Shown: positions 1-64,000 of the stretch, one piece after another
Layout: the number at the start of each line of letters is the position of its first letter
Numbering within the stretch: position 1 is the first letter of the stretch
Assembly: GCF_018069705.1 (NCBI RefSeq)
Contig: NZ_CP072943.1
Location: 1,043,260-1,107,259 of the forward strand
DNA length: 64,000 nt
Direction of reading: 5' to 3'
Origin: Aminithiophilus ramosus
GTDB lineage: Bacteria > Synergistota > Synergistia > Synergistales > Aminithiophilaceae
The notes under the pieces: model-generated
The model's input: the letters and a program-made list of their open reading frames with translations, nothing else
What the model was told of the DNA's origin: nothing
The model's database searches: none
Position numbers and translations under genes: made by a program

Positions 1-336
1 GCCGTTGGCCAGGGCATAGCCCTGAATGGAGGCGATGACGGGCTTGGTCATGGAGGCCAGACGGTAGTTGTGGCGATCCATCAGGGCCAGGAAGGGACGC
101 ATCTCCCGGCGTTCCTGGGCCAAAAATTCCTTCAGGTCGATCCCCGTCGAGAAGTGCTTCCCCGCCCCCTCGACGACGACGACACGGACGTCGGAGGAGC
201 GCTCCATGGCCTCCAGCGCTTCGTCGAGCTCGAGAGCCAAGGCCCTGTTGAAGGTATTCATGGCCTCGGGACGGTTGAGGGTCACGAAACCGACGGCGCC
301 TTCGACGCGCCTTCTCACGCAAACGGCATCGCTCAC
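1..336 (-). CDS. Enoyl-CoA hydratase/isomerase family protein (N-terminal part)
   Basis: The reading frame runs from a GTG start at 336 off the left window edge, giving the first 112 residues. It has the crotonase-fold opening: a beta-strand with LNRPEAMNTF, then the oxyanion-hole segment HFSTGIDLKEF and the later KPVIASIQGYALANG. The family hydrates or isomerises acyl-CoA thioesters in the cytoplasm, but the specific substrate cannot be read from this fragment. No neighbour in an obvious beta-oxidation operon is visible, because the next gene (cstA) is separated by a terminator. Confidence 0.85.
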   Translation of the reverse strand, partial: MSDAVCVRRRVEGAVGFVTLNRPEAMNTFNRALALELDEALEAMERSSDVRVVVVEGAGKHFSTGIDLKEFLAQERREMRPFLALMDRHNYRLASMTKPVIASIQGYALANG

Positions 337-453
337 AAGAAAATCCCCTTTCGATGATTCCCTTCCAAGATTCCCTTCCAATTATGAGGAGAAATCCTCT
401 CTCCGGCGGGGAAAAGCCACCTCCATTTTAGCTCCCGAGAAAACGGACGTCAT

Positions 454-491
454 GGAAAAAGGGCAAGGGAGCCCTGAGCTCCCTTGCCCTT
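454..491 (-). terminator. Rho-independent terminator of cstA
   Basis: A 14-bp perfect stem (459-472 with 478-491) has a 5-nt loop. On the minus strand it is followed by a T run (456-460 on the plus strand as A). It lies 17 nt after the cstA stop codon. Confidence 0.85.
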
Positions 492-508
492 CGTGACAGT
501 AACAGGCC

Positions 509-2119
509 TTACCTGGGCTTGGCCGCCGTCAGGTCATCCGATTTCAAGGCGCTCCAAGCCTCTTTGACGAGCATGAAGGCCAGGACAAGAAGAACGACGG
601 CCATCCCCGAAAGCAGAGGGTTGTTCAGGTTGGCCTTGATGAGAAGGAAGAGGGCCGCGACCGTCGTGACGAGCATGAAGACCATGGGGATCATGACGAA
701 CTTGGCATCCTTCTTGAGACCTTTCGTGATCCAGACGCCGATGGCCAGAAGAGCCAGGGCCGCGACAAGCTGATTCGCCGCGCCGAAGACGGGCCAGATG
801 AGGGCCCAGGCCGGCTTGCCTCCCGTCTTGTAGAACAGGAGGACCATGGCCAGGGCGACGCCGACGATCGTGGCCGTGTAGCGGTCGAGCTTCATCCCCG
901 TCAGCTCCTGGAGCTGGTAGCGGGCCAGGCGCGTCGCCGTGTCGAGCGTGGTGAGGAGGAAGGAGTTGAGGGCCAGAAGGCCCATGGACGTTCCGATGGC
1001 GGGGCTGATGCCGATGAGACCGGCGAACTGGCCCAACCCCTCGGCGTAGGTGATGGTGGGGCCGCCCTTGGCGATGGAGCCCGAAATCATCACCGTACCG
1101 ATGGCGATGACGGCCACCAGTCCTTCGAGAAGCATGCCGCCGTAGCCGATGGGCCGGGCGTCGGTCTCGCGGCGGAGCTGCTTGGCCGTCGTTCCGCTGC
1201 CGACGAGGGAATGGAAGCCCGAGATGGCACCGCAGGCGACGACGACGAAGAGCATGGGCCAGATGAACTGGCCGTTGGCCGTCGTCAGTCCCTTGAAGGC
1301 GGGAAGGGTCACCTCGTAACGGCTGCCGAAGAGCATGCCGATCGTCCCGATGAAGACGGAGAAATAGAGCATGTAGGAGGCAAGGTAGTCGCGGGGCTGG
1401 AGGAGGAGCCAGACGGGGAGGATGGAGGCGGCGAAGATGTAGCCCACGAGCAGGAGTCGCCAGGTGTTGACGTCGAGGGTGAAGAAATCGCGGATCCACC
1501 CGGTTCCGGAGGCATAGAAGATGGCGCCGATGACGATGGGAACCATGACGGCGCTGCTCACCCAGAGGGAGACGTTCATGCGGTAGATGAGGACGCCGAA
1601 GACGAGGGCCATGGCGATGTAGAGCGTCGCCGAAAAGGCCACGGCGGGATCGGCGGCGAAGCTCTGGGCCGACAGTTCGAGGAAGACGGCGATGACGAGG
1701 ACGAGGGTCAGCCAGGAGAAGCAGAGGAAGATCGTCTTCCCCCTGTGGCCGATCCAGCGGTCGACGACCTCTCCGATGGAATAGCCCTTGTGGCGGATGG
1801 AGGCGACGATGGACCCCATGTCGTGGACGCCGCCGAAGAAGATGGATCCGACGAGGCACCAGAGATAGGCCGGGAGCCAGCCGAAAAGGGCCGCCGCCGT
1901 GATGGGACCCACGATGGGACCGGCCCCGGCGATGGAGGCGAAGTGGTGACCCAGAAGGACCTCCGGGTGGGCGGGAACATAATCCATGCCGTCGAAGTAG
2001 AGCTCGGCCGGCGTCTTGGCCTTGGCGTCCAGCTCGTAGACGCGGTTCTGGAATCTGCCGTAGACGACGTAGGCGACGGAGAAGAGGACGACGGCGATCA
2101 GGAACAAAGACATCAACAT
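509..2119 (-). CDS. cstA: Carbon starvation protein CstA family transporter
   Basis: This 536-residue polytopic inner-membrane protein carries CstA hallmarks: YFDGMDYVPAHPEVLLGHHFASIAGAGPIVGP near residues 42-75, HDMGSIVASIRHKG, and a second block with GATNQLVAAL-like GAANQLVAAL. It has about 15 hydrophobic segments. CstA/BtsT proteins take up peptides or pyruvate with protons when carbon is short. The length is at the short end of the family (E. coli about 700), typical of anaerobe homologues. The ATG at 2119 has a GGAGGTG ribosome site 8 nt upstream. It is transcribed with or just after the 2171-2632 gene and ends in a strong terminator. Confidence 0.93.
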   Translation of the reverse strand: MLMSLFLIAVVLFSVAYVVYGRFQNRVYELDAKAKTPAELYFDGMDYVPAHPEVLLGHHFASIAGAGPIVGPITAAALFGWLPAYLWCLVGSIFFGGVHDMGSIVASIRHKGYSIGEVVDRWIGHRGKTIFLCFSWLTLVLVIAVFLELSAQSFAADPAVAFSATLYIAMALVFGVLIYRMNVSLWVSSAVMVPIVIGAIFYASGTGWIRDFFTLDVNTWRLLLVGYIFAASILPVWLLLQPRDYLASYMLYFSVFIGTIGMLFGSRYEVTLPAFKGLTTANGQFIWPMLFVVVACGAISGFHSLVGSGTTAKQLRRETDARPIGYGGMLLEGLVAVIAIGTVMISGSIAKGGPTITYAEGLGQFAGLIGISPAIGTSMGLLALNSFLLTTLDTATRLARYQLQELTGMKLDRYTATIVGVALAMVLLFYKTGGKPAWALIWPVFGAANQLVAALALLAIGVWITKGLKKDAKFVMIPMVFMLVTTVAALFLLIKANLNNPLLSGMAVVLLVLAFMLVKEAWSALKSDDLTAAKPR

Positions 2120-2170
2120 CGGGATAACACCTCCGTTATCGAGATTGACGTGCCTTCCAATGTCCTGGAT

Positions 2171-2632
2171 TCAGCTTCGAGAAAGGGGATCACCTTCCCC
2201 TTCCTCGGCCCGGCGACGGCGGACACATAGAGCAACCTCATCGACGAACCGTGCGAGATCGCGAAACTTACGGTGAGGCTTTTCGCCCGGTCGGTAACGC
2301 TGTACATCGACCCACCCTCGAAGGCCGAAGAGGAAAGCCCGCGACCGCCGAGGGACGGTGACCTCGTCGAGAAGAAGGAAGCGGTGAGAGATGACGTCCG
2401 GAGCGGAAGGCCATCGGGAGAGAAGGCAATCTTCGTCTGTTTTTCCCCTGTGACTCCAGACGAGATAGTCCTCGGCGAAATAGCGGGCCACCTCGCCGAG
2501 AAAGCCTCCTTTTCTGAAGATCATGTGGCGATGGACGCCGACCATACCCTGCCACTCCCAGGGCTCAAAACCGATCTCGGCCCAAAGTCCGGGGTCGAGA
2601 GAGGCCAACAAGCTTCTCACTCCGTTACGCAT
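2171..2632 (-). CDS. Conserved hypothetical protein, 153 aa
   Basis: The frame starts at ATG 2632 behind AAGGAGG and lies 51 nt upstream of cstA on the same strand, so it may be co-transcribed. The protein is soluble, rich in Trp/Arg, with no signal peptide or membrane span. It contains the segment GFEPWEWQGMVGVHRHM and an Arg-rich C-terminus. I do not recognise the family. A plausible promoter (TTGCGG, 16 nt, TAAATA) lies just upstream on the minus strand. Confidence 0.6.
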   Translation of the reverse strand: MRNGVRSLLASLDPGLWAEIGFEPWEWQGMVGVHRHMIFRKGGFLGEVARYFAEDYLVWSHRGKTDEDCLLSRWPSAPDVISHRFLLLDEVTVPRRSRAFLFGLRGWVDVQRYRPGEKPHRKFRDLARFVDEVALCVRRRRAEEGEGDPLSRS

Positions 2633-2756
2633 CGGTGACCTCCTTATTATTTAGCATTTTACTACGATTCCGCAAGAGAGGAAATGCCCCTCAGGTCAAA
2701 AAAGGGACACTATTTGACGAAAAAGGATCGCCCTCTTCCGGCCGGCCCCCTTCAGG

Positions 2757-3659
2757 TCAGGTGAGAAGAGAACGCCGATCCAGAAGCCAATCGACGAGAA
2801 GAGTGAGGGCGGCGCTCCGGGGCCCTCGGCGATGGATGAGGCAAAACCAGCGGTGGGGACGGAAAGGCGTATCGATCAGGGCCAGATCTCCCGAACGGAG
2901 CTCCCTCGAGAGGGCGAAGCGGGAAAGACAACTGACGCCCAGCCCCGCTTCGACAGCCCGCTTGATCGCTTCCGTATGGCCGATGTGGAGGATCCGGTCC
3001 GGGAAAAAATCCTCTTCTGCGAAGGCCTTCAGGAGCGTGCTAAGCGTCCCCGCCCCCTCTTCCCGAAAGATCCAGGTCTCCCCGGCAAGACGGGAGAGGG
3101 GCACGGATCTGGCAGTCACGAGAGGGTGACGAGGCGAGGCACAGAGAAGGAGCTCATCGCGAAGCCACTTCTCCGTCACGAGTCCCTGATCGGCGCAGTC
3201 GCCTTCGACCAGTCCCAGATCCGCCTCTCCTTTGCGAACCTCTTCGGCGATCTCCTCCGTGTTGCCGACATCAAGAGAAAGAGAGAGCCCCCGGTGTGCC
3301 TCCAGGAAGGCCTTCATGCAAGACGGGAACAGGTAGTTGGCGATCGTCGTGCTGCAGGCGACGACGAGGTCGCCCGAGAGGCCGCCCTCCCCTCCCGCCC
3401 TGTCGGAAAAGTCACGGAAGGCAAGAAGAACGGCCTCGGCCGAAGGCAGAAGGGAACGGCCCCGGTCGTTGAGGCACAGACCGCGGCCGACGCGGTGGAA
3501 GAGCGGCCCTCCGAGAAGGCGTTCCAGCTCGCCGAGGGACATGCTGGCCGCCGATTGGGAAAGACCCAGCCGGACGGCGGCCGCCGTCAGATTACCTCCT
3601 CGGGCGACGTGGACGAAGACTTCGATCTGGCGCAGGGTCACGGAACGATTCATCGACAT
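2757..3659 (-). CDS. LysR-family transcriptional regulator
   Basis: This 300-residue protein has the LysR layout. The N-terminal winged HTH (residues about 6-65) includes LRQIEVFVHVARGGNLTAAA and LSQSAASMSLGELERLLGGPLFHR. A periplasmic-binding-like effector domain runs from about residue 90. It is divergent from the YeiH-type exporter at 3758 and is the likely regulator of that gene, the usual arrangement for this pair. No Shine-Dalgarno precedes the ATG at 3659 (or the alternative ATG at 3653), and the start codon lies inside a perfect inverted repeat, suggesting autorepression. Confidence 0.9.
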   Translation of the reverse strand: MSMNRSVTLRQIEVFVHVARGGNLTAAAVRLGLSQSAASMSLGELERLLGGPLFHRVGRGLCLNDRGRSLLPSAEAVLLAFRDFSDRAGGEGGLSGDLVVACSTTIANYLFPSCMKAFLEAHRGLSLSLDVGNTEEIAEEVRKGEADLGLVEGDCADQGLVTEKWLRDELLLCASPRHPLVTARSVPLSRLAGETWIFREEGAGTLSTLLKAFAEEDFFPDRILHIGHTEAIKRAVEAGLGVSCLSRFALSRELRSGDLALIDTPFRPHRWFCLIHRRGPRSAALTLLVDWLLDRRSLLT

Positions 3660-3671
3660 AGTCGATGAATC
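3647..3671. promoter_or_regulatory. Inverted-repeat operator over the lysR start codon
   Basis: A perfect 10-bp inverted repeat (GATTCATCGA, 5-nt spacer, TCGATGAATC) overlaps the LysR ATG at 3657-3659. The dyad matches the expected LysR-type binding site in a divergent promoter region. Binding by LysR is inferred. Confidence 0.6.
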
Positions 3672-3687
3672 GTATCATATCCATTGA

Positions 3688-3717
3688 TTGGACTCAACGA
3701 AGGGTGCGCCCTATAGT
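3688..3717 (+). promoter_or_regulatory. Probable sigma-70 promoter of the yeiH-like gene
   Basis: TTGGAC (3688-3693), an 18-nt spacer, then TATAGT (3712-3717) lie 40 nt before the exporter start codon. Confidence 0.5.
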
Positions 3718-3757
3718 CTGTCCCGAAGACCCTACGGGGACTCGAAAGGGGAAGATC

Positions 3758-4705
3758 ATGAAGAAGATCCTGAACCACCCTCTCTTCCGCCCGACGGCAG
3801 CCGCCGCGACGGCCCTCCTCACCGCCTCACCCGCCCTGGGACTCGGCCTCGGGGCCGCCCTGGGCCTGACGGCAGGCAACGCTCCGGGGAAGGCCACATC
3901 CAAATTGGGCAAAAACCTCCTCCAGCTTTCCGTCATCTTCCTGGGCTTCGGCCTCCCCCTCGGGACGGTCCTTCACGTGGGTTTCTCCTCCTTGGGACTC
4001 ACCCTCGTCAGCATCAGCGCCACCCTTCTGGCGGGAATCCTTCTGGGAAAACTCTTTGCCGTGGAGAAGAATCTCTCCTTCCTGCTCAGCGGCGGAACGG
4101 CCATCTGCGGCGGAAGCGCCATCGCCGCCATGGCTCCCGCCATCGGCGCCTCGTCAGCCCACACCGCCGTGGCTATGGCCGTCGTCTTCCTCCTCAACGG
4201 CGTCGCCCTCGTCCTCTTCCCCCCGCTGGGACATCTGGCCCATCTGACGCAGCAGCAGTTCGGCCTCTGGGCCGCCCTTGCCATTCACGACACGAGCAGC
4301 GTCGTCGGAGCCGGAGCGGCCTACGGCATGGAGGCCTTCGCCCTGGCCACCACGGTCAAACTGACGCGTGCCCTCTGGATTCTTCCCCTCTCCTTCGCCG
4401 CCTCCCGCCTCTGTAGAGGCAGAAGCGGAGCCGCCTTTCCCTGGTTTCTGCTGGGTTTTCTCCTCGCCTCGTTGACGCGGAGCCTCGCCCCGGGTCTGAC
4501 GCCCCTCTGGGGAGCCCTGGCCCTGACGGGCAAAAGGCTCATGGTCGCCACTCTCTTTCTCGTCGGAGCGGCCCTGACGAGGAAGGACCTCGGCGACGTC
4601 GGCGGCCGTCCTCTGTTGGAGGCCCTCGCCCTTTGGGTCCTCGTCAGCGTCGCCTCCCTGGCGGCCATCAAGTTCGGCGGCCTCCACATCGATCTCGCCC
4701 TTTGA
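3758..4705 (+). CDS. YeiH/UPF0324-family membrane exporter
   Basis: This 315-residue protein has about ten hydrophobic helices and family motifs GKNLLQLSVIFLGFGLPL, LLSGGTAICGGSAIAA (about residues 109-124) and AIHDTSSVVGAG (about 176-187). The family is annotated as putative sulfate exporters of the inner membrane. I chose ATG 3758, which has AGGGGAAG upstream, over an upstream in-frame ATG at 3665 that would overlap the promoter and operator. It is divergently paired with the LysR gene. Confidence 0.88.
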   Translation: MKKILNHPLFRPTAAAATALLTASPALGLGLGAALGLTAGNAPGKATSKLGKNLLQLSVIFLGFGLPLGTVLHVGFSSLGLTLVSISATLLAGILLGKLFAVEKNLSFLLSGGTAICGGSAIAAMAPAIGASSAHTAVAMAVVFLLNGVALVLFPPLGHLAHLTQQQFGLWAALAIHDTSSVVGAGAAYGMEAFALATTVKLTRALWILPLSFAASRLCRGRSGAAFPWFLLGFLLASLTRSLAPGLTPLWGALALTGKRLMVATLFLVGAALTRKDLGDVGGRPLLEALALWVLVSVASLAAIKFGGLHIDLAL

Positions 4706-4783
4706 CGCTTCCCCGAGGGACGTCGCCTTTGTGCAAAAGCCTTCCCCCAAAAGACTCTGCGCGAAGTTGCGGCATGAAGAGCC

Positions 4784-4812
4784 TTGTCAAGGGCGACGCC
4801 GTCCCCTATAAT
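4784..4812 (+). promoter_or_regulatory. Promoter of tRNA-Val
   Basis: TTGTCA (4784-4789), 17 nt, TATAAT (4807-4812) is a near-consensus sigma-70 promoter, with initiation expected a few nt before the tRNA 5' end at 4824. Confidence 0.85.
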
Positions 4813-4823
4813 GGCTCCTGTTC

Positions 4824-4898
<75 letters not shown>

Positions 4899-4927
4899 AC
4901 TCACCAAATCAGGCGGATTCACGCCAG

Positions 4928-4966
4928 GCCACAAACCCCGATGAATACGGGGTTTGTGGCTTTTTA
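4928..4966 (+). terminator. Prophage-borne terminator after tRNA-Val
   Basis: A 13-bp perfect stem (4928-4940 with 4948-4960) with a 7-nt loop is followed by TTTTT. It lies 30 nt downstream of the tRNA and replaces the native tRNA terminator, which is now at 54981-55014. Confidence 0.88.
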
Positions 4967-5073
4967 TATGGTCGAGCCACGTTGCATCAAACCGCATCAA
5001 GCCGGACCGATCCCGTATAATGGACCGTATAGCGACGGGCATCGTTATACGGACTGCCCGAGGAGGTGGCACG

Positions 5074-6222
5074 GTGGCCTTGACGGAGTTGATGGCGAAG
5101 CAGGCCAAACCCAAAGAAAAAACCTACTCTCTTTCGGATGGGAAGGGGCTCATTCTCGAGGTGCGCCCGAGCGGGAGAAAATACTGGATCGTTCGGTACT
5201 GGGTGGGAGGCAAGGAGAAAAGGAAATCTCTGGGACCCTACCCTGGCGTGTCCCTCCGGGCCGCCAGAGAAGCCAACTTCGAGCTGAGGAAGGACATCGC
5301 GGCCGGTGAGCTGCCGAACAGGACGGGCGAGCTTTTCAACGATGTCGTCGAAGAGTGGTTGGAGAAACGGGCAAAACCGAAGTTCTCCGACAGCTACCTT
5401 CGAACGGTCCTGATCCGATTGAATCGATACGTCCTGCCGGAGTTCGGGCACAGAAATCTCGGCGACATCACATCCGGGACGATCCTCGCCTTGTGTCGCC
5501 GCATCGAGGAACAGGGGCTGACTGACACGGCCCACCGCATCAAGCAACTCATGGGGCAGATCTTCCGCTACGGCATCGCCACCGATCGAATCGACACGGA
5601 CCCAACGTCCGCCCTCAGTGGAGCCCTGCAGCCTCACAAGAAGCGACATTATGCCACTATCGTCGACGCAAAGAGCGTCGGCGAGCTCATGCGGAATATC
5701 GAGGCCTATCCCCAGTTGCTTACGCGACTGGCCTTGCGGTTCTCTGCCCTCGTTTTCTGCCGGCCAGGGGAAATCCGTCAGGCCGAGTGGACAGAGATCG
5801 ACTGGCAGTCGGCAGAGTGGCGCATCCCAGCTGAGAAGATGAAAATGGACCGCCCCCACATCGTCCCCCTGGCGGAACAGGCCGTGGCGACCCTGAGGGA
5901 CGTCCACAGACACACCGCCAGCGGGAAGTGGGTTTTCCCCTCCGCTCGGCGCGACGGACGCCCCATGAGCGAGAATACCATTCGCGTCGCCCTTCGAACG
6001 ATGGGCTACGCGAATGATGACATGACTGCCCACGGGTTCCGCGGCATGGCCAGCACTCTTTTGAACGAGAACGGCTGGCCCGTCGACGTTATCGAACGCC
6101 AACTCGCCCATGTCGACAAGAATACCGTCCGCGCCGCCTATAACCATGCGGAGTACCTGCCTCAGCGCCGGGACATGATGCAGTGGTGGGCCGACTGGCT
6201 GGCCAGACAGACAAAGGAGTAG
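5074..6222 (+). CDS. int: P4-type tyrosine integrase (DUF4102 N-terminus)
   Basis: This site-specific recombinase of 382 residues catalyses integration and excision at tRNA-Val. The N-terminus has the arm-binding DUF4102 pattern KTYSLSDGKGLILEVRPSG and YWIVRYW. The catalytic domain shows Arg in RPGEIR (about residue 230), HGFR (about 320), the later His in LAHV and the Tyr in AAYNHAEY (about 355). GTG 5074 has AGGAGG 7 nt upstream. An in-frame ATG at 4954 lies inside the terminator and is rejected. A TATAAT at 5016-5021 may be its -10. The gene ends at a strong hairpin. Confidence 0.95.
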   Translation: MALTELMAKQAKPKEKTYSLSDGKGLILEVRPSGRKYWIVRYWVGGKEKRKSLGPYPGVSLRAAREANFELRKDIAAGELPNRTGELFNDVVEEWLEKRAKPKFSDSYLRTVLIRLNRYVLPEFGHRNLGDITSGTILALCRRIEEQGLTDTAHRIKQLMGQIFRYGIATDRIDTDPTSALSGALQPHKKRHYATIVDAKSVGELMRNIEAYPQLLTRLALRFSALVFCRPGEIRQAEWTEIDWQSAEWRIPAEKMKMDRPHIVPLAEQAVATLRDVHRHTASGKWVFPSARRDGRPMSENTIRVALRTMGYANDDMTAHGFRGMASTLLNENGWPVDVIERQLAHVDKNTVRAAYNHAEYLPQRRDMMQWWADWLARQTKE

Positions 6223-6229
6223 AAGACCA

Positions 6230-6257
6230 GGGGGGCCCCGAAGGGCCCCCCTCTTTC
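6230..6257 (+). terminator. Integrase terminator
   Basis: A GGGGGGCCC/GGGCCCCCC hairpin (6230-6238 with 6243-6251) is followed by TCTTTCTT. It separates the convergent integrase and holin genes. Confidence 0.8.
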
Positions 6258-6572
6258 TTACTTCGTCTTCCGCTCGAGCCAACGCAGCAGCGCCCCCTGG
6301 CCGTAGTCCAGGATCTGGCCGGCGCTGTAGCCGCTCATGGCCACGATCGCCGACGTCGTCCAAGGCGACAACCCCAAGCCTCGGCAGAAACAGGCCACGA
6401 CCACGCCGACGAATCCGGCCACGGTCATGCCGCTCAGGAACTCCCCCCACGAAAAGCGCTCGGCTCGGTGAAGCCGCAGGTATCTCACCACCGAGCCCGA
6501 CATGCCGATCAGCGCGGAGGGGAGGACGATCACCAGCAGTCTCCGCAGCGATTCCCAAACATCGTCGTTCAC
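6258..6572 (-). CDS. Putative phage holin
   Basis: This 104-residue protein has two or three hydrophobic helices (LLVIVLPSALIGM, FLSGMTVAGFVGVVVACFC, TTSAIVAMSGYSAGQIL) and a charged C-terminus WLERKTK. This is the size and shape of LydA-like/phage holin families that perforate the inner membrane to release endolysin. The GTG start at 6572 lies 8 nt after the endolysin stop, with GGAG upstream. It is the last gene of the late operon. Confidence 0.7.
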   Translation of the reverse strand: MNDDVWESLRRLLVIVLPSALIGMSGSVVRYLRLHRAERFSWGEFLSGMTVAGFVGVVVACFCRGLGLSPWTTSAIVAMSGYSAGQILDYGQGALLRWLERKTK

Positions 6573-6579
6573 GCACACA

Positions 6580-7176
6580 TCACTCCATCCCCGCCGCCTC
6601 GGCCAGATTGACGACGCGGTGGATCCAGCCCCGCAGAAACTTCCGCTGGCTGGGGTCCCGGTCGGCAATGGCGTCGTACAACTCCACCCGGTTCATCAGC
6701 ACGTCCAGCGTCAGGTACCGCAGGATCGCATGGGGCTCCAGGGCGGGGTTCGCCTTGGTGATCGCCGCGTCCTGGGCGATGACGGCCTTCAGGGCCGCCA
6801 GGGTTTTCGCCCCGAAGCCCCCGTCCACGGAAACCGAGTTCCCGGGAAGCAGGGCGTTCAGGGCCTCCTGGAGATGCTTCACCGCCGCCCCCACCCCGCA
6901 GTTCACCGCCGCGTCGAACAGGACCATGTCCAGAGGGGCGGGGAGCCGGTCGCCGCCGATGGGGTCCCAATAGAACCGCCTGTAGATGGCCGCCGCCTCC
7001 GCCCGGGTAAGGCGTTTCACGTCGCAGTGCCCGACGACCCCCGCCTTGTGGGCTCGGGCCAGCGTCCCCTCCGTGATGCCCAGGTTCGTCGCCCCTCCCC
7101 TGTCGTCGGGATCGTCGGAAAATCCCCCCTCGTAACCTAGGGTGACGGCGAGGATCTCGTCGAAGCGGGAGGTCAT
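6580..7176 (-). CDS. Endolysin, GH108 N-acetylmuramidase
   Basis: This 198-residue peptidoglycan hydrolase has the GH108 signature near the N-terminus (LGYEGGFSDDPDDRGGATNLGIT), with the catalytic Glu at about residue 16, and a C-terminal peptidoglycan-binding-3-like part (VDGGFGAKTLAAL). It lacks a signal peptide and so depends on the downstream holin. The ATG at 7176 overlaps the previous gene by ATGA, showing translational coupling. Confidence 0.92.
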   Translation of the reverse strand: MTSRFDEILAVTLGYEGGFSDDPDDRGGATNLGITEGTLARAHKAGVVGHCDVKRLTRAEAAAIYRRFYWDPIGGDRLPAPLDMVLFDAAVNCGVGAAVKHLQEALNALLPGNSVSVDGGFGAKTLAALKAVIAQDAAITKANPALEPHAILRYLTLDVLMNRVELYDAIADRDPSQRKFLRGWIHRVVNLAEAAGME

Positions 7177-7625
7177 CCTCTCGCTCCCTTCTTCTCCCAC
7201 GGCAGCGGGCCCGCGATGTCCAGCACGTCCCGTCCCCGGACGACGAGGGCCTCCACTTTGGCCAGCCCCCAATCGTGGCCGAGCGCCCCGTTGAGCTTCC
7301 TCACGACATACTCGACCAGCGCCCCGAGCAGCGGCCCGTCGAAGGGCTCCAGGAACCAGGGCAAGACGAGGAGGCTGTCGAGATAGCCGACGACGGCCGT
7401 CCGCTTGTCCTCGGACGTGAGGTCCGTCAGGCCGCTTCTGATCTGCGACGTCGCCAATTCGGCGAAGATGACGATCCTGCCGACGAGGTCCCTCAGCTTC
7501 GAGACGTTCGCCTTGATCTTCCCGAGGCTGTTCCACTCCGAAATCTCGTCCATCTGACTTTTGAGGTATCTGGCATCGGCCACCAGCGTTTCGAGAGACG
7601 TTCTGATCTTATCGACGTTCGACAT
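7173..7625 (-). CDS. Phage protein of unknown function in lysis module
   Basis: This soluble-looking 150-residue protein starts MSNVDKIRTSLETLV with a heptad-like N-terminal helix (about residues 5-55) and a mid hydrophobic patch LDSLLVLPWFLEPF. It sits directly upstream of, and overlaps, the endolysin by 4 nt, so a lysis or virion-assembly role is possible. I do not recognise the family. Confidence 0.55.
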   Translation of the reverse strand: MSNVDKIRTSLETLVADARYLKSQMDEISEWNSLGKIKANVSKLRDLVGRIVIFAELATSQIRSGLTDLTSEDKRTAVVGYLDSLLVLPWFLEPFDGPLLGALVEYVVRKLNGALGHDWGLAKVEALVVRGRDVLDIAGPLPWEKKGARG

Positions 7626-7651
7626 GTGCGCTTCCCTCCTCACACGAAAAG

Positions 7652-7688
7652 GGAAGCGGGGGAACCGTCGCGCCGTCCCCCCGCTTCC
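7652..7688 (-). terminator. Terminator-like hairpin between tail and lysis genes
   Basis: GGAAGCGGGGG (7652-7662) pairs with the CCCCCGCTTCC part of 7677-7688 and is followed on the minus strand by CCTTTTCG. It could tune lysis gene expression relative to tail genes. Confidence 0.55.
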
Positions 7689-7772
7689 TCTGCGCCTTGC
7701 GGCGCTTCCCCCGCCGCCTCGTTCACGTCCGGTTTCCTGGTTTCCCCGTCCGAGCGGACTACGGACCTCGTC

Positions 7773-8312
7773 TCACCATTGGATCGCCTCGATCTCCGCG
7801 GCCGTTTCCGCCGCCAGAACCTCCTTCCTCAGAGCCCATTTCCTCTGAAGCATCCGGGCGTAATACTCTTTCTGATCTCCCTGGATCCGGACGTATTCCT
7901 CCCTGGAAACGACATGGGGGCGGTTTCCTATGTCCCAGACCTCGACGTCCGTCACATCCGCCCCTAAGACCGCCACTCCTTCGAGCCAGATCTGCTGGTC
8001 CAGGATGTCGAAATCCACATTGAAACCGAGACCGGTCGGCATGCCTGTCTCGGTAATTTCACGACTCCAGGCCTCGGAGAGCTCCGCCCTCTTCCTCTCA
8101 ACGAGCTCGTTCAGCGGAAGAGGCGGAAGCTCGCAGGAAACGACGTCCCCCTCGGGACTGATCCGGCGCCGTCCCGGGTTCTCCAGACACTCCCGCCATT
8201 GCTCCGCAGCGATCTCCACCGCCGGAAACGGGATGTCGTCGCCATGGATGTCGCGGCTATAAAACCCTAAAATTTCCCCCGTGTTCTCGTCGTAATGGGC
8301 GAGCAAAGCCAT
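7773..8312 (-). CDS. DUF4376-like tail fibre accessory protein
   Basis: This 179-residue protein has an N-terminal segment describing a small beta domain (LAHYDENTGEILGFYS) and a C-terminal part ending EYYARMLQRKWALRKEVLAAETAAEIEAIQW. That tail resembles the DUF4376/tail-fibre-assembly proteins that follow receptor-binding proteins in many phages. It lies 7 nt after the fibre gene. The role as a chaperone or fibre-tip component is inferred from position. Confidence 0.65.
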   Translation of the reverse strand: MALLAHYDENTGEILGFYSRDIHGDDIPFPAVEIAAEQWRECLENPGRRRISPEGDVVSCELPPLPLNELVERKRAELSEAWSREITETGMPTGLGFNVDFDILDQQIWLEGVAVLGADVTDVEVWDIGNRPHVVSREEYVRIQGDQKEYYARMLQRKWALRKEVLAAETAAEIEAIQW

Positions 8313-8319
8313 TCCCTCC

Positions 8320-9723
8320 TCATCTTCCGATCGCGATGTAGGCGTTGAATTCCGCCCCCTGCGTCGAGGCGTAACTGACGACCTTGAATCCCGTCCTCGT
8401 TATGGAGCCGACCGCCGGAGCGGCTACGGCCGAGGCCGGAGCGGTCAGTATGGTCGCGGGAACGACGACGTAACAGTAGCCGGGAAAAACGAGAGGGAAG
8501 GTGATGCTCTGCAACGATCCCGTGCCCGTCCATCGGGCCCACTGGATGATGAGCCCGCTCGAAAACCGTTGATACCCGCTGTTTCCAAGGGAGACGCCCG
8601 TGCTCCTCAGAAAATCGTCGGCGTGGTAGCCGTCGAGCAGATCGGCGTCGAGACCGGATCCGGCACCGTCCACCGCCAGAAGCCTGGACAAAATATTCGC
8701 CGCCGTCTCCTCCAGAACGGGCAGAAAACCGGCGGCAAGTTTCCCGTCCGCTCCGGCCTTCGGGATCTTGCCCGCCGCCGACGACGTCGATACGTCCGCG
8801 GAAGGAACCCTGGCATTGATCAGCGTCTGAATGTCGGAGAGATGGAGACCGTCGAGCATGTCCGCGTCCAGGCCGGATCCGGAACCGCCATTGCCCGAAT
8901 TCCATAAGGAAAACCAATCGGACCAGGCTGTGGCAGTGTAGTGCTGGTACCTGAAGTAAATACGCTGATCCGTCGAGTTGTACGGCAAGGCGATTTGAAC
9001 GGCTCCGTTTGCGGAATTCCCCCGGAGGGTTAAAACCGTACGATAGGGAGAGCCGATCGGAAAATCCTTAATGAAATCGACCCTCATGCCGCGGCAAGAA
9101 GCAAGGGGAGCCACTGTCGGCCCCGTTCCGTTCGTTATCGCATACGGAGAATTCTGAAGCAGCACTTTATGGAAATCGCTCGGACCGACACCCCCTACCG
9201 TCGCCGCGTCGTCGGCCTGAGCGGCCGAGGCCACTTTCCCGGAAACTTCTATGGTGACTTTGTCGTTCGTCGCATCCGGCGTCAGAACGATATTGGCTCC
9301 GGCCACCAACTCGAGCGTGTCCGCTTTCGCGTCTGCCTGCAGAGAGGTCCCTCCGACCTTGACGTTGGCGAAAGCGTTCTGGTTCACCTCCGCTCCGGCG
9401 GCGATTCCGTCGAGCTTGGTCTTGTCCGCGTTGGACATGAACCCTGAAGAGGAAGTCGTGACATTCGCATGGCCGTGTCCCGCCCCGGCGAAAGCCGATG
9501 CGTCCTGTCCGTCGAGTCTGTCTGCGTTCAGATTCGCGCAGACCGTTCCGTCCGATATCGGGATCTGCCCGGACGAATGGCCGGGAGAAAGTCCCCTGAG
9601 CTTCCCGGCATCGACGATCCGGTCTTCCTTGAGAGCCCTCTGATTCTCCCTGACCACGCCCGGTCCGTCCGCTATGAATTCGGTGTCGGCCGGTTTGTTC
9701 GCGTTGAAGGCCACAGGCGTCAC
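8320..9723 (-). CDS. Phage tail fibre protein
   Basis: This 467-residue fibre has recurrent short motifs typical of phage fibres: NADRLDGQDASAF, NADKTKLDGIAAGA, LDADMLDGLHLSDI and LDADLLDGYHADDF. A C-terminal domain (SGLIIQWARWTGTGS, TLVFPGYCY-like) resembles gp53-type fibre tips. It is expected to form a homotrimer that contacts the host surface. It follows the tip protein gene after a terminator-like hairpin and precedes a probable assembly protein. Confidence 0.85.
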   Translation of the reverse strand: MTPVAFNANKPADTEFIADGPGVVRENQRALKEDRIVDAGKLRGLSPGHSSGQIPISDGTVCANLNADRLDGQDASAFAGAGHGHANVTTSSSGFMSNADKTKLDGIAAGAEVNQNAFANVKVGGTSLQADAKADTLELVAGANIVLTPDATNDKVTIEVSGKVASAAQADDAATVGGVGPSDFHKVLLQNSPYAITNGTGPTVAPLASCRGMRVDFIKDFPIGSPYRTVLTLRGNSANGAVQIALPYNSTDQRIYFRYQHYTATAWSDWFSLWNSGNGGSGSGLDADMLDGLHLSDIQTLINARVPSADVSTSSAAGKIPKAGADGKLAAGFLPVLEETAANILSRLLAVDGAGSGLDADLLDGYHADDFLRSTGVSLGNSGYQRFSSGLIIQWARWTGTGSLQSITFPLVFPGYCYVVVPATILTAPASAVAAPAVGSITRTGFKVVSYASTQGAEFNAYIAIGR

Positions 9724-9735
9724 CTCCCTGAAAAC

Positions 9736-9759
9736 GAGGGGAGGGAATCCCCTCCCCTC
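9736..9759 (-). terminator. Terminator-like hairpin between tip and fibre genes
   Basis: A perfect 10-bp stem GAGGGGAGGG/CCCTCCCCTC with a 4-nt loop is followed on the minus strand by GTTTTC. It is probably a partial terminator lowering fibre expression. Confidence 0.55.
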
Positions 9760-9768
9760 CGACGTCTC

Positions 9769-12700
9769 TCAATAACCCGCGACGTACCAGCTGAGCGTCC
9801 CTCCCACGTCGGAACCGGCCGCATCCAGAACCTTCACGGTCGCCTGCGACACGGAGGGACCGGAAGTTATCTCCGCCCGGCGGTTCGCCCCGTCGGCCGA
9901 AACGACCAGTGAGGGCGGCACGGTGAAGGTGTAGCCGAAGTGAACGACCCCCCCTCCGGAGGGAACGGCAATCCGACCCGACTTGGCCACGTCCGGCATA
10001 TCCACGGATATTTTCAGCGTTCCCACTTCCGGCGTCCCTGTCGGATCCGTCGTCGAAAGCAGGACCCGAGCCTCGATGTAGCGGAAGGTCTCCTGACGGG
10101 GCGAAAAGACCCGCCAGGGCGTCCAGACCGAACCGTCCCTGCTTGTCCGGTATTCCAGAGCCGCATTCGTCCCGGCGGCGGCCGCGAAGGAGGGAATGAA
10201 CTCCGCTCCGATGTCGGCCGTCACGATTCGCCCTATATCCTTCCGTGCCGGAGAATAGATGCCGGTATATTCCCGACAGAGCGGCTTCGCGGCCGAATAG
10301 GTTATCCCCTCGTTTCCGCCGCCGAAGTTGAGACCGATTCCTCCGCGACCGACCTCGACGTCTTCGGTCGCCGTTATATCGCAGGCGACGCGGACCCATT
10401 CTCCCGACGGGAGAACGACGGTCACCGCCGTCCCTCCGACCGTGTGCTGACCGCCGAGGTTGGAATTGAGGTACGCCGTGAGCGTTTTCCGCTGCGTCAC
10501 GGACGATTTGAGCCAAACGCCGAAATGGTACGTTCTTCCGGCTCCGAAACCGTACGGGTAGTAATCGTAAAAATAGGTGGTGTTTTCGGCGACGCTCTCG
10601 AAGCACATCCCCATCGCGGGGTCCGGATACTGCCTCACCGTAGCCTGATTCCAATACGTCGACGACGAGAAATGGCCCCATTTCGACCAGTCCGTGTCGG
10701 CACCGCCGCCTTCCGTGGAGAATTTGTTCGCCAGCATCAATACCTCGGCCGCTCCGGCCTCGTTGAAGCGATCGGTCGGGTAGTCGGAAAACCGCCCCCC
10801 CAGGGTGGCGAACGTGGCTTCTGAGGGCCCGAAGGCCGTACCGTCGTGAGTCCCCGAGCCTAGCGTCAGCTCGTCCCAGGACAACAGAACGTTCTTCGGC
10901 GGCAGATCCGTGACGGCCACGGAAGCCGAAGCGGCCTGGGACGAATGGAATCCGGCCCGGGTAAGAGCTTTCACGTGGACACGGAAGGTTCTCTCCGTCG
11001 CCACGGGATAGACGTATCCGGTCTGGGTCAGCCCCGTCACCAGAACCGTCCCGGTTTCCCAGGAAGACCCTTCCCGGATCTCGTATCCGACCACATCGGG
11101 CTCGTCGACTCTGTCCCAGAGCATGTCGATCGTCGTTCCGTCCTGGGCGGCCTGGAACCCGGCCACGTTCGAGGGTTCCAGATCGGCCGACAGGGACGCA
11201 GAGATCTCCGCTGACAGGAAACCCGACGAATTGCGGGCCCGGACTTTGACGGCCAGATCCGTCGAAACCGCAAGGGTCAGATTCAGGCGAGGATCGGCCG
11301 TCACCCCGAGGATTTCCGCGGCCTCCCAGGAAATGCCGTCGCGGACCTCGTAGCCCGTGACGTCCGCATCCGGCGAGGGGACCCACGAGATGGCCACCCT
11401 CGTCCGGTCGTAAGGATCCTGAGCGACGGCAAGACCGGAAGGCGGCGACGGGACCAGCCCCACGACTCTGGAGATCGGGACCGGGTTCAGGGAAGGATTC
11501 CCGGCGACCGAGACGGCCCTGATCCACCAGGTATAGTTTTTTTCGATCGACACCCGGTGTTCCAGGAAAAGTCCCGAGACGTGGGCTCCTATCACTTCGC
11601 CTCCGTCCCAGGACGTTCCCTCGCGGATCTCGAAGTAGGCCACATCTCGATCGACCGGAGCATCCCAAGAGAGTAGGACGACGTTCTTCGCGTCGGCCCG
11701 CTGTTCGGCCGAAAAACCGGTCACGTCCCGGGGATCGATATCGACCGTCGTCGCGAGCTGGGCCGTCGACGACGAAGCCCCCCGCCTGGTCCTGGCCCGG
11801 ACCAGGAAAGTCACCGCCCCGGAAGCCGAAAGCCGCACGCGGAAGGCCGATGTCGCCGACTCTCCCAAGGAAACGGCTTTTTCCCACGCGCTCCCCCGCC
11901 TCACGTCGTAGGCGACGATGTCTTTGCCCGGAGACGGAGTCCACGAGAGCGTCCCCCAGGATTTATCCGTATCGTCCAGCGCCAGGCCCAGATTCGTCGG
12001 TCTGCCGGGTTCCAGGCCCGCCACGACCGTAATTGAAGCCGTCCCGACGGAGAGATTGCCCGAGTTGTCCAGAGCCCTCACGTGATAGACGTAGGTCCCC
12101 GATGCGTCGTACTCAAGAGAGAGCCTCGGCTCCGGAAGGATCGTTCCCACGGAAACGCCCGAGGCCCAAGTCGCTCCCTTTCTCACGGCATAGCCCCGGA
12201 GATCGGGGACGTCCTCGAGGGAAATTCCGTTCCAGGAGAGGAGATAACGCCCGCGATCCAGAGGATCGACCGTCGCCTTCAGGCCCGTCACATTCGGCGG
12301 AGGCGCCGACTTGCCCGTCAACGTCAGCGGCGGAGCCGCCAGAGGGAGCCCTCCGCAGCCGGCGGAATTGACGACGGCCACCGATACGGTGACCCTTCTG
12401 GGAGCCGGAAGAGCTTTCAGGACAAAGGAATCGTCCGTGCTGATTCCGCCCGGCTCGTCCTCGCCGTCGTCGAGCCTGCAATAGATCGCGAAGTGTCGGA
12501 TATGAGCGTAATTCGGACGGTTCCAGGAAACCTTCACGTCCGACAGGACCGTTCCGTCTTTCAGAACGTAGGAATTTTCCTCCAGAGAAATCCCCGAAAC
12601 CTGAGGAACCGTCCTGGCCTGAATCGCATAGATCGTCTCGGCCGAGGCCTTTCCGAAACCGAGAGCGTCGAGCGTCGTCACCCCGACGACGACACGGTCG

Positions 12701-15700
12701 GATTCCGGCAGAGGAATCTGGCAGCTCGTGGCGAACTGAGGAAGATCGGCGACCTTTTTCCCGTCGATCGCCACCGTCGCCCCGTAGTAATCGCCCCTGG
12801 GGGGCGTCCAGGCAACATCGAGAAAGACTTTTCCTCCGGCATCGACGTGCTCCGACACGCGGAGACTCGTCACCGGCGCGGGAGCGATCGTTTCCGGCTC
12901 ATCCGGCGGAGTTCTCTCGTCGTAAACCTCCGGCACGTACTCGATTCCCACCAGACGGACCTTGAGATCTTCCTCCCGGGTGACCCGGATAACCCGAAAA
13001 TCTTTTCCCGTCCTATCGACTTCTCCCAGGGAATAGACTTCTCCCCCTTCCGGATCGTGAACCTCCTCGAGGTGATAGTCGTCGTATTCCCAGGTATCTC
13101 CGTCGGAACCTCCGGACGACGATCCGTAAAGATAGACTTTCCCCTTCGTCGAAACGCTTACCGTGAAAAGGGCCTCCCGTTTCACCCACAGACCCGGACG
13201 GGATCCCGGCGGTTCGCCGATCCATTTCCCGTGGAAACGGTCGGAGGAAACGGTCCCGTAGAAAAGAAAGGGGGGATCGGGATCCACGGTCGAGTTCGCG
13301 CGACACCAGATCGACGCCCGGTACGTCCGTCCGGGCTCCACCCTGACGGACCCGTTGACGTACGCCGTCCAACCGTCCAGAGTCCCTTTCCTTACCCGCA
13401 AAGCCCTGCCGCCGAGACGCCCCGCCGACGCGACGTCAAGCGTCGAGTCGTTGTAGTGGGTCGCTGCCGTCCAGCCTTCTCCCATGCTCGTGGAGACTCC
13501 GTTCGAATTCGCCGGATCCCCCGCGTGCACGCCGGAGCAAAACTCGAAGGAGGTATCCCCCGGGGAAATGCTCTCGGCCAGGTAGCCGTTCAGCGTCACC
13601 CGGTCCGTTACCGTCGTTTCGTAGACCGGCAGAAGCTCCCGTTCGACGAGGACATCATCCGCGCGCCGCACCATGACGGCGTAGTTCTTTCCGGATTCGA
13701 GCGTCACCTCCCGGTCGAGCACCAGGATGTCGGAATCGGGCCGGGTGACGCCGGCCGGAACGTAGGGAGTCACCTCATGTCCTGCCTCGACCTGCAGCAT
13801 GTCAATCTCGGCATCCACCGTACCGTCCTCCGAAGAGGAATGGACGGTTATCGCACAGGTGACGCCTATGTCGGTCTTCTCCTCGGACCGAATCGAAACG
13901 GCTTCCGTCTCCCCGGGACGGATCTGAAACGATGTCGCCGAGGCGATGTCGGCGCCGTTGCCGTATCGGCGCAGTCGAAGCGTGACCTTCAGGACCCGGG
14001 AGCCGTTGTTTCGCACCCGGCAGGAGAAAGAGCAATCCGAACCTGCCAGCAGGAATTTCGGGTACACGTAGGAATAGGCCCCGGGCACGGACGAAACGCC
14101 TTTGACCGTGAACGCGTTTCGTCCCGTTTTCGTCGTCAGGGCCGCCATGTTCGCGGAATCGGAAGACCAGACGTTCCAGGAAACGTCCGCGTCATAGATA
14201 TTCGTCGCCCCTTCGCGGAAGTCCGTTCCAACGAGACGGCCGCCCCAACCCCACCTCGGCACATCGTGCTGGAGCCGCACCACGTCGCCGACCTGGCAGG
14301 CGATGGCGTCGACATCGGCCACCCACGTACAGGTTCTGAGGATGTACTTGTTGAGGGAGAGACGATACTTCGCCTCGCGGTAAGCCTGTTCGAACGTCGT
14401 CACGCCGTCCAGTCGGATCTGTGTCGGGTTGGCCAGATTGTCTTCCCTGTCGAAGCCCTCGTCGTAGACGGTCAAAGTGTCCTGCTCGTACCCCTTCGAG
14501 GCGTTCCGGAAGGTCGCCTCCACGGCGTTGGCCCTATCCGTCAGGGACAGAAACTCCTCCTGGAAGGAATCTTTCAGCACATTCCCCACGGAAAAAAGCT
14601 GCACCGGCTCCGACGGGCCGTCCCACATGCAGGACCACCTGGTCCCGCGCAGGATCGCCTTCCCGCGCCCCGCGTCCTCGTAGACCTGAAGGGCCGTCCA
14701 GAGATCGGTCGCTTCCCCCAGAAGGTAGTTCACCTTCAGAGCTCCGGCGTCGCAGAACTCGGCCCATGCAGCGAAATCGGCATAGACGATCCGGTCCGCA
14801 GGAACCCCCTGGACCTCGTGGACCCAGGCTCCGTTACGGACGTCCTTCAGGCGGCGACACCGATGGAGCACGTCGTAGCAGGCCCATGCCGGATTATCGG
14901 CGGCCCTTGCTTCATGGAGCCCCGTGGCCGGGTTCCGGACCCGGACCGTCGACCGACGGACCGACGCCGTGACGTTCGGTCTCCCGCCGGAAAGCTGATC
15001 CGTCGCCAGGGCTCGGATCGCCAGAAGCGCCTTTCCCGGGCGGATGAAGTCGTCATAGACGATGTGGGAGAGGGTCGTCCACACCACCTTGTTTGCGTAG
15101 CGAAGGGACGTCCCCTCCTTGGCGGCCACGCGCGCCCGCACCTCGTACCGTCCGGCCGGAATATGGTCCGCCCTCCAGAACCGTTGGAAGGGGGACGTCT
15201 CCTTGCAGGCGATCCGTTCCGACACCCAGGGAGTCCAGGAGGAAGTCCCGACGCGACGGTATTGGATCTCCACGTCGACGTGGGTCTCTTCCTGCTCCCC
15301 CTGATCGTCGGCGTGATACAGCCCTTGAGAGAAATCCAGGACCACCTCGATCCCCTCCCCCGAGTCTCCCTCGGTCCGATGCGTCGACCAGGTCGGGGAG
15401 GAATCTCTGAAATACCGGTCGCCCCAGGTGCGCACGGCGTAATCGGCACAGAGGAAGGCGGGATCCGTGCTCCGCGGGGGACGGACGCGCCGGTCGCCCC
15501 GGATTTCCTCTTCCCCCTCCCTGATCAGGCAGGCCCGTCCCCGCCAGCGATCGCAGGTGTCGCATCGTCGTTCCCTGACGTCGGCCACCTCCTGCGGATC
15601 GGTCATATCCAGGACGTAGGAGAGGGACTGATCCGCATAGGTGTCGTCGAAGCCGTCGATGACCGTCTGATCGTTCTCTCCCGTCCGGACGTGCACCCAG

Positions 15701-16395
15701 ACGTCGGAGAAGTTTTCGACGGGATTGTCGTTGATCCGGATCTCCGAAATCTCGTCCACCGGCCCTTCGGCCAGACAGAGAAGAACGTTGTAGTACTGTT
15801 TTTCCCCGTCCGTCGAAACATGCTCGGCCAGAATCTGTCCCGCCGTCCGGACCGTGCCGTGCAGGAGAGGAACGGGATACCCCTGCCCCACGAGAGCCTG
15901 CATTTTCCCCCACCGATAGACCTGGCCGGAATCGAGGTCCGGCAGGTCCACATTGGCGGGCGAAAAGAGGGAATTGATCAGCGATCCGCCCACCATCAGC
16001 GTCGCCGCCGCGCCGAGGTAGGACTGCCATCCCCAGGCGGTCTGGGCGATCATGCCCGCCCCCGCGAAGGAACCGCCGGCTATCATGGAACCGACCCCCA
16101 TGGCCACGACGGGCACCAGCAGGGAAGCGATGACGGCCAACGGATTCTTGCCGTCGCCGCCTCTGACCACGGGAACCAGGGTGACCCAGTCCCAGGGCTC
16201 GGGGACGTAGGTGCGGGCCCGTTCTCCGGAAACGATTCTTCCGTTGACCGAGAGAGTATATTCCGCGCCCGTATCGAAAGAGAGCCGTTCCAGGTAGGAA
16301 GAAAGAGGGACTCCGGGGCGGTAGGGAAGAGTCGATATCTTGCGGTCGGAAGGCGAGAACGGGTTACGTATGCGGGTTACGGTCAGTTTTTCCAT
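9769..16395 (-). CDS. TipJ/host-specificity tail tip protein (I-J fusion) with FN3-like repeats
   Basis: This 2208-residue central tail-tip protein starts at ATG 16395, overlapping the NlpC gene by 13 nt. Residues 1-75 look like the ubiquitin-like fold of lambda gpI. Residues about 78-140 are Gly-rich and hydrophobic. The J-like core starts with GQVYRWGKMQALVGQGYPVPLLHG. A Cys cluster (CDTCDRWRGRAC, about residues 267-278) is inserted after EVADVRE. Carbohydrate-module-like segments occupy the middle. The C-terminal third holds at least five tandem FN3-like units, each with a Y/F-E-V/I-R-x-G-x-S/T-W motif (YEVRDGISWE, YEIREGSSWE, FEIREGTSWD, YDVRRGSAWE, YAVRKGATWA). It determines host binding. 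No separate gpI gene exists here. Confidence 0.93.
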   Translation of the reverse strand: MEKLTVTRIRNPFSPSDRKISTLPYRPGVPLSSYLERLSFDTGAEYTLSVNGRIVSGERARTYVPEPWDWVTLVPVVRGGDGKNPLAVIASLLVPVVAMGVGSMIAGGSFAGAGMIAQTAWGWQSYLGAAATLMVGGSLINSLFSPANVDLPDLDSGQVYRWGKMQALVGQGYPVPLLHGTVRTAGQILAEHVSTDGEKQYYNVLLCLAEGPVDEISEIRINDNPVENFSDVWVHVRTGENDQTVIDGFDDTYADQSLSYVLDMTDPQEVADVRERRCDTCDRWRGRACLIREGEEEIRGDRRVRPPRSTDPAFLCADYAVRTWGDRYFRDSSPTWSTHRTEGDSGEGIEVVLDFSQGLYHADDQGEQEETHVDVEIQYRRVGTSSWTPWVSERIACKETSPFQRFWRADHIPAGRYEVRARVAAKEGTSLRYANKVVWTTLSHIVYDDFIRPGKALLAIRALATDQLSGGRPNVTASVRRSTVRVRNPATGLHEARAADNPAWACYDVLHRCRRLKDVRNGAWVHEVQGVPADRIVYADFAAWAEFCDAGALKVNYLLGEATDLWTALQVYEDAGRGKAILRGTRWSCMWDGPSEPVQLFSVGNVLKDSFQEEFLSLTDRANAVEATFRNASKGYEQDTLTVYDEGFDREDNLANPTQIRLDGVTTFEQAYREAKYRLSLNKYILRTCTWVADVDAIACQVGDVVRLQHDVPRWGWGGRLVGTDFREGATNIYDADVSWNVWSSDSANMAALTTKTGRNAFTVKGVSSVPGAYSYVYPKFLLAGSDCSFSCRVRNNGSRVLKVTLRLRRYGNGADIASATSFQIRPGETEAVSIRSEEKTDIGVTCAITVHSSSEDGTVDAEIDMLQVEAGHEVTPYVPAGVTRPDSDILVLDREVTLESGKNYAVMVRRADDVLVERELLPVYETTVTDRVTLNGYLAESISPGDTSFEFCSGVHAGDPANSNGVSTSMGEGWTAATHYNDSTLDVASAGRLGGRALRVRKGTLDGWTAYVNGSVRVEPGRTYRASIWCRANSTVDPDPPFLFYGTVSSDRFHGKWIGEPPGSRPGLWVKREALFTVSVSTKGKVYLYGSSSGGSDGDTWEYDDYHLEEVHDPEGGEVYSLGEVDRTGKDFRVIRVTREEDLKVRLVGIEYVPEVYDERTPPDEPETIAPAPVTSLRVSEHVDAGGKVFLDVAWTPPRGDYYGATVAIDGKKVADLPQFATSCQIPLPESDRVVVGVTTLDALGFGKASAETIYAIQARTVPQVSGISLEENSYVLKDGTVLSDVKVSWNRPNYAHIRHFAIYCRLDDGEDEPGGISTDDSFVLKALPAPRRVTVSVAVVNSAGCGGLPLAAPPLTLTGKSAPPPNVTGLKATVDPLDRGRYLLSWNGISLEDVPDLRGYAVRKGATWASGVSVGTILPEPRLSLEYDASGTYVYHVRALDNSGNLSVGTASITVVAGLEPGRPTNLGLALDDTDKSWGTLSWTPSPGKDIVAYDVRRGSAWEKAVSLGESATSAFRVRLSASGAVTFLVRARTRRGASSSTAQLATTVDIDPRDVTGFSAEQRADAKNVVLLSWDAPVDRDVAYFEIREGTSWDGGEVIGAHVSGLFLEHRVSIEKNYTWWIRAVSVAGNPSLNPVPISRVVGLVPSPPSGLAVAQDPYDRTRVAISWVPSPDADVTGYEVRDGISWEAAEILGVTADPRLNLTLAVSTDLAVKVRARNSSGFLSAEISASLSADLEPSNVAGFQAAQDGTTIDMLWDRVDEPDVVGYEIREGSSWETGTVLVTGLTQTGYVYPVATERTFRVHVKALTRAGFHSSQAASASVAVTDLPPKNVLLSWDELTLGSGTHDGTAFGPSEATFATLGGRFSDYPTDRFNEAGAAEVLMLANKFSTEGGGADTDWSKWGHFSSSTYWNQATVRQYPDPAMGMCFESVAENTTYFYDYYPYGFGAGRTYHFGVWLKSSVTQRKTLTAYLNSNLGGQHTVGGTAVTVVLPSGEWVRVACDITATEDVEVGRGGIGLNFGGGNEGITYSAAKPLCREYTGIYSPARKDIGRIVTADIGAEFIPSFAAAAGTNAALEYRTSRDGSVWTPWRVFSPRQETFRYIEARVLLSTTDPTGTPEVGTLKISVDMPDVAKSGRIAVPSGGGVVHFGYTFTVPPSLVVSADGANRRAEITSGPSVSQATVKVLDAAGSDVGGTLSWYVAGY

Positions 16396-16805
16396 CCCTT
16401 CGCCTCCAGAGCGGGGAAATAGTGCCCCTCGATGTGACGCCTCCACCAGGGATGATCCGTTCGGTCCAGATGAACGCCTCTTTTGGAATCCGTATGGAGG
16501 AATCTGCCGCCGCCCAGATAGACGGCCGTGTGATTGATCGCGTCGACGGTGTTGAAACGGACGGTCAGAAGGGCGGGAAGGACGGAGTCCGGTTCGACCC
16601 GGTTCCAGACCGACCGATGAGAATCGATCTCGCTCGCGATCCGGAACGGGTCCAGGCAGGAGACGCGGTAATCCGGAAGATCGATTCCCGCCCTGAAAAA
16701 GACCACCCGCACCAGGCCCCAACAGTCGAGACCCGATCGGGGATCCCGACCGCCGTCGACGAAGGGCACGCCCAGAAGATCCGCGTACGTGATCTTAAGA
16801 GGCAT
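16383..16805 (-). CDS. NlpC/P60 tail peptidase (gpK-like)
   Basis: This 140-residue cysteine peptidase has catalytic Cys28 in GLDCWGLVR and His92 in INHTAVYLGGGRFLH. In lambda-like phages gpK-type proteins cut peptidoglycan during DNA entry or act in tip assembly. I chose ATG 16805 (GGGTGG upstream) over the GTG at 16814. It overlaps gpL by 11 nt and the tip gene by 13 nt, so the three are translationally coupled. The N-terminal Mov34/JAB domain of lambda gpK is absent. Confidence 0.88.
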   Translation of the reverse strand: MPLKITYADLLGVPFVDGGRDPRSGLDCWGLVRVVFFRAGIDLPDYRVSCLDPFRIASEIDSHRSVWNRVEPDSVLPALLTVRFNTVDAINHTAVYLGGGRFLHTDSKRGVHLDRTDHPWWRRHIEGHYFPALEAKGWKN

Positions 16806-17418
16806 AGAGACCACCCTGGGGGATGGACGGTTCGCCTCCGTAGCGGGTCGAGTTGCCTCTTTGCCTGCAGTCGGCCAACGTTTTGCCGCACGTCGGCAGA
16901 TCCTGCAGAACGCCCGCCGATACGCCGCATTCCGCGCCGCCGTACCTGAATGGGCAGAAGTTCTTCAGATTACGCCGGGCGGGACGCCGGGAAGCGAGGG
17001 GATAGTCGATGCCCAGAGTGAAGGTCACCCACCGCGCGTCCGTCTTCACGCCCGTCACGGAATAGACCTCCTCGAGCTCCGGAGACATCTGGTCCAGATG
17101 GGCGGAATGAACGACTCTCAAGGTCGCGGCGGAGCCCACCCCCCCGTCGGCGGACTCGAGGTAGGCCTGGACGGCCCGCGTCACGTTCGAGACCTGGATC
17201 GTCACCTTGGGAATCTCCCCCTTGGACTCCTCGCCCATCACGCTGAATTCGAAAGGGAAGGCCACCCAGGTCTCTCCGTTCCAGATCACGTTTTCGGTGT
17301 TTCTGACGAAGCGCAGAACCGTCCCGTCGGAGACTTTGACTTCCAGGAGAATCAGCCAGGCCCCGTCCGAAGCGAGATTGTTCTTTTCCAGAATGGCCGC
17401 CGCCGACAACGAAAACAT
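16795..17418 (-). CDS. Phage minor tail protein L (Fe-S type)
   Basis: This 207-residue homologue of lambda gpL has four conserved cysteines at positions 155, 164, 177 and 184 (NFCPF, AECGV, TCGKT, ADCRQ). In gpL these ligate a 4Fe-4S cluster. The N-terminal beta domain (LRFVRNTENVIWNGETWVAFPFE) fits the DUF1833/gpL family. It works with gpM and gpK at the tail tip. It lies 3 nt after gpM. Confidence 0.9.
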   Translation of the reverse strand: MFSLSAAAILEKNNLASDGAWLILLEVKVSDGTVLRFVRNTENVIWNGETWVAFPFEFSVMGEESKGEIPKVTIQVSNVTRAVQAYLESADGGVGSAATLRVVHSAHLDQMSPELEEVYSVTGVKTDARWVTFTLGIDYPLASRRPARRNLKNFCPFRYGGAECGVSAGVLQDLPTCGKTLADCRQRGNSTRYGGEPSIPQGGLYAS

Positions 17419-17421
17419 GAC

Positions 17422-17763
17422 TCACACCTCCCGAAGCTGAAGTTCCGCGGCCCAGCGGCCGGGAAGAGTTTTCCTGATCCGGGGAACGGAGACGAATCGG
17501 ACCGCATGGCTTGTCCCATCCAGGGGATGAGTCCACAAGAATGAGGCCGACCCGCCCAAGGTCGACCGCCAGAAGCTTTCCAATCTCTCCTTGTCCGCAT
17601 CGCGAAGAGCCTCCCAGGTCAGTCCCCATGTCTTTCTCTGCCGGGTATACCTCGCCCGCGTCTGCTCGTAGCCGGCCTCGAAATCGGATCGGATGGCCGG
17701 GTCCTCCCAGATCTCCTCCAGAGGATACGAGGGAACGGCCAAGTCAGGGAATCGCAGCGTCAT
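17422..17763 (-). CDS. Phage minor tail protein M-like
   Basis: This 113-residue protein lies between the tape measure and gpL, the lambda M position. The sequence fits a small beta-rich tip protein: LTWEALRDADKERLESFWRS followed by SASFLWTHPLDGTSHAVRFVS. It is separated from both neighbours by 3 nt. Confidence 0.8.
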   Translation of the reverse strand: MTLRFPDLAVPSYPLEEIWEDPAIRSDFEAGYEQTRARYTRQRKTWGLTWEALRDADKERLESFWRSTLGGSASFLWTHPLDGTSHAVRFVSVPRIRKTLPGRWAAELQLREV

Positions 17764-17766
17764 CGC

Positions 17767-20223
17767 CTATCTCCCCCCCTGCACGACGGTTCGCAGACCG
17801 CCCACGTTGTTGGCCAGCGCATCGAGCCAGACATCCACGACCCAGCGTCGGCCGTCGAAGCGGGTCTCCTGTCTGGGCTGCGCCGCGACACCCGTGTTGT
17901 TGATCACGTTGATCGCCACGCCCGGACCTTCCCCCAGGGCTTTCATCTGGCCGGGGGTGAAAACGCCCTCGCCTTTCCGCAGAACCGCCAGCTGCTCGTC
18001 GGAACCGACGATACCCCCCGAGTGATAGCGGGGAACGCTCACCGAAGCGGAGGCAAAAGAATCGCTGCCGATCACGCCTCCGGCATGGGCTTTGGGAAGC
18101 AGGAACGAAAGCAGCCCCCCGCCTCCTTCTCCCCCGAAAAGGGCGTACTTGATCCAGATCTTGGCCAGCTGCCTGCCGACATCGGCCAGGACATCGGAGA
18201 AATTCTTTCCCGAAACGATGGCATCGGCGATGCCGTCCTGGAAATCATCGAGCCAGCGGCTCATATCGTCGGCCAACGAATTCGTTTCGGCGTTCAGTTT
18301 CTCCGTTTCTCCGCGAAGGCTCTCCAAATGGCCGATCAGCGCCGGGAATTGCCCGTACTCAGCGATGAGACCGTCGATGGCGCCGTTCCAGATCTCCCCG
18401 TCCTCGGCGGAACCCCGGAGCTGCTCGCGGACCCGCTCGAGGTCTTCGTCGGCCAACTTGCGCGCCAAGGATTGCAGGTCCTCGAAAACGCCCTTCCAGG
18501 GGGCGCTGAATTGCCCGAACTCCTCTGCCGTTTCTCGGAGGCGTTTCTGCAGCATCGAAAAATAATCTTCATCGTCGAGGAACCCGAACCTGTTCTCCCA
18601 GGCCATGTCTTCCCAAAACCGAGCCACTCCCAGGGCCGCGGCCTCCGCCGCCTCCTGAAGCATCGTCATCTTCCGGGCGTTTCTGTCGATGGCGGCGGCC
18701 ACTTCGGCTCCGGCGTTTTTGGCCCGGACCAGACGCTCGTCGGAAAACCCCGTCCGTTCGGGTTCGTCGGGCGTCCGCACCGTCGCCGGCTCCCGATCCC
18801 GCACGGAAGATTCCGCTTCGGCGGCGGCACGAAGGATCTCCAGCTCCTCCTTCCAACCCTGGACCTTCTGCCTCAAGGCCTGGATCTGAGGGTGCTCTTC
18901 CGTGAATCCCCGTCCGTTGGGCCCCCCGCCGGAAGTCTTTATACGCTCGACCTGATCCTCGTAATGACGGATCAGATGCTCGAGCTCGCCTTCCGACAGA
19001 TCTTTCAACTCTTCCCGGTAGAGTCGGGCCGCCTTGCAGCTCTCCAGAAACCCCCGGACCACTTCGGTTCCCATGATCCCGCCCAGGGCGGCTCCCAGTG
19101 CGACGAGACCCGCCGGACCCGCCAGAGCGGCCCGGATCCCCGCAACGGATATTCCCAGCTGATCGAGGGCTGCCGTCGTCCCCTGAATCCAGCCGGGGGT
19201 CACCGAAAACATGGCGAAGGCCTTTCCCAAGCGCCCCATCAGGCTCGTCGCCTGAGGAAGCATGGCAAGTCCCGCCTCGAAACTCGCGATCCCCTGGATC
19301 CCTTTGGCCAGGGTCAGATAGGCCGTGGCCACTCCGAGAATTTCTCCCCGGTGATCGACGAGCCAGCCCGTCGTTCGGATCACTCCGGAAAGAACGGTGT
19401 CGACCGACTCCAGAGCGGAAACGAGACTATCCTTCCAGGTATCGATGAAACTGCGATATTCGTCCCCGGAGATCACCTCTGTCCAGGAATCCCGGATTCC
19501 CCTGATGCGGCTTTCCAGATAATCGAAGGGCCCTCCGTCTCCGGAGGACCCCATCAGATCCTGACGGAAGACCGTCCAGATTCCCCGCATGGTGTTGACG
19601 GCTCCGTCCCAGTCGTCGGCCGCCTTATCCATGGCGCCGCCGAAGCGCCGTTCGATCACCTCGATGATCCCTTCCCGGATGCTGTCGATGTCCTTCCCGA
19701 CTTCCGTGCGGACATGCCCCGACCTGATGACGGCATTCTCGCCCGTGCGATCGAGCAGAATGCCCAGGTCCCTCAAGGGGGCCGTTTCCGTCGATACGAG
19801 CGCGCCCGCCACGTCCTGCATGGATCGGTGCATGACCGTGGCCAGATCGCCGATGGCCCGGATGCCTTCTTCCGCATTGGCCACGGCCGCGGCCTTCAGC
19901 TTCACGTAGGAGGCGACGGCATCGCTCGTATCGACCGGGCGGGCCGCCGCCCAAAGGTTGATATCACGGAACGTCTCCGCTGCCTTCCGTTGGTCCCCCA
20001 TAACCGCAACGAGCGTGGTCCGGTAATTCTCCGCCTCTTTCGCCGCATCCAGGAAAGAATCCCCGATACGGGAAACGCCTACGGCGGCACCCACCGACAT
20101 CAGAGCCGTACGGAGAGTCAGCACGTTGCTTCTCATGCGGTCCACGGAGGAGGTGGCTCGGGTCAGCTCGTTCGTAAACTCATCCTTCAACGAAAGAAGG
20201 ATCTGTACATCCCTGCCCGCCAA
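17767..20223 (-). CDS. Tail tape measure protein
   Basis: This 818-residue protein sets tail length and is ejected with DNA. It has a coiled-coil N-terminus (VQILLSLKDEFTNELTRATSSVDRM), central Gly/Ala-rich hydrophobic helices (GPAGLVALGAALGGIMGTEV), a long charged helical region and a C-terminal part typical of lambda-type tape measures (DMSRWLDDFQDGIADAIVSG). I chose TTG 20223 because AGGAGG lies 6 nt upstream. The frame runs upstream to 20406, but that part is the shadow of the GT gene. Confidence 0.92.
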   Translation of the reverse strand: MAGRDVQILLSLKDEFTNELTRATSSVDRMRSNVLTLRTALMSVGAAVGVSRIGDSFLDAAKEAENYRTTLVAVMGDQRKAAETFRDINLWAAARPVDTSDAVASYVKLKAAAVANAEEGIRAIGDLATVMHRSMQDVAGALVSTETAPLRDLGILLDRTGENAVIRSGHVRTEVGKDIDSIREGIIEVIERRFGGAMDKAADDWDGAVNTMRGIWTVFRQDLMGSSGDGGPFDYLESRIRGIRDSWTEVISGDEYRSFIDTWKDSLVSALESVDTVLSGVIRTTGWLVDHRGEILGVATAYLTLAKGIQGIASFEAGLAMLPQATSLMGRLGKAFAMFSVTPGWIQGTTAALDQLGISVAGIRAALAGPAGLVALGAALGGIMGTEVVRGFLESCKAARLYREELKDLSEGELEHLIRHYEDQVERIKTSGGGPNGRGFTEEHPQIQALRQKVQGWKEELEILRAAAEAESSVRDREPATVRTPDEPERTGFSDERLVRAKNAGAEVAAAIDRNARKMTMLQEAAEAAALGVARFWEDMAWENRFGFLDDEDYFSMLQKRLRETAEEFGQFSAPWKGVFEDLQSLARKLADEDLERVREQLRGSAEDGEIWNGAIDGLIAEYGQFPALIGHLESLRGETEKLNAETNSLADDMSRWLDDFQDGIADAIVSGKNFSDVLADVGRQLAKIWIKYALFGGEGGGGLLSFLLPKAHAGGVIGSDSFASASVSVPRYHSGGIVGSDEQLAVLRKGEGVFTPGQMKALGEGPGVAINVINNTGVAAQPRQETRFDGRRWVVDVWLDALANNVGGLRTVVQGGR

Positions 20224-20239
20224 AGCGCGCCTCCTCCCC

Positions 20240-20820
20240 TCACCTGGCCATCCTTTCGACCAGCTTCTCCTTCTCGATTCTTTCCAGCGTCCGGATCCCT
20301 TCCAGCACTCCGGGGCCGACATCGATCCCCAGCGCGTCGGCCACAGCCAGAACGGCGCCGTAATCCAGTCCGGCCACCACGTCTCCTCCGAGGCGCCACT
20401 GTCCACGCACGTAAGACCAGAGCTCCATGATCTCTCCGTTTTCGGGAAGCAGCTCGGGACAGCGTTCCGGACAGAGGGAACAGTCAGGAGGCTCCCCCCG
20501 TCGACTCGTCACCTCGAAGCAGGCCCGGCAGTATTTCAGGCGTTCTCCGCTGTGCCAGATCCAGACGTCAGCAAGTTTTTTCGGGATTCAGGCGTTCCGA
20601 AAGTCAGGGTCAGCGTGTCGGAGCAGAAGTCCCGCACCCGACTCTCGTCCCAATCGTCGAAATCGACGTCGGGATAGACACGCTCCGCAATCCAGTCATG
20701 AATCGCCACCATCTTGGCGCCGGTCACCTCTTCGACGGGAAGGATCCGGACATCCAGTCCGGCCTTCCGGAACTCCCTCACCTCACGTCGTTTCATGCCG
20801 CGCGGCTTCATCTCCGTCAT
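20240..20820 (-). CDS. Tail assembly chaperone GT fusion (programmed -1 frameshift product)
   Basis: Residues 1-82 come from the G frame (start ATG 20820). Slippage on A_AAA_AAC at 20581-20575 enters the -1 frame, which is open from the slip site to the stop at 20240, giving 193 residues. The new frame begins LADVWIWHSGERLKYCRAC and includes the DUF1799-like part LWSYVRGQWRLGGDVVAGLDYGAV. It forms a C-x2-C-x12-C-x2-C zinc-ribbon pattern whose first pair lies upstream of the only internal start (GTG 20512). The pattern is therefore complete only in the fusion. Position directly before the tape measure matches lambda G/GT. Confidence 0.85.
20536..20820 (-). CDS. Tail assembly chaperone G
   Basis: This 94-residue 0-frame product is the abundant partner of GT. 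The sequence has PVEEVTGAKMVAIHDWIAERVYPDVDFDDWDES and ends SRKNLLTSGSGTAENA after the slip site. G-type chaperones bind the tape measure during tail polymerisation. It lies between the tail tube gene and the tape measure, with 11 nt to the former. Confidence 0.8.
   Translation of the reverse strand: MTEMKPRGMKRREVREFRKAGLDVRILPVEEVTGAKMVAIHDWIAERVYPDVDFDDWDESRVRDFCSDTLTLTFGTPESRKNLLTSGSGTAENA
20575..20581 (-). promoter_or_regulatory. Programmed -1 ribosomal frameshift site A_AAA_AAC
   Basis: The heptamer reads A-AAA-AAC with AAA AAC in the 0 frame as codons 81-82 of G, the classical X_XXY_YYZ arrangement. The 0 frame then stops 13 codons later, and the -1 frame stays open for 111 codons. 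Confidence 0.85.
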
Positions 20821-20831
20821 GTCGATCCCCC

Positions 20832-21782
20832 CTAATAACCCGCGATATCGTTGACGAGCGTCGCCACGACGACCGATCCGTTGGCGTCGTCTTCATGGAA
20901 ACCTCTCCAGGGAACCTCGAGCAGGATTCCCGCCGGGCCGTCCACTCCGGGAGTGGTCTCCTCCATGAGTACCTCGGGAAAGCGGAAGGAAAGGGAATGC
21001 GTCCCCTGGGTGAAAATGACCTCCACGGACGTTTCCGTACCCGCGATCCCCTTGTCGAGCAGCGCGGCCGCCCCCGGAGTGAAGAGCGCCGTAAGCGAAC
21101 CGCTCGCCTTGAGAATCCCCTCTCGAGGATTGCCCCTGACTCCGCCTCCCGCAAGCACGTAGGAATCGGTCTCCAGCCCCATATCCAGGGAGACCTCCCC
21201 TCCCGTGCCGTCGGCAAGAACCGTGCCTCCCTCCTTCAGGAGCGCCTGACAGTTGTTCAGTCTCAGAAACGAAGCTTTCTGGGCTCCCGAATTGTAGGGA
21301 GCGGAAAGAACCGCCCCGTTGGATCCGATCACTCCCACTTTCGCCGTCAGTTCCCCGTCGCCTTTCCCGAAGGAGAAGGACAACGATGACACTTTGCAGC
21401 CGTTGAATTTGAAGTATTTCCCGATGTCGGCATGTCCCTGCTCGATCACCATGGAAGGCTGTTCCGCACGGACCTTGAAGACATGGGTATAGGGCCCTTT
21501 TCCCGTCGTCGTCGGAGCGCCGAAGGCCGCCTTCAGCCAGTAGCCGAAGGCCTTTACGTCCAGAGGGACCTCCAGCGCCCCCTCGACGTTCACGAAACCC
21601 CGAATGGGCTCGGCCGGGTTCCGCTCCTCCCTTAGAGTGGCCGAATCGGACAGATTGCGCCCCCGGGTCAGCGCCACCTTGGTCCGTGGCAATTTAACGC
21701 CTGCCTTGCTCGTCGGATCCGCCCCGTACGTCGTTTCGAAATCCATGACCAGGGACGAACCGATACCTCCCGCCTGCGACAC
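20832..21782 (-). CDS. Major tail tube protein
   Basis: This 316-residue tail tube protein starts with GIGSSLVMDFETTYGADP, a usual opening of the family. The body alternates beta strands, and an Ig-like or bacterial-invasin-like tail is not apparent. It lies between the tail terminator-like gene and G/GT, the expected siphophage order. Confidence 0.85.
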   Translation of the reverse strand: MSQAGGIGSSLVMDFETTYGADPTSKAGVKLPRTKVALTRGRNLSDSATLREERNPAEPIRGFVNVEGALEVPLDVKAFGYWLKAAFGAPTTTGKGPYTHVFKVRAEQPSMVIEQGHADIGKYFKFNGCKVSSLSFSFGKGDGELTAKVGVIGSNGAVLSAPYNSGAQKASFLRLNNCQALLKEGGTVLADGTGGEVSLDMGLETDSYVLAGGGVRGNPREGILKASGSLTALFTPGAAALLDKGIAGTETSVEVIFTQGTHSLSFRFPEVLMEETTPGVDGPAGILLEVPWRGFHEDDANGSVVVATLVNDIAGY

Positions 21783-21803
21783 GGATCATCGCCTCCCGAA
21801 CCG

Positions 21804-22274
21804 TCAGTACTCTTCCGTGAAGCCCCCGCAAGTCCGGGGAACTTCCACGGTGATCTCCATACGCCCCACGAGCTGGGGCCAGAAAAACCAGCATTCGTAC
21901 TCCACCTCGTTGACCGAAGAGGGATAGGTCGCACTGGCGTAGGCCAGTTCGTTTCGGATCAGGTTGCCCAGCCCCTCGAGATTCCGGGTCCCCCGAGAGT
22001 CCCGGACCGTCCCGACCGGATCGCCCGCCGTCCCGTCCATCACGCCCCACCCCACGCAGAGGGAAAAGGAGTGGAGTTCAGCCGCCTCTCCGACGCTCTT
22101 TCCGACCGGAAAAACCAGGATGTAGGGACAGTTCCGCTCCCCCGGAGGATCTTTGGCGGCGGGACCGATGAAAATCTCCGGTTCTCTGCCACAACGCGAC
22201 CGGCAGAAGGATCGGATCGTCTCCGACTCCATCAGCCGATCCCGCCAGCGATCCAGGATGTCGTTCATGTCCAC
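21804..22274 (-). CDS. Putative tail terminator (gpU-like) protein
   Basis: This 156-residue protein sits immediately upstream of the tail tube gene, where gpU/tail terminators are encoded. It has a mixed alpha/beta pattern with an N-terminal helix (LDRWRDRLMESETIRSFC) and strands such as CPYILVFPVG and MEITVEVPRTC. Sequence identity to a named family is not clear to me, so the function is inferred from synteny. Confidence 0.6.
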   Translation of the reverse strand: MDMNDILDRWRDRLMESETIRSFCRSRCGREPEIFIGPAAKDPPGERNCPYILVFPVGKSVGEAAELHSFSLCVGWGVMDGTAGDPVGTVRDSRGTRNLEGLGNLIRNELAYASATYPSSVNEVEYECWFFWPQLVGRMEITVEVPRTCGGFTEEY

Positions 22275-22278
22275 GGTA

Positions 22279-22926
22279 TCACTCCTCCACGCGATACTTG
22301 CGCCGCCTGCCCGGAACCGCTCCCGTTACCGGGCCTCCGTCGCGGATGTATTCCCGAAGCTTGCTTTCCATGTAGTCGCCGATTCGAGGATAAAGGGCGT
22401 CGTACAGAGGCCTGAAGGTGGGGCGTTTCGGGATATCGATGCTGCCGTCTCCGGGCGGGAGGATCGACCCCTTGCGGATCTTTCCCCTCGAGGTCCTTCC
22501 GGCCGACGCCCAGTAGAGACGACGCATCTTCGCGGTCACTCTGACGGAAGCCCCTTTTTCCTGCATGGAACCGAGATGGACGGCGCTTCTCGAAAGCCAG
22601 CCCACGCGGACCCTGCCGGAGCTGTATTCGTAGCCCACGGCATCGGCCAGCCGCTTCAGGGGCGTCTTCCCGCCCCCCGTCCGACCGAGCCGTTTCGCAC
22701 CGTTCCTTCCCCGTCTCACGACACCCGAAAGGGGCTTGTAGAGGGATCCGCCCGGAGCCCCCGAACGGATCCCCTTCTTGACCTGCTGCTGAAGCCACCA
22801 GCCGGAACTCTTGAGAGCCTTGCGCGTCCACTGCGGTTGCGTCCGGGCCATATGCCGCACCCAGGGCGAGAAGAAATCCTTCAGAACCACGTCGCCGAAA
22901 GGGACTCTCCTCCTCGACGTCTTCAC
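22279..22926 (-). CDS. HK97 gp10/gpZ-like neck or tail completion protein
   Basis: This 215-residue basic protein has an N-terminal helix ending KSSGWWLQQQVKKGIRSGAPGGSLYKPLS and a later LGSMQEKGASVRVTAKMRR. This is the pattern of virion-morphogenesis and minor tail Z proteins that join head and tail. It lies 4 nt before the gpU-like gene. Confidence 0.7.
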   Translation of the reverse strand: MKTSRRRVPFGDVVLKDFFSPWVRHMARTQPQWTRKALKSSGWWLQQQVKKGIRSGAPGGSLYKPLSGVVRRGRNGAKRLGRTGGGKTPLKRLADAVGYEYSSGRVRVGWLSRSAVHLGSMQEKGASVRVTAKMRRLYWASAGRTSRGKIRKGSILPPGDGSIDIPKRPTFRPLYDALYPRIGDYMESKLREYIRDGGPVTGAVPGRRRKYRVEE

Positions 22927-22929
22927 GGC

Positions 22930-23238
22930 TCAGCTCCAGACGGGAGCCTCGTTGCCGACAAGCTCCAGCCGTACGAGCGCCCCCTCGATCACGAAACGTT
23001 CCACTCTCAGGATCCTCCCTCCGAACCGGACCTCGTCCGCCGCCTCGGGTTCCGGCACATCTTTCGGACGGACCAGAAGCGTCACCGTTTCGGCCAACTC
23101 CCTGCCGTTCCGTCTCTCTCTGTCGATCAGCTCCCCGTCTATGGCCGGGATCTCCCGTCCTTCGTAGACGATCTTCCTCGCGAGTCCGCCCAGGAAGATA
23201 TGATCCACATCGGCTTCGACCCCATCCCGGAAGGTCAC
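22930..23238 (-). CDS. Head-tail connector protein, 102 aa
   Basis: The frame starts at GTG 23238, which overlaps the previous stop as GTGA and has GGAG 6 nt upstream. It encodes a small beta-rich protein (ADVDHIFLGGLARKIVYEG, VRFGGRILRVERFVIEGALVRLEL). Position between capsid and neck genes suggests a head-tail stopper. The family was not recognised by sequence. Confidence 0.6.
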   Translation of the reverse strand: MTFRDGVEADVDHIFLGGLARKIVYEGREIPAIDGELIDRERRNGRELAETVTLLVRPKDVPEPEAADEVRFGGRILRVERFVIEGALVRLELVGNEAPVWS

Positions 23239-23483
23239 GACCGACTTCTCCGACCCGATCTTCGGGAACTTCGCGACCCGGCCTCGGATTCGGGAACCCG
23301 TACCGGTTCCTCTTCCGCTTCCTCCAAGTTCGCTGTCGGAGAAGTCTCCCCATCCGCCTCGAGTCGTTCGGCGGCCCCTAGCACGACAAGCCGGTCCTCC
23401 TGGGAAGCGGAAAACCCGGAGATCTCTTCTCCGGGCTTCCAGATCTTTCCTCGTTCCCTGATCGTCCACTTCGCACGAATCAT
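23235..23483 (-). CDS. Small head-tail joining protein
   Basis: This 82-residue protein opens MIRAKWTIRERGKIWKPGEEISGF, resembling short phage proteins next to capsid genes that carry a beta-barrel start. The C-terminus is Ser/Arg-rich (SEAGSRSSRRSGRRSRS). It lies 12 nt downstream of the capsid gene and overlaps the next gene. Confidence 0.6.
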   Translation of the reverse strand: MIRAKWTIRERGKIWKPGEEISGFSASQEDRLVVLGAAERLEADGETSPTANLEEAEEEPVRVPESEAGSRSSRRSGRRSRS

Positions 23484-23495
23484 GACGGAAGCCGC

Positions 23496-24518
23496 CTAAA
23501 TCGGAGCGGCGACGAAAAAGGCGTCGACCTGGACGGGAACGGGAAGGGGCCGCGAGAGAATCTGCAGAATCCGGGTGCTGGGGTCCTTCTCCGTCCAGGT
23601 CTTCGGGACACGGGGCAGATCGTAGGCCTGTCCCGCGTCGAGATCCACGATGGCCCCGTAGAGCAGATCCGTCCGGGCTCCGGTACTTCCGACGAGAAGG
23701 GTCTTCTCCGGCACCATGGGCTTCTCCTCGTCGCTGTCGTCCAGAAACCATTCGTCGTAGCTGTAGATATCCAGCCCCAGCTCCTTCAGATAGCCGTGAT
23801 AGGTGGCTCCGTTGGGAAGCTGTCTGGGATCGATCTGGCCTATGTCCACCCGCCGCAGATCCATCCGGTCCCGCATGCGGGGATGATCCGCGAAGACCGC
23901 CGCCACGTCGGAGGACATGATGCAGATGTCGGGATTGACGCCGGAGGCCTTCACCACTTCGAGCCGCCAGCGGCGCAGATCGACGAGAGGATCGCTCGTA
24001 TCGGCCGCCGTCCAGAGCGCCCCGCCGGCAAGCGTTTCCCTGTTGGTGAGATCGAAGTCGATCACCTCGTCGACCCCGTCGCCGACGATGTGGATCCGCC
24101 CCGAGAAGATCGCCTGAGCGCACATCCACTCCTCTCGACGGGTGATGATCTCGTCCAGCTCCCTCATGTCCCGCCCCAAGAGTTCCGCGGCCCGTTCCAT
24201 GGGGGAAACGCCGCTGTACAGGGATTCGCCGGCCATCCGTTTCATGAGATGTTCGGCACGGGTTTCCATCTTCGGCTTGATCATCGGAGCCTTGTAGGTG
24301 TCCGTCCGATAGCCGATCCGGTCCACCAGCTGCCCCTCTCTCCGGGGATGGACGAAGGGAGCCATGCGTCGCTTGCCCTTGATGACGTCCACGTCCACGT
24401 GCTCCGTATCGAAAGTCCGGACGTTCCCGAAAAAAGTGTCCTTCAGGAAGGTCCTGACGGGCTTCATCTCCTCCAGAGCCGTGATCATCGTTCGCGTTTC
24501 GAAAATGCTGATCGCCAT
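23496..24518 (-). CDS. Major capsid protein (lambda gpE family)
   Basis: This 340-residue protein matches the Phage_cap_E pattern: FLKDTFFGNVRTFDTEHVDVDVIKGKRRMAPFV at about residues 24-56, then MIKPKMETRAEHLMKRM and MRELDEIITRREEWMCAQAI. It assembles the HK97-fold procapsid. ATG 24518 begins MAISIFETRTM. The upstream decoration protein is 14 nt away. Confidence 0.95.
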   Translation of the reverse strand: MAISIFETRTMITALEEMKPVRTFLKDTFFGNVRTFDTEHVDVDVIKGKRRMAPFVHPRREGQLVDRIGYRTDTYKAPMIKPKMETRAEHLMKRMAGESLYSGVSPMERAAELLGRDMRELDEIITRREEWMCAQAIFSGRIHIVGDGVDEVIDFDLTNRETLAGGALWTAADTSDPLVDLRRWRLEVVKASGVNPDICIMSSDVAAVFADHPRMRDRMDLRRVDIGQIDPRQLPNGATYHGYLKELGLDIYSYDEWFLDDSDEEKPMVPEKTLLVGSTGARTDLLYGAIVDLDAGQAYDLPRVPKTWTEKDPSTRILQILSRPLPVPVQVDAFFVAAPI

Positions 24519-24532
24519 CCGAACGGCCTCCC

Positions 24533-24892
24533 TCAGGCTTTCACGTTGTCGCGCAGGAACATGCCCAACCTGCGGCAGGCCGTCCGATGGGCATCGGCCG
24601 CGTCGGTACCGCCGAAAGTCAATGCGGACGCATTGAAAATGCCCGTCAGATAGACGGGAACGACGGCATCGGCCTCCGCGGCATGCGCGTCGGCCGCCAG
24701 AACGGCATAGGGCTCCTGGGATCCGTCCGACTTGGAACTGTCCACGGGAACGCACTTCCCGGAAGCCGTGACGCGGCCGAGGACGGTCCCCCTCGCCAGC
24801 GATCCCGCCCCCAGAGGGACAACCGCCGTATCCGTGACGGCCGGCATCTCATGTCCGGCGAAGAGATTGTCGTAAGTCAAAATCTCGCTCAT
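24533..24892 (-). CDS. Head decoration protein (gpD-like)
   Basis: This 119-residue protein stabilises expanded capsids. It has the pattern LARGTVLGRV...YAVLAADAHAAEADAVVPVYLTGIFNASAL typical of lambda gpD-type decoration proteins. It overlaps the protease/scaffold gene by 4 nt and precedes the capsid gene. Confidence 0.9.
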   Translation of the reverse strand: MSEILTYDNLFAGHEMPAVTDTAVVPLGAGSLARGTVLGRVTASGKCVPVDSSKSDGSQEPYAVLAADAHAAEADAVVPVYLTGIFNASALTFGGTDAADAHRTACRRLGMFLRDNVKA

Positions 24893-25245
24893 CGTTTTTC
24901 GCCTCCGCGTTTCCCGCCGCCGGCCCCTTTGACTATGGCCTCCACGATATGCCTCTCTCCCGCGCCTCCGGGAGAACCGTCGGCCCTGATTCCCGCCAAC
25001 GCACTGGCGTCCTCCTTCCGTTTCCCCTGCATGGCCGCCAGCCTCTCCCGATCCGCCCTGACGATCTTCAGGGCCGTCGCTTCCGCCGTCGCACCGGAGG
25101 CAATCGCCTCGGCGATGATCTTGTCGTTCCCGGGAGCGGCCAAGTACTTCAGCGCTTCGATTCTCGCCCTCTCTCCGACCGCCGCCTCGTCGGAGAGAGC
25201 CTTGACCAGATCGGGGTATTTGGCTTTCAATTCCTCGGGCGTCAT
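24889..25245 (-). CDS. Nested in-frame scaffold protein (Nu3-like)
   Basis: An internal ATG at 25245, in the protease frame, follows GAGGTGGAGGAC, a strong ribosome site inside coding sequence. It would give a 118-residue, Ala/Lys/Glu-rich helical protein starting MTPEELKAKYPDLVKALSDE. Lambda makes Nu3 scaffold from within gene C in the same way. Expression is inferred. Confidence 0.6.
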   Translation of the reverse strand: MTPEELKAKYPDLVKALSDEAAVGERARIEALKYLAAPGNDKIIAEAIASGATAEATALKIVRADRERLAAMQGKRKEDASALAGIRADGSPGGAGERHIVEAIVKGAGGGKRGGEKR

Positions 25246-25995
25246 GTCCTCCACCTCTTTCCCGTCCTTTTCCGTCGCCGGAGCTTCCGTGTCGTCCGGA
25301 CGATCCTCCCGGATCCGCCTTTCGAGGGATTTCCAGGCCTCGGGCGGAGTCCTGAAGACCGAGAGATCGACCCGGACCCTTCCCGCGCCGCTGCCCACGA
25401 CCACCACTCGGCCCGGCACGACGGCCGCAACGGCGATCTCCCCGCCCTCCACTCGATCGGCGAACCCCCTCTCCACCGCCTCCTCGGCCGTCATCCACGT
25501 CTCGTTTTCCAGGAGGTCGCGGACTTCTTCGGCGCCGAGACCCGTCCTGTCGCAGTAGACCGTAACCATCGAATCCCGGATCCGATCCAGAATCTCCGCC
25601 ACGTTCCGCATATCCCCGGCGTCGCCGCTGGCACACGTCACGGGACTGTGAATCATCATCATCGCGCCGCGGGCCATGACGACCTCGTCTCCGGCCATCG
25701 CCACCAGCGAAGCCGCCGACGCGGCCATTCCGTCCACGTAGACTTTCACCCGCGCCCTGTGGCGCTTCAAAGTCGCGTGGATCGCCTGAGCCGCGAAGAC
25801 CTCCCCGCCCGGCGAGTTGATCCTCACCGTCAGCCGACTCACGTCACCCAAAACCTTCAGATCCTCCGCGAACCGTCTGGAACTCACGTCATCCAGGGGC
25901 ATTCCCAGGAACGACGCGTCGCCGATGGTCCCGTAGATCAGGACCTCCCCTTCCTCCTCTGAAACCGCTTTCACCTTCCAGAATTCCGCCGCCAC
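24889..25995 (-). CDS. ClpP-like prohead protease
   Basis: This 368-residue serine protease matures the procapsid. The ClpP fold spans about residues 15-185: INSPGGEVFAAQ, nucleophile Ser93 in GMAASAAS, and His116 in MIHSPV. The C-terminal third (from residue 251) is a helical scaffold-like region, separated by the charged stretch TEAPATEKDGKEVED. It lies between portal and decoration genes, as lambda C does. Confidence 0.93.
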   Translation of the reverse strand: MAAEFWKVKAVSEEEGEVLIYGTIGDASFLGMPLDDVSSRRFAEDLKVLGDVSRLTVRINSPGGEVFAAQAIHATLKRHRARVKVYVDGMAASAASLVAMAGDEVVMARGAMMMIHSPVTCASGDAGDMRNVAEILDRIRDSMVTVYCDRTGLGAEEVRDLLENETWMTAEEAVERGFADRVEGGEIAVAAVVPGRVVVVGSGAGRVRVDLSVFRTPPEAWKSLERRIREDRPDDTEAPATEKDGKEVEDMTPEELKAKYPDLVKALSDEAAVGERARIEALKYLAAPGNDKIIAEAIASGATAEATALKIVRADRERLAAMQGKRKEDASALAGIRADGSPGGAGERHIVEAIVKGAGGGKRGGEKR

Positions 25996-26057
25996 CGTAC
26001 CACCTCCCGAAGAACATCAAAAAAGCGGGCCCGTGCCCGCCCGTTCCGTCAACCCGC

Positions 26058-27611
26058 TCAGCCTTCATCCTTGTCTCTTTCCACCTCCACGATCCGGGAT
26101 CCGGACAGGCCCGCCTCGCGGCGGATCCGCTCCTCCCTGGTCCGCTGACGGTGATAGGCCTCGAAATCCCCGCCGGTCAGCTCGGCAGTCTCGCGCGCCC
26201 GCGTCGAAAGGCCTTCCTCGATGCGAATCTTGGCCGCGTCGACCTCCTTCAACGGATCGATCTGGCCCTGGCTCGGCCCGTGCCACTCCGCCTGACAGTA
26301 AGCCCATCTCGCCAGAGGGTCGTCGAAGAAACCCGGCGCATGAACCCGGCCCAATGTCACCGCTTCCGCAAGCCACTCTTCGTAGATGGGCTGGCAGAAA
26401 TCCGAGGCCATCCAGGACCGCTGGGTACGGAACATCCTCCACGCCTCCAGGAGAGCCGCCCTCGAGGCGGAATAACTGGAGGTGAAGTGACTCATCAGAA
26501 CCTCGTAGGGGATTTCGAGAGCCGCGCCGATCTGTCGGCAGACGGCCGTCACGAAGGGATCGAAGGTCGCGTTGGGACGGGCCGGATTGACGTCCTCCAC
26601 AGACTCGCCCTCGGCGAGGGCGACGATGGCCCCGTTTCCCAATTCGTAGCCCGTCTCGTCCTCGGGAGCGACCCGCTCCTCTTCCGCGATATTCTCGCCG
26701 AGAGGTGGGTCGTCGCCCGACGGCGTCTGGATGAACACCGTCAGAAAACCCGACACGACGGCGGCCATAAGCTCCGCTTCGGTATATCGCCCCAGCTGCT
26801 TCAGCGACTCCACCACCGAAGCGAGGACCGGAACGCCCCGTCTCTGCCCCGGCCGCTCCCAATCGACGAGATGGATCACGTTCCGTCGTCCCGATGCCCG
26901 CCCGAAAGCCGGCACGGCTTTCCACCTGGGCTGTCGACCCGAGAGAGACCGGGGATGTTTATCGGCGATCCAGTAGACCACCGGAGCCCCGTAATCGTCG
27001 ATCTCCACTCCGCCGAGAACCGTCTCGTCGTTCTCCCGGCCTCTCGGAGGACAGACCTGATCGGCCTCCAACAGCATGACCCGCAGGGAATAAGGCGTCT
27101 CCGGCCTGTCCGTCATGGGAAGCAACGCGAAGACGTCGCCGCTCATCAGCCGGGAAAGAAAGGCCAATGCCTGGATCTGACCGAAGGTTTTCTGCCTGGC
27201 CGCGCAGCAGGCCGTCGAATTCGCCCAGAGAGCGAACTCGCGCTCCGTGTTATGCTCCCATCGTTGCGCCTCTTCCTCGCCCATCCCGATAATCTCCCCG
27301 TCGATCTGGCATTTGACCTTCAATCCCTGTCCGATCACGCTGGTCCTCATCTTCGCCAGGGCTCCGCGCGCGAGAGGCGTCCCCATGAAAAGATCGCGGG
27401 ACCGCTCCCTGAGCAGATCCAGGTTTTTCGTGATATCGTCGTCAACATCTCCGCCCCTGGATACCCAGCCTTTCAGCGCCTTCTTGAGACGGCTCGCCCC
27501 GTGGTGGGAATAGCCCGTGTCGACGATCTCCAGCTGCTGCCTGGCCCTGAGGCGTTTCAGAGCCATCTCCGGAGCCAGAGTCCGGATGGCCCTGTCCAGA
27601 AGGTTCACCAT
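26058..27611 (-). CDS. Phage portal protein (lambda family)
   Basis: This 517-residue portal forms the dodecameric DNA gate. Family motifs are visible: RSRDLFMGTPLARGALAKMRTSVIGQGL (about residues 67-95), HLVDWERPGQRRGVPVLASVV and ALEIPYEVLMSHFTSSYSASRAALLEAWR. The ATG at 27611 coincides with the last base of the stop codon of the gpW-like gene. Downstream comes the protease, as in lambda. Confidence 0.95.
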   Translation of the reverse strand: MVNLLDRAIRTLAPEMALKRLRARQQLEIVDTGYSHHGASRLKKALKGWVSRGGDVDDDITKNLDLLRERSRDLFMGTPLARGALAKMRTSVIGQGLKVKCQIDGEIIGMGEEEAQRWEHNTEREFALWANSTACCAARQKTFGQIQALAFLSRLMSGDVFALLPMTDRPETPYSLRVMLLEADQVCPPRGRENDETVLGGVEIDDYGAPVVYWIADKHPRSLSGRQPRWKAVPAFGRASGRRNVIHLVDWERPGQRRGVPVLASVVESLKQLGRYTEAELMAAVVSGFLTVFIQTPSGDDPPLGENIAEEERVAPEDETGYELGNGAIVALAEGESVEDVNPARPNATFDPFVTAVCRQIGAALEIPYEVLMSHFTSSYSASRAALLEAWRMFRTQRSWMASDFCQPIYEEWLAEAVTLGRVHAPGFFDDPLARWAYCQAEWHGPSQGQIDPLKEVDAAKIRIEEGLSTRARETAELTGGDFEAYHRQRTREERIRREAGLSGSRIVEVERDKDEG

Positions 27612-27838
27612 CACAGGTCCCTCGGAATAACCCGAACGACGCGGGCTCCTCTCCGGCCGCGCGAGAGCCGTTCCACCTCGCGACGCCAGTAACCGACCTG
27701 CGATCGGATATAGGCCGCGTTGACCCTCGTGTACGCCATCGACCCTATCGTGTAGGCCTGTCCCCGCGTGATCGCCGCTTCGGCATCGAGCCAGAGACTC
27801 AGCATTTCCTTCGCCTTTTCGAGTGACCAAGCGACCAT
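27611..27838 (-). CDS. gpW/DUF6148-like head completion protein
   Basis: This 75-residue protein has an N-terminal helix LEKAKEMLSLWLDAEAAITRGQAYTIG and a basic C-terminal helix VGYWRREVERLSRGRRG. Size, pattern and position between TerL and portal match gpW-type connectors. The ATG at 27838 lies 11 nt after the TerL stop. Confidence 0.82.
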   Translation of the reverse strand: MVAWSLEKAKEMLSLWLDAEAAITRGQAYTIGSMAYTRVNAAYIRSQVGYWRREVERLSRGRRGARVVRVIPRDL

Positions 27839-27849
27839 TCGAAGCCCTC

Positions 27850-29670
27850 CTATCCGATGCCTCTGCTGATCATCCGCCGGCTCCGCCTCACGGCGGACGG
27901 TCTCTTCCGCACAGGCGGAAGGGAACCGTCCGCCGCCTTCGGAGCAATCGCCAGATTGGGATTGAGAATCTCCAACGCCGCACGGGCGTAGATCCTGCAG
28001 TCCAGGGGCTCGTTCCGCGCCCCGGACCGCTTCACCCACACCAGGTGCCGCCTTCCCTGGTCGAAACGCATCACCCGCTTCTCGCTGGTGAGCCCCCGGA
28101 AATAGGAGGCATCGTACCCCTTCTCGACCGCTCTCGGAAAATGGCAGTATCCCGGTCCCTCATGCTCCTTCCGGAGCTGATGGAAGAGATTCTCCTTCCC
28201 CGTGTCGACGCCGACGGCGAACAGAGCCGCCTTGACACGATTGCTTCTCGTCGGCTTGCCTATGAGGGGAATTCCCGTTCCTCCCCGCCCCTTGATCGCG
28301 AAAATCCTCCTCTGCTCCCGGGGCCGGCAGAACTTGTAGACCTCCGTCGTGAAATGGCCGCCCGAATCCACGCAGACGCAGGAAATCCCCATGGCGCGGC
28401 CGCCTTCGAATTCCCACGTCCTCATCAGGTACTCGTCGAGGCGCCCCCAAACGTCGCCGTCTTCCGGAGATCCCATCAGAACGCGATATTCGACACCCCA
28501 TGACTCCGCTCCCGCCCCCCAACCCACGACTTCGACTTCCAGTCTGTCGTCCTGGGTATCCACACCGGCGGTAAGCGCGAGCACTCCTTCGGGGAGATCG
28601 GCCTTGTAGTACTCCCGGCGTTTCTCCAGAAATTCCGTCTGCAATTCGTCTCCCGTTTCCTCCCAGGTTTCTCCGAGCGACGTGTTGACCCACGCCTTGA
28701 GCGGCTCCAGATTGCCCGCCTTCTTCTGCTCGTCGGCGGAACGGAAGTCGGCCGCGATCTCTTCCCACCGTCGCCAGGGAGAGACCAGCTCGTTCAGGTG
28801 AAATCCCCGGATCGAGGCATTTTCCTTCTCCGCGATCCACCGGCCCTCCTGGCGCTTCCACTCCTGCTCGCGGGACCGGCCGCCGCAGAACAGGCATCGG
28901 AGAGTCATGTCCTCCAGGAACAACTGAGGCCACAGGAGCTGCTGGAAACGGCCGCACAGCGGACAGGGAAGACACCATTTCTCCTGCGTCGATTCTTCGT
29001 AGGCCGCCTCTATCCTGCTGACTCCCCGAATCGTCGGCGTCGAAAAAAGCCCGATCTTCCTGTTCCAGAAAGCCGCCGTCCTCTTCCGGGCCAGCGTCAC
29101 CGGATCGCCTTCCGTTCCGGCCGAGGCCGGAAAACGATCCACCTCGTCGCAAAGCAGAACCCGAATGGGTCGGGACGCCAGCCCCGACGGAGAATTCGCC
29201 CCCGCTATGGTGATGTGACCTCCGGGAAACTGCTTGTGCAGGAGCGTGTTCCCGCTGTCGCGAGTCCTGGCCTCCTTCACCTTCCCGCGCAGAACCGGCG
29301 TGTCCCTGAACATGGGCGCCAGTCTGTCCTTGCTGAAGGTCTGTCCCATGTCCAGAGTAGGCTCGACGACGAGAATCGAGGCCGGATCGTAATCCACGTG
29401 GTAGCCGACGACGTTTTCGATGATCGACGTCTTGCCCACCTGAGACGACGTCATCACCACCACTGTCTCCACGGCTGGATCCGTGAAGGCGTCCATGATT
29501 TCCGCCAGATAGGGAACCCGATCCGTGCTCCACCGGCCGGGTTCGGGGCAGGATTCCGGAGAAAGGATTCTATACCCGTCGGCCCATTCCGAAACGGTCA
29601 GCTCAGGAGGCGGCGCAGCCAGCGTTGCTATATCGCGAAACAGCCTTGCGAGTGATCCGTTCCGGGTCAT
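27850..29670 (-). CDS. Terminase large subunit (GpA family)
   Basis: This 606-residue packaging motor has Walker A SSQVGKTS (residues 75-82), Walker B VLLCDEVD (171-178), a five-Cys zinc cluster (233, 236, 239, 259, 262) and the nuclease domain from about residue 340, with TAGVDTQDDRLEVEVVGWG and a later CVDSGGH. It pumps DNA into procapsids and cuts at cos or pac. It overlaps TerS by 68 nt. Confidence 0.96.
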   Translation of the reverse strand: MTRNGSLARLFRDIATLAAPPPELTVSEWADGYRILSPESCPEPGRWSTDRVPYLAEIMDAFTDPAVETVVVMTSSQVGKTSIIENVVGYHVDYDPASILVVEPTLDMGQTFSKDRLAPMFRDTPVLRGKVKEARTRDSGNTLLHKQFPGGHITIAGANSPSGLASRPIRVLLCDEVDRFPASAGTEGDPVTLARKRTAAFWNRKIGLFSTPTIRGVSRIEAAYEESTQEKWCLPCPLCGRFQQLLWPQLFLEDMTLRCLFCGGRSREQEWKRQEGRWIAEKENASIRGFHLNELVSPWRRWEEIAADFRSADEQKKAGNLEPLKAWVNTSLGETWEETGDELQTEFLEKRREYYKADLPEGVLALTAGVDTQDDRLEVEVVGWGAGAESWGVEYRVLMGSPEDGDVWGRLDEYLMRTWEFEGGRAMGISCVCVDSGGHFTTEVYKFCRPREQRRIFAIKGRGGTGIPLIGKPTRSNRVKAALFAVGVDTGKENLFHQLRKEHEGPGYCHFPRAVEKGYDASYFRGLTSEKRVMRFDQGRRHLVWVKRSGARNEPLDCRIYARAALEILNPNLAIAPKAADGSLPPVRKRPSAVRRSRRMISRGIG

Positions 29671-30331
29671 ATCCGGCCAGCTCCTTCAACGCCTCGTGGA
29701 CTCCCTGACGCAGCCGCTCCCTGATGACGCCGAGGTCCTCCTCTCCCTGGAGACGGGGCGCGAGTTTCACCGGCACGGCGAGCATCCGGGCCCGGAAGGC
29801 CCCGATCATCTCTCCCCAGATCTCCGCCACGGCCTCGGCGGGATGCAGCTCCGCCCTCATAACCTGCACCTCCAGCTCCGCTTTGTCGGCCTGGGCTCTC
29901 CTGAGCCGGGTCGTCTCCTTGTCCAGATCTTTCGGATTGATGTTTCCCGAATCTTCCTGAAGAAAACGCAGATAGCCCGTCACGGAATCCCGGAGCGGAT
30001 ACTTCCCGTGCTCCGTCCGGGGAATCCTCCCCTCCTGGGCCAACTGCTGGACGCGCCTCTCCGAAACCCCCAGAAAGGTGGCCAGAGTCGTCCCGGCGAC
30101 GACCATGCCCCCCGGAGCCGGATCCGGTCCGGTTTCGGTTCCCTCGCAGGCCCCGAGATACCGGGCGTACCCTCTTACGGAGGGACCGAGAACATACCTG
30201 CCCCTCCCCTCCTTCGGGAAGATCCCCTCTCGGGCCAATTGCCTTATACGCCTGTCAGTAAGCCCCAGGAGGGCCGCCAGCTCCGTTCCGGAGACGCGTC
30301 TTTCCTCCAGACCGTCCTCTTGATCCGGCAT
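29603..30331 (-). CDS. Terminase small subunit with duplicated Nu1-type HTH
   Basis: This 242-residue DNA-recognition subunit carries two similar winged-HTH units: residues about 12-62 (SGTELAALLGLTDRRIRQLA) and about 76-126 (AGTTLATFLGVSERRVQQLA). A helical linker and TerL-binding tail follow (LRRAQADKAELEVQVMRAEL, typical of phage terminase Nu1 proteins). Start ATG 30331 has GGAGGGAGG upstream. Lambda Nu1 has a single such domain per subunit, so the internal duplication is unusual. Confidence 0.88.
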   Translation of the reverse strand: MPDQEDGLEERRVSGTELAALLGLTDRRIRQLAREGIFPKEGRGRYVLGPSVRGYARYLGACEGTETGPDPAPGGMVVAGTTLATFLGVSERRVQQLAQEGRIPRTEHGKYPLRDSVTGYLRFLQEDSGNINPKDLDKETTRLRRAQADKAELEVQVMRAELHPAEAVAEIWGEMIGAFRARMLAVPVKLAPRLQGEEDLGVIRERLRQGVHEALKELAGYDPERITRKAVSRYSNAGCAAS

Positions 30332-30376
30332 TTCCCTCCCTCCTTTCGACTGAACCAGGCCTTCGCCAAGGTTCAC

Positions 30377-30405
30377 GAAACAGAAACGGAAACCGAAACG
30401 AAACG
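30377..30405. repeat. Five GAAACn hexamer repeats upstream of terS (possible packaging site)
   Basis: GAAAC units start at 30377, 30383, 30389, 30395 and 30400. On the minus strand they read as GTTTC repeats, resembling the CGTTTC-type R sites to which lambda Nu1 binds in cosB. Position just upstream of the terminase genes supports a packaging-initiation role, which is inference. Confidence 0.5.
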
Positions 30406-30829
30406 GTCGGTGAAATCCCTGTCGCTGGGAAAAGCCCGCGCTGTGGAGCGACCCCTACATTCTGCATACACGGGAGGACCCGTGATCGGCCACGAGGGCA
30501 GTGATCGCAAGGCTTTCACCCCTTTTCCTCCAATCGCCGAAGACGCCCCGCCGCCCTCCCTCCAATCTGTCATATCTGGATTGTGTCAGATTCGGATCGG
30601 GACGCCTCCGATGCCGACGGACACCGGCCTGGCAGTCTTCGAACATCGTCATTTCCTCGTACGGAAACCTCCGGTTCCGGGAAAGAAAACCTCGGTTCAT
30701 TTTACGATCGCGTCCGAAAGGGCCTTGAAACCGCTATCCGCCGGGGTCCGCAGCCCCTTCGCCCTCCGTTTTGTATTCCGAAAAAGCCCGTCGAAAAGGG
30801 GTGCACGAAAGGTCCGGAAAACGCCCCTC
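30406..30829. other. 424-nt gap, candidate cos/pac region
   Basis: No convincing gene. Small open frames lack ribosome sites and family signals. The stretch includes short dyads such as ACGGGAGGACCCGT near 30470. It separates the accessory recombinase from the terminase operon and probably holds the late promoter and the cut site, but I cannot point to either. Confidence 0.4.
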
Positions 30830-31423
30830 TCAGAGGCAAAGATCCTCGATGATCCCGAAGATCTCGTCCTCCGTGATGCCCATATAGGCCAAAGTCTCCT
30901 CCGGCCTCGAGTGTCCCAGGATCTTTTGGATCCGCGTCAGGTCGACCCCCCGCTCATGCAGATGAAAGGCGAAAGTCTTCCTCAGAGTATGCGTTCCGAT
31001 CCGCTCGTCGAGCCCCGCCCGGCGCGCCGCCTCGACCAGGAGGAAATAGGCCTGCTGTCTCGATATGGCCTTCCGCGCACCGTCGGCGCCCCGTTTGCGC
31101 GAGGCGAACAGAGGCTCCTCCGACGGAAGATCCGTCCGGTAAAGGTAATCCCGCAGCGCCGAACGGCTCTCCCGGTTGATGGGAAAGCGACGCATCTTCC
31201 GACGCTTCTTTTCCCGTATCTCGATCTGCCCCTTGATGGACCGCCGACCCGACTTTCCCACGCGCATCACGTCCTCCACCCGAAGTCGGAGAAGATCCGA
31301 AATCCTGAGTCCGCTGTTGATTCCCAGAGTGAACAGGGCATAATCCCTAAGAGATCGCGACCGGAGCGCCTCTTTCACCCGTTCGATCTCCGTCTTCTTC
31401 CGGAGGGGCTGCACGAACTCCAT
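30830..31423 (-). CDS. Second tyrosine recombinase (catalytic domain only)
   Basis: This 197-residue protein has the full catalytic set: Arg in GLRISDLL, HTLRKTFAFHL, His in ILGHSRPEETL and Tyr in LAYMG. It lacks the arm-binding and most of the core-binding domains. Such short recombinases are common next to terminase genes in phages of anaerobes, where they may resolve multimers or act on phage DNA. ATG 31423 has AGGAGG with good spacing. It is distinct from the integrase at 5074. Confidence 0.88.
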   Translation of the reverse strand: MEFVQPLRKKTEIERVKEALRSRSLRDYALFTLGINSGLRISDLLRLRVEDVMRVGKSGRRSIKGQIEIREKKRRKMRRFPINRESRSALRDYLYRTDLPSEEPLFASRKRGADGARKAISRQQAYFLLVEAARRAGLDERIGTHTLRKTFAFHLHERGVDLTRIQKILGHSRPEETLAYMGITEDEIFGIIEDLCL

Positions 31424-31495
31424 GCCCATGCCTCCTCGACATTGATCAGGCCTTGTCAGGCTCTCATTCCACACCGCACGATCTCAACCGACTAA

Positions 31496-31525
31496 TTGAC
31501 ACGCACATTATGCGCATGATATAAT
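31496..31525 (+). promoter_or_regulatory. hicA promoter with internal palindrome
   Basis: TTGACA (31496-31501), 18 nt and TATAAT (31520-31525) form a consensus promoter. The spacer contains the dyad ATTATGCGCATGAT (core ATGCGCAT), a likely operator for the HicB antitoxin. Confidence 0.75.
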
Positions 31526-31550
31526 CACGTCAACGAAAGGGGCGAGGACG

Positions 31551-31733
31551 ATCACAAGCTCAAGAGAAATAATCAAGATGCTGAAAAAGGACGGCTGGGA
31601 GCTGTGTCGAACGGAAGGCTCGCACCATCACTTCGTCCACCCGACAAAGAAGGGCCTCGTCACCGTCCCTCACCCCAAAAAAGACCTGACAACCAAGACG
31701 GCGAAAAGCATCCTCAAGCAAGCGGGGCTATAA
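31551..31733 (+). CDS. hicA: HicA-type mRNA interferase with no normal start codon
   Basis: The 60-residue frame has the HicA pattern: TSSREIIKMLKKDGWELCRTEG then SHHHFVHPTKKG (catalytic His in SHHHF) and VTVPHPKKDL. Where family members begin with Met, this frame has ATC (31551). No ATG, GTG or TTG occurs upstream in frame before the promoter, and the first in-frame ATG is at codon 10, which would remove the first strand and helix. AAAGGGG lies 8-14 nt upstream of the ATC. The toxin may be inactivated or may use a rare start. Confidence 0.8.
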   Translation: MTSSREIIKMLKKDGWELCRTEGSHHHFVHPTKKGLVTVPHPKKDLTTKTAKSILKQAGL

Positions 31734-31830
31734 CGCCCTACAGAAACCCCGGATAGACTGCACGATGCTCATCGCACTTACGGAAACGGATATTCTTTTA
31801 TATTTTTGCGGATAAAAAGGAGGAATCTCC

Positions 31831-32229
31831 ATGGCAAACAAAAAAAAGCCGGATAGGTACATCTACCCGGCGATCTTTTCCTTTGACGACGACGGCGTTT
31901 CCGTCGAATTCTCCGATCTGCCCGGCTGTCTGACCTGCGGAGCCACTCAGGAAGAGGCCTTGGTTATGGCACAGGACGCCTTGCGCGGCCACTTGGCCTG
32001 TCTGGAAGAGCGTGGGGAAAAACTTCCCGATCCCGGAGACATGAGAGAAATCGCCCTCGAGCCCGGGCAAGTCCTGGTCGCGGTAGAAGCCTGGATGCTT
32101 CCCCTGAGGACAAAGACCATCCGAAAAAACCTGACCATCCCCGCCTACCTTGCGGAAGCGGCCGAGAAATCGGGCATCAATTTCTCTCAGACCCTATCCG
32201 ATGCCCTTCAGGAGAGATTGGGCTTGTAA
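31831..32229 (+). CDS. hicB: HicB-type antitoxin
   Basis: This 132-residue protein has the degenerate RNase-H-like HicB domain (YIYPAIFSFDDDGVSVEFSDLPGCLTCGATQEEALVMAQDAL) and a ribbon-helix-helix-like C-terminus (TIPAYLAEAAEKSGINFSQTL). It neutralises HicA and represses the operon. It has AAGGAGG upstream. The 97-nt gap after hicA is longer than usual for this pair. Confidence 0.9.
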   Translation: MANKKKPDRYIYPAIFSFDDDGVSVEFSDLPGCLTCGATQEEALVMAQDALRGHLACLEERGEKLPDPGDMREIALEPGQVLVAVEAWMLPLRTKTIRKNLTIPAYLAEAAEKSGINFSQTLSDALQERLGL

Positions 32230-32267
32230 TGAAAGGTTCGCCTCTGTCTTGATTCGAACCTTTCATT
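32228..32267. terminator. Inverted repeat after hicB
   Basis: A perfect 13-bp inverted repeat (32228-32240 with 32255-32267) begins at the hicB stop codon. There is no clear T tract, so termination is uncertain. Confidence 0.5.
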
Positions 32268-32279
32268 ACAGAATACTTA

Positions 32280-32828
32280 ATGGGAGCGATCAACTTGGCA
32301 AATTCAATCAATCAAAATGAGAAATTTATTGAATTTATTATTTTATCTATCCAACTTATAGCTATCGTTTTTCAAACACTTCTTTTATATAAACAAATAA
32401 ATTTATCCCGAAAAATTGCATTTTTACCAACTAGAGAAAAATCATTTTTCAATCTAATTAAATCCATTGATGATTTTGATAAATTTTTAAATATATTGAC
32501 AAGTCAGGATTTAAGTGAAAGAGATTTTTATAAAAAAGGTTTAAATGCTATTTGGGGTCTTTCTGACGCATGCACGAACACATCCCTATTTTTAGGCAAA
32601 GAAATAAAAAATACGCTAAAAGAATGGTGCGTTGATGGAAATTCCAAGAAATTATTTGTTGAAGTTATAATTAAAAACTTAATTGATATTTCAAATGGAT
32701 TTTCACGCTTCAACAGCAATGGGGCTCCCAGAGATCTAGCCGGAGAAATCTACGACACTGCTATTTCTCTTCAACGGGAACTGAGATGCACCAAAGAGAA
32801 ATCCATCAGTTTGTTTCTGAAAATATAG
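32280..32828 (+). CDS. AT-rich membrane-anchored protein of unknown function
   Basis: This 182-residue protein has one hydrophobic N-terminal helix (about residues 17-38, FIEFIILSIQLIAIVFQTLL) followed by a charged helical cytoplasmic part. Base composition is far more AT-rich than the flanking phage genes, pointing to recent acquisition. It is bounded by inverted repeats on both sides, so it stands as its own unit. It resembles accessory lysogenic-conversion genes, but I do not recognise a family. Confidence 0.6.
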   Translation: MGAINLANSINQNEKFIEFIILSIQLIAIVFQTLLLYKQINLSRKIAFLPTREKSFFNLIKSIDDFDKFLNILTSQDLSERDFYKKGLNAIWGLSDACTNTSLFLGKEIKNTLKEWCVDGNSKKLFVEVIIKNLIDISNGFSRFNSNGAPRDLAGEIYDTAISLQRELRCTKEKSISLFLKI

Positions 32829-32860
32829 AGACGGCTCCTCCCTCCGGCGGAGCCGTCTCT
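32827..32860. terminator. Bidirectional hairpin between convergent genes
   Basis: A 12-bp perfect stem (AGAGACGGCTCC with GGAGCCGTCTCT) lies between the AT-rich plus-strand gene and the minus-strand methyltransferase. Confidence 0.7.
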
Positions 32861-32903
32861 ATTGTCAAATGCCCTCTATCCCTTACCTTCTCCCGACGCG
32901 CCC

Positions 32904-33647
32904 TCAAGCCGCCCCAAAGTTACGCCCTGCTTCGATCAACCTCCCACGCGCCACTTCCGCATACCCCCGATCCATCTCAATCCCCAGGAAATCGCGCCCT
33001 TCAAGATAGGCAGCCAGACACGTCGTGCCGCTCCCGGCGAAAGGATCGAGTATCAACCCACCAGGCGGAGCCACCCGGACCAGCTGACGCATCAGCTCCG
33101 TAGGTTTGCCCGTGAGGTGAAACTTATCCTTCTGCCTCACCGGCACTCTCATGCAGCCAGGCCAAGGACCGCGAGCATCCGTAGGAGACAGCGCCCCCCG
33201 GCTACCCCAAACGACATACTCGCACTGGTGGCGGAAATACCCCTTATGAGGCGGCCTGGCCGCTTCCGTCTTGTCCCAGGCGATCACGCCACGCCAGATA
33301 CAGCCTCCGGCCTGCAAGGCATCCGTGGCCATAGGAAGTTGGCGCCAGTCCGAAAACATGAGAAAATAGCCCCCCTCTTTCAGAGTCCTCAGGCATTGGC
33401 CGATCCAGAGGGAACACCAGTATCCCCACGAGCGTTGATCGCGATTGTCCCCCTGAAAGGTAGGGCGCTGCAGTCTCTGGCTGCTCTGCTGGTATTTTTT
33501 CACCGGATCGGCCTGACGGGATCCGGAAGTCATCCCTCCGGAAGAATAGGGAGGATCCGTGATCACCGCATCGGCGATTCCGTCGGGAAGTGACGGAAGA
33601 ATCGAGAGGCAATCGCCCTCGACAAGAACATTGCGCTTCGTTTCCAA
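32904..33647 (-). CDS. Phage DNA methyltransferase (DPPY type, beta class)
   Basis: This 247-residue SAM-dependent methyltransferase has motif IV DPPY (residues 31-34) before the SAM-binding motif FAGSGTT (about 208-214), the beta-class order, with DPPY favouring N6-adenine. It may mask phage DNA from restriction or act in regulation. The start appears to be TTG 33647, with AGGAG upstream. No partner endonuclease is visible, so it is an orphan. Confidence 0.9.
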   Translation of the reverse strand: METKRNVLVEGDCLSILPSLPDGIADAVITDPPYSSGGMTSGSRQADPVKKYQQSSQRLQRPTFQGDNRDQRSWGYWCSLWIGQCLRTLKEGGYFLMFSDWRQLPMATDALQAGGCIWRGVIAWDKTEAARPPHKGYFRHQCEYVVWGSRGALSPTDARGPWPGCMRVPVRQKDKFHLTGKPTELMRQLVRVAPPGGLILDPFAGSGTTCLAAYLEGRDFLGIEMDRGYAEVARGRLIEAGRNFGAA

Positions 33648-33689
33648 AATGGGATCGCTCCTCGGATAAAAATCAGGATCCTTCGACGC

Positions 33690-33724
33690 GCGGAGGGCTT
33701 CGGATCTTCTCCGAAGCCCTCCGC
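33690..33724. terminator. Strong hairpin upstream of methyltransferase
   Basis: A perfect 15-bp stem (33690-33704 with 33710-33724) surrounds a 5-nt loop. It lies between two minus-strand genes and probably insulates the methyltransferase from the AT-rich pair upstream. Confidence 0.6.
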
Positions 33725-34003
33725 ATAACGTCTTTTAGGTCGGGGGGAGAGCCCCCCGTTGGATCCCGTGTCGGCGTCCGACCTGCACAGCCTCCGCCCG
33801 GGTTATCCTGCGAAATCCCACATTACAATTGTAAAGCCTTTCGGCACGCCAACAATACGGCTAACGATACGGACATCGATCCGGCAAGCGATACGGTTAT
33901 CGTCAACAGCTTTTTTCTCCAAAGGAAAACTACGGGAGGCATCGCGATACACGAAATCAAGAATAAATCCACTAAGAATAGTTTTTTAATTTTATTGATC
34001 TTT
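33725..34003. other. Intergenic region with hairpin and GATACGG repeats
   Basis: No gene seen. It holds a second hairpin CGGGGGG-AGAG-CCCCCCG (33741-33758) and a run of related short words (AATACGG, GATACGG, GATACGG) near 33850-33900 that could be protein-binding sites. The sequence shifts from GC-rich to AT-rich across it, marking the edge of the imported cassette. Confidence 0.4.
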
Positions 34004-34582
34004 TTAGATTTCGAATTCGCCTCGTTTTTTAAGAAAAACAAAAAAATCAAGCACATACATCTGATGAACCATTTTCATGATTTGCCATGTATTGCGAATA
34101 GAAAGGCTTGTCAACCCATAAAGCAAAGCTCTGAATATTATAGACACCTTTTCTGCATATTCATATGATCCCAACCTAAGCCCCAAAGAACTAAAAAAAC
34201 CAATCCCGGCAAGTCCCCAAAAACAAATAGTCATAATAGAAATAAATAACGCAAGTAAATAGCAAAAAGAATATTCAAACACTCCACCAGCTTTAAATCT
34301 TTCGATATGTTGAATATTTTCCGAACTGATCATAGCCTGTATAGTTCCTGACCAAGCGCAGGAAACCCCTATCAATATTCCAGATAGCGGAAATAAAATC
34401 TTTTCCGCAGCTTCAAGACTTGAAATCGGAACTATCCATGCAATAAACATACCAAAAATAAAATGCATAAATAAAAATTTATTTAATATTCTTCTGTAGC
34501 CAGGAGTAAGTTCGCTTATCCCATGAAAGAACCACTTCCAAAAATATAGAAGCTCTAAAATTAAATAATTATTTTGATTCAA
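34004..34582 (-). CDS. Four-helix membrane protein (RexB-like partner)
   Basis: This 192-residue AT-rich protein has four predicted membrane helices (about 33-53, 62-80, 105-130, 145-163), short loops and charged ends. It follows the 285-residue gene by 3 nt, so the two form a tight pair. A cytoplasmic sensor of about 280 aa plus a four-helix membrane effector is the layout of lambda RexA-RexB and related prophage exclusion systems. Sequence similarity to RexB itself is not evident. Confidence 0.6.
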   Translation of the reverse strand: MNQNNYLILELLYFWKWFFHGISELTPGYRRILNKFLFMHFIFGMFIAWIVPISSLEAAEKILFPLSGILIGVSCAWSGTIQAMISSENIQHIERFKAGGVFEYSFCYLLALFISIMTICFWGLAGIGFFSSLGLRLGSYEYAEKVSIIFRALLYGLTSLSIRNTWQIMKMVHQMYVLDFFVFLKKRGEFEI

Positions 34583-34585
34583 TTA

Positions 34586-35443
34586 TCAATCACCTCTATT
34601 TCCATGTCTTATATTTTCATATACTCCATTTATTACCTCGATAACATCTTGTGGGTTTCCTTCTATATCACCTATAGACGTAGTAACCTTAACAGTCGAT
34701 CCTTGCGTAAAATATGTACGAGCTTTCGTTTCACCTGGCATCTCCGCTCTAATTGTTGCAGTATCTCCAGAAGAAACCGTCGCTCTAGTTAATTTAGGAA
34801 GAAAATCTTTTTTTAGTCCATTTTTACTTGAAAAAAATATTTTATTATCATAAGAATCAATATTTTCTGACATTATTGCAAGATTTTTCCGAGCATCTTC
34901 CTCATCCCATGGGTTAGGTCTAGAAAATGTCATGGTAAATTTTGTTATTCTTTTTGCCTCTTCAATCACTTGCAGAAATGTCTTAGGATTTTCTATAACG
35001 CCACCATCTACAATTATTCCTGATTTTTTCACAATGTCAGAGCTCGAAATAGTTTTTAAGAGCTTATTAAATAAATCATCATTTTTCCCAAACCTTGAAT
35101 TATCCTGTATCCCGCATATGCCAAGATCAAGATTCAAGAAACAATAAATATATTCGCTTGATTCATCATTTATAGACACAAAATCTCCATTTTCTAATTT
35201 TCCTTCTTTTTTAGGTCCAGTTTTTCCAAAACAGAAACGAATTGATTTTTTATCTATGAAAAATAAATTAGCAACTCTCCATTCAATATCACCTCGAAAA
35301 ACACAAACTGGCCTGCTTCTTATTGCCATCGATAATAATTCGGATCTACCTTTTGCCTGCAATTGGGCTCCATCGAAATCCAAAATTCCCTGAGAGCTAA
35401 AATACATTTTAATTCTACCAAGAAACAAGTCGATATTTTTCAT
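34586..35443 (-). CDS. RexA-like sensor candidate of a two-gene exclusion cassette
   Basis: This 285-residue soluble protein is AT-rich (foreign composition). It contains the motif FTMTFSRPNPWD (about residues 169-180) and a C-terminal beta-rich part GDTATIRAEMPGETKARTYFT. The RPNP motif reminds me of DUF4747-type proteins, and size and gene order match RexA (279 aa) upstream of a membrane partner. Start ATG 35443 has AGGAGG and its own TATAAT box. Function is inference from architecture. Confidence 0.55.
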   Translation of the reverse strand: MKNIDLFLGRIKMYFSSQGILDFDGAQLQAKGRSELLSMAIRSRPVCVFRGDIEWRVANLFFIDKKSIRFCFGKTGPKKEGKLENGDFVSINDESSEYIYCFLNLDLGICGIQDNSRFGKNDDLFNKLLKTISSSDIVKKSGIIVDGGVIENPKTFLQVIEEAKRITKFTMTFSRPNPWDEEDARKNLAIMSENIDSYDNKIFFSSKNGLKKDFLPKLTRATVSSGDTATIRAEMPGETKARTYFTQGSTVKVTTSIGDIEGNPQDVIEVINGVYENIRHGNRGD

Positions 35444-35480
35444 GTCGTCCTCCTAGTGAAAATATTGCATCACCAAGGAG

Positions 35481-35486
35481 ATTATA
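35481..35486 (-). promoter_or_regulatory. -10 box of the RexAB-like cassette
   Basis: TATAAT on the minus strand lies 38 nt upstream of the ATG at 35443. The -35 is weak. It shows the cassette can be transcribed independently of the late operon. Confidence 0.5.
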
Positions 35487-35525
35487 GCTCATTTAATAAT
35501 TTCGCTCCAGCTTACCTTGGGCGTT

Positions 35526-36038
35526 CTAAATACCTCCCAAAAGCACCCAATCTTCAGCCGGCGCCAGGAGGGCGGCTCTTGCGATCGCCCACGGCACTTC
35601 CTTTCTTCGGCGAAGGACCGTCTCCTCCGACACTCCGAATTTCCGCGCCACCCGTTGCAGCTGCGGTTCGTGAAGCCTGCTGTGATCCCGGAGGGAATCC
35701 ACCCAGAGAACATGGTGGGTAAAAATTCCCCAATCTTTGGGGAAAGCCCTCATGTACTCCCTGGCCACGATGATGATCTGACTCCATCCTCCCCCCGACG
35801 CCAGAATCGTTTCCATCTCGTCAGCCTTGAGCACGAGGGACTCCTGGGGTCCATGACCGGAAGGCGACGAATCGACGCGAGCGACATCGTCTCCTCCCTG
35901 CCCCTCGAAACCGGAAAGGATCTCCATCAAGTCCTCCGTCGACGGCGGCGGAACATCCCCGGCGATGATCCGGAGACCCATCGGATGGCATCGGATCACG
36001 AAATCGATCACGTCGGCCAGGCGCCGGACCTTATCCAT
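35526..36038 (-). CDS. Phage protein with C-terminal HTH, possible late regulator
   Basis: This 170-residue protein has an N-terminal helix pair, an acidic linker and a C-terminal HTH-like segment (PQLQRVARKFGVSEETVLRRRKEV). It follows the helicase-loader gene on the same strand and precedes the AT-rich insertion and packaging genes. That position suits a late-gene activator, but no family was recognised. Confidence 0.55.
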   Translation of the reverse strand: MDKVRRLADVIDFVIRCHPMGLRIIAGDVPPPSTEDLMEILSGFEGQGGDDVARVDSSPSGHGPQESLVLKADEMETILASGGGWSQIIIVAREYMRAFPKDWGIFTHHVLWVDSLRDHSRLHEPQLQRVARKFGVSEETVLRRRKEVPWAIARAALLAPAEDWVLLGGI

Positions 36039-36090
36039 CGTTCCACCTCCTCGGACGCTCTTGCCCGACCTCGGGCCTCTCCGGCGGGAA

Positions 36091-37014
36091 TCACCGATTC
36101 TCCAGCCTTCGGTCGGGACCGGTCACGGGAATCCAGCGACAGAGTTCCGCCAGCCGGGAAACGATCCGCCTGCCCATGACACCGCCGTAGTGACCGGCGA
36201 TCTCCTCGGGCCCCACGAGATTCGTCGTGGCGAAAACGAGCTTCCGGCCCCGCATCCTGCGGTCCAGTATCCGAAAAACCCGCTCCCCCACCCACTCGAA
36301 CCGGGTCGACTCGGCCCCCAGATCATCCAGAACGGAGATATCGGCCTCGGCCACCACGTCGGCGGGATCGGGCCCTTTCCTCTGATCGAACCACTTCTTC
36401 GAGGCATCGATCAGATCCGGCAGGGAGACGAAAACGGCGTTGAACCCGGCCTCCAGAGCCACGCGGGCCAGAGCCGCCTCGAGATGGCTCTTGCCCACTC
36501 CGGGCGGCCCCATGAGCAGCAGACCCTTTCCCGAAAGATCTCCGGCCCGGATCCGCATTCCCGACTCGATGGCCGCCAGACGGGCGGCTTCGGTGCCCTC
36601 GGTTTTCCTGAAGCCGCCGATGGACCGGTCCTCCAGATTCTCCGGAAGCCCGGCGGATCGCAGCAGAGCTCTCGTGCGCCTCTCCGCGTAAAGCCTCACG
36701 GCCTTCCCGCAGGGGCCGTAGGTGAGATAGATCCGCCCGAGGGACGCATCGATCCTCGGCGCGAGCCCCCGAGAGGGACAGACCGCAGGCCCCGGGCACT
36801 CCCGGCAACGCCTCGTCTCCCTGTCGAACTCCGCCAGAGCCCGGGCGTCGCAAGGCTCAGGGTTTCGAACCAGCTCCGCCGTCCTCGCCAGGAAAGGCTC
36901 CAGGTCCTGTTCCCGCGACCGGGGCGACACCTTTCCGCTGATCGTCCCACCAGCTCCGATACTGGTCCGGAAGCGCTCCACGGCCGCCGCCGCCGTCATC
37001 ACCGTTTCGGGCAT
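36091..37014 (-). CDS. DnaC/DnaI-type helicase loader
   Basis: This 307-residue AAA+ ATPase has Walker A LLMGPPGVGKSH (about residues 175-186), Walker B ISVLDDLGAES and sensor ATTNL. A Cys-containing N-terminus (RRCRECPGPAVCPSR, about residues 68-82) may bind zinc. It loads the host replicative helicase onto phage DNA. The annotated start overlaps the upstream initiator by 158 nt, so the true start could lie further downstream. Confidence 0.9.
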   Translation of the reverse strand: MPETVMTAAAAVERFRTSIGAGGTISGKVSPRSREQDLEPFLARTAELVRNPEPCDARALAEFDRETRRCRECPGPAVCPSRGLAPRIDASLGRIYLTYGPCGKAVRLYAERRTRALLRSAGLPENLEDRSIGGFRKTEGTEAARLAAIESGMRIRAGDLSGKGLLLMGPPGVGKSHLEAALARVALEAGFNAVFVSLPDLIDASKKWFDQRKGPDPADVVAEADISVLDDLGAESTRFEWVGERVFRILDRRMRGRKLVFATTNLVGPEEIAGHYGGVMGRRIVSRLAELCRWIPVTGPDRRLENR

Positions 37015-37747
37015 ATCCGCATCCTCCCTTCGCCGTCTTCGGATTCCGGGACACCTGATACCGGAGGCTTTCCAACAGATATTCCGCCGTGAGCTCCGCC
37101 AACGGCCTCCTCCGCCGCCGGAATCTTTCCTCGGCCGTCAGCAGCTCTTTCTGCACTCTCGCCGGAGTGTGGGCCCGCTCCAGGGCCCGGAAGGCCGAGA
37201 CCTCTCCGGGCGAAAGCCCCTCACTCCCCCGCTTGAGCATCAGAAGCTCCGCCGTGGAGCGCATGGCCTCCGGAACATCGTCGGCTCCGCAGGAGAGATC
37301 CTCCCCGGTTCCGTCCGACGGCCCGGGAGCGGCAGCTCCCTCCGAAGGAGTAGGTTCCATATCGTTAGTGGCTATAGTTCTGGCGGCACCGTGTGCCGCC
37401 CCCCCGGCAGCTCCTGCCGCCCCGCCCCGGCACGCGGTGCCGCCCCCCCGTAGGGCGTAGACGGACGTGAGCCCCTGGGCGGATCGATCCGTCCGGGCCA
37501 CATACCCCCTATCCTCGAGAATCCGCAACGACTCCCTCGCCTTTCTCGGGGAGCAGCCCGCCCTTCTGGCCAGAGACAGCATGGACGGGAAACAGCTCCT
37601 TCCCTCCACGGACGAAAAGGAACAGAGCGCGGCATAAACCGCCTTATCGAAGGCGGAAAGGCTCTCATCCGTCATGATGGAAATATCCAGGAAGCAGAAC
37701 CAGAAATTGCGTTGGTCCTGGACTTCAAAAGCCGTCTGCCGATCCAT
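36857..37747 (-). CDS. Phage replication initiator-like protein with winged helix
   Basis: This 296-residue protein has an N-terminal HTH (LSAFDKAVYAALCSFSSVEG, then SLARRAGCSPRKARESLRILEDRGYVART, about residues 31-85), a low-complexity Gly/Ala linker and a C-terminal helical part. The layout matches phage O-like and DnaD-like replication proteins upstream of a helicase loader. An origin could lie in its linker region, but I see no iterons. Confidence 0.75.
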   Translation of the reverse strand: MDRQTAFEVQDQRNFWFCFLDISIMTDESLSAFDKAVYAALCSFSSVEGRSCFPSMLSLARRAGCSPRKARESLRILEDRGYVARTDRSAQGLTSVYALRGGGTACRGGAAGAAGGAAHGAARTIATNDMEPTPSEGAAAPGPSDGTGEDLSCGADDVPEAMRSTAELLMLKRGSEGLSPGEVSAFRALERAHTPARVQKELLTAEERFRRRRRPLAELTAEYLLESLRYQVSRNPKTAKGGCGYARNGDDGGGGRGALPDQYRSWWDDQRKGVAPVAGTGPGAFPGEDGGAGSKP

Positions 37748-37845
37748 CGGACACCCCCCTGAAACCCTCTTTCGTCAGCAACGGAAAACGCCCGCGGATC
37801 CGGACTCGGGAGAAATCCGGGTCCGGATCCACCTCCTGGAAGCTC

Positions 37846-38034
37846 TCAATTCCACCTTGCCAAAAGCTCCCTGGCCCGCCGTACATCGCCCTCCAAAAGG
37901 TCGAGGTAGACCGAAAACCCGTCGGGCACGGCACCGACGCGGAAGTTGAACTCCGCCACGCAGAACTCGGCGGTAACGATGAGATCGCTGAAAACCCGCC
38001 GACGCATCTCGTCCATTGCGACGTCCGATTTCAT
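37846..38034 (-). CDS. Small early phage protein, 62 aa
   Basis: The frame starts MKSDVAMDEMRRRVFSDLI at ATG 38034 with GGGGG upstream. It ends RRARELLARWN. It is helical, acidic then basic, with no recognised family. It lies downstream of a leader hairpin (38067-38084) shared in form with the next small gene. Confidence 0.55.
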   Translation of the reverse strand: MKSDVAMDEMRRRVFSDLIVTAEFCVAEFNFRVGAVPDGFSVYLDLLEGDVRRARELLARWN

Positions 38035-38066
38035 GATGGCCCCCGCTTTCCTGGTAGAGTCTCCGA

Positions 38067-38084
38067 CGGGAGTTGCAGCTCCCG
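38067..38084 (-). promoter_or_regulatory. Leader hairpin motif, copy 1
   Basis: CGGGAG-TTGCAG-CTCCCG forms a 6-bp stem 32 nt upstream of ATG 38034. A similar hairpin (38295-38314) occurs at a similar distance before ATG 38266, and both are followed on the minus strand by an ACTxTxxTACCA-like sequence. Confidence 0.5.
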
Positions 38085-38089
38085 ACACA

Positions 38090-38266
38090 TCACTGCCCGA
38101 GCAACCTCTCGGCCCGTCGGGCGGCACGGTACAGCGCCTCATAGGACCAGGCGATCTCCATGGCCTCCTCCATGGAGGCCGACCCCTGACAGCCGATCGC
38201 GTTGTTGTACCGATTAAAAGCCTTCACCACGGTCTCGAGGGCCTCGCGCGCTTCGACGTCATTCAT
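38090..38266 (-). CDS. Small early phage protein, 58 aa
   Basis: The frame starts MNDVEAREALETVVKAF at ATG 38266 behind GGGAGG. It is helical and ends LYRAARRAERLLGQ. No family recognised. It is part of a run of small minus-strand early genes leading to replication genes. Confidence 0.55.
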   Translation of the reverse strand: MNDVEAREALETVVKAFNRYNNAIGCQGSASMEEAMEIAWSYEALYRAARRAERLLGQ

Positions 38267-38462
38267 CGCCGGCGCCTCCCTGTGGTAAAATAGTGCGGGA
38301 GCGGCAACTCCCGCCTGAGCTTTGCCCATGCCCGCCGTCCTGGCGGGCCTTCTTTTTCAAATCGCACCGTTGCGGGATGGAAACAACCTCCCGAAACCTA
38401 CTGATCCATCGCGGCCCCCGAGGGCGCTCGTCGAGGAGCGCCTGCATCTTTCGGATGTTCAT
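38259..38462 (-). CDS. Small hybrid ORF read through repeat R1
   Basis: The frame starts MNIRKMQALLDERPRGPRWIS at ATG 38462 (ATGA overlap with the upstream gene). It then reads through R1, which encodes VSIPQRCDL, and ends at 38259 in the next gene's start region. The C-terminal half therefore looks like a junction product rather than an original gene end. Confidence 0.45.
   Translation of the reverse strand: MNIRKMQALLDERPRGPRWISRFREVVSIPQRCDLKKKARQDGGHGQSSGGSCRSRTILPQGGAGDE
38295..38314 (-). promoter_or_regulatory. Leader hairpin motif, copy 2
   Basis: GCGGGAG-CGGCAA-CTCCCGC forms a 7-bp stem upstream of ATG 38266, mirroring copy 1 at 38067-38084. It could be an operator or an RNA structure. 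Confidence 0.5.
38330..38357 (+). terminator. Intrinsic terminator ending in repeat R1
   Basis: GCCCGCC-GTCCT-GGCGGGC followed by CTTCTTTTT on the plus strand runs directly into R1. No plus-strand gene precedes it, so a short plus-strand RNA would be the transcript it ends. Confidence 0.65.
38356..38384 (+). repeat. CRISPR-repeat-like element R1
   Basis: 29 nt, TTCAAATCGCACCGTTG...GATGGAAAC. It differs from the consensus only in GATGG for GATTG. The 3' GAAAC end and internal ATCG-ACC-GGGATTG layout match type I/III CRISPR repeats. It follows a terminator T tract. Confidence 0.8.
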
Positions 38463-38746
38463 GCCCTCAACTTCATCCCCTTTCCCTTGAATGCCCATAG
38501 GGCTATATGCCCCCCATTCCAGAGTTCGTTGCACCCCTCCAGCCACTCAAGCGCCGCTTCGGTGTCGAGGAATCCAATGACATCCTCGACCTCCGCCGAG
38601 GGATCACGGAGGACCACCGCCACCAGCGGCCAGTCCTCCGGCTCCGGCACCGGCTCCAGCCGGGCCAGAAGGCGCTGAAAAAACGACGGCCGCCGGTACG
38701 GCCCGCGCACGGCGCCGGTTTCGATCAATCGTTCAATCCGCACCAT
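38459..38746 (-). CDS. Hypothetical protein between R1 and R2, 95 aa
   Basis: The frame starts MVRIERLIETGAVRGPYRRPSFFQ at ATG 38746, 12 nt from R2, and its GAGGAGG ribosome site abuts the repeat. It is acidic in the middle (EPEDWPLVAVVLRDPSAEVEDVIG) with no recognised family. It overlaps the next gene by ATGA. Confidence 0.6.
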   Translation of the reverse strand: MVRIERLIETGAVRGPYRRPSFFQRLLARLEPVPEPEDWPLVAVVLRDPSAEVEDVIGFLDTEAALEWLEGCNELWNGGHIALWAFKGKGMKLRA

Positions 38747-38756
38747 TGCCGCCCTC

Positions 38757-38785
38757 CTCAAATCGCACCGTTGCGGGATTGAAAC
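38757..38785 (+). repeat. CRISPR-repeat-like element R2
   Basis: Consensus copy with C in place of the first T. On the minus strand it supplies the last codons and TGA stop of the HTH gene to its right (FQSRNGAI), and its other edge abuts the ribosome site of the gene to its left. Confidence 0.85.
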
Positions 38786-39048
38786 AACCAACGGTACTTT
38801 TTCACCTTCTCGTTGGGGTCAAGGACCTCGAACGGGCAAGGGGTCTCTTTCATTCGTCGCCCCAGCGTCGACCGACTGATCCCGTACTTTTCGCAGAACA
38901 CCCTTGCCGGGAGCCATGGATTCTCTTCGCCCGACAGCATCTGGTTCCGGGCAATCATGTCCAGCAGCCGGTCCACTTTCGCGTTCAGCTCGGCGATTTG
39001 CCTGGGCGTCGTCTCATCGACGACGAAAACGGTCTGCCCTGGCGTCAT
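38758..39048 (-). CDS. HTH protein ending inside R2
   Basis: This 96-residue protein has an N-terminal helix (RQIAELNAKVDRLLDMIARNQ) and an HTH-like core (VFCEKYGISRSTLGRRMKE). The final residues QSRNGAI and the stop codon are encoded by R2. It overlaps the ribbon-helix-helix gene upstream by 35 nt. It is probably a regulator, target unknown. Confidence 0.65.
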   Translation of the reverse strand: MTPGQTVFVVDETTPRQIAELNAKVDRLLDMIARNQMLSGEENPWLPARVFCEKYGISRSTLGRRMKETPCPFEVLDPNEKVKKYRWLFQSRNGAI

Positions 39049-39253
39049 TGCGTCTACCTCCTTGATCGTTGAAATTGAAGGTCTGCAGATCCTTCACACC
39101 TTCCGCCCTTTCCATGGCCTCTCTGATCAGCCGCCTCAGCAGACATCCGCAACTCAAGCCTCGCCTCGATGCCTCTGAGGCGAGCCAGTCATACTCGCCC
39201 TCGGTCAGCCGCACCGAAAAAGCACGACTGAGCCTCGATGCAGTTCTACCCAT
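39014..39253 (-). CDS. Ribbon-helix-helix regulator
   Basis: This 79-residue protein has the pattern AFSVRLTEGEYDWLASEASRRGL followed by CGCLLRRLIREAMERAEG, a CopG/Arc-type ribbon-helix-helix fold. ATG 39253 has GAGGCGG upstream. It is divergent from the small gene at 39323, with a 69-nt shared control region containing TTGTGATACATTGGGGGACAA. Confidence 0.65.
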   Translation of the reverse strand: MGRTASRLSRAFSVRLTEGEYDWLASEASRRGLSCGCLLRRLIREAMERAEGVKDLQTFNFNDQGGRRNDARADRFRRR

Positions 39254-39322
39254 CCGCCTCACCGCCTGGATTTCGCCATACTGTTGTGATACATTGGGGG
39301 ACAATTAAAGGGGGGATCGAAA

Positions 39323-39517
39323 ATGAGATCTCCAAATATCGCCACCACATTCACGTTCAAAAATTCGAGCTTCGTCTTTGAAGTCTACGCCTTCAGGAAA
39401 GTCACTCAAAAAGAAGGTCTCTTGGCCCTTTCTCAATGGATGAAGCAGTACAAGCACAAGACGATTCCTCGTCGCGGAAAGGGTAAAGCGATAACCATAT
39501 TTGGCTTTGATGAATAA
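39323..39517 (+). CDS. Small phage protein, 64 aa
   Basis: Start ATG 39323 has AGGGGGG 7 nt upstream. The sequence includes FTFKNSSFVFEVYAFRKVTQKEGLLAL and a basic C-terminus. No family recognised. It overlaps a minus-strand frame (39402-39668) by 116 nt, and both have good ribosome sites. Confidence 0.55.
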   Translation: MRSPNIATTFTFKNSSFVFEVYAFRKVTQKEGLLALSQWMKQYKHKTIPRRGKGKAITIFGFDE

Positions 39518-39668
39518 GCAGCTCCGCCAGCAACAAAGCTTCTCCGGGATTAATGAACGTGATCGATTTTCGACCGAAGAGACCCATCGTTACGATTCCG
39601 GTCTCTTCGTCCTGAAACAGATCGAAGCGCAAGTGCTTCGAAGGACTTTCTTCGGGTACTTCTGACAT
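39402..39668 (-). CDS. Small phage protein, 88 aa, antiparallel overlap
   Basis: Start ATG 39668 lies 17 nt from R3 and has GGGAGGTG upstream. The sequence HLRFDLFQDEETGIVTMGLFGRKSITFINPGEALLLAELLIH looks like a folded beta-alpha protein. The last 116 nt overlap the plus-strand gene, so one of the two may be shorter or non-coding. Confidence 0.5.
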   Translation of the reverse strand: MSEVPEESPSKHLRFDLFQDEETGIVTMGLFGRKSITFINPGEALLLAELLIHQSQIWLSLYPFRDEESSCACTASSIEKGPRDLLFE

Positions 39669-39684
39669 TCATTCACCTCCCATA

Positions 39685-39713
39685 TTCGAATCGAACCGTT
39701 GCGGGATTGAAAC
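39685..39713 (+). repeat. CRISPR-repeat-like element R3
   Basis: 29 nt with G and A in the 5' half (TTCGAATCGAACCG...GGGATTGAAAC). It lies just upstream of the 88-aa gene and just beyond the 3' end of the XRE gene to its right. Confidence 0.8.
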
Positions 39714-39752
39714 TTGAAACTTATTGAAAACGATTGTCAAGGTGCCCTTCCC

Positions 39753-40174
39753 TCAGCTCAGAGCCTCGTCCAGTACGTGTCTCAGCCGCTGGCAGTGCTC
39801 CCGCCTGAGTGGGTCGTCGATCCGGCCGTTGTCCGTCAAGTCGAAAACCGTCTCCAGATCGACCAGAACCGGCGTACTCGCGTCGAGGGCCTCCCGGAAC
39901 CGCCGGGCCTCCTCGACGTGCGGGTTCAGTTGCCCCCCGGCCCCCGATCGGCCGGGGGGGTCGTAGGGTTTCCGTAGATCAGCAAATAAAGCTCCCCGTT
40001 TGGAAGCCCAAGCGCGGCCTCAAGAGCCGCGAGATTCTTGGCGTCTGTCGGGGAATATTTCTCATTTTCCCAATCACAAACCGTTGTTCGGGTACACCCG
40101 ATTTTTTGAGCCAACTCACCTTGGGTCATGCCGATGTCGCGCCTCGCCTTTCTTATTACGTCTCCGCACCCCAT
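39753..40174 (-). CDS. Module A: XRE repressor with C-terminal domain in -1 frame
   Basis: Residues 1-82 carry an XRE HTH (MTQGELAQKIGCTRTTVCDWENEKYSPTDAKNLAALE) and the linker NPTTPPADRGPGGN, then a stop at 39926. The -1 frame continues QLNPHVEEARRFREALDAS and ends HVLDEALS at 39753. The junction is G_GGG_GGC. A related copy at 44815-45215 keeps the same frame relation. It is either programmed frameshifting or a one-base error in a G tract. It is divergent from the XRE gene at 40324. Confidence 0.7.
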
Positions 40175-40230
40175 CCCCTCACCTCCTTTTATTCTGGTCT
40201 ACTTGGATTTTATGGCCAACCCCCCACTAA

Positions 40231-40299
40231 AGTCAAGTCAACTTTTACAAGTAGGTTGCGTTGACTTTTCTTGACTATTCTTGTTCCGGAAAGTAGGGT
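40231..40299. promoter_or_regulatory. Module A operators and promoter
   Basis: TTGACT half-sites occur inverted at 40231 and 40236 (AGTCAA) and direct at 40261 and 40271. The last is also a -35 (TTGACT, 17 nt, TAGGGT at 40294-40299) for the rightward gene. AGTCAAC and GTTGACT form a dyad around 40251. Confidence 0.55.
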
Positions 40300-40323
40300 T
40301 TACTTGAAATGGGGGGAAGCGCC

Positions 40324-40779
40324 ATGATCACCGGCGAAGAAATCCGGCGGTTACGCAAGGAGAAGAAATGGACACAGCAGGACTTGGCCAATGAGGTCGG
40401 CGTTGCAAAAACCACCGTTCTGGACTGGGAGAAAAACCGATATTCCCCAGAGGGCAAGAACGTGAACAATTTGGCCCGCGCCCTCAACGTCTCCATCGCC
40501 TACCTCATGGGCGAGACCGACGAGCCCCGGCCCGTCTCCCCTGCCGCCGGGCCACCCCAAAAACCGGCCTCCGGAGACTTCAACCCGACCGGGCTTCAGG
40601 AGAAGCTGCTCGAATTTCTGGCCGCCGTTCACGACAGAGGCAAAACCTCACCTGATTTTCTGGATCTCATCCGCCAGGTGAATGCTCTGAGCGAAGACGA
40701 AAAGCAGCTCCTGCTCCTCTGGCGCTCCCTGTCCCCGGAAAAACAGGAAACGGCGCTGCGCCTGCTGAAGGCCCTGTGA
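40324..40779 (+). CDS. Module A: XRE-family repressor, rightward
   Basis: This 151-residue protein has an XRE HTH in residues about 5-62 (LRKEKKWTQQDLANEVGVAKTTVLDWEKNRYSPEG), a linker AYLMGETDEPRP shared with two other repressors in this region, and a C-terminal helical domain (LQEKLLEFLAAV, LSPEKQETALRLLKAL). It is probably a CI-like lysogeny repressor. The ATG at 40324 has GGGGGG upstream. The stop is 10 nt before R4. Confidence 0.85.
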   Translation: MITGEEIRRLRKEKKWTQQDLANEVGVAKTTVLDWEKNRYSPEGKNVNNLARALNVSIAYLMGETDEPRPVSPAAGPPQKPASGDFNPTGLQEKLLEFLAAVHDRGKTSPDFLDLIRQVNALSEDEKQLLLLWRSLSPEKQETALRLLKAL

Positions 40780-40788
40780 GCCTCAAGA

Positions 40789-40817
40789 TTCAAATCGCAC
40801 CGTTGCGGTGTGGAAAC
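40789..40817 (+). repeat. CRISPR-repeat-like element R4
   Basis: TTCAAATCGCACCGTTGC then GGTGTGGAAAC, differing from the consensus in the last third. It is followed at 9 nt by a promoter and leader RNA. Confidence 0.78.
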
Positions 40818-40825
40818 GCAATCCC

Positions 40826-40853
40826 TTGACATCTTTCCCGAGCCTTGTAGAAT
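40826..40853 (+). promoter_or_regulatory. Promoter downstream of R4
   Basis: TTGACA (40826-40831), 16 nt, TAGAAT (40848-40853). It drives the nested-hairpin leader and the two genes that follow. Confidence 0.7.
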
Positions 40854-40881
40854 TTGATCGTCCCATATCGTTCGTTTACGC

Positions 40882-40931
40882 CCCCAGAGGATGAAGGCAG
40901 CCCCTTCGGCAGTTTGGTTCTCTGGGGTTTT
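40882..40931 (+). ncRNA. Nested-hairpin leader RNA, copy 1
   Basis: The outer stem CCCCAGAGGA (40882-40891) pairs with TTCTCTGGGG (40918-40927). Inside it GAAGG (40893-40897) pairs with CCTTC (40903-40907) around the loop CAGCC. TTTT follows. Copy 2 at 42264-42314 has the same loop with compensating changes in both stems. It acts as an attenuator or terminator in the 5' leader. Confidence 0.7.
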
Positions 40932-40955
40932 CCCTTCACGAAAGGAGGAGACACC

Positions 40956-41162
40956 ATGAGCCCCAGCGATTTCCTCTTCGCGACACCGAGCTTCTTGCGC
41001 GGCATGGCTTCGGTGCTTGACATGGGCGATACCCTTTCCGTCTTCAACACCACGGACACTCTCAACGACGCCGATTCTCGGGCAACGGCTGCCGATTGGC
41101 AGGCTGTCGGCCAGGATATCCGTAAGGCCTTGAAGGAATACCAAGCAACGCATGCCCTCTAA
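40956..41162 (+). CDS. Small conserved protein (SDFLFATPSF type), 68 aa
   Basis: The sequence SDFLFATPSFLRGMASVLDMG with the later DWQAVGQDIRKALKEY matches a small uncharacterised protein type that I have seen next to DUF2335 genes in phages and plasmids. ATG 40956 has AAGGAGGAG upstream, directly after the leader RNA. It overlaps the DUF2335 gene by 11 nt, so the two are coupled. Confidence 0.7.
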   Translation: MSPSDFLFATPSFLRGMASVLDMGDTLSVFNTTDTLNDADSRATAADWQAVGQDIRKALKEYQATHAL

Positions 41163-41562
41163 CCGCTCCCGATCCCTTCTCCAGGCAAAAACCACTCGCA
41201 TCGTACGCACCGAGGCCTATGAAGGGCCTCTTCCGTCGCCCGAAATTCTCGCTCGCTACAATGAAGTATGCCCGGGAGCAGCGGAGAGAATCCTGGTCAT
41301 GGCGGAGAACCAAGCCCGACACCGGCAGGGACTGGAGGCGGAGGTTATCCGTTCGCGAACCAGAGACAGCCGGTGCGGAATTTTCTGTGGCCTTGCCATC
41401 GGCATCAGCAGCATCGTCTGTGGCACAGCTGCCGTGATCTGGGGCCATTCCTGGGCCGGGACCTTTATTGGCACCGGCGGAGTGGCGGGTCTTGTCGGTG
41501 TCTTCATCCACGGAACAAATTCCAGCCGCGCCGAGCGCGAAGCAAAAGCTTCCCAAAACTGA
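41152..41562 (+). CDS. DUF2335-family membrane protein
   Basis: This 136-residue protein has the DUF2335 opening YEGPLPSPEILARYNEVCPGAAERILVMAENQARHR and two membrane helices near the C-terminus (CGIFCGLAIGISSIVCGTAAVIWG and TFIGTGGVAGLVGVFIHG). The family is uncharacterised, with a cytoplasmic N-terminus expected. It forms a two-gene unit with the small gene upstream. Confidence 0.8.
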   Translation: MPSNRSRSLLQAKTTRIVRTEAYEGPLPSPEILARYNEVCPGAAERILVMAENQARHRQGLEAEVIRSRTRDSRCGIFCGLAIGISSIVCGTAAVIWGHSWAGTFIGTGGVAGLVGVFIHGTNSSRAEREAKASQN

Positions 41563-41586
41563 CATCACCGCTTCCACCCCGTCTCT

Positions 41587-41615
41587 TTCAACCCGCATCG
41601 TTTCCGTGTAGAACC
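41587..41615 (+). repeat. Degenerate CRISPR-repeat-like element R4b
   Basis: 22 of 29 positions match R4 (TTCAACCCGCATCGTTTCC...GTAGAACC). It is in the same orientation as the others and again lies at a gene boundary, providing the stop codon for a remnant minus-strand frame. Confidence 0.55.
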
Positions 41616-41668
41616 AGCCTGCGCACCAGCCCCGCCAGTTCCTCCCCCTCCGGTTTGCCCTTGCTCAT
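41588..41668 (-). pseudogene. Remnant of an XRE repressor C-terminus ending in R4b
   Basis: A 26-residue frame (PEGEELAGLVRRLVLHG) resembles the C-terminal end of the XRE protein at 42959-43351 (PEGAELVGLIRNLAE). Its TGA stop lies within R4b. It appears to be the stub of the leftward partner of the next repressor. Confidence 0.5.
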
Positions 41669-41695
41669 CTCGCCACCAAACGGTAGCATTCCCCT

Positions 41696-42148
41696 ATGAG
41701 CAAACAAACGGTCTTCTCTATGCGGTTGAAAGAATTGAGGGAGTTGCGAGGATTTGAACGGCCAGAACTGGCCTCAATTGCCGGTTTCTCTGCTGAAACT
41801 ATTGCGAGATACGAGCGCGGAGAGCGAGAACCCAAGGCAAGCGATATTCAGGCTCTCGCCCGCATCCTCAACACCACTGCAGCCTACCTCATGGGCGAGA
41901 CCGACGACCCCCGGCCGAGAACCCGCGAAGAGAGCTTCGAGATCCAGGCCCCCGTCGAGACGGACATGATCGTCGCAAAGCGATCCCCGATCCAGGCGGC
42001 TCCCGATGAGATCGAGCTCGTAGTCCGCCGAGGCGGACATCGCTACGCCACGACCATCCCCCTCGAGAGCGCCACGGAAGAGACGGTCCGCATCGCCATG
42101 AACTACCTGCGGAGCCTGGCGGAGCGAGACGGCCCCGACGGAGTATGA
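41696..42148 (+). CDS. XRE-family repressor between R4b and R5
   Basis: This 150-residue protein has an HTH (residues about 6-62, LRELRGFERPELASIAGFSAETIARYERGEREPKASD), linker AYLMGETDDPRP and a C-terminal domain FEIQAPVETDMIVAKRSPIQAAPDE then LVVRRGGHRYATTIP. It is intact, while its near-duplicate at 44294-44730 is frameshifted. The stop is 2 nt before R5. No full leftward partner remains. Confidence 0.85.
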   Translation: MSKQTVFSMRLKELRELRGFERPELASIAGFSAETIARYERGEREPKASDIQALARILNTTAAYLMGETDDPRPRTREESFEIQAPVETDMIVAKRSPIQAAPDEIELVVRRGGHRYATTIPLESATEETVRIAMNYLRSLAERDGPDGV

Positions 42149-42149
42149 C

Positions 42150-42178
42150 TTCAACTCGCACCGCCGAGGGATTGAAAC
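42150..42178 (+). repeat. CRISPR-repeat-like element R5
   Basis: 29 nt, TTCAACTCGCACCGCCGAG then GGATTGAAAC. It is identical to R7, and R5 with R7 form a subtype. The duplicated block 41883-42178 ends at its last base. Confidence 0.8.
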
Positions 42179-42189
42179 TATTAAAAATA

Positions 42190-42217
42190 TTGACAGGCAA
42201 TCGTTTTGTGGTACCCT
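42190..42217 (+). promoter_or_regulatory. Promoter downstream of R5
   Basis: TTGACA (42190-42195), 16 nt and a weak TACCCT -10 lie before the second leader RNA. This mirrors the arrangement after R4. Confidence 0.5.
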
Positions 42218-42263
42218 GGATATGCGCACGCGGGCAGGTGTTGGCGTGCGAGATTGGTTTAAT

Positions 42264-42317
42264 CCCCCCGAGGATGGAGGCAGCCCCTCCGGCATCTAGT
42301 CCTTGGGGGGTTTTGTT
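42264..42317 (+). ncRNA. Nested-hairpin leader RNA, copy 2
   Basis: The outer stem CCCCCCGAGGA (42264-42274) pairs with TCCTTGGGGGG (42300-42310). The inner stem GGAGG/CCTCC (42276-42280 with 42286-42290) holds the same CAGCC loop as copy 1. TTTTGTTT follows. Stem bases differ from copy 1 but pairing is kept. Confidence 0.7.
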
Positions 42318-42331
42318 TGGGAGGGATCCGC

Positions 42332-42922
42332 GTGCAGGAGCCGCAGACCAAACGCCTTCACGTCTTCTTCGATTGCCAGAACCTCTTTCATGCCTGCCGA
42401 AAAGCCTGGGACTACGATTGCCCCAACTTCGATCCGCTCAAACTTTCCCGATTCCTCTCCAAAATGCATCCCGATTGGACACTGAAGAAGGTTCACGTTT
42501 ACACGGGCATTCATGATTCGAAGGTCAATCCCAGACTTCACTCGTTTTGGACCAACAAGTTGGCGCTCCTGAACCAATCCCCCCAAGTAGAGATCATCAC
42601 CCGTCCCCTGAGATACACTTCATGCGATGGAATAAAAGTGGCTCGCGAAAAAGGCATTGATGTGCGTATCGCCTTGGACCTCGTTCGCCTGGCTCGTACC
42701 AATGAGTTCGACGTGGCGGCCCTCTTCAGCCAGGACAACGATTTCCGCGAAGTCTCCGACGAAATCCGCGCCATAGCCAGGGAGTTCGACCGCTGGATCA
42801 AGATCGCCTCCGCATTCCCCGGTGTTCCGAATGCGAAAGGGATCGACCGCACGGACTGGATCCCCGTCCCGAAGGAAGACTACGACCGCTGCATCGATCC
42901 GAACGACTACTCCGCGCCATAA
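42332..42922 (+). CDS. NYN/PIN-domain putative RNase
   Basis: This 196-residue protein has the NYN acidic pattern: FFDCQNLFHACR (Asp near residue 14), KGIDVRIALDLVRLA and FSQDNDF. This resembles LabA-type nucleases acting on RNA with a metal ion. GTG 42332 has GGGAGG 6 nt upstream, straight after the leader RNA. A PIN-like nuclease under an attenuator in an immunity region suggests an accessory or exclusion function. Confidence 0.85.
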   Translation: MQEPQTKRLHVFFDCQNLFHACRKAWDYDCPNFDPLKLSRFLSKMHPDWTLKKVHVYTGIHDSKVNPRLHSFWTNKLALLNQSPQVEIITRPLRYTSCDGIKVAREKGIDVRIALDLVRLARTNEFDVAALFSQDNDFREVSDEIRAIAREFDRWIKIASAFPGVPNAKGIDRTDWIPVPKEDYDRCIDPNDYSAP

Positions 42923-42958
42923 ACCGCCATTTCGGTTTTCAAGGTCCGCCTTCCCTGT

Positions 42959-43351
42959 CTACTCCGCCAAATTCCTGATCAGCCCAACCAGCTCCGCGCC
43001 CTCCGGCGTGTCGGGGCTCCCGTCCTGGAGGTCCAGTGCCGCCGTCACCACCCGGTGCGGTTCGGACATGAACCGGCACAGCTTCGGGATCGCCTCCACA
43101 TTCACGCCATGCTTCCGAGACGTGATATCATCGTCTTCGCCATCGTCTTCCCGCAGTTGCCGCTGCGGTTGAAACAAGTCCCGAACGTTGCCGTTCAACA
43201 GCTCAGCGATGGAGATGGCCGTCTCCACGTTGGGTTTCGTTGTGCCCGCCTCGATGTTCTGGTAGTTGCGGACACTGATTCCGATTGCCTGTGCCACCTG
43301 CTCCTGTGTCATCCGGCACGAGTTGCGCGCTTGTACGAGTTCTTTTCTCAT
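42959..43351 (-). CDS. Module B: XRE-family repressor, leftward
   Basis: This 130-residue protein has an HTH (ARNSCRMTQEQVAQAIGISVRNYQNIEAGTTKPN, about residues 8-42), an acidic linker (REDDGEDDD) and a C-terminal domain whose last part (160 nt of DNA) is duplicated perfectly at 43669-43828. It is divergent from 43445, with two operators between. Confidence 0.85.
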   Translation of the reverse strand: MRKELVQARNSCRMTQEQVAQAIGISVRNYQNIEAGTTKPNVETAISIAELLNGNVRDLFQPQRQLREDDGEDDDITSRKHGVNVEAIPKLCRFMSEPHRVVTAALDLQDGSPDTPEGAELVGLIRNLAE

Positions 43352-43374
43352 GGATCACCATCCTCTTGTTGTGG

Positions 43375-43425
43375 CACGCATTATTTAGCGTGTCAAGGGG
43401 ACTCTATCACGTATTATTTAGCGTG
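43375..43425. promoter_or_regulatory. Module B operators O1 and O2
   Basis: CACGCATTATTTAGCGTG (43375-43392) and CACGTATTATTTAGCGTG (43408-43425) are imperfect palindromes 33 bp apart, about three helix turns. On the minus strand each overlaps a TTGACA -35 box for the leftward gene. Confidence 0.75.
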
Positions 43426-43444
43426 TCAAGTGAGGTGCATCTGA

Positions 43445-43654
43445 ATGTTCTCTGAGCGCCTGAAGTCTCTTCGTAAGGCTCGTGGTGTTACTCAAAAAGC
43501 CCTTGCCGCCTCCTTGGGGCTCTCTGAACGCCACTACCAGGGCATTGAGTACGGAGAAACAAAGCCTGGATTCGACAACCTCATCGCCCTCGCGGACTAC
43601 TTCGACGTGTCCCTCGACTACCTGGTTGGGCGATCGGACAACCCCGGGCGATAG
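43445..43654 (+). CDS. Module B: small XRE (Cro-like) regulator, rightward
   Basis: This 69-residue HTH-only protein (LRKARGVTQKALAASLGLSERHYQGIEYGETKPGFDN) with tail DYLVGRSDNPGR looks Cro-like. It is divergent from the module B repressor across two palindromic operators. Confidence 0.82.
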   Translation: MFSERLKSLRKARGVTQKALAASLGLSERHYQGIEYGETKPGFDNLIALADYFDVSLDYLVGRSDNPGR

Positions 43655-43668
43655 CCCTGCCAGATCCT

Positions 43669-43828
43669 TCCGCCTTCCCTGTCTACTCCGCCAAATTCCT
43701 GATCAGCCCAACCAGCTCCGCGCCCTCCGGCGTGTCGGGGCTCCCGTCCTGGAGGTCCAGTGCCGCCGTCACCACCCGGTGCGGTTCGGACATGAACCGG
43801 CACAGCTTCGGGATCGCCTCCACATTCA
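43669..43828 (-). pseudogene. 160-bp duplicate of the module B repressor 3' end
   Basis: This block is identical base for base to 42945-43104. The identity ends within the first four bases of R6, and the remainder of the repressor gene is absent. It is a fragment joined to the repeat. Confidence 0.85.
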
Positions 43829-43853
43829 AATCGCACCGTTGCGGGATTGAAAC
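43825..43853 (+). repeat. CRISPR-repeat-like element R6
   Basis: Consensus copy (TTCAAATCGCACCGTTGC then GGGATTGAAAC). Its left edge is the breakpoint of the 160-bp duplication. On the minus strand it provides the end QSRNGAI and stop of the module C repressor. Confidence 0.85.
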
Positions 43854-44122
43854 TCCGTCTCGACCGTCTCCTTGCCCCCCGGCCCCCGATCGGCCGGGGG
43901 GGGCGTAGGGTTTCCGTCGACAAAAATCATCTTGTAGAGTGCACCTGCCGTAAGCCCCAGCGCCCCTTCCAGACGAGCGAGGTTCTGCCCGTCGGTGGGA
44001 GCATATTTCTCGGATTCCCAGTCATAAATTGCCGACCTGGAGACTCCGACTTTTTCAGCCAACGCAACTTGACTAAGTCCTGTCGCTTGCCTGGCTTCCC
44101 GAATTACTGCTCCGAATCCCAT
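43826..44122 (-). CDS. Module C: XRE-family repressor, leftward, ending inside R6
   Basis: This 98-residue protein has an HTH (ARQATGLSQVALAEKVGVSRSAIYDWESEKYAPTDGQN) and the linker NPTPPPADRGPGG shared with module A. The module A C-terminal domain is replaced by a short tail that reads into R6 and stops there. ATG 44122 has AAGGAGGTG upstream. Confidence 0.78.
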   Translation of the reverse strand: MGFGAVIREARQATGLSQVALAEKVGVSRSAIYDWESEKYAPTDGQNLARLEGALGLTAGALYKMIFVDGNPTPPPADRGPGGKETVETEFQSRNGAI

Positions 44123-44147
44123 TGGAACACCTCCTTGCATAGCAAAC

Positions 44148-44233
44148 TAGTCAATACACTCAGCATGGTAGGATTATTTCCGCGGATTGTCAAGCACACT
44201 AAGCGGAATTGCATAGTTGACTAATGTTGACTA
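44148..44233. promoter_or_regulatory. Module C operators
   Basis: TTGACTA occurs at 44217-44223 (in TAGTTGACTA) and 44227-44233, with the inverse TAGTCAA at 44148-44154. The words are related to, but arranged differently from, those of module A. Confidence 0.5.
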
Positions 44234-44293
44234 TTGCCAAGTGAGACGTAGACTTTACTTGACACGAATGCTGAGGCGGGGGGTAAAAGGCGA

Positions 44294-44730
44294 GTGATTT
44301 CTGGTGGCGAGATAAAAGCTCTTAGAAAAAGTCGAGGGTTGTCACAGCAAGAACTCGCCGACGCGACAGGGGTCTCCAGGTCTGCGGTTTATCTTTGGGA
44401 ATCGGGGACCCACCCGCCGGTGGGGAAAAATCTCCAAGCCCTCGCCCGCGCCCTCAACGTCTCGACCGCCTACCTCATGGGCGAGACCGACGAGCCCCGG
44501 CCGAGAAACCGCGAAGAGAGCTTCGAGATCCAGGCCCCGTCGAGACGGACATGATCGTCGCAAAGCGATCCCCGATCCAGGCGGCTCCCGATGAGATCGA
44601 GCTCGTAGTCCGCCGAGGCGGACATCGCTACGCCACGACCATCCCTCGAGAGCGCCACGGAAGAGACGGTCCGCATCGCCATGAACTACCTGGGAGCCTG
44701 GCGGAGCGAGACGGCCCCGACGGAGTATGA
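44294..44730 (+). pseudogene. Module C: XRE repressor, rightward, frameshifted
   Basis: The GTG start at 44294 gives an HTH (LRKSRGLSQQELADATGVSRSAVYLWESGTHPP). After the linker, 44469-44760 duplicates 41883-42178 with four one-base losses, mostly in C runs, breaking the C-terminal domain after IQAPSRRT. The stop of the original frame would be 2 nt before R7, as at R5. Confidence 0.75.
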
Positions 44731-44731
44731 C

Positions 44732-44760
44732 TTCAACTCGCACCGCCGAGGGATTGAAAC
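44732..44760 (+). repeat. CRISPR-repeat-like element R7
   Basis: Identical to R5 over 29 nt. The sequences diverge immediately after the last C (T at R5, C at R7). Confidence 0.8.
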
Positions 44761-44814
44761 CTCTTCCCTTGTGGTTTGCCTTTCGATTGTCAAGGTGCCC
44801 TTCCCTCAGCTCCC

Positions 44815-45215
44815 TCAGCTCAGAGCCTCGTCCAGTACGTTTCTCAGCCTCTGGCAGTGCTCCCGCCTTGCCGGGTCGTCCGATGCGGCCGTTGTTGGCC
44901 AGGTCGAAAACGGTGTCGAGTGCCGCGAGAATCGGCCCGCTTTCGTCGAGGGCTTCCCGGAACCGCCGGGCCTCCTCGACGTGCGGATTGTTCAGTTGCC
45001 CCCGGCCCCCGATCGGCGGGGGGTCGTAGGGTTTCCGTCAAGAATCTCCTCTACAGAAACGGACAGGATTTCCGCGAGTCTTTTAACGTCGGACGCTCTG
45101 GGCTCCCGAAGCCCTGCCTCATACCTGGCGATGGTCCGAGAGGAAAGACACTCAGTCTAGCCAATTCTCCCTGGCTTAATTCGGCTGCTTCTCTAAACGC
45201 TCTGAGTCGCTCCAT
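44815..45215 (-). pseudogene. Module D: XRE repressor, leftward, frameshifted
   Basis: ATG 45215 begins MERLRAFREAAELSQGELARL. The rest of the HTH (SRTIARYEAGLREPRASDVKRLAEIL) is in another frame. The linker GNPTTP, the G tract and the C-terminal domain (QLNNPHVEEARRFREALDES) match module A, with a further shift near GRIG. At least two indels separate it from an intact gene. Confidence 0.7.
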
Positions 45216-45233
45216 GCTCATCACCTCCCCTCC

Positions 45234-45367
45234 AGACCAACTGGTCTTGGATGTCATCATAGAAGACCGAAAGGTCTTTGTCAATGGGTTTTGCCCCAAC
45301 AAAAGACCAAACAGTCTTTCGCAATAAGACCGATTTGGACATTGCCACCCGGCAGACCAATCGGTAC
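45234..45367. promoter_or_regulatory. Module D operators, five AGACC-N4-GGTCT sites
   Basis: Sites start at 45234 and 45264 (both perfect), and 45304, 45327 and 45354 (imperfect right halves AGTCT, TGGAC and GGTAC). They fill the interval between the two divergent XRE frames. Confidence 0.75.
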
Positions 45368-45376
45368 CATTTAGAT

Positions 45377-46064
45377 ATGGACACTGGAGAGCGCATCGCA
45401 CAGCTACGAAAGCGCGCATGACTCAAGAAGCCCTTGCCCAAAAAAGCTGGGGGTTAATGTTCGTTCGATCAGTCGATGGGAAACTAACGAACGGTCCGTT
45501 CCCAGTGACAAACTGGCGGATCTCGCCGATGTCTTGGGAACAAGCACGGATTACCTACTGTGCAAGACCGACGAGCCCCGGCCCGTCTCCCCTGCCACGC
45601 TCGACGCAAAAAAAAAAGCCGGCCTCCGAAGAGACCGGCGATCTTGCTGAACTCACCTTGCCGTCGGGCCGGATGATCCAGAGTCACCCAGGACCAGCTT
45701 GACGCCTATCGGGCTTGGGACCGAAAACGAAACCTTGATACCACCGTCGCCATTGCGGCCACTCTGGGCATCCCCCTTTCCGACCTCGTCCCAGCTGGCC
45801 AGATCGACAAGTGCCCGACCGAGACCCACCGGAACCTTGTCGGACTCCTGAAGGCATTGGCAGTGGCCGATCCACAGAATGTCCGCTTCGCCGCCCGGGG
45901 CGGCATCCGCATCGAGGACGTCCCCGAAAAACGACGCCAAGCTGATGCTGGAGGCCATCCTTTCCTCGGCCAATCTGGCCGTCGACCTCCTGGCCAAGGG
46001 AAAGGGGCAACAGAAGGACATAACGATTGGCACTGAGAAAAAACCGATCGGCAGAGACGGGTAG
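45377..46064 (+). pseudogene. Module D: long XRE repressor, rightward, frameshifted
   Basis: Pieces in three frames join to MDTGERIAQLRKRA, TQEALAQK, GVNVRSISRWETNERSVPSD, LADVLGTSTDYLLCKTDEPRP, then QLDAYRAWDRKRNLDTTVAIA and finally AKLMLEAILSSANLAVDLLA ending at 46064. Breaks fall at a G run (near 45450), A runs (near 45610 and 45930) and others. It would be about 229 residues if intact. Confidence 0.7.
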
Positions 46065-46121
46065 ACACGCCCCAGAGGATGCTTTAGAGTCGAATCACAC
46101 CGTAAACAGGGGGGATGATCC

Positions 46122-47033
46122 TTGAGCTCAGCCAACTTCACCATCACCTTCGAAGGCTTCGCCTTGGAGAATCACGAGATGGACATCCGAGCCCTTGCCC
46201 CTGCCTTGTTGGCGGTCAACAACCTTATCGAAGAAGCCAGCGATATTCTAAACGACAAGCATTGCCGAGTAACGGTAAATGTCAAGGCAGGGTTTAAGAC
46301 AGGCTCTTTCGGTGTGGATCTTTCTATCGGCCAGATAGTTACAAATGCGATATCATTTTTAAATTCCGAATCCGTCATTGCAGCTGTAACACTTTGTGGT
46401 TTATTGGGACTTACTGTCAATTGTGGTAAAGGTCTTGTTCCAGTAGTCAAATGGCTTCGCGAGCGCTCTATTCGACTCATCAGAAACAATGGGGATGGAA
46501 CGGCCACCATCACTACCGAAGACGGCGACTCAGAAGTGATTGACGAACGAATCGTCAGACTTCTGGAAGACCTAGAAATCCGACAAGCGCTGGAGAAAGC
46601 CATAAAAGTCCCCCTTGAGGAAGAGGGAATCGAAAGGATCCGCTTTGAAAGCGACAAGGGGGAATCTGCAACCATATCCAAGTCAGAAGCCCCTTATTTC
46701 AGAGCGCCAACTTTCGAGGGCAATGTTTTACTTGACAGCACAAAGGAAATCTACCTAAAACCCCTGTCCATTTCTTTTTTAGAGGGAAATAAATGGAGAT
46801 TTTCTGATGGAGCACAAACCTTCTTTGCCACAATCCGCGACGAAGTTTTTGTTGGCGGAATTCAGCAGGGTGAAATTTCTTTTTCTAAAGGCGATTTACT
46901 AAAGGTCCTGCTCCGAACAATACAACGAGAAGATGTTGCTGGCTTTAAAACCGAGCACGAGGTACTGGAAGTCATTGAACACAAAAAAACAGGTAGACAA
47001 CTTCGCTTCCCCATTGACGACGGAAAATCTTGA
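46122..47033 (+). CDS. Phage protein of unknown function with membrane helix, 303 aa
   Basis: The TTG start at 46122 follows GGGGGG. The N-terminal domain (about 1-70) is soluble. Residues about 84-101 form a hydrophobic helix (SVIAAVTLCGLLGLTV) and the remainder is cytoplasmic-like with acidic patches. I have seen similar proteins in phage immunity regions but know no function. The upstream CCCCAGAGGATG (46070-46081) matches the left arm of the leader RNAs, though the rest of the structure is absent. Confidence 0.65.
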   Translation: MSSANFTITFEGFALENHEMDIRALAPALLAVNNLIEEASDILNDKHCRVTVNVKAGFKTGSFGVDLSIGQIVTNAISFLNSESVIAAVTLCGLLGLTVNCGKGLVPVVKWLRERSIRLIRNNGDGTATITTEDGDSEVIDERIVRLLEDLEIRQALEKAIKVPLEEEGIERIRFESDKGESATISKSEAPYFRAPTFEGNVLLDSTKEIYLKPLSISFLEGNKWRFSDGAQTFFATIRDEVFVGGIQQGEISFSKGDLLKVLLRTIQREDVAGFKTEHEVLEVIEHKKTGRQLRFPIDDGKS

Positions 47034-47047
47034 AAGAAGGCTTACGC

Positions 47048-47224
47048 ATGAGAGAAACAGAAAAAAATAACTCCAATAATATTCAGTGCAAGAACGTTGT
47101 GGTCTCCATTGCCGGGAAGGGCACTTCCGTCAAGAGAGTTTGCCTTCCCGAGAAACGTCGGCACACAATGGAGGCAATCATCAACAAACGCAAATCTGCT
47201 CTCGATGTCCTCGCCAAATATTGA
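47048..47224 (+). CDS. Probable antitoxin of the Doc-type pair
   Basis: This 58-residue basic protein (MRETEKNNSNNIQ, then VVVSIAGKGTSVKRVCLPEKRRH) overlaps the Doc gene by 20 nt, the usual antitoxin position. It does not look like canonical Phd. Confidence 0.55.
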   Translation: MRETEKNNSNNIQCKNVVVSIAGKGTSVKRVCLPEKRRHTMEAIINKRKSALDVLAKY

Positions 47225-47597
47225 GTGGCTGACAGAAGACGACATCTGGGAGGCAATCTCGACTCTTCAGGCCAAGTACCGGGAAGACCCCATTTGTGTC
47301 ATCAATCCCGGCCCTATTGAGTATGTCCTTAACTTGGAAAGCCTTTCGTACTTTTACGACGATGATCCCCTTCTCATAGCGGCAACCAAAATCCGAACAA
47401 TCATCAAGGGACATCCGTTGCTTGATGGCAACAAGCGTTTGGGTATGGTTGTCGGAACCTATTTTCTGGACATAAATGGCTTCAATCTGATTGCGTCGGA
47501 CGATAGCTTCGCCAGCATCGCCATCAGCTTGGCCAGCGGAGAAGCGAACATGGAAGATCTTATCGAATGGATCAAGGTCAACTCTTTGGCCAAATAA
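47205..47597 (+). CDS. Doc/Fic-family toxin
   Basis: This 130-residue protein has the Fic core HPLLDGNKRLG (residues 70-80), fitting HxFxDGNKR-type active sites that transfer phosphate or AMP to targets such as EF-Tu. The short length matches Doc. It is probably a plasmid- or prophage-maintenance toxin. ATG 47205 lies within the antitoxin gene end. Confidence 0.85.
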   Translation: MSSPNIEWLTEDDIWEAISTLQAKYREDPICVINPGPIEYVLNLESLSYFYDDDPLLIAATKIRTIIKGHPLLDGNKRLGMVVGTYFLDINGFNLIASDDSFASIAISLASGEANMEDLIEWIKVNSLAK

Positions 47598-47699
47598 ACT
47601 CCGAACCTGCTTGCTGCAGCAAAACCATTGCCTCGGTGTTTTCGTCAATCGAAAAGGCACCCATCATGATCCTGTAAAAGGAGCCCACCCCTACTGCCG

Positions 47700-48440
47700 T
47701 CAGGCGTTCAGTTCTTTGGTGCTGCGCTGAGCGAATCGATAGGATTCCCCCTTGAAGACGAAGATGTGAGCGTGATGGGTCAGGCGGTCCAGGAGCGCCT
47801 CGGTCAGGGTGGCGTCGCCGAAGACTTCAGGCCAGCGGCTGAACTCCAGGTTCGTGGTGATGCAGACGCTCTTCCGTTCGTACCGATCCGCGAAGAATTG
47901 GAAGAGAGGTGCTCCGCCGGACCCAGTCCCAGGTAGCCCAGTTCGTCGACGATCACCAGGTCGTACCGGTCGTAGCTTTTGAGGAGCTTGGGAAGCCGGT
48001 GTTCGTCCTGGGCGAGGAGCAGTTCCTGGGCCAGGGTCAGGGCGGTGGTGAAGCGGACCGAACATCCCGCCGCGACGCAGCACGCCGCGAGGCCGATGGC
48101 GATGTGGGTCTTGCCTGTGCCCGAGCTGCCCAGGAGGACCAGGTTTTCCCCCGTCCGACGAAGCCTCCGTCGGCGAGGGAGAGAAGCTTGTCCTTCGGGA
48201 GGAGGGAAGCCGGAGGAAGTCGTAATCCGAGAGGGACCGGGCGTAGGGGAGTCTGGCCGATTTCAGAAGGTTCCTGAGCCGCTTCTCCCGGCGGGAGGCG
48301 CTTTCAGCCTCCAGGCTCTCGCGGAGGTAGTCCCCGGGGGACATGTCGGCGCCGCCATGCCGGTAATAGCTCAGGACGCCGGGAAGCCTGAGGTCCCGGC
48401 AGAGGCGTTCGACGGCCATGTCCCGGATCTCCGCGTTCAT
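47700..48440 (-). pseudogene. istB: istB helper ATPase of IS21 copy 1, frameshifted
   Basis: It starts MNAEIRDMAVERLCRDLRLP at 48440 but loses frame after LRLPS relative to copy 2, through missing C and G bases in short runs near 48150-48220. The AAA+ part is recoverable only by joining frames. The C-terminus (RKSVCITTNLEFSRWPEVFGD) is in frame again. Confidence 0.85.
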
Positions 48441-49901
48441 CAGGCCACCTCTTCTTCGAGCAGAGCGTCGTAGCGTCCCGGATCGGGGCGGGAAGGGGCA
48501 GTTCCGCGAGGGAGTCCGGAACGGCGACAGTGAGACTGGCCGAAGGCGTTTTGTTGAGAAGCAGCTGGCGAACCGTCTCCGCCGTAACCCTCTTCAGGGC
48601 CAGGGCCTCTTCGAGGGCTTGCGTCAGGGCCTCGTGGGAATGGTCCCGGTGGAGCTGGAGGATGGCACAGAGTTCCCTGTAACCCGAATGGGCGCACAGG
48701 AGCGTCCGGGCCTTCTGCCAGGGCTCCTCCAGATCCCGCACGACCGCCGCATTTCGGACGGCCCCGGGTTTCGCCCGCAGCAGCGGCAGGTAGTGGACAA
48801 GTTCCATGGAGGCCTTACCCTTCCCGGAGAGGCGGCGATGATTCGCCAGAACCTTTCCTCGGCTGGAGACACGGACACGGTCCCAGGTGACGGAGAGGTC
48901 GACGGCCTCTTTCTCGTGCCCTACCGGGACCGAGTAGACGTTGCCCTCGAACCGGACCAGGGAGGTCCGGCTCACCACCGACACGGTGGTGAGGGCACAG
49001 GGATGAGGTATCTCCGGAAGAGGCATAAGCCGTAGGGCTTCTTCTTCGAAAGAGGCTGCGCGCCTCTGCCGTTCCCTCCCGCACCAGTCGGCCAGGACGG
49101 AATTGAGATCGTCCAGTGTCGCCAGGTCCGGCACGGGAACCAGGGCGTTCCTCCGCACATAGCCCACCAGGTTCTCCACGGAACCCTTCTCGTTGCCGCT
49201 TCGGACGTTGCAGAAAGAACTGTCGAAGAGGTAATGGCCCCGGAGGGCCGAAAAGTGCCGGTTCTCTTCCCGGTTCGGCCCCGGGAGGACCTTGGTCACC
49301 GCCGACTTGAGGTTGTCGTAGACGCATTCCCTGGGTACCCCGCCGAAGGACTCGAAGGCACGTCGATGTCCCGCCATGAAGGCCTCCAGCCCGTCGTCGG
49401 GAAAGGCGTACACGAAGGGAGCACCGCTGTGGCGAAGGCGCATGCAGAAAAGGTAAATCCTCCGTTCCTCCCCTCCGATGCGGACCAGAGCCTCGCCCCA
49501 GTCCACCTGGGCCTGCTCGCCCGGATATGCCGTCAGGGGAACGAACCCCTTCTCCGGGGTGATCTCGCTCTTCAGGTCCGACACGACCTTGCGGATGTTG
49601 GACTCGCTCCCACTGAAACCGTGCTCCGCCACCAAACGGTCGTAGACGCGCTTGGCGGTATGGCGCTGTTTCCCGGGGCGTTTCGATCCTCCCGGAGCCA
49701 GGTCCGGATGATCTCCAGGTAGGGACCCGTCACCGGTCTGGGACGGGGAGCTTTCAGCCTGTAAGCGGGGATCTCCGAGTCCCTCAGCATTCTGCGGACC
49801 GTCTTCCGGCATATTCCCGTCTGCCTGGTGATCTTCCTGATGGACCAGCCTTCCCTGAAGTGCTGTTTGCGGATATATTCTTTGTCGACCATCCCGTGCA
49901 T
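48440..49901 (-). pseudogene. istA: istA transposase of IS21 copy 1, frameshifted
   Basis: The N-terminal HTH part (REGWSIRKITRQTGICRKTVRR) and the DDE domain (QVDWGEALVRIGGEE, FVYAFPDDGLEAF) are in different frames because a C5 run is C4 at about 49675. A second C5-to-C4 loss near 48490 alters the last residues. Copy 2 is intact. Confidence 0.88.
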
Positions 49902-50107
49902 CTCCTCTCGTCCTCCCCGCGAAGCGGAATCGCCGTTCCTTTCGCAGGATGATAAGGGAACGGGTACGGGGTGGTCACCTTTTTCAGGATCGATTACCTC
50001 TCGGGTGGGACCCTTTTAGGTTAGCGAAAACACCTCGGGGAGAGAACCTGCTTTATCCTGCTGGTAGCATGTCGCTGATCTACTCCTCCCGAAGATGTCG
50101 AGAAGCA

Positions 50108-50141
50108 CCCCCGACGCAAAGCCCGAAGGGGGTTGTTTTTT
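50108..50141 (+). terminator. Terminator before immA
   Basis: CCCCC (50108-50112) pairs with GGGGG (50128-50132), followed by TTGTTTTTT. Confidence 0.5.
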
Positions 50142-50274
50142 GGACATAACCCGATAAGATTCAGCCCCTCGAAACCTTCTTGCCAACCCGAGGAGAACGT
50201 CATGGATAGTCAGACCATTAACCCCGCCTTCCAGTGTATATTGCTGACTAAAAGACAGTGCTGGAGGCGACGCA

Positions 50275-50772
50275 ATGACAAAAGATCCTCGAAAGCTGGC
50301 TGCCGACCTCGTGGCAAGGCTCGGTTTTCGCCACCCGCCGGTGATGGTCCGCAAGGCATGCAGGGCCTTGCGGATTCCGGTGAAGATTCTCCCCCTCGAC
50401 CGGGACGGCTACTCCGTCGATGTCGGCGGTCACCCCTTCATCTTCCTTTCTTCGCGCCTTTCACGAGAACGCCTTCGTTGGACGGCCGCCCACGAGCTGG
50501 GGCACGTCCTCCTCGGCCATGGGCCCATGATGGCCGCCGATGGAACAGGACCCCTGGAACGTCCGGCTCATGTCTTCGCCGAGGAGCTGCTCATGCCGTC
50601 GGCTTTCATCGATGAAGCGATCGGGCATTTCCGGAGCCGCTGCATGCGTTTCGCCCCGGAGGACCTGGCTCCCCGCTTCGGGGTGTCGCTGGAAGCGATG
50701 AGGATCCGGCTGGAGACAAAAAAGAACGACCAACATCGAAAGGAGACAAAAAATGGACAGCAATCGAGATGA
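50275..50772 (+). CDS. ImmA/IrrE-family metallopeptidase
   Basis: This 165-residue zinc protease has HELGH (residues 73-77) and the downstream Glu in FAEELLMP (about 103-104). The family cleaves XRE-type repressors to trigger prophage induction (ICEBs1 ImmA, phage homologues). This prophage has an XRE array nearby, so one or more of those repressors is the probable substrate. ATG 50275 has GGAGG 7 nt upstream. Confidence 0.92.
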   Translation: MTKDPRKLAADLVARLGFRHPPVMVRKACRALRIPVKILPLDRDGYSVDVGGHPFIFLSSRLSRERLRWTAAHELGHVLLGHGPMMAADGTGPLERPAHVFAEELLMPSAFIDEAIGHFRSRCMRFAPEDLAPRFGVSLEAMRIRLETKKNDQHRKETKNGQQSR

Positions 50773-51361
50773 AGCTCTAATTTGGTGGGAAAAGACAGTT
50801 GAATATCAATTTGTAATTGAAATATTGACCAAAATAAACGAAGGAGCTGCCTTTGCCCCTCTTGACGGGAACCAAGAATCTGCAGGAGACCTTTTGCTCA
50901 ATGCTAATAATAAATTTTTTATAATAGAATTCAAAAAAGACAATAGTGAAGATGCAAAACGAAGAGAAAAAGATAAGTACACTGACTTTCAAGATGCAAT
51001 GGACACTTTAAAACCAGGTAGCAATGGCCACTATGTTGTCTTTGGTGAACTTATTAATAATAAATTGGTATTAAAATATAATAATTACTGGTTATTCTTG
51101 TCTGGAGATGAAAATAAAAATCCAGATAAGGAACTAAATATATTAGATGAAAATTTTCTAAAGACTAGCGACTTATTAGAATTTTATCTTTTGACCTACG
51201 CAGATATGCTTATGAAAAATAAAAGCTCAGGCTCTAGCTCATCAGAAAGCCTAAAAACCGTTGTAATGATTTGTTCGGACGACAAGATCAAGCAAGTTGC
51301 CAATTTAGATGATATTGTAGAAATAATTCGCCAAATAGAACAAGAAGGACCAGTTAGATAG
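50753..51361 (+). CDS. AT-rich PD-(D/E)XK-like nuclease candidate
   Basis: This 202-residue protein contains GDLLLNANNKFFIIEFKKD, with Asp46 and E59-F60-K61 spaced as in PD-(D/E)XK nucleases, plus a Ser-rich linker near residue 160. Base composition is strongly AT-rich against its GC-rich neighbours. It overlaps immA by 20 nt yet has its own AAAGGAG site. It is possibly a defence nuclease. The motif is suggestive only. Confidence 0.6.
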   Translation: MDSNRDEALIWWEKTVEYQFVIEILTKINEGAAFAPLDGNQESAGDLLLNANNKFFIIEFKKDNSEDAKRREKDKYTDFQDAMDTLKPGSNGHYVVFGELINNKLVLKYNNYWLFLSGDENKNPDKELNILDENFLKTSDLLEFYLLTYADMLMKNKSSGSSSSESLKTVVMICSDDKIKQVANLDDIVEIIRQIEQEGPVR

Positions 51362-51391
51362 CTCCAGTTTTAATCCAAAGACATATTCTAA

Positions 51392-52262
51392 GGAACCTCT
51401 GAAAAAAGCGCCTTTCATGAAGTCGCATCAGCGATGATGTAATTGGTAGAATAGAGCTGTAGCGCCGATGTCCTCATCCCCTTTTCAAGGAGTGCGAGAC
51501 GAAATGGAGCGACAGAAAACCCTTGCCGACGCCCAGACCTTCGAGAGATACAGGAAGCCTACCCGGCGGGAGAAGTTCCTCTCCGAAATGGAGGCTGTGG
51601 TCCCCTGGAAGGATCTCTGCGCGCTCATCGCTCCCTTCTATCCCAAGGCCGAACGAGGTCGTCCACCGGTTGGATTGGAGCGGATGCTCCGAATCCACTT
51701 TCTCCAGTGCTGGTTCAACCTCAGCGACCCGGCAGCGGAAGAAGCCCTCTACGACATGGAATCGATGAGGCGCTTCGTCGGCATCGACCTCGGGAACGAG
51801 CCTGTCCCCGACGAGACGACCATCTGCAAGTTTCGCCACCTTCTCGAAGCGCACGACCTGGGGAAACGGATCTTCCGTGAGGTCGATGCTCACCTGCAAT
51901 CGAAAGGACTGCGTCTTGCCGAGGGAACCATCATGGACGCCACCATCATCGCCGCGCCCTCGTCGACGAAGAACAAGGAGAAGAAGCGAGACCCCGACAT
52001 GCATCAGGTAAAGAAAGGGAACCAGTACTACTTCGGCATGAAGGTCCACATCGGGGTGGACAAAGACAGCAAGCTGGTCCACAGCCTCGCGACCACGGCG
52101 GCGAATGTCCACGACTCCCGGATGGTCGGAGACCTTCTCCACGGAGCGGAAAAGGGAGTCTGGGGCGATTCGGCCTACATAGGCAAGACGGAGACGATCC
52201 GGGAAAAGGCACCCGATGCCGTCGACAACACCAACAAAAGAGGGTCACGGAACAGGAAACTG
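51392..52262 (+). mobile_element. IS5-family element, truncated at its right end by IS3
   Basis: The left end starts GGAACCTCTGAAAAA. The right end is missing, because sequence passes directly into the IS3 end at 52263, and the lost part is not found beyond the IS3 copy. Confidence 0.75.
51468..52262 (+). pseudogene. IS5-family transposase, C-terminus lost
   Basis: The frame shows MRRFVGIDLGNEPVPDETTICKFRHLLE, the first catalytic Asp in MDATIIAAPSSTKN and the second in WGDSAYIG. The C-terminal Glu-bearing helix is absent. The natural frame is cut at about NKRGSRNRKL, after which IS3 sequence supplies a foreign end and stop at 52307. Confidence 0.85.
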
Positions 52263-52349
52263 TATAGTGGACCCCGAAAACTGGACCACGAGCTAAGTTG
52301 CAGTTGAAGTCGGGCTGTATCATAGGGTCCCAGAAAGAGAGGGGACATC

Positions 52350-52633
52350 ATGGCAGCCAAGCGACAGAGGCGTTCAGCGGAGTTCAAAAGCAAAGTAGCC
52401 TTCGCTGCCCTGAAAGGGATAAGACCCTGGCTCAATTGTCGGGTGAGTTCGAGGTTTCCGCCGTCCAGATCGGTCAGTGGAAGAAGCAGCTTCTGCAAGG
52501 GGGTCCGGAGATCTTTCAACGCAAAGGCACTCCGATGGATGTCGAGACGTTGATGGCCCCCCTCTACCAGGAGATCGGTCGGCTCAAGATGGAGCTCGAC
52601 TGGCTCAAAAAAAAATCAGGCGCTGACGCTTGA
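52350..52633 (+). pseudogene. IS3 orfA, one-base deletion
   Basis: MAAKRQRRSAEFKSKVAFAALKG is followed by a frame change because GGGG is GGG at about 52418 compared with copy 2. The C-terminal leucine-zipper part (PLYQEIGRLKMELDWLKKK) is intact in the original frame. Confidence 0.85.
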
Positions 52634-53480
52634 GGGAAAGCGGACCTCCATCGATCCCGAGCACCCTTCGATCAGTGTTCGTCGGCAATGTGACCTCCTT
52701 GATCTTAACCGGTCCAGCTTCTACTACGCGAGCTCTTCCGCGACGGAGACGGCGGAGAACCTTGAAATCATGGAGCTCATCGACGGCCGGTACACCTGCG
52801 CCCCCTCTTACGGGAGCCGCCGGATGACGGCCTGGCTGCGTCGACAGGGACAGGACGTGAACCGCAAACGGATCGGACGGCTGATGAGGCTTATGGGGCT
52901 CGAAGGGATTGGCCCCAAACCGGGAACCAGCAAGCCTCACCCCGAACATGAGATTTATCCCTACCTGCTCCGGAACGCCGTCATCGTCAGACCGAATCAG
53001 GTCTGGAGCACCGATGTCACCTACCTCCCGATGAGTGGCGGTTTCATGTACCTCGCGGCCGTCATCGATTGGCACAGCCGCTTCGTCCTCTCCTGGGAAC
53101 TTTCCAACACCCTGGACGCAGAGTTCTGCGTCGTCGCCCTCGACAGGGCCCTTCGGCAGGGAACGCCGGAGATCTTCAACACCGACCAGGGCTGTCAGTT
53201 CACCAGTAAGGCCTTTCTGTCTCTGCTCAAGGAAAAGGAGATCCGGATCAGCATGGACGGTCGTGGCAGGGCCCTCGACAACATCTTCGTGGAACGCTTC
53301 TGGCGGACCCTCAAGTATGAGTGGCTCTACTTGAACGACTATGAGCGGGTCCGCGATCTCCGCTGCGGCCTGCGGGAGTATATGGACTTCTACAACGACG
53401 AAAGGCTTCACTCCTCACTGAACTACAGGACACCGCGGGAGGTTCACTTTGCCGACCGGGAGGGACCGATGGCGGTCTGA
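52614..53480 (+). CDS. IS3 orfB transposase (expressed by -1 frameshift on A9)
   Basis: Nine A residues (52607-52615) at the end of orfA allow slippage into this frame (NQALTLEGKRTSIDPEH onward). The DDE triad is visible: DVTYLPMSGG, NTDQGCQFTS and DNIFVERFWR. Alone it could start at ATG 52770. Confidence 0.88.
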   Translation, partial: NQALTLEGKRTSIDPEHPSISVRRQCDLLDLNRSSFYYASSSATETAENLEIMELIDGRYTCAPSYGSRRMTAWLRRQGQDVNRKRIGRLMRLMGLEGIGPKPGTSKPHPEHEIYPYLLRNAVIVRPNQVWSTDVTYLPMSGGFMYLAAVIDWHSRFVLSWELSNTLDAEFCVVALDRALRQGTPEIFNTDQGCQFTSKAFLSLLKEKEIRISMDGRGRALDNIFVERFWRTLKYEWLYLNDYERVRDLRCGLREYMDFYNDERLHSSLNYRTPREVHFADREGPMAV

Positions 53481-53530
53481 CTTTAACTAACTTCGGGCCT
53501 CAAATGGTCTTGACAATGGGGTCCACCATA

Positions 53531-54768
53531 ATTTGCTCGGTTTTGACGCTAACCTGATCGAGAGTCACTACAAAAAAGAGCAAGAGCTTGCACAAATGCA
53601 GAATGCAATAAAGACCATTGAGAAGGATATGAATGGTTCTTTTGAGGATGTCAGCAAGATTGAGGGCATTCTGTTACTCAAACAGAAGGATGCGGAGAAG
53701 AAACAAGGGTTACTTGATGCCTTCGATTTTCGCCTCCCTGACAAGGATCAAACCAAACGGTTGGTTGAGGAAGTTAATGAGCGCATTGCGTCCCTCAACG
53801 CCGAACGCTACTCGCTCAGTCAGAACCGCAAGAAAGTGCTCGCTTCCCTACAAGAAGGCCAAATTTTGTTTAATCCCGACGAGGCTCAGCAACTGTTCAA
53901 GGAAGCTGGCATTTTTTTTGAAGGCCAGATCAAGAAGGATTTTCAACAGTTAATCGCATTCAATCGAGCAATCACTGAAGAGCGCCGCGGCTATCTACGA
54001 GAGGAACTCGCTGAGATTGACACTAAACTGAAGCGTGTCAATGACGAGCTGAACACCCTGGGGGAAAAACGCTCAACGACGCTCTCATTCCTAAGTGAAA
54101 CTGATACTTTCATCAAGTACAAGCAACTCTCAGATGAAATAATTTCTCTGCGTGCTGACATCGCTTCCCTGGAAAAGCAGCGTAACCACCTACACAGATT
54201 GCAGAATTTACGGGCAGAAATACGGCCTCTCACTGAGGAACGAAACAACCTTCAAACAGAGATTGAGGCAGATGTGGATAAACAGAACTCCGACAAGGAC
54301 AGCCTATTCTCAACGATCCGTGTCTTCTTCAGCGAGATCGTCGAGGCAGTCATCGACCGCAAGGCATTATTGAGTGTCGCATCAAACCAAGCCGGTCACC
54401 TGGAGCTTAAGGCCGAAATCCTTGACGGGGCCGGCAACGCAACTGACGCAGATTTTGGGCATACTTATCGCAAGCTCCTCTGTGTAGCCTTCGACTTGGC
54501 AGTGCTTCGAGCACATCTGAACGACAGATTTCCTCGCTTTGTCTACCATGATGGCGTTCTCGAATCTTTAGATGATCGAAAGAAAGAGAATTTGCTTGCG
54601 ATCATCCGCCAATATGCGGGGCTTGGATTACAGCCAATCATCACGTTGATTGATTCAGATTTACCATCCCGCTCACACAAAGAAACTTTATTTGCTGAAG
54701 ACGAATTAATTTTGACCTTGCATGACAAAGGGAACCAAGGGCGATTGTTCAAAATGGATTCATGGTAA
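53531..54768 (+). pseudogene. DUF2326-type SMC-like ATPase, N-terminus missing
   Basis: The remaining 411 residues are a long coiled coil followed by RKLLCVAFDLAVLRAHLNDRFPRFVYHDGVLESLDDRKKENLL, the ABC signature and Walker B-like end of DUF2326/YydD proteins. These are ATPases of ABC three-component and other putative anti-phage systems. The N-terminal Walker A domain is absent, because the frame begins at the IS3 edge. Partner genes are not present. Confidence 0.8.
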
Positions 54769-54955
54769 GAAGTCGTTTTAAAATAGGCCACTTTTCCTAG
54801 TGTTGTCAGCAATCATCCGGCCTATTTCTACCTTTCGGCAAACCACGACTTATAGGATATCGACGCTTTTTATCGTATAACAAACCGGATAACAGACATC
54901 GATCCCATAGCTCTAAATGCCCGCCAAAACTAGCTTCATCAGATTAATTTAGTGT

Positions 54956-54970
54956 CTGTGTCGCCCACCA
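54956..54970 (+). repeat. attR core
   Basis: CTGTGTCGCCCACCA is identical to the tRNA-Val 3' end at 4884-4898 and is followed by host sequence. Confidence 0.9.
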
Positions 54971-54980
54971 GTAAATGCAA

Positions 54981-55014
54981 AGGGGTTACGGCCTTCCGGC
55001 CGTAGCCCCTTTTA
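54981..55014 (+). terminator. Displaced native terminator of tRNA-Val
   Basis: AGGGGTTACGGCC pairs with GGCCGTAGCCCCT (one G-T pair) and is followed by TTTT, 10 nt after attR. Before integration it would have followed the tRNA directly. Confidence 0.85.
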
Positions 55015-55020
55015 TTTCTC

Positions 55021-55935
55021 AATATCCGTAGAGCATCAAGGACATCACCCGTCCCGACTTCGGCAACGCCGTCCCCCTCACCCACCTTCCGCACCTCAAG
55101 TCTCATCTGGGAATGATTTTGATCGGATCAATCGATCTTCGCAGTCTCCCTGCCTGTAGAGGCTCCAGTCAAAACTCGGGGCTTCGATGATCGCATCGGC
55201 CTTCTCGCCGACGCGGCTCTGATCGCCCAGACGGATGAGCGCCATTGGGGCTGAAGGGACGTCTTGAGGTGGACGGAGGCCATCTAGGCGGGCTGTTAGA
55301 GGAATCGGAAAAGCCCTGCTCGACGGTGTTCTGGTTCTTGTCGGCCCTCAGAATCTTCCCCATCTTGTACAGGGTCGGGTTGTTCTCCAGGCGAGGGGCG
55401 AGGATGGGCGTCGCTTCCTGGCGACACGTTCTTTCGTGGAGATCTTCCCTGGCCGTTCCGATTCCGACAAGGGCTTTCCAGGCGAGCTTGGAGACGAAGA
55501 TGGTCCCTGTTTTTTCTTCGAGGAACTCGCCGGCACGGCGAACACAGCCTGAGAGTTCCAGCCTTTGTCGGAGAGTACTCGAAAGCACCGTTTCCGACAG
55601 GGGCATTCCGTCCTGCCGCACGGTCAGGCCTATATTGATCTGTTTCAGGTCGGGGCCACGATCCTTGGAGTGACCGCAGGCGAGACGGAAGCCCTCTTCC
55701 GGTCGATCCGTGCCGGATTCAGGGCGACGGAGCTCCCTCGGGGCAACAGACGTAAGGGTCGGGGCATGTCGGGTATCTGTGAGCTCTTCATCACGACCGT
55801 ATGGGGCAAACGGCGCAGAAAATCATGAGAATCCCTTCGCCCGAATGAAAGTCGCTCTAGGGTCGCAGGAGAGGAACGCAGGTTGCATGTGCCCCTGGCG
55901 GGAGGGCTGCCCGGGACGGAAGATCGGCGATTGAA
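55021..55935. other. Host stretch without an identifiable gene
   Basis: Several overlapping open frames exist on both strands (for example minus 55169-55621 and plus 55565-55828), but none has a clear ribosome site and family signal together. A plus-strand tail TRGFDDRIGLLADAALIAQ ending at 55255 looks like a decayed gene end. Probably remnant sequence. Confidence 0.4.
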
Positions 55936-55939
55936 GCCC

Positions 55940-55977
55940 CTGAAGAGAGGGCGGCCTTAAGGCCGCCCTCTCTTCAG
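55940..55977. terminator. Perfect 38-bp palindrome terminator
   Basis: CTGAAGAGAGGGCGGCCTT is followed immediately by its exact reverse complement. It lies 10 nt after the methyltransferase stop codon on the minus strand. Confidence 0.8.
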
Positions 55978-55987
55978 GATTGAGCCG

Positions 55988-56659
55988 CTATTTCTCGACT
56001 ATCAGGAAGAGGCTGGACTCGTCGACCTCCTCGACGCGATAGCCGTACCCCGTTCGCTCTCCGAAGCGTTCCAGGTCGCCGCCGTCGAAGGTAACCGCCC
56101 TGAAACCGTCCTTGCAGACGATGACGCCGTCTTTCGTCCTCTCCTCGTCGATTTCCCCGAGCAACCCCTTGCCGGCCTGCTCCCGAAACCAGGCCACCCG
56201 CCATTCCCAGAACCTGGGGCTATAGGTGCTGAAATAGGCCTTCCCCCCGACGGTGAGAGAGCGCAGACACCTCCGGACGAGATCGAAGGGGTCTCCCTTG
56301 ATGGCGGACAGTCCGTTCTGAAGGCACAAGACCCTGTCGAACTCCTCTTTGAAGTCGAGGACATTGGCGTCCATGACGTGCAGACGGAGATTCGGGATCT
56401 CTTTCGACCATTCCCGCCCGAATCCCACCGACTCCTCGGAGATATCCACTCCGACGAGAGCGCGCGCGTGGGAGGCCAGTTCTTTCAGAATCCGCCCGTA
56501 TCCCGCCCCAACCTCCAGAACCCTCTCCCGTCCCCGGAGCCCCTTCCGCACGAAGTCGATTTCCGCCTCAAGGTACTGCCGGACCCGGGGGATTTCCGTC
56601 TGATACACCTGGTACAGCTTTCCGGAATGCAGCTTTTCTGCGTAATAGTTCTCCTCCAC
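55988..56659 (-). CDS. Class I SAM-dependent methyltransferase
   Basis: This 223-residue protein has motif I VLEVGAGYGRILKEL (about residues 47-61), VGVDISEESV and the motif IV region FDRVLCLQNGLSAI. The substrate (small molecule or protein) cannot be told. It directly follows a decayed ABC binding-protein gene. Confidence 0.9.
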   Translation of the reverse strand: MEENYYAEKLHSGKLYQVYQTEIPRVRQYLEAEIDFVRKGLRGRERVLEVGAGYGRILKELASHARALVGVDISEESVGFGREWSKEIPNLRLHVMDANVLDFKEEFDRVLCLQNGLSAIKGDPFDLVRRCLRSLTVGGKAYFSTYSPRFWEWRVAWFREQAGKGLLGEIDEERTKDGVIVCKDGFRAVTFDGGDLERFGERTGYGYRVEEVDESSLFLIVEK

Positions 56660-56689
56660 GACGCCTCCCCCTTGCCTATCGTGCCGATG

Positions 56690-56990
56690 AACGGCGGACC
56701 GGGCGTCAGCTCCGGATCGTCGATGACGGCATCGTAGCGGAAATTCCCATCCTTGACCACCTGGAGATGGAGCGGTTTCACGACCTCACGCCCGGTGGTG
56801 AAACTCTTTATGACGCCCGTCATTCCGTCGGAATCCCCCGTTGCGGCGATGGCGTCGCGGATCTTTTGCGGTTCGAGGTCCCCGGCCGTCCGGATAAGGC
56901 GTCGTAGGCGGAGGCGCCGACCATACAGGTCTCGACGGTGTATCCCTCCTTATCGGGAGTGGCGGTTTTCTCCTGCCGTTCCATGTCGGC
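56690..56990 (-). pseudogene. Remnant of a branched-chain amino acid ABC binding protein
   Basis: Two frames join to TVETCMVGASAYDAL, then GMTGVIKSFTTGREVVKPLHLQVVKDGNFRYDAVIDD. This is the C-terminal pattern of Leu/Ile/Val-type periplasmic binding proteins. The N-terminal lobe is missing and a frameshift lies near 56905. Confidence 0.65.
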
Positions 56991-57030
56991 AGTCCGTCTT
57001 CCGACGAGCTCAACGTCCGCGTCTTCCCCG

Positions 57031-57642
57031 GGAGCGACACCTCGTCCGGAAGCCCCGCGATTCCTAAAAGGCCGAGACAACAACAGGAAGCGAGGAACGT
57101 TTTACTCCCTGCGAAGAAAGGTTGCGGTTTTGTCCGAGCAGCAGAGGCAGAACCGCCCTCGGCTCCATCCCGTCAGAAAGGTTCCCTGAAGAGGCACACC
57201 GCTTCTCTCCGTGCCCCAAGAAAGCCCTCTGTTCTGCTGTGGACTCAAATGCCCTCCACGGAGGACAGGAACGAAGAGACCTCGACGAGAGCCTGCAGCG
57301 AATGAGAAGGATCCCCACTGGAATTGATGTTATTGCACTTCATGTTCCTTCTGCCGTTCCATAAGGCAGACACGTAAATATCCGAAGACCGTCGCCATAG
57401 ACAGAAACGGGTAGGATGGATGCGGCCAGGGCAGATCCCCTTCGGGTGGGCACGGAAAAGGACCGCTCTGCCCCGTCGGAATAGACGCTTCGCTCCTCCG
57501 CTGACGCAATGCCCCTGAGGCTACAGAAAGCCAACGCCCCTTTCTCGTGCTGAATCAAAAAAACAACGAAAGGCCCCGTTGCACCTAACGCAACGAGCAC
57601 GGTCCTCATCCTTTCACATGCCCCTGAACTCGATGCAGGCCT
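57031..57642. other. Intergenic/decayed host sequence
   Basis: The only candidate is a minus frame 57340-57609 (MRTVLVALGATGPFVVFLIQ, one hydrophobic helix), whose GAAAGG is too close to its ATG. I see no recognised gene or repeat here. Confidence 0.35.
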
Positions 57643-57883
57643 CTATGGTGGACCCCATTTATGGTGGACCCCATTGTCAAGACCATTTGAGGCCCGAAGT
57701 TAGTTAAAGTCAGACCGCCATCGGTCCCTCCCGGTCGGCAAAGTGAACCTCCCGCGGTGTCCTGTAGTTCAGTGAGGAGTGAAGCCTTTCGTCGTTGTAG
57801 AAGTCCATATACTCCCGCAGGCCGCAGCGGAGATCGCGGACCCGCTCGTAGTCGTTCAAGTAGAGCCACTCATACTTGAGGGT
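57643..57883 (-). mobile_element. Two nested IS3 end fragments
   Basis: A 17-bp IS3 end (57643-57659) abuts a 224-bp IS3 end fragment (57660-57883, orfB C-terminus). That fragment abuts the full element at 57884. All share the start TATGGTGGACCCC. Confidence 0.8.
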
Positions 57884-57933
57884 TATGGTGGACCCCATTG
57901 TCAAGACCATTTGAGGCCCGAAGTTAGTTAAAG

Positions 57934-58800
57934 TCAGACCGCCATCGGTCCCTCCCGGTCGGCAAAGTGAACCTCCCGCGGTGTCCTGTAGTTCAGTGAG
58001 GAGTGAAGCCTTTCGTCGTTGTAGAAGTCCATATACTCCCGCAGGCCGCAGCGGAGATCGCGGACCCGCTCATAGTCGTTCAAGTAGAGCCACTCATACT
58101 TGAGGGTCCGCCAGAAGCGTTCCACGAAGATGTTGTCGAGGGCCCTGCCACGACCGTCCATGCTGATCCGGATCTCCTTTTCCTTGAGCAGAGACAGAAA
58201 GGCCTTACTGGTGAACTGACAGCCCTGGTCGGTGTTGAAGATCTCCGGCGTTCCCTGCCGAAGAGCCCTGTCGAGGGCGACGACGCAGAACTCTGCGTCC
58301 AGGGTGTTGGAAAGTTCCCAGGAGAGGACGAAGCGGCTGTGCCAATCGATGACGGCCGCGAGGTACATGAAACCGCCACTCATCGGGAGGTAGGTGACAT
58401 CGGTGCTCCAGACCTGATTCGGTCTGACGATGACGGCGTTCCGGAGCAGGTAGGGATAAATCTCATGTTCGGGGTGAGGCTTGCTGGTTCCCGGTTTGGG
58501 GCCAATCCCTTCGAGCCCCATAAGCCTCATCAGCCGTCCGATCCGTTTGCGGTTCACGTCCTGTCCCTGTCGACGCAGCCAGGCCGTCATCCGGCGGCTC
58601 CCGTAAGAGGGGGCGCAGGTGTACCGGCCGTCGATGAGCTCCATGATTTCAAGGTTCTCCGCCGTCTCCGTCGCGGAAGAGCTCGCGTAGTAGAAGCTGG
58701 ACCGGTTAAGATCAAGGAGGTCACATTGCCGACGAACACTGATCGAAGGGTGCTCGGGATCGATGGAGGTCCGCTTTCCCTCAAGCGTCAGCGCCTGATT
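57934..58800 (-). CDS. IS3 orfB transposase, copy 2
   Basis: Same product as in copy 1, with the DDE residues in DVTYLPMSGG, NTDQGCQFTS and DNIFVERFWR. It is reached by -1 slippage on A9 (58799-58807, minus strand). Confidence 0.9.
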   Translation of the reverse strand, partial: NQALTLEGKRTSIDPEHPSISVRRQCDLLDLNRSSFYYASSSATETAENLEIMELIDGRYTCAPSYGSRRMTAWLRRQGQDVNRKRIGRLMRLMGLEGIGPKPGTSKPHPEHEIYPYLLRNAVIVRPNQVWSTDVTYLPMSGGFMYLAAVIDWHSRFVLSWELSNTLDAEFCVVALDRALRQGTPEIFNTDQGCQFTSKAFLSLLKEKEIRISMDGRGRALDNIFVERFWRTLKYEWLYLNDYERVRDLRCGLREYMDFYNDERLHSSLNYRTPREVHFADREGPMAV

Positions 58801-59065
58801 TTTTTTTGAGCCAGTCGAGCTCCATCTTGAGCCGACCGATCTCCTGGTAGAGGGGGGCCATCAACGTCTCGACATCCATCGGAGTGCCTTTGCGTTGAAA
58901 GATCTCCGGACCCCCTTGCAGAAGCTGCTTCTTCCACTGACCGATCTGGACGGCGGAAACCTCGAACTCACCCGACAATTGAGCCAGGGTCTTATCCCCT
59001 TTCAGGGCAGCGAAGGCCACTTTGCTTTTGAACTCCGCTGAACGCCTCTGTCGCTTGGCTGCCAT
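58781..59065 (-). CDS. IS3 orfA, copy 2
   Basis: This 94-residue HTH protein (FAALKGDKTLAQLSGEFEVSAVQIGQWKKQLL) has a C-terminal zipper PLYQEIGRLKMELDWLKKKSG. It is intact, unlike copy 1. Confidence 0.92.
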   Translation of the reverse strand: MAAKRQRRSAEFKSKVAFAALKGDKTLAQLSGEFEVSAVQIGQWKKQLLQGGPEIFQRKGTPMDVETLMAPLYQEIGRLKMELDWLKKKSGADA

Positions 59066-59412
59066 GATGTCCCCTCTCTTTCTGGGACCCTATGATACAG
59101 CCCGACTTCAACTGCAACTTAGCTCGTGGTCCAGTTTTCGGGGTCCACTATACTCTGGGGCCACCTGAGACCGCTATTGCGTCATGGCCACAATGGAACG
59201 GCACCACCCGCGTTCTTGTCCACAATCCGCGCAGCACCTTGCACGAAAGAAAACTTCAATGACGTGATCCTGTGGAGATAAAGTTTCCCAAAAAGAGGGG
59301 CAACGTCCTCCTTCCAGGAGGGGAACAAAGGGTTCAGGTTGACGCCTGTCGAGGATTGCCTTATCCTGGCCCGGGAAGTAAGGGTCGGATCCTTTGAGGA
59401 ATCCGACGATCC

Positions 59413-59547
59413 TATGGTGAGGGTGTTTTCGGGAAGCCGGTGAAAATCCGGCACAGACCCGCTACGGTAAGGGTGACGAGGCATGCATGAGGCCACCGAT
59501 AACGTCGGGAAGGCGCATGCCGAGGATGACCCCAAGTCCGGATACCG
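59413..59547 (+). ncRNA. Cobalamin riboswitch
   Basis: The conserved core is present in order: GGGAAGCCGGTGAAAATCCG, CAGACCCGCTACGGTAA, GCCACCG (B12 box), GGGAAGGCG, GGATGACCCCAAGTCCGGA and TACC. An intrinsic terminator 70 nt downstream completes the expression platform. It controls the uptake genes at 59997 onward. Confidence 0.93.
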
Positions 59548-59615
59548 AACCCCCTCACGGCAGCATCCTCCCTCGTGGGCCGGGGAGGGGCGTCTCTTTC
59601 TGATCGAGTATGTTC

Positions 59616-59640
59616 GGGGCCCTTTCCGGGGCCCCTTTTT
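59616..59640 (+). terminator. Expression-platform terminator of the riboswitch
   Basis: GGGGCCC-TTTCC-G-GGGCCCC is followed by TTTTT. When cobalamin is bound, transcription is expected to stop here. Confidence 0.8.
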
Positions 59641-59996
59641 CGTTGGAGCCGTAGCGAACCGCACAGCCAAGGGGGCTCGAAGGAATCGCCCCCAGGACGG
59701 GAGAAATCGATCACAGCCTGACTTTAACACTTCTCCGAACTCCAAGGGGGTCGATAAGGAAATTTGCCCCCGGAGAACCGTCTGAAGCCAAATAGCAGGC
59801 CGTGAGACCCACAACGGTCACAGTGAACCTCATGGCATCACGAAAAGGGAATTTCACAGGAGGGATCTCACCCTATAGGTGGAGCTTCAGCCAAGAGATC
59901 TACCTGTCCTTTTCATAGCTCATTTTTGAAGGGAGGTTGCATTCGCTTTTCGGACACAGCTCCAGAAGAGACTACGAACACACGGAGGATAAACCC
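59641..59996. other. Long leader between riboswitch and binding-protein gene
   Basis: No gene seen in 356 nt. Short dyads exist (GGGGGCTCGAAGGAATCGCCCCC near 59670) but no second riboswitch core. The length is unusual for a riboswitch leader. Confidence 0.4.
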
Positions 59997-61541
59997 ATGA
60001 AGAAAACACTCTCATTGTTGTTGTCAATGACTTTCATCCTGGCGCTGTTTGTCGGCTGCATCACATCGAATGTAGCTTCCGGTGAGACGCCCAATACCGG
60101 ACCGTCGGAACCGGCCAAGAGTCATGCCGGCACCTATAAGGGCACGGCCCCCGGATATCACGGCGAACTCGGCGTCACCGTCGTCCTTGACGAGACGGGT
60201 AAAATCGTCTCGGTGGCCGTCAATGAAGGGCATGGCGAGACAAAAAACATCGGGACCGTCGCCATCAACAAAATCCCCGATGCCATCGTGGCTGCCCAGT
60301 CCCTCAAGGTAGACGCCATATCCGGCGCGACCGTGACGGGCGATGCCATTATTGCCGCTGTCGCCGTCGCCCTCAGAAGCGCGGGACTGAACCCGGCCGA
60401 TTACAGTTACACGGAAATCGTCGCCGCAGAAGAGGCTTCTTCTACGCTCAACCCCGACGCCATGCCCGCCAAGGCTCCCATCACGGGCACGATGAAGTTG
60501 AAGGATGCGAAAGGCCGAGAGGTGATGCTCGACCTTCCCGTTTCCACCTACGCCATCAGCACGATGGACTTGATCGACTACATCATCCCGCTGCTGGGCG
60601 AAGAGGCCTTTCACAAACTGGTGGGCTCGGGACAGTCCGGCAGCCATAGCCTTCAGACCTACGCCAAATTGTACACCCCCATTGTCGGCAACTACGCCGA
60701 GCATGTGGGCCAGATATCGGATCACAACGCGCCCTTCGACCTGGAGATGCTTCTGGCGATGGACCCGGACGTGCTCATCGTCAATTCCGCCATGGGCGCC
60801 CACAGATACGCGCTGGAGATCGAGCCGCAGCTGACGGCGGCGGGCATCCCTATCGTACTGGTCGACGTACCGGGCAAAGAGTTCACCACCTCCGCCCAGA
60901 GCACGGTCAGGCTGCTCGGCCAGATCTTTGGAAAAGAAGAGCGTGCCGACGAGGTTGCCTCGTTCCTGGATGAACAGTTCGCCCTGATCGCCTCCAAGAA
61001 CCTCGCCGATCGCGCGGACAAGCCGACGGTCTACTACGAAAAGTCCGGTTACTCCGAGGTGTTCGGCTCCACAAGCAGCAGCAGATCCGGCTGGGGGACG
61101 GTCATAGCCGCCGCAGGAGGCGAGAACATCGCCGATCCGATCCTGCTCGAATCCACTGCCGGCAAGGGCGGCAGCAATACCCTCGATCCGGAATACGTCC
61201 TTCAATCCGATCCGGACTACATCATTCTCAGCGGCTCCGGCCTGGGATGGATGGACAACATGCCAGGCGCGACGCTGCCCCCACCGTCCTTTGACATCGT
61301 AAACCGCACGGGCTGGAGCACGCTCAGAGCCGTCAAAGGCAACAACGTGTATGAGCTGGCCCATGCCGCGAGCCGATCCATTTACGGCTTCCACGCCTGC
61401 CTGAAGTTGGCGACGGTCTTCTACCCCGAGGCGTTTAAGGACGTCGATCCCGATGCCGTCATGAGCGAGTTCTTCGACCGTTTCATGCTCGTCGACAGCG
61501 ACGTGACCGTCTGGTGGCACCGCCTCGGCGAGTCAAAATAA
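59997..61541 (+). CDS. Lipoprotein: FMN-binding domain fused to BtuF/FecB-like binding protein
   Basis: This 514-residue secreted lipoprotein has a signal peptide with lipobox LFVGC (Cys about residue 21). Residues about 45-125 form an FMN_bind domain, with GTYKGTAPGYHGELGVTVV and the flavinylation motif DAISGATVTG, to which ApbE would attach FMN covalently. From about 160 follows a TroA/BtuF-type metal-chelate binding domain (MDPDVLIVNSAMG, YYEKSGYSEVFG, LDPEYVLQSDPDYIILSG). Control by a cobalamin riboswitch points to cobalamin or a related corrinoid. An alternative is haem or iron. Confidence 0.9.
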   Translation: MKKTLSLLLSMTFILALFVGCITSNVASGETPNTGPSEPAKSHAGTYKGTAPGYHGELGVTVVLDETGKIVSVAVNEGHGETKNIGTVAINKIPDAIVAAQSLKVDAISGATVTGDAIIAAVAVALRSAGLNPADYSYTEIVAAEEASSTLNPDAMPAKAPITGTMKLKDAKGREVMLDLPVSTYAISTMDLIDYIIPLLGEEAFHKLVGSGQSGSHSLQTYAKLYTPIVGNYAEHVGQISDHNAPFDLEMLLAMDPDVLIVNSAMGAHRYALEIEPQLTAAGIPIVLVDVPGKEFTTSAQSTVRLLGQIFGKEERADEVASFLDEQFALIASKNLADRADKPTVYYEKSGYSEVFGSTSSSRSGWGTVIAAAGGENIADPILLESTAGKGGSNTLDPEYVLQSDPDYIILSGSGLGWMDNMPGATLPPPSFDIVNRTGWSTLRAVKGNNVYELAHAASRSIYGFHACLKLATVFYPEAFKDVDPDAVMSEFFDRFMLVDSDVTVWWHRLGESK

Positions 61542-61943
61542 ATGTCCGAGGAGCGTGCCCTCTACGACGGCATGATCCGCAGGAGGGCCGTTCTGACGGC
61601 GGCCCTCCTGCTTCTTGTCCTTTTGCTTTTTCTTCTCAACATCTCCATCGGCTCCTCGTCCATTTCTCTTTCCGAAATCCTCGCCATACTGGCCACAGGA
61701 AAGGGACAGGGCCATAACGCCATGATCGTGCGGGAGGTACGCCTGCCCATGGCCCTGATGGCGATGGCCGTCGGCGCCAGTCTGGGCATGGGCGGCTGCG
61801 AAATCCAGACGATTCTGCGCAACCCCATCGCCAGCCCCTACACTCTGGGCATTACAAACGCCGCCACCTTCGGCGCGGCGCTGGGCCTCATATTAAACAC
61901 AAACGTTTTAAACGTCTCCGAGCCATTTGTGGTCACGGCCAAC
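61542..61943 (+). pseudogene. FecCD/BtuC-type permease gene interrupted by IS21
   Basis: The frame begins directly after the binding-protein stop. It encodes the first 134 residues of an ABC permease (SSSISLSEILAILATGKG, REVRLPMALMAMAVGASLGMGG, QTILRNPIASPYTLGI). It is cut at 61943 by the IS21 end. Uptake through this operon is presumably lost unless the rest lies elsewhere. Confidence 0.88.
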
Positions 61944-62074
61944 TGTTTTCGCTAACCTAAAAGGGTCCCACCCGAGAGGTAATCGATCCTGAAAAAGGTG
62001 ACCACCCCGTACCCGTTCCCTTATCATCCTGCGAAAGGAACGGCGATTCCGCTTCGCGGGGAGGACGAGAGGAG

Positions 62075-63538
62075 ATGCACGGGATGGTCGACAAAGAATA
62101 TATCCGCAAACAGCACTTCAGGGAAGGCTGGTCCATCAGGAAGATCACCAGGCAGACGGGAATATGCCGGAAGACGGTCCGCAGAATGCTGAGGGACTCG
62201 GAGATCCCCGCTTACAGGCTGAAAGCTCCCCGTCCCAGACCGGTGACGGGTCCCTACCTGGAGATCATCCGGACCTGGCTCCGGGAGGATCGAAACGCCC
62301 CCGGGAAACAGCGCCATACCGCCAAGCGCGTCTACGACCGTTTGGTGGCGGAGCACGGTTTCAGTGGGAGCGAGTCCAACATCCGCAAGGTCGTGTCGGA
62401 CCTGAAGAGCGAGATCACCCCGGAGAAGGGGTTCGTTCCCCTGACGGCATATCCGGGCGAGCAGGCCCAGGTGGACTGGGGCGAGGCTCTGGTCCGCATC
62501 GGAGGGGAGGAACGGAGGATTTACCTTTTCTGCATGCGCCTTCGCCACAGCGGTGCTCCCTTCGTGTACGCCTTTCCCGACGACGGGCTGGAGGCCTTCA
62601 TGGCGGGACATCGACGTGCCTTCGAGTCCTTCGGCGGGGTACCCAGGGAATGCGTCTACGACAACCTCAAGTCGGCGGTGACCAAGGTCCTCCCGGGGCC
62701 GAACCGGGAAGAGAACCGGCACTTTTCGGCCCTCCGGGGCCATTACCTCTTCGACAGTTCTTTCTGCAACGTCCGAAGCGGCAACGAGAAGGGTTCCGTG
62801 GAGAACCTGGTGGGCTATGTGCGGAGGAACGCCCTGGTTCCCGTGCCGGACCTGGCGACACTGGACGATCTCAATTCCGTCCTGGCCGACTGGTGCGGGA
62901 GGGAACGGCAGAGGCGCGCAGCCTCTTTCGAAGAAGAAGCCCTACGGCTTATGCCTCTTCCGGAGATACCTCATCCCTGTGCCCTCACCACCGTGTCGGT
63001 GGTGAGCCGGACCTCCCTGGTCCGGTTCGAGGGCAACGTCTACTCGGTCCCGGTAGGGCACGAGAAAGAGGCCGTCGACCTCTCCGTCACCTGGGACCGT
63101 GTCCGTGTCTCCAGCCGAGGAAAGGTTCTGGCGAATCATCGCCGCCTCTCCGGGAAGGGTAAGGCCTCCATGGAACTTGTCCACTACCTGCCGCTGCTGC
63201 GGGCGAAACCCGGGGCCGTCCGAAATGCGGCGGTCGTGCGGGATCTGGAGGAGCCCTGGCAGAAGGCCCGGACGCTCCTGTGCGCCCATTCGGGTTACAG
63301 GGAACTCTGTGCCATCCTCCAGCTCCACCGGGACCATTCCCACGAGGCCCTGACGCAAGCCCTCGAAGAGGCCCTGGCCCTGAAGAGGGTTACGGCGGAG
63401 ACGGTTCGCCAGCTGCTTCTCAACAAAACGCCTTCGGCCAGTCTCACTGTCGCCGTTCCGGACTCCCTCGCGGAACTGCCCCTTCCCGCCCCCGATCCGG
63501 GACGCTACGACGCTCTGCTCGAAGAAGAGGTGGCCTGA
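62075..63538 (+). CDS. istA: IS21 transposase IstA
   Basis: This 487-residue transposase has an N-terminal HTH (GWSIRKITRQTGICRKTVRRML) and an rve-type DDE core (GEQAQVDWGEAL, YDNLKSAV, the Glu in NEKGSVENLVGYVRR). It ends in TGATG overlap with istB. It is the intact reference for copy 1. Confidence 0.95.
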   Translation: MHGMVDKEYIRKQHFREGWSIRKITRQTGICRKTVRRMLRDSEIPAYRLKAPRPRPVTGPYLEIIRTWLREDRNAPGKQRHTAKRVYDRLVAEHGFSGSESNIRKVVSDLKSEITPEKGFVPLTAYPGEQAQVDWGEALVRIGGEERRIYLFCMRLRHSGAPFVYAFPDDGLEAFMAGHRRAFESFGGVPRECVYDNLKSAVTKVLPGPNREENRHFSALRGHYLFDSSFCNVRSGNEKGSVENLVGYVRRNALVPVPDLATLDDLNSVLADWCGRERQRRAASFEEEALRLMPLPEIPHPCALTTVSVVSRTSLVRFEGNVYSVPVGHEKEAVDLSVTWDRVRVSSRGKVLANHRRLSGKGKASMELVHYLPLLRAKPGAVRNAAVVRDLEEPWQKARTLLCAHSGYRELCAILQLHRDHSHEALTQALEEALALKRVTAETVRQLLLNKTPSASLTVAVPDSLAELPLPAPDPGRYDALLEEEVA

Positions 63539-64000
63539 TGAACGCGGAGATCCGGGACATGGCCGTCGAACGCCTCTGCCGGGACCTCAGGCTTCCCGGC
63601 GTCCTGAGCTATTACCGGCATGGCGGCGCCGACATGTCCCCCGGGGACTACCTCCGCGAGAGCCTGGAGGCTGAAAGCGCCTCCCGCCGGGAGAAGCGGC
63701 TCAGGAACCTTCTGAAATCGGCCAGACTCCCCTACGCCCGGTCCCTCTCGGATTACGACTTCCTCCGGCTTCCCTCCCTCCCGAAGGACAAGCTTCTCTC
63801 CCTCGCCGACGGAGGCTTCGTCGGACGGGGGGAAAACCTGGTCCTCCTGGGCAGCTCGGGCACAGGCAAGACCCACATCGCCATCGGCCTCGCGGCGTGC
63901 TGCGTCGCGGCGGGATGTTCGGTCCGCTTCACCACCGCCCTGACCCTGGCCCAGGAACTGCTCCTCGCCCAGGACGAACACCGGCTTCCCAAGCTCCTCA
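63538..64000 (+). CDS. istB: IS21 helper ATPase IstB (partial at window end)
   Basis: 154 codons are visible, including Walker A LLGSSGTGKTHIAIG (about residue 104). The gene is coupled to istA through TGATG and runs off the window. Confidence 0.93.
   Translation, partial: MNAEIRDMAVERLCRDLRLPGVLSYYRHGGADMSPGDYLRESLEAESASRREKRLRNLLKSARLPYARSLSDYDFLRLPSLPKDKLLSLADGGFVGRGENLVLLGSSGTGKTHIAIGLAACCVAAGCSVRFTTALTLAQELLLAQDEHRLPKLL

Follow-up and report, generated by a model that had tools for sequence, protein, structure and literature searches.

Host-type CRISPR repeats at the ends of prophage repressor modules: candidate solitary repeat units that may double as recombination joints

In the 64,000-nt stretch of DNA analysed here (hereafter the window), 29-nt elements that match the repeat of a host CRISPR array set apart the cro/cI-type repressor modules of a prophage. 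From our point of view, there is about an even chance that these elements are Racr-class solitary repeat units and, in addition, serve as joints at which immunity modules recombine. The prophage setting, already recognised in the initial annotation, is confirmed by a tRNA (4824), an integrase (4954) and tail, capsid, portal and replication genes. An attR site was searched for and not found, so that the prophage may be defective, and part of the region is decaying, as seen from the degenerate element R4b and the frameshift in one cI copy.

Solitary repeats and the CRISPR array of the host

The initial annotation had described eight same-orientation elements between 38356 and 44760, and these were recovered as seven clear copies plus the degenerate R4b. 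The seven 29-mers R1 to R7 lie on the + strand at 38356, 38757, 39685, 40789, 42150, 43825 and 44732 and differ from TTCAAATCGCACCGTTGCGGGATTGAAAC at 1, 1, 2, 3, 4, 0 and 4 positions, respectively; the - strand of the region holds no copy. R6 (43825-43853) is thus identical to the host CRISPR repeat (29/29), followed by R1 (38356-38384; 28/29, the single change being T24G), R2 (38757-38785; 28/29), R3 (39685-39713; 27/29), R4 (40789-40817; 26/29) and R5 (42150-42178; 25/29), while R7 (44732-44760) has the same sequence as R5. R4b (41587-41615) agrees with the host repeat at 20/29 positions and with that of genome G024 at 21/29. Shuffled copies of the region yielded no match at the mismatch levels of R1 to R7, and no score as high as that of R4b arose in 5000 shuffles of its letters.

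Successive elements are separated by 372, 899, 1075, 769, 534, 1646 and 878 nt. The claim that each sits at a gene boundary holds for R4, R4b, R5 and R7, which begin 9, 24, 1 and 1 nt past a + strand stop codon, and needs a nuance for R2 and R6, which are themselves ORF ends and supply the final codons and the stop of - strand ORFs (38758-39048 in the case of R2). The stop preceding R4 is that of the cI-like gene 40309-40779, the one before R5 is that of the HTH gene 41696-42148, and the one before R7 belongs to a frameshifted repressor.

A genome-wide search with a tolerance of 3 mismatches over 23 nt returned 275 matches, namely 268 in a single array of the host chromosome and 7 in the prophage region. 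The unit of the 268-repeat array is identical to the prophage element, and the array adjoins type III-A and III-B cas genes, so that the host possesses the CRISPR-Cas system with a matching repeat that would be expected of a Racr host; cas2 and cas1 are also encoded. The identification as a CRISPR repeat is thereby upheld, and a REP/BIME, a terminator spread all over the chromosome or any other chromosome-wide repeat is rejected, as the element is confined to the array and the prophage region. The prophage elements do not form a CRISPR array or mini-array either, since their intervals of 372-1646 nt contrast with spacers of about 30-40 nt. No CRISPR leader was found near them, the sole match being to the trailing partial repeat of the array. 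No Cas6 was detected in the genome with PF10040, and L009 18552-19259 as a Cas6 candidate received no support in Pfam, NCBIfam or PADLOC.

By the definition of SRUFinder, a solitary repeat unit matches a CRISPR repeat over at least 90% of its length with an identity of at least 90%. R1, R2, R3 and R6 show 93-100% identity to the host repeat and R4 97% to the G024 repeat; R5/R7 (86%) and R4b (about 70%) fall below the threshold on their own. Such units are further required to have no full or partial repeat within 100 bp, and the nearest neighbours here are at least 372 nt apart. They should also be intergenic on a mobile element, which agrees with the location in a prophage, yet the 3' ends of two - strand ORFs run into R2 and R6.

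Several deviations from the host repeat correspond to the repeats of other hosts. T24G of R1 is the state found in the repeats of both G001 and G024, C10A of R3 is that of the G001 repeat, and R4 bears 3 of the 4 diagnostic changes of the G024 repeat, with which it agrees at 28/29 positions; G024 is the host of a prophage that shares the module next to R4. Altogether, 6 of the 11 differences between R1-R5 and the host repeat correspond to G001 or G024 states (p about 9e-5). With R5 as a third type, the locus contains at least three types of repeat, and as judged from these sequences the variants track the repeats of different host species.

Immunity modules and the ends of homology

A rightward terminator-like hairpin (38330-38355) ends at the 5' edge of R1. 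The module between R3 and R4 consists of a cro-like HTH gene (39926-40174, - strand) and a cI-like HTH repressor gene (40309-40779, + strand). Module R4-R4b (40818-41613, + strand) comprises a promoter, a structured leader, a 68-aa ORF (40956-41162) and a gene for a DUF2335 membrane protein (41152-41562). Module R4b-R5 opens with a cro 3' remnant, followed by a cI-like HTH gene (41696-42148, + strand). Between R5 and R6, promoter-like sequence and a second structured leader precede the gene of a NYN-domain protein (PF01936; 42317-42922, + strand), which is followed by a cro-like HTH gene of a second family (42959-43351, - strand; 68% amino acid identity to the cro of the G024 prophage), a cI-like HTH gene (43445-43654, + strand) and an exact 160-nt duplicate of the cro-like gene's 3' end (43669-43828, - strand). 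Module R6-R7 contains a cro-like HTH gene (43826-44140, - strand), whose last codons and stop are R6, and a cI-like HTH gene (44294-44730, + strand) with a frameshift after codon ~80 and a pseudogene 3' part, closed by R7. Beyond R7, the next module starts with a cro-like HTH remnant (45051-45250, - strand) and a leftward promoter (45284-45256). A hammerhead ribozyme candidate upstream of R3 (39568-39643) was rejected, as it scored 26.4 bits against a gathering score of 34 and lies mostly within a - strand ORF (39402-39668).

The evidence on breakpoints comes from one external and two internal comparisons, of which the external one carries much of the argument. In this comparison, module R4-R4b is 94% identical to positions 8821-9617 of contig C116 of G024, which belong to a prophage of another family; homology starts 1 nt after R4 and stops 2 nt before the end of R4b. 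R4b has a homologue at the matching module end in G024 (L039, about 9591-9619). No recognisable repeat was found at the start of the shared module in G024, where a degenerate candidate upstream was not significant (p 0.10). Within the prophage, the cI-like genes of R4b-R5 and R6-R7 have their last 335 nt in common at 95% identity, repeat included (41844-42178 and 44430-44760), and this homology terminates exactly at the end (+0) of R5 and R7, with divergence from the next base. The 160-nt duplicate, in turn, is cut off 3 nt into R6, and the join of R6 to the truncated cro 3' end shows TTCA microhomology. Overall, of 20 homology ends, 5 fall no more than 4 nt from a repeat edge, compared with 0.42 expected, although the 20 ends are not all independent.

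These comparisons show that homology between modules stops at the repeat edges, as would be expected of a boundary sequence, and, with the module common to a prophage of another family among them, they support the suggestion of the initial annotation that modules are swapped by recombination at the elements. A related prophage of identical gene order but without repeats, which would have spoken against such a role, was not found. The full layout is known from one prophage only. Neither INPHARED phages nor IMG/VR contained close relatives of the modules, and the exact repeat had no match in IMG/VR. A degenerate pattern gave two solitary IMG/VR hits (L074, L075) inside an ORF of unrelated phage contigs, which we take as chance. 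Solitary copies of other CRISPR repeats of the relatives were absent from their homologous immunity loci at up to 8 mismatches.

CRISPR targeting, a possible decoy role and competing explanations

In G061, a conspecific strain without the prophage, six type III spacers match the region, three of them the cro-like gene 39926-40174. All six are in + sense, and therefore leftward transcripts are targeted. A type I-E spacer of G002 matches 32/32 positions at 40170-40201, across the 5' end of the same gene, and the host's own spacer 164 shows a partial match (24/25) to the cro-like remnant after R7. Spacers directed at this region are thus present in the host lineage. G061 yielded no clean empty integration site; what was found there is a 742-nt remnant (98%) joined to a transposase gene.

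A multi-copy Racr locus, as the initial annotation had considered, is plausible, as the variants correspond to repeats found in real hosts and spacers of the host lineage are directed at the region. R4, R4b, R5 and R7 directly follow + strand genes in sense orientation, and weak rightward promoter-like sites precede R6 and R7, with none seen for R1-R3. R1 to R3, in contrast, are located within a leftward operon, where predicted transcription would yield the antisense of the repeat; most copies lack a promoter directly upstream, and R1 is preceded by the terminator-like hairpin. The repeats may act as decoys against the host CRISPR system, with less certainty than as joints.

In the mechanism that we favour, the repeats of the temperate phage would have been copied from the type III CRISPR repeats of the lineage of its host and of related hosts. 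They sit at the ends of interchangeable immunity modules, which are accessory cassettes or pairs of cro(-) and cI(+). If two phages share such a short repeat, or an infecting phage shares it with a prophage, they could recombine there by means of host RecA or a relaxed phage recombinase, and the exchange would swap or add immunity modules with every joint keeping a repeat. Less certainly, rightward repressor transcripts might carry the repeats as RNA decoys of the Racr type for repeat-binding Cas proteins and so shield a prophage whose leftward transcripts are attacked by the type III system of the host. It is further conceivable, though less likely than not, that phages of this lineage use host CRISPR repeats as standard ends of immunity cassettes. 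Every module would then be closed by a repeat of the current host type, repressor modules could be traded at it with whichever phage or prophage carries such a repeat, and a traded module would bring its own anti-CRISPR decoy, so that new immunity to superinfection and protection from CRISPR would be gained together.

A Racr locus without any function as a joint, in which several variants cover several hosts and the edge breakpoints arise incidentally from the usual mosaicism of phages at gene ends, is unlikely but deserves serious consideration. It would account for the exact mimicry of the host repeat, the variants that equal repeats of other hosts, the targeting by the host lineage and the sense placement after cI-like stop codons, and a Racr function has been demonstrated for solitary repeats of several types (PMC10651486). 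However, homology ends at the base after the repeat and not merely near gene ends, R1-R3 are antisense within the surrounding operon, and type III Racr activity is not known to be among the tests of that study. It is considerably less probable that the repeats are functionless relics that entered from host arrays by past recombination and mark old joints. The degenerate R4b, the frameshifted cI of R6-R7 and the 160-nt duplicate as a truncated remnant would fit such decay, but R6 equals the host repeat and R1-R3 come very close to it, whereas the surrounding modules are diverged or unrelated, the agreement with the states of other hosts goes beyond random decay, and in the flanks no match to a known spacer or a leader was found.

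The orientation of the repeats would fit the 5' tag of a crRNA (ATTGAAAC followed by a spacer-like stretch), and each repeat could hence form, with the sequence after it, a guide (mini-array or CreA-like) that steers the Cas proteins of the host to phage promoters or to competing phages. This is very improbable, as the 40 nt after each repeat match nothing elsewhere in the window except paralogous flanks and none of the spacers of five genomes (the own host, G061, G001, G002 and G024), and no second repeat closes a spacer of 30-40 nt. Cas1-Cas2-like integration of whole gene modules as giant spacers, which had been proposed as Cas1-like capture, is hardly credible: the repeat-unit-repeat layout and the cas1 and cas2 genes of the host would agree with it, but the units measure 372-1646 nt compared to about 31-38 nt in the array, lack a leader and hold paralogous halves and recombination- or microhomology-like joins rather than uniform inserts. 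Equally far-fetched is an origin as asymmetric repressor operators or stoperators that resemble a CRISPR repeat by chance. A single orientation, gene boundaries and a repressor region recall the 13-bp stoperators of mycobacteriophages (PMC3029335), yet such an explanation is at odds with 29/29 identity to a 268-copy host array, with sites only in the immunity region and with repressors of different subfamilies.

Relation to known systems

CreA of the CreTA systems is a single repeat-like unit beside a regulated gene. The elements described here differ in that no complementary pseudo-spacer target, as would be expected near a regulated promoter, was found in the window or among known spacers, and no toxin pair is apparent. 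Viral CRISPR mini-arrays likewise involve host-identical repeats carried by viruses (reviewed in PMC11656645), whereas here no 30-40 nt spacers lie between the repeats and no target was found. A further likeness is to Racr, for which single CRISPR repeats in prophages, outside arrays, that match the repeat of the host system are described (PMC10651486). The present elements are likewise solitary prophage repeats matching the repeat of the host's CRISPR-Cas system, but a single locus contains eight of them, belonging to at least three types, and every one marks a module joint; moreover, the host system is of type III, some copies are antisense to the surrounding operon, and any Racr activity is putative.

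In the mycobacteriophage LRRHood, a foreign repressor segment lies between 29-bp direct repeats, a case of repressor theft for which recombination within the repeat and protection against superinfection are given as the explanation (PMC3029335). That repeat is not described as CRISPR and the event was single, whereas here the repeats are those of host CRISPR systems and bound many modules. Relaxed phage recombination is a known analogue for the exchange (PMC3945230). With the short boundary sequences of phage modules, the elements have in common that they are short shared joint sequences usable for homologous recombination; here, however, the boundary consists of an immune repeat of the host and differs from host to host. 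Precedents exist for single CRISPR repeats in phages, known as decoys, and for repressor theft, and no description was found of the two combined in an immunity region with many copies that is bounded by repeats. Phages are known to swap modules, usually without a visible joint, while here the joint is visible as a host immune element, and its variants would point to the hosts from which the modules came. If our reading is correct, it links the exchange of immunity regions between temperate phages with the retention of CRISPR repeats by phages, two subjects that have so far been studied apart.

Prophage setting and the host counterpart of the repeats

The window contains a prophage, whose integrase (4954) adjoins a tRNA (4824); an attR was sought and not found. 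Tail, capsid, protease and portal genes run leftward, and the replication genes at 36-37.7 kb are followed by the immunity region, in which cro-like genes read leftward and cI-like genes rightward, roles that we infer from gene order, size and family matches. Four modules have a leftward promoter-like site ahead of the cro-like gene, part of the region is in decay, and no close relatives of the modules were found in INPHARED or IMG/VR. The stretch that separates the immunity region from the insertion sequences contains a Fic-domain ORF (47097-47597) and an IrrE/M78 peptidase ORF (50275-50772). Right of the prophage, two insertion-sequence-like copies (52263-53531 and 57884-59152) stand in inverted orientation and are at least 99.5% identical, and copies at the same level (at least 99.5%) also occur in both window flanks (L012, L013). 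The same-species genome G061 holds a 742-nt remnant (C1 674055-674795; 14055-14795 of stretch L059) with 98% identity to 33801-34542, joined directly to a transposase gene whose homologue is 51390-52262.

The repeat-like elements of the initial annotation are real, as seven plus-strand 29-mers were located (R1, 38356; R2, 38757; R3, 39685; R4, 40789; R5, 42150; R6, 43825; R7, 44732) together with a degenerate eighth (R4b, 41587), neighbours being 372 to 1646 nt apart; shuffled sequence gave zero matches at the same mismatch levels. Under the SRUFinder rules R1, R2, R3, R4 and R6 pass as solitary repeat units, and R5, R7 and R4b fail the identity rule. The host array that the annotation had proposed seeking was found: the genome (3.11 Mb, single contig) has one CRISPR array of 268 units (2805211-2822190), 263 with the exact repeat, to which R6 is identical across 29 nt. 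R1-R7 are shown to be true CRISPR repeats. When no more than 3 mismatches are allowed over 23 nt, all 275 genomic copies belong to the array (268) or the window (7); the repeat scattered over the host chromosome, which the annotation had named as a possible refutation, is therefore not what is present here.

Cmr1, Cas10/Cmr2, Cmr3, Cmr5, Cmr6, a Csm1-type Cas10, Csm4 and a CARF-RelE protein are encoded upstream of the array and Cas2 and Cas1 downstream; the locus is type III-B plus III-A. No Cas6 was identified in the host genome by a PF10040 search or by comparing one candidate ORF with Pfam, NCBIfam and PADLOC. A second Cas1-like gene (308029-308682 of the chromosome) is distant from this locus. 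A single array interval measures 89 nt, the others 60-67 nt, and its 60-nt 'spacer' 258 (16526-16585 of L010, the stretch with the array) contains a partial repeat. Across GTDB genomes, in a scan from which own-genome records are possibly absent, the repeat family occurs in Synergistota only, namely in strain L-13 (CP074691; G061) and the MAGs SV1-B2.2 (apparently G001) and UBA5560 (G024).

Module joints and repeat variants

The segments that the repeats bound carry cro/cI pairs from different subfamilies as well as one DUF2335 and one NYN cassette, and alignment shows the repeat edges to be where homology between modules ends, which supports the earlier proposal of recombination sites for module swapping; gene capture by Cas1-like integration found no such support. 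Two cI-like genes share a 95% identical 3' stretch of 335 nt including R5 or R7 and diverge from the very next base. An exact 160-nt duplication of a cro 3' end breaks off at R6 with 4-base microhomology. The R4-R4b module has a counterpart in G024, which belongs to another family: a contig there matches it at 94% identity, starting with the first base past R4 and stopping two bases short of the R4b end. That contig is a prophage, likewise with tandem cro/cI pairs. Of 20 homology ends, five are no more than 4 nt away from a repeat edge, where 0.42 would be expected; the ends are not all independent, so the p value of this excess serves as a guide. These joints come from one prophage and one external module comparison.

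A conserved structured leader of about 64 nt, with 17 predicted pairs and a terminator-like T run, lies downstream of promoter-like sequence. It stands ahead of both the DUF2335 cassette and the NYN gene, and in G031 ahead of an ORF judged RelE-like by eye. Its covariance model finds four copies only among 183 genomes of the order (40871-40931 and 42254-42314; 8874-8935 of L039, the G024 prophage contig; 1399-1461 of L042, from G031).

On sequence comparison, the repeat variants are shown to track hosts. All three differences of R4 from the own-host repeat are states of the G024 repeat, which it matches at 28/29 positions, and R1 and R3 each have one state in common with G001. Overall, 6 of 11 such differences are states of other hosts' repeats (p about 9e-5). 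R5 and R7 form a third type, with no matching host among those known.

Spacers against the region and possible roles of the repeats

Judged by spacer matches, the host lineage is shown to target the immunity region. In G061, which is without the prophage, six type III spacers match 38691-44947 at 94-100%; all six are plus sense, which would direct their crRNAs to RNA transcribed leftward. A type I-E spacer of the congeneric G002 (L045 9295-9326) matches 40170-40201 at 32/32, which indicates that phages with the R3-R4 module have faced a second type of CRISPR system. Spacer 164 of the host itself agrees with 45210-45234 at 24 of 25 positions. None of the spacer-matched sites is preceded by a self-marking repeat tag. 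In G024, an array spacer matches the genome's own prophage contig (L039 7428-7461) at 91% over 34 nt.

Recombination at shared repeats would move immunity modules. It has been proposed for a stolen mycobacteriophage repressor between 29-bp repeats (PMC3029335), and relaxed phage recombinases are a known agent of such recombination (PMC3945230). With less confidence, the repeats may act as RNA decoys, the multi-copy Racr (RNA anti-CRISPR) locus suggested initially. Identity with the host repeat favours this part of the suggestion; R4, R4b, R5 and R7 lie directly 3' of plus-strand genes, and transcription from the promoter-like rightward sites of the repressors might reach R6 and R7. R1-R3, by their orientation, would be antisense within the leftward operon; this either speaks against the decoy idea or amounts to a different use of it. 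Racr has been demonstrated for CRISPR types other than type III (PMC10651486).

Within a collection of open-access papers, we found none that describes an arrangement in which several solitary repeats delimit immunity modules. A reading of the elements as guides is out as far as tested, with no pseudo-spacer target in the window or among known spacers. A CRISPR mini-array has spacers of 30-40 nt, whereas the elements in the window are without such spacers, and this reading is thus also out.

Follow-up and report, generated by a model that had tools for sequence, protein, structure and literature searches.

Short RNAs placed ahead of toxin or nuclease genes are known from several bacterial systems. 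In type III toxin-antitoxin systems (ToxIN, CptIN and TenpIN), the gene for an endoribonuclease is preceded by an RNA that shares its promoter and is set off from it by a terminator (PMC5086642). A similar order is seen in AbiF/RCd22 (the abiF motif, RF03085), a Clostridioides difficile phage system in which a promoter and a short structured RNA are followed by a terminator, so that the toxin is made by read-through, again in a prophage/mobile setting (PMC12373285). The HMP-PP (thiS) riboswitch carries a conserved element within a terminator stem near the transcription start (PMC6478431). The locus described here resembles each of these arrangements in part, with a predicted terminator.

Autoregulated leaders of RNase genes exist in E. 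coli (rnc, rne and pnp), and what they have in common with this locus is that an RNase gene begins with a structured 5' leader which its own product may act on. Bacterial ribonucleases of the NYN/LabA type are common and poorly understood. One CRISPR-associated NYN that has been studied biochemically is a sequence-nonspecific, Mn-dependent single-stranded RNA nuclease (PMC11346440).

Two nested hairpins in the Aminithiophilus ramosus window

The window is a stretch of 64,000 nucleotides of the Aminithiophilus ramosus genome. The first-pass annotation had placed in it two nested hairpins behind TTGACA promoters, one ahead of a DUF2335 unit and the other ahead of an NYN nuclease gene, and both are confirmed at their sites (Table 1). 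The core motif is found just two times in the window (0 expected) and two times in the 3.1 Mb genome, and the folding z-scores of the copies are -2.3 and -2.5. A simple terminator scan calls neither hairpin, its loop limit of 3-8 excluding nested stems. The additional hairpin that copy 2 carries in its 5' leader was not seen by eye in the other leader members. Searches with the leader and with the NYN and DUF2335 genes found no match in a second genome assigned to the species (G151), and all three are therefore accessory.

Table 1. Features of the two leader loci (window coordinates)
Feature	Coordinates	Strand	Evidence
Copy 1 promoter, TTGACA-16-TAGAAT	40826..40853	+	Consensus scan 11/12; TTGACA 40826-40831, TAGAAT 40848-40853
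Copy 1 nested-hairpin leader RNA + T run	40882..40931	+	Sequence, fold; model R3 (copy 1 left out of training) 20.2 bits
Copy 1 outer arms	40882-40891 / 40918-40927
Copy 1 inner stem (loop CAGCC)	40893-40897 / 40903-40907
Copy 1 TTTT	40928-40931
68-aa ORF, first gene of DUF2335 unit	40956..41162	+	ORF, AAAGGAGGAG preceding start; homologue adjoins DUF2335 in other genomes
DUF2335 membrane protein	41152..41562	+	Pfam PF10097, 3e-16
Copy 2 promoter, TTGACA-16-TACCCT	42190..42217	+	Sequence; TTGACA 42190-42195, TACCCT 42212-42217
Extra 7-bp hairpin CGCACGC/GCGTGCG, copy 2 5' leader	42223..42248	+	Sequence + RNA fold
Copy 2 nested-hairpin leader RNA + T run	42264..42314	+	Sequence, fold; model R3 (copy 2 left out of training) 29.6 bits
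Copy 2 outer arms	42264-42274 / 42300-42310
Copy 2 inner stem (loop CAGCC)	42276-42280 / 42286-42290
Copy 2 TTTT	42311-42314
NYN-domain (LabA/DUF88-type) ribonuclease gene, leader's usual partner	42332..42922	+	Pfam PF01936 2.3e-12; PADLOC HEC-09 4.5e-9

The annotation had also placed the two leaders downstream of repeats (its R4 and R5), which are CRISPR-like. A link to these repeats was not borne out. The repeat matches upstream of the window leaders reach 26/29 and 25/29 positions, against at most 16/29 at 21 other leader loci, and a CRISPR-repeat-linked element was rejected because strong matches lie upstream of the window copies only. The CRISPR-like repeats are part of the HTH-gene cluster around the leaders rather than of the leader RNA. 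The host array of the same repeat accounts for nearly all of the 275 pattern matches in the genome (from position 2,805,217 on).

Between 38347 and 44770 there are seven solitary, partly degenerate host CRISPR repeats (TTCAAATCGCACCGTTGCGGGATTGAAAC) with 0.4-2.2 kb spacing, several of which directly abut Cro/CI-type HTH genes of either orientation at their 3' end; they are possibly RNA anti-CRISPR-like solitary repeats or cassette boundaries. A degenerate repeat-like sequence (41578-41625) terminates the DUF2335 cassette, and the homology of a related cassette in another genome (L125, see below) starts at GCAATCCCTTGACA and stops there too, as if the cassette had moved as a unit. The region 39749-45043 holds duplicated HTH-gene segments (e.g. 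42945-43104 and 43669-43828, 100% identical; 41950-42070 and 44535-44655, 97%), forming a recombining regulator cluster whose neighbours, at 36-38 kb, are replication genes of the DnaC-like and HTH kinds. Elsewhere in the window there are a cobalamin riboswitch (59407-59567, 89.8 bits) and two identical, adjacent 224-bp copies (57659-58106).

A selected RNA structure tied to NYN genes

The leader is a selected RNA structure, near the promoter and tied to NYN genes. The first-pass annotation had seen strong evidence of selection on structure in the window copies alone. Between them both partners differ in 2 of 15 pairs, a number also reached in 136 of 500 shuffles, so this pair of copies is by itself not strong evidence of structural selection. 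The structure is nonetheless real, and the evidence becomes strong once relatives are added. The annotation proposed a covariance-model search seeded with the two copies and held that a lack of further structured homologues upstream of accessory genes would refute it; such homologues were found (L125, L126 and the NYN loci). The model built from both window copies (R1) gave two strong relatives over 183 Synergistales genomes, L125 and L126, both in Synergistaceae. Its matches L127 and L128 (E about 0.06) were judged to be chance.

In an alignment of 11 sequences, fitted to the structure by a second model (R2) and to that extent favouring covariation, 15 of 19 pairs changed on both sides (35 cells), a result equalled in 0 of 500 shuffles. 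Here 89% of cells pair (vs 74% in shuffles), and sliding the 3' partners by 1-3 columns removes the signal. When arms, picked by hand, are exchanged between 22 sequences, pairing falls from 0.93 to 0.76 in the outer stem and from 0.985 to 0.49 in the inner stem, and 0 of 20,000 permutations are as good; in the proteobacterial subset alone (described below) the test is weak (p about 0.03 and 0.13). A third model (R3), trained with both window copies excluded and the close relative L126 included, recovers both, with E values of 4e-6 for copy 2 and 2.5e-3 for copy 1. Across the 183 genomes, some of whose assemblies are incomplete, R3 gives 13 full-length matches of at least 41 bits, against at most 32 bits for short ordinary terminators. 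Weak R2/R3 matches of 26-48 nt were set aside as ordinary terminators. All genome-wide covariance scans used Infernal with strict filters.

The tie to NYN genes is consistent. All seven further intact NYN homologues in the 183 genomes (L262-L268; an NYN fragment at a contig end, L269, is left out of this count) have a nested hairpin between the promoter (TTGACA/TATAAT) and the NYN start. These proteins show about 50-58% identity and belong to other Synergistales families. Their hairpins occupy the same site with widely differing stem sequences, most having TTATTTTTT downstream of the hairpin and UUAUUUUUU after the stem. Where upstream sequence was available, no intact NYN of the leader-associated family was seen without a leader.

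The predicted protein belongs to the NYN family. The Pfam profile PF01936 scores 48 bits (cut-off 24.2) and is the only family found by Pfam, and PADLOC matches the protein to HEC-09, a candidate defence model. The AlphaFold model (pLDDT 87.6) has its best PDB structural match in 2qip (VPA0982; E 7e-9), followed by MARF1 NYN domains; a PDB search by sequence gave none. D14, N17, D110, D116, D135 and D137 are invariant among the homologues, and these acidic/polar residues suggest that the predicted RNase is an active enzyme.

In Synergistales the leader promoters are near consensus, and the one-sided bulge is usually GCA-N-N. The distance from the -10 box to the start of the outer stem is 13 nt in the f5 family and 14-17 nt in most proteobacterial-type members; it is longer (28-47 nt) in window-type leaders, g9 copies and L266, with 33-47 nt in the g9 strain group and window copy 2. 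In the NYN leaders of Synergistales 8-9 of the first 9 tail positions are U, and poor terminator tails are seen in L270 and L278 (4 U of 9) and in copy 1 (TTTTCCCTT). Folding z-scores of the leaders are mostly -3 to -6. The CAGCC loop, called invariant in the first-pass annotation, is indeed present in both window copies and is confined to the window subtype.

The leader is also found before other genes. L125 has the same DUF2335 cassette, promoter and leader as the window (its DUF2335 protein is 92% identical), and in L126 the leader precedes a DUF2281-like ORF and a ParE-type toxin; TTGACA-16-TACAAT takes the position equivalent to the copy 1 promoter in both. One leader type thus heads three unrelated units. 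No NYN was found in the genome of L125 or L126 (incomplete assemblies), six relatives of the DUF2335 unit (L247-L252) have no leader hairpin, and for relatives of the ParE-type toxin in 26 genomes no full-length leader was found among the scanned loci. Because all seven NYN homologues have the hairpin, while the DUF2335-unit relatives and the scanned ParE-type relatives lack a (full-length) one, the leader's partner was most likely NYN at first, and the other two contexts would be secondary captures. The earlier proposal of an attenuator serving the DUF2335 unit and NYN alike remains plausible as to the attenuator, but an equal role for DUF2335 is not supported.

Leaders can also outlast their NYN gene. 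In L304 (G026) and L313 (G019), from sister genomes of G039, identity to L262 is 92-97% over the flanks and the leader, and the NYN-bearing segment is absent, the break falling immediately before the NYN start codon; the segment is present or absent right after the leader as if cargo had been swapped behind a fixed promoter-leader. L288 keeps promoter and hairpin with the NYN gone, L306 has a truncated NYN, and L289 is decayed.

Further NYN homologues, ten from viral contigs (L271-L280) and one from a replicon of Methylobacterium bullatum (L270), also have a hairpin. L271 has one of the Synergistales type. Most of the other leaders are of a proteobacterial type and have CATCAACTT in common; their outer stem resembles CCCCGYCGGA/TCCGGCGGGG, the inner stem is GCC/GGC, and TTAT comes next. 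Several of them are matched by R2 and R3 with E values of about 1e-4 to 5e-3, which suggests, short of proof, that the two leader types are homologous. Two distant, actinobacterial-type NYN genes (L281 and L282) have a CCCCrCC...GGyGGGG hairpin and T run just upstream, as read by eye. Judged from these sequences, the leader-NYN association is present in bacteria of at least two phyla. Also by eye, three of the viral contigs (L273, L275 and L278) have NYN and hairpin among terminase- and portal-like ORFs, possibly a gene-transfer-agent-type cluster.

Broader searches returned little. The NYN protein gave one good match in plasmids (Methylobacterium bullatum), none in phages and two distant ones in 94 genomes of other phyla; copy 1 as a nucleotide query found none in plasmids and phages. 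In viral contigs an exact 16-mer gave nothing beyond chance matches. The motif, scanned across about 85,000 genome species, gave 109 stretches with a strong model fit only in two Synergistaceae ones, a type of scan that misses diverged members and sets no bound on distribution.

Proposed mechanism and its rivals

We hold with moderate confidence that the leader is a promoter-proximal conserved RNA of the NYN ribonuclease gene family that acts by premature transcription termination, with the NYN protein as its likeliest reader. Transcription would begin at a good sigma-70 promoter, and in most members the RNA would fold within about ten nt of the start into an outer stem, an inner stem and a one-sided bulge. 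The outer stem and U run would then halt most polymerases, leaving a short RNA of roughly 55-100 nt, and occasional read-through would supply a small amount of NYN RNase. Given that bulge and position are conserved, the hairpin is probably recognised by some reader, most likely the NYN protein itself, which would provide feedback control. In Aminithiophilus ramosus the promoter-leader would also drive the DUF2335 unit. We infer the termination, the short RNA and the NYN recognition from sequence patterns; no antiterminator conformation was found in the leader. The poor tails of L270, L278 and copy 1 speak against this mechanism, as do the terminator scan that calls neither window hairpin and the late stem starts of the g9 group and window copy 2. 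A further counterpoint is that the leader persists without NYN (L288, L304 and L313) and before other genes. NYN is then not needed for the leader's retention, unless such copies are young remnants.

The main rival, possible though on the unlikely side, is an RNA antitoxin. The short hairpin RNA, in excess, would bind the NYN RNase in trans and neutralise it, the RNase being a toxin or abortive-infection effector, and the terminator would set the RNA:protein ratio. This fits an AbiF-like order (sigma-A promoter, about 100-nt structured RNA, terminator and read-through into a toxin; PMC12373285), the match to HEC-09, and the asymmetry expected of antitoxin and toxin, in which leaders without NYN exist and no intact NYN without leader was seen. 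However, toxicity of NYN is a supposition, the single hairpin has no tandem repeats, and copies stand before the DUF2335 unit and the ParE-type pair, with no NYN found in the (incomplete) genomes of L125 and L126. The nonspecific nuclease activity of the CRISPR-associated NYN (PMC11346440) is neutral here. A bolder form of the same idea, which we regard as doubtful, is that a single-hairpin RNA would terminate its own transcript and also neutralise NYN, making a new type III-like toxin-antitoxin/abortive-infection class in several phyla whose promoter-RNA part is recruitable to other cargo. Feedback control and neutralisation by RNA are inseparable at the level of sequence.

It is rather improbable that the hairpin is a fixed terminator, i.e. 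an expression damper with no reader. The strong stem with its U run, the unrelated payloads behind the leaders and the varying loop sequences between groups would all suit a damper, but a plain terminator needs no conserved inner stem, bulge or promoter-relative position, and ordinary terminators of the same genomes are shorter and score far lower. A terminator-embedded aptamer for a small molecule or general host factor is more improbable still, the thiS motif (PMC6478431) being its precedent for a conserved element within a terminator stem: there is no Rfam match, loop sequences are unconserved across groups, and the downstream genes (an RNase, a toxin-type pair and a DUF2335 unit) are not metabolic. 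Chance similarity or a coding leader peptide, with the window copies as one recent duplication lacking RNA-level function, is scarcely credible: only two double changes separate the copies and both have an ATG within the hairpin, but this is ACG in L126 (on which ground a leader peptide was rejected), the inner-stem changes would change codons (K/E, S/P), and the homologues, by covariation and phyletic spread, refute it.

Comparison with known systems

The leader RNA is apparently undescribed so far. In Rfam 15, which includes the abiF RNA (RF03085), no family reached its gathering score with the window leader or with 8 homologous loci, more permissive searches found no match at the hairpins, and in open-access papers no description of NYN with an upstream RNA was found. 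A covarying RNA at the start of NYN transcripts, kept in distant bacteria, gives a handle on NYN control and a possible RNA target of these enzymes. The leader-NYN pair is a testable case of an RNA-regulated RNase module in mobile/prophage regions.

With type III systems the locus has in common that an RNA gene precedes an endoribonuclease gene and shares its promoter (promoter and RNase activity both predicted). As to a terminator between them, most members have a hairpin with a U run, which is weak in L270 and L278. Type III antitoxins typically have repeated units and pseudoknots, whereas here (in a folding that allows no pseudoknots) a single hairpin would double as terminator, and the leaders examined have one hairpin per locus and no repeats. 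Nor is the protein a ToxN, CptN or TenpN toxin, as Pfam gives NYN only and the fold matches NYN. Because repeated units and a type III toxin family are both lacking, we do not class leader-NYN as type III.

The other systems differ in their own ways. Control of rnc, rne and pnp works through mRNA decay and not through a promoter-adjacent terminator, and we claim no homology with them. The HMP-PP (thiS) riboswitch belongs to other genes in other phyla, and the leader is without an Rfam match. AbiF is an Abi_2-family protein, not NYN, and RCd22 consists of two motif copies and a separate terminator.

Follow-up and report, generated by a model that had tools for sequence, protein, structure and literature searches.

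What does it mean that a long and perfect duplication inside a prophage stops within a CRISPR repeat? The question is raised by a window of 64,000 nt of Aminithiophilus ramosus (NZ_CP072943.1, positions 1,043,260-1,107,259), in which an earlier note had described a 160-bp duplication ending at a repeat element, R6. Coordinates of features in this stretch are window positions throughout, and most of them are collected in Table 1.

A perfect duplication that ends in a CRISPR repeat

Repeat finding followed by exact extension bore out the duplication. The two copies are identical at 160/160 positions, their starts lie 724 bp apart, and the sequence occurs only these two times in the whole 3.1-Mb genome; a perfect repeat of 160 bp rules out chance. 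The earlier note was also right that the copies diverge within the first bases of R6: they part at its sixth base, with five bases (ATTCA) in common. The common end of both copies is CACATTCA, which is followed by CGCC in copy 1 and by AATCG in copy 2. A TTTTCAAGGTCC flank, similar to what lies 3' of related minus-strand genes, is kept by copy 1 but not by copy 2; copy 1 therefore represents the more original context.

R6 itself (ATTCAAATCGCACCGTTGCGGGATTGAAAC), which the earlier note did not recognize as a CRISPR repeat, is identical in all 30 bases to the repeat of a large type III array of the host at 2805210-2822200, 1.7 Mb from the window; this array has 268 repeats (262 of them exact) and spacers mostly of 30-37 nt. 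Upstream of the array lie Cmr (III-B) and Csm (III-A) genes and cas6, and downstream there are cas1 matches. Genome-wide matching found the array repeat nowhere else in the host beyond this array and the copies in the window. Its closest relatives are all from Synergistota, namely the repeats of the same-species genome G041, whose array is also present on record CP074691 (strain L-13), and those of members of the genus whose array repeats differ by three or four bases.

Table 1. Features of the prophage and its repeat region (window positions).
Feature	Position	Strand	Details
attL core, 3' end of tRNA-Val	4884..4898	+	
Tyrosine integrase of prophage	4954..6222	+	phrog_1 9.4e-71; Phage_integrase
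R1 solitary CRISPR repeat	38355..38384	+	2 mismatches; abuts + strand terminator 38330-38348
R2 solitary CRISPR repeat	38756..38785	+	2 mismatches; first bases form part of RBS of minus gene to left
R3 solitary CRISPR repeat	39684..39713	+	2 mismatches; weak Rfam CRISPR-DR2 match
HTH gene of R3-R4 unit	39749..40180	-	matched by sister-strain spacers
HTH_3 / Phage_CI_repr repressor of R3-R4 unit	40309..40779	+	
R4 solitary CRISPR repeat	40788..40817	+	3 mismatches; 8 nt past stop of HTH gene 40309-40779
Decayed eighth copy	41586..41615	+	10 mismatches; 23 nt past DUF2335 gene; score 17.6 vs next best in window 5.8
HTH_31 repressor ending at R5	41696..42148	+	
R5 variant repeat	42149..42178	+	5 mismatches; directly past stop of HTH gene 41696-42148
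NYN-domain nuclease-like gene	42317..42922	+	Pfam NYN 2.5e-12
Copy 1 of duplication	42945..43104	-	C-terminal part of HTH repressor 42959-43351 and 14 bp past stop
HTH_3 repressor, putative donor of duplicated tail	42959..43351	-	Pfam HTH_3 2.9e-13
Divergent HTH-like partner of 42959-43351	43444..43655	+	frame open from 43444, stops just before copy 2
Copy 2 of duplication	43669..43828	-	last 47 codons and stop of repressor 42959-43351 and 14 bp beyond, fused to R6
R6 solitary CRISPR repeat	43824..43853	+	30/30 identical to host type III array repeat; overlaps duplication by ATTCA
HTH_3 repressor, listed frame stops inside R6	43826..44140	-	-1 frame runs on through R6 into copy 2 tail
Frame-broken HTH gene ending at R7	44290..44730	+	tail 95% identical to 41849-42178
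R7 repeat	44731..44760	+	same variant as R5; directly past end of related HTH gene 44290-44730
attR core	54956..54970	+	15/15 identical to attL

Seven solitary repeats and a decayed copy in one prophage

R6 belongs to a series of seven repeats, which together with a decayed eighth copy all lie on the plus strand within 6.4 kb (38355-44760), at spacings of 401, 928, 1104, 798, 563, 1675 and 907 bp with the decayed copy counted. Identity to the array repeat is 100% for R6, 93% for R1, R2 and R3, 90% for R4, 83% for R5 and R7, and 67% for the decayed copy. The features by which solitary repeats are recognized are largely present: no repeat has a second one within 100 bp (the nearest is ~400 bp away), R6 and R1-R4 are at least 90% identical to a known CRISPR repeat while R5, R7 and the decayed copy fall below this value, and their carrier is a mobile element, a prophage, in a host of matching CRISPR type (III-A, III-B, cas6 and the array). 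Viral CRISPR mini-arrays also place host-identical repeats in a viral genome (reviewed in PMC11656645), but here there is no repeat-spacer-repeat spacing, and the absence of spacer-sized gaps (about 30-40 nt) rules out such an array. By genes called by hand, six of the eight repeats contain no coding base, compared with 14% of positions (binomial ~1.5e-4); by the same calls R2 overlaps the 3' end of an open reading frame and R6 lies inside the putative chimeric gene discussed below. Three substitutions in R1, R3 and R4 are those seen in the repeats of sister species, as if the repeats had come from different hosts.

The series sits in a 50-kb prophage inserted in tRNA-Val (tRNA at 4824-4898), whose other genes include those for terminase, portal, head protease, tail and a DnaC-like protein. 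None of the genes scanned was recognized as a phage recombinase suited to 30-bp homologies. The prophage also contains a second, short integrase-like gene (30830-31474; phrog_216 1.5e-54). Its right end is straddled by long inverted repeats (1194, 1119 and 364 bp; 98-100%) that surround IS21-like and other genes at 47700-64000, and near this end are candidate defence genes at 46122-47033, 47097-47597 and 53533-54768 (PDC-S42 1.6e-92, a Fic-domain protein, and DUF2326 / PDC-M68B).

Searches outside this locus found little that resembles it. The same-species genome G041 holds no solitary copies (261 matches against 262 array repeats), and its related HTH island has no repeat. The window holds no solitary repeats of the host's second (I-E) type. 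R-type repeats were not found in IMG/VR, phage or plasmid records, which gave only weak matches in coding sequence of Vibrio phages, and across 84,980 species genomes a degenerate form of the repeat occurred only in the arrays of two Synergistota records, plus one contig-end match. Among related prophages of the phylum, recognized by replication protein, seven stretches from six genomes held no R-like repeat. Similar dispersed repeats in ~115 related viral contigs came down to one unrelated case and some minor ones. That case, the temperate phage contig L141, has a 29-bp sequence three times in the same orientation in its repressor region (at 3990, 4679 and 5776), which by eye is not CRISPR-like. 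Rfam returned only sub-threshold matches. A sub-threshold hammerhead ribozyme match at 39568-39643, 40 nt before R3, has CCGA for CUGA in its core, and is therefore probably non-functional.

Repressor units between the repeats

The repeats separate small self-contained units, several of which are divergent HTH gene pairs, and most repeats lie exactly between units built of such repressor pairs. Promoter-like sites are found between the divergent genes (near 40207, and at 43390-43429, 44165-44254 and 45256-45370). HTH genes on the plus strand end directly before R5 and R7 (0 nt) and 8 nt before R4, and the arrangement at R6 would be similar save for the 160-bp copy. Near-identical short linker blocks recur within the HTH genes (40474-40532 / 41858-41916 / 44444-44502 and 39930-39978 / 43872-43920 / 44995-45043). 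Genes with these common blocks have different N-terminal HTH halves or tails, both in the window and in G041, where one pair of genes combines the same tails with other HTH halves. C-terminal tails and N-terminal HTH halves are exchanged among the repressors of the region. R4 and R5 are each followed on the right (40826-40945 and 42190-42318) by promoter-like sites and by leaders that resemble each other, GAGGATGrAGGCAGCCCCTyCGGC...GGGGTTTT, which have an attenuator-like look and no Rfam match.

The earlier note had placed a recombination breakpoint at the edge of the element. This fits the R6 junction itself, and it fits another block of homology (41849-42178 / 44435-44760), whose end is exactly the last base of R5 and R7. 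Other block ends are away from the repeats, several of them by 17-23 bp or more. Two of ten block ends fall within 5 bp of a repeat edge where 0.44 were expected (p=0.07), and four of ten within 20 bp where 1.34 were expected (p=0.04). Since this coincidence reaches only p about 0.04-0.07, breakpoints at repeat edges are suggested and not proved. No other phage was found in which these units meet in a different arrangement at a repeat.

The junction at R6 and a putative chimeric repressor

Copy 2 had previously been taken for a truncated repressor 3' end welded to the repeat. A repressor tail does join R6, but this is only half of the picture: read on the minus strand, the tail, in the -1 frame of the HTH gene 43826-44140, stays open through R6 (VSIPQRCDL) as far as that gene's linker. 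Copy 2 may thus be the C-terminal segment of the repressor that comes next on the minus strand. The tails of related genes, at 39.7 kb and in G041, are likewise reached only by a -1 shift after GGGGGGC, so that either both assemblies have an error in this run or the genes use a frameshift. Because the tail is open through R6 in a frame that the related genes also need, copy 2 is probably better regarded as encoding a chimeric repressor's C-terminal half, linked through R6 to the HTH half, than as a mere remnant. The reading frame of this chimera is uncertain, owing to frame breaks in C/G runs. On the other side of copy 2, the stretch 43482-43655 of the HTH-like partner gene has no Pfam match. 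The minus-strand HTH genes have in common a GC-rich palindrome with a G run (39938-39975, 43880-43918, 44999-45039 and, in G041, near 10956 of L026); at this run the frame shifts -1 before the tail in two strains, which could reflect a frameshift site or a systematic homopolymer error.

A recombination junction is the simplest reading of R6. We propose, giving it roughly an even chance of being right, that the duplication is a recent recombination scar in a mosaic prophage immunity region whose module boundaries are captured host CRISPR repeats (solitary repeat units). The repeats would have been captured from host arrays, and the lone copies would provide a short common sequence where units recombine, marking and perhaps promoting exchange. 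At R6, recombination would have joined the tail of the repressor 42959-43351 to the repeat, via the five bases that both have in common, beside a different repressor's HTH half, and its product would be a chimeric repressor in which R6 is the linker. This event was probably recent, because neither the 160 bp nor R6 has acquired mutations, while R5, R7 and their flanks have diverged.

Short repeated sequences are familiar from other temperate phages. Mosaic lambdoid phages have short conserved boundary sequences at the module edges where genes are exchanged; the position at module edges is alike, while the boundary sequence here is a CRISPR repeat. The stoperators of mycobacteriophage L5, which are 13-bp repressor sites, have the same dispersed, intergenic, one-orientation layout in a temperate phage, but the elements here are 30-bp CRISPR repeats.

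Spacers of sister strains match the repeat region

Whole spacers were compared with the window, with reversed sequence as the control. Within 38587-45240 there are eight near-full-length matches (29/34 to 34/34) to spacers from two further strains (G041 and G002), and one imperfect match to a spacer of the host's own (26/31). Elsewhere in the window there is one weak match (25/32), and the control gave one match. All nine matches have one sense, which is antisense to the leftward early genes and the same as the orientation of the repeats; six are in or at minus-strand HTH genes, and one comes from a type I-E spacer of G002. Conversely, the equivalent island of G041 (L026 10742-17726) is matched by spacers of the A. 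ramosus genome itself, again in one common sense, which amounts to reciprocal CRISPR memory. Since the spacers of these strains match the region and the host's own match the G041 island, the units circulate among phages of the genus under CRISPR attack, chiefly of type III.

Alternative explanations

Solitary repeat units (SRUs) of this kind have a known function, as RNA anti-CRISPRs, or Racr (Camara-Wilpert et al., 2023, PMC10651486; reviewed in PMC11656645). In one case a Racr and an acr gene share a transcript, with the Racr 11 nt downstream (PMC10651486). It is possible, although we think it rather unlikely, that the repeats are Racr and the duplication incidental. Sense transcripts, chiefly the 3' ends of repressor mRNAs (R4, R5 and R7), would then be bound and cut by host Cas6, and titration of Cas6 or formation of dead type III complexes would protect the phage. 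Solitary prophage repeats that match the host subtype are the published signature of Racr (PMC10651486), and our series resembles SRUs in consisting of isolated host-repeat copies in a prophage, mostly intergenic and with no adjoining cas genes. The short distances of R4, R5 and R7 behind plus-strand genes compare well with the 11 nt of the published case, the host has Cas6 together with III-A and III-B modules, and the region has demonstrable matches to type III spacers. It differs from the published SRUs (PMC10651486) in that seven or eight repeats lie in one 6.4-kb region, at repressor-unit boundaries and in one case at a chimeric gene junction, in a type III host. The term 'type III' is absent from the main text of PMC10651486, and so no type III test is described there. 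Against this reading, the variants keep the repeat hairpin no better than random mutants, R6 having it by identity, R3 has lost it, and one copy is decayed. Sense transcription is doubtful at R1-R3, because R1 follows a plus-strand terminator and all three are among minus-strand genes; R6 is intragenic, and no repeat is directly downstream of a predicted promoter.

We consider it unlikely that copy 2 is the right-hand repressor's own C-terminal segment, with R6 inserted into it and the two tails made alike by ordinary gene conversion. That the tail is open through R6, in the same -1 frame after GGGGGGC as in the genes at 39.7 kb and in G041, would be expected if so, but frame agreement alone has a one in three chance. 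Moreover, the related genes have a different tail (FREALD...), and copy 2 does not have the 3' flank common to copy 1 and these genes.

More doubtful still is a bridge through a CRISPR array, in which phage DNA would have recombined with a matching spacer, crossed one repeat and exited at the following spacer; each lone repeat would then bridge two protospacers. This would account for the exact identity of the repeat, for a common orientation that is the sense of all nine strain spacer matches, for R6 inside a minus-strand HTH gene, in or at which six of nine spacer matches fall, and for the unmatched 17-23 nt that follow R3, R6 and R7 on the right. However, no repeat flank matches a spacer in the right register in the arrays of four genomes, and most repeats lie at gene boundaries and not at random protospacers. 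If it were true, lone prophage repeats would record crossovers through immune memory, shuffling the repressor genes that immunity targets most.

An assembly artefact is very improbable. Frame breaks in C/G runs of several HTH genes do suggest residual long-read errors, but the genome is a single contig, and since the duplication is 160 bp long with both flanks of both copies different, any read of more than 1 kb would resolve it. Least probable is that host Cas1-Cas2, which is known to measure about 30-40 bp, integrated gene-sized fragments at a prophage repeat and duplicated the repeat each time: this would leave units bounded by same-oriented repeats, and cas1 adjoins the array, but the units are 0.4-1.6 kb, no repeat has leader-like sequence beside it, and the left flanks common to R5 and R7 are unexpected from independent integrations.

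Implications

That solitary CRISPR repeats in viruses are candidate RNA anti-CRISPRs is already known. Here several of them border repressor units that can be exchanged, and the sole exact copy lies at a fresh chimeric junction; this suggests that such repeats have a second role or origin, as recombination marks or sites, and this role and that of RNA anti-CRISPR can coexist. The locus is also a natural type III case in a spacer-matched region. Because sister-strain spacers match this region of a type III host, both ideas could be tested in one locus.
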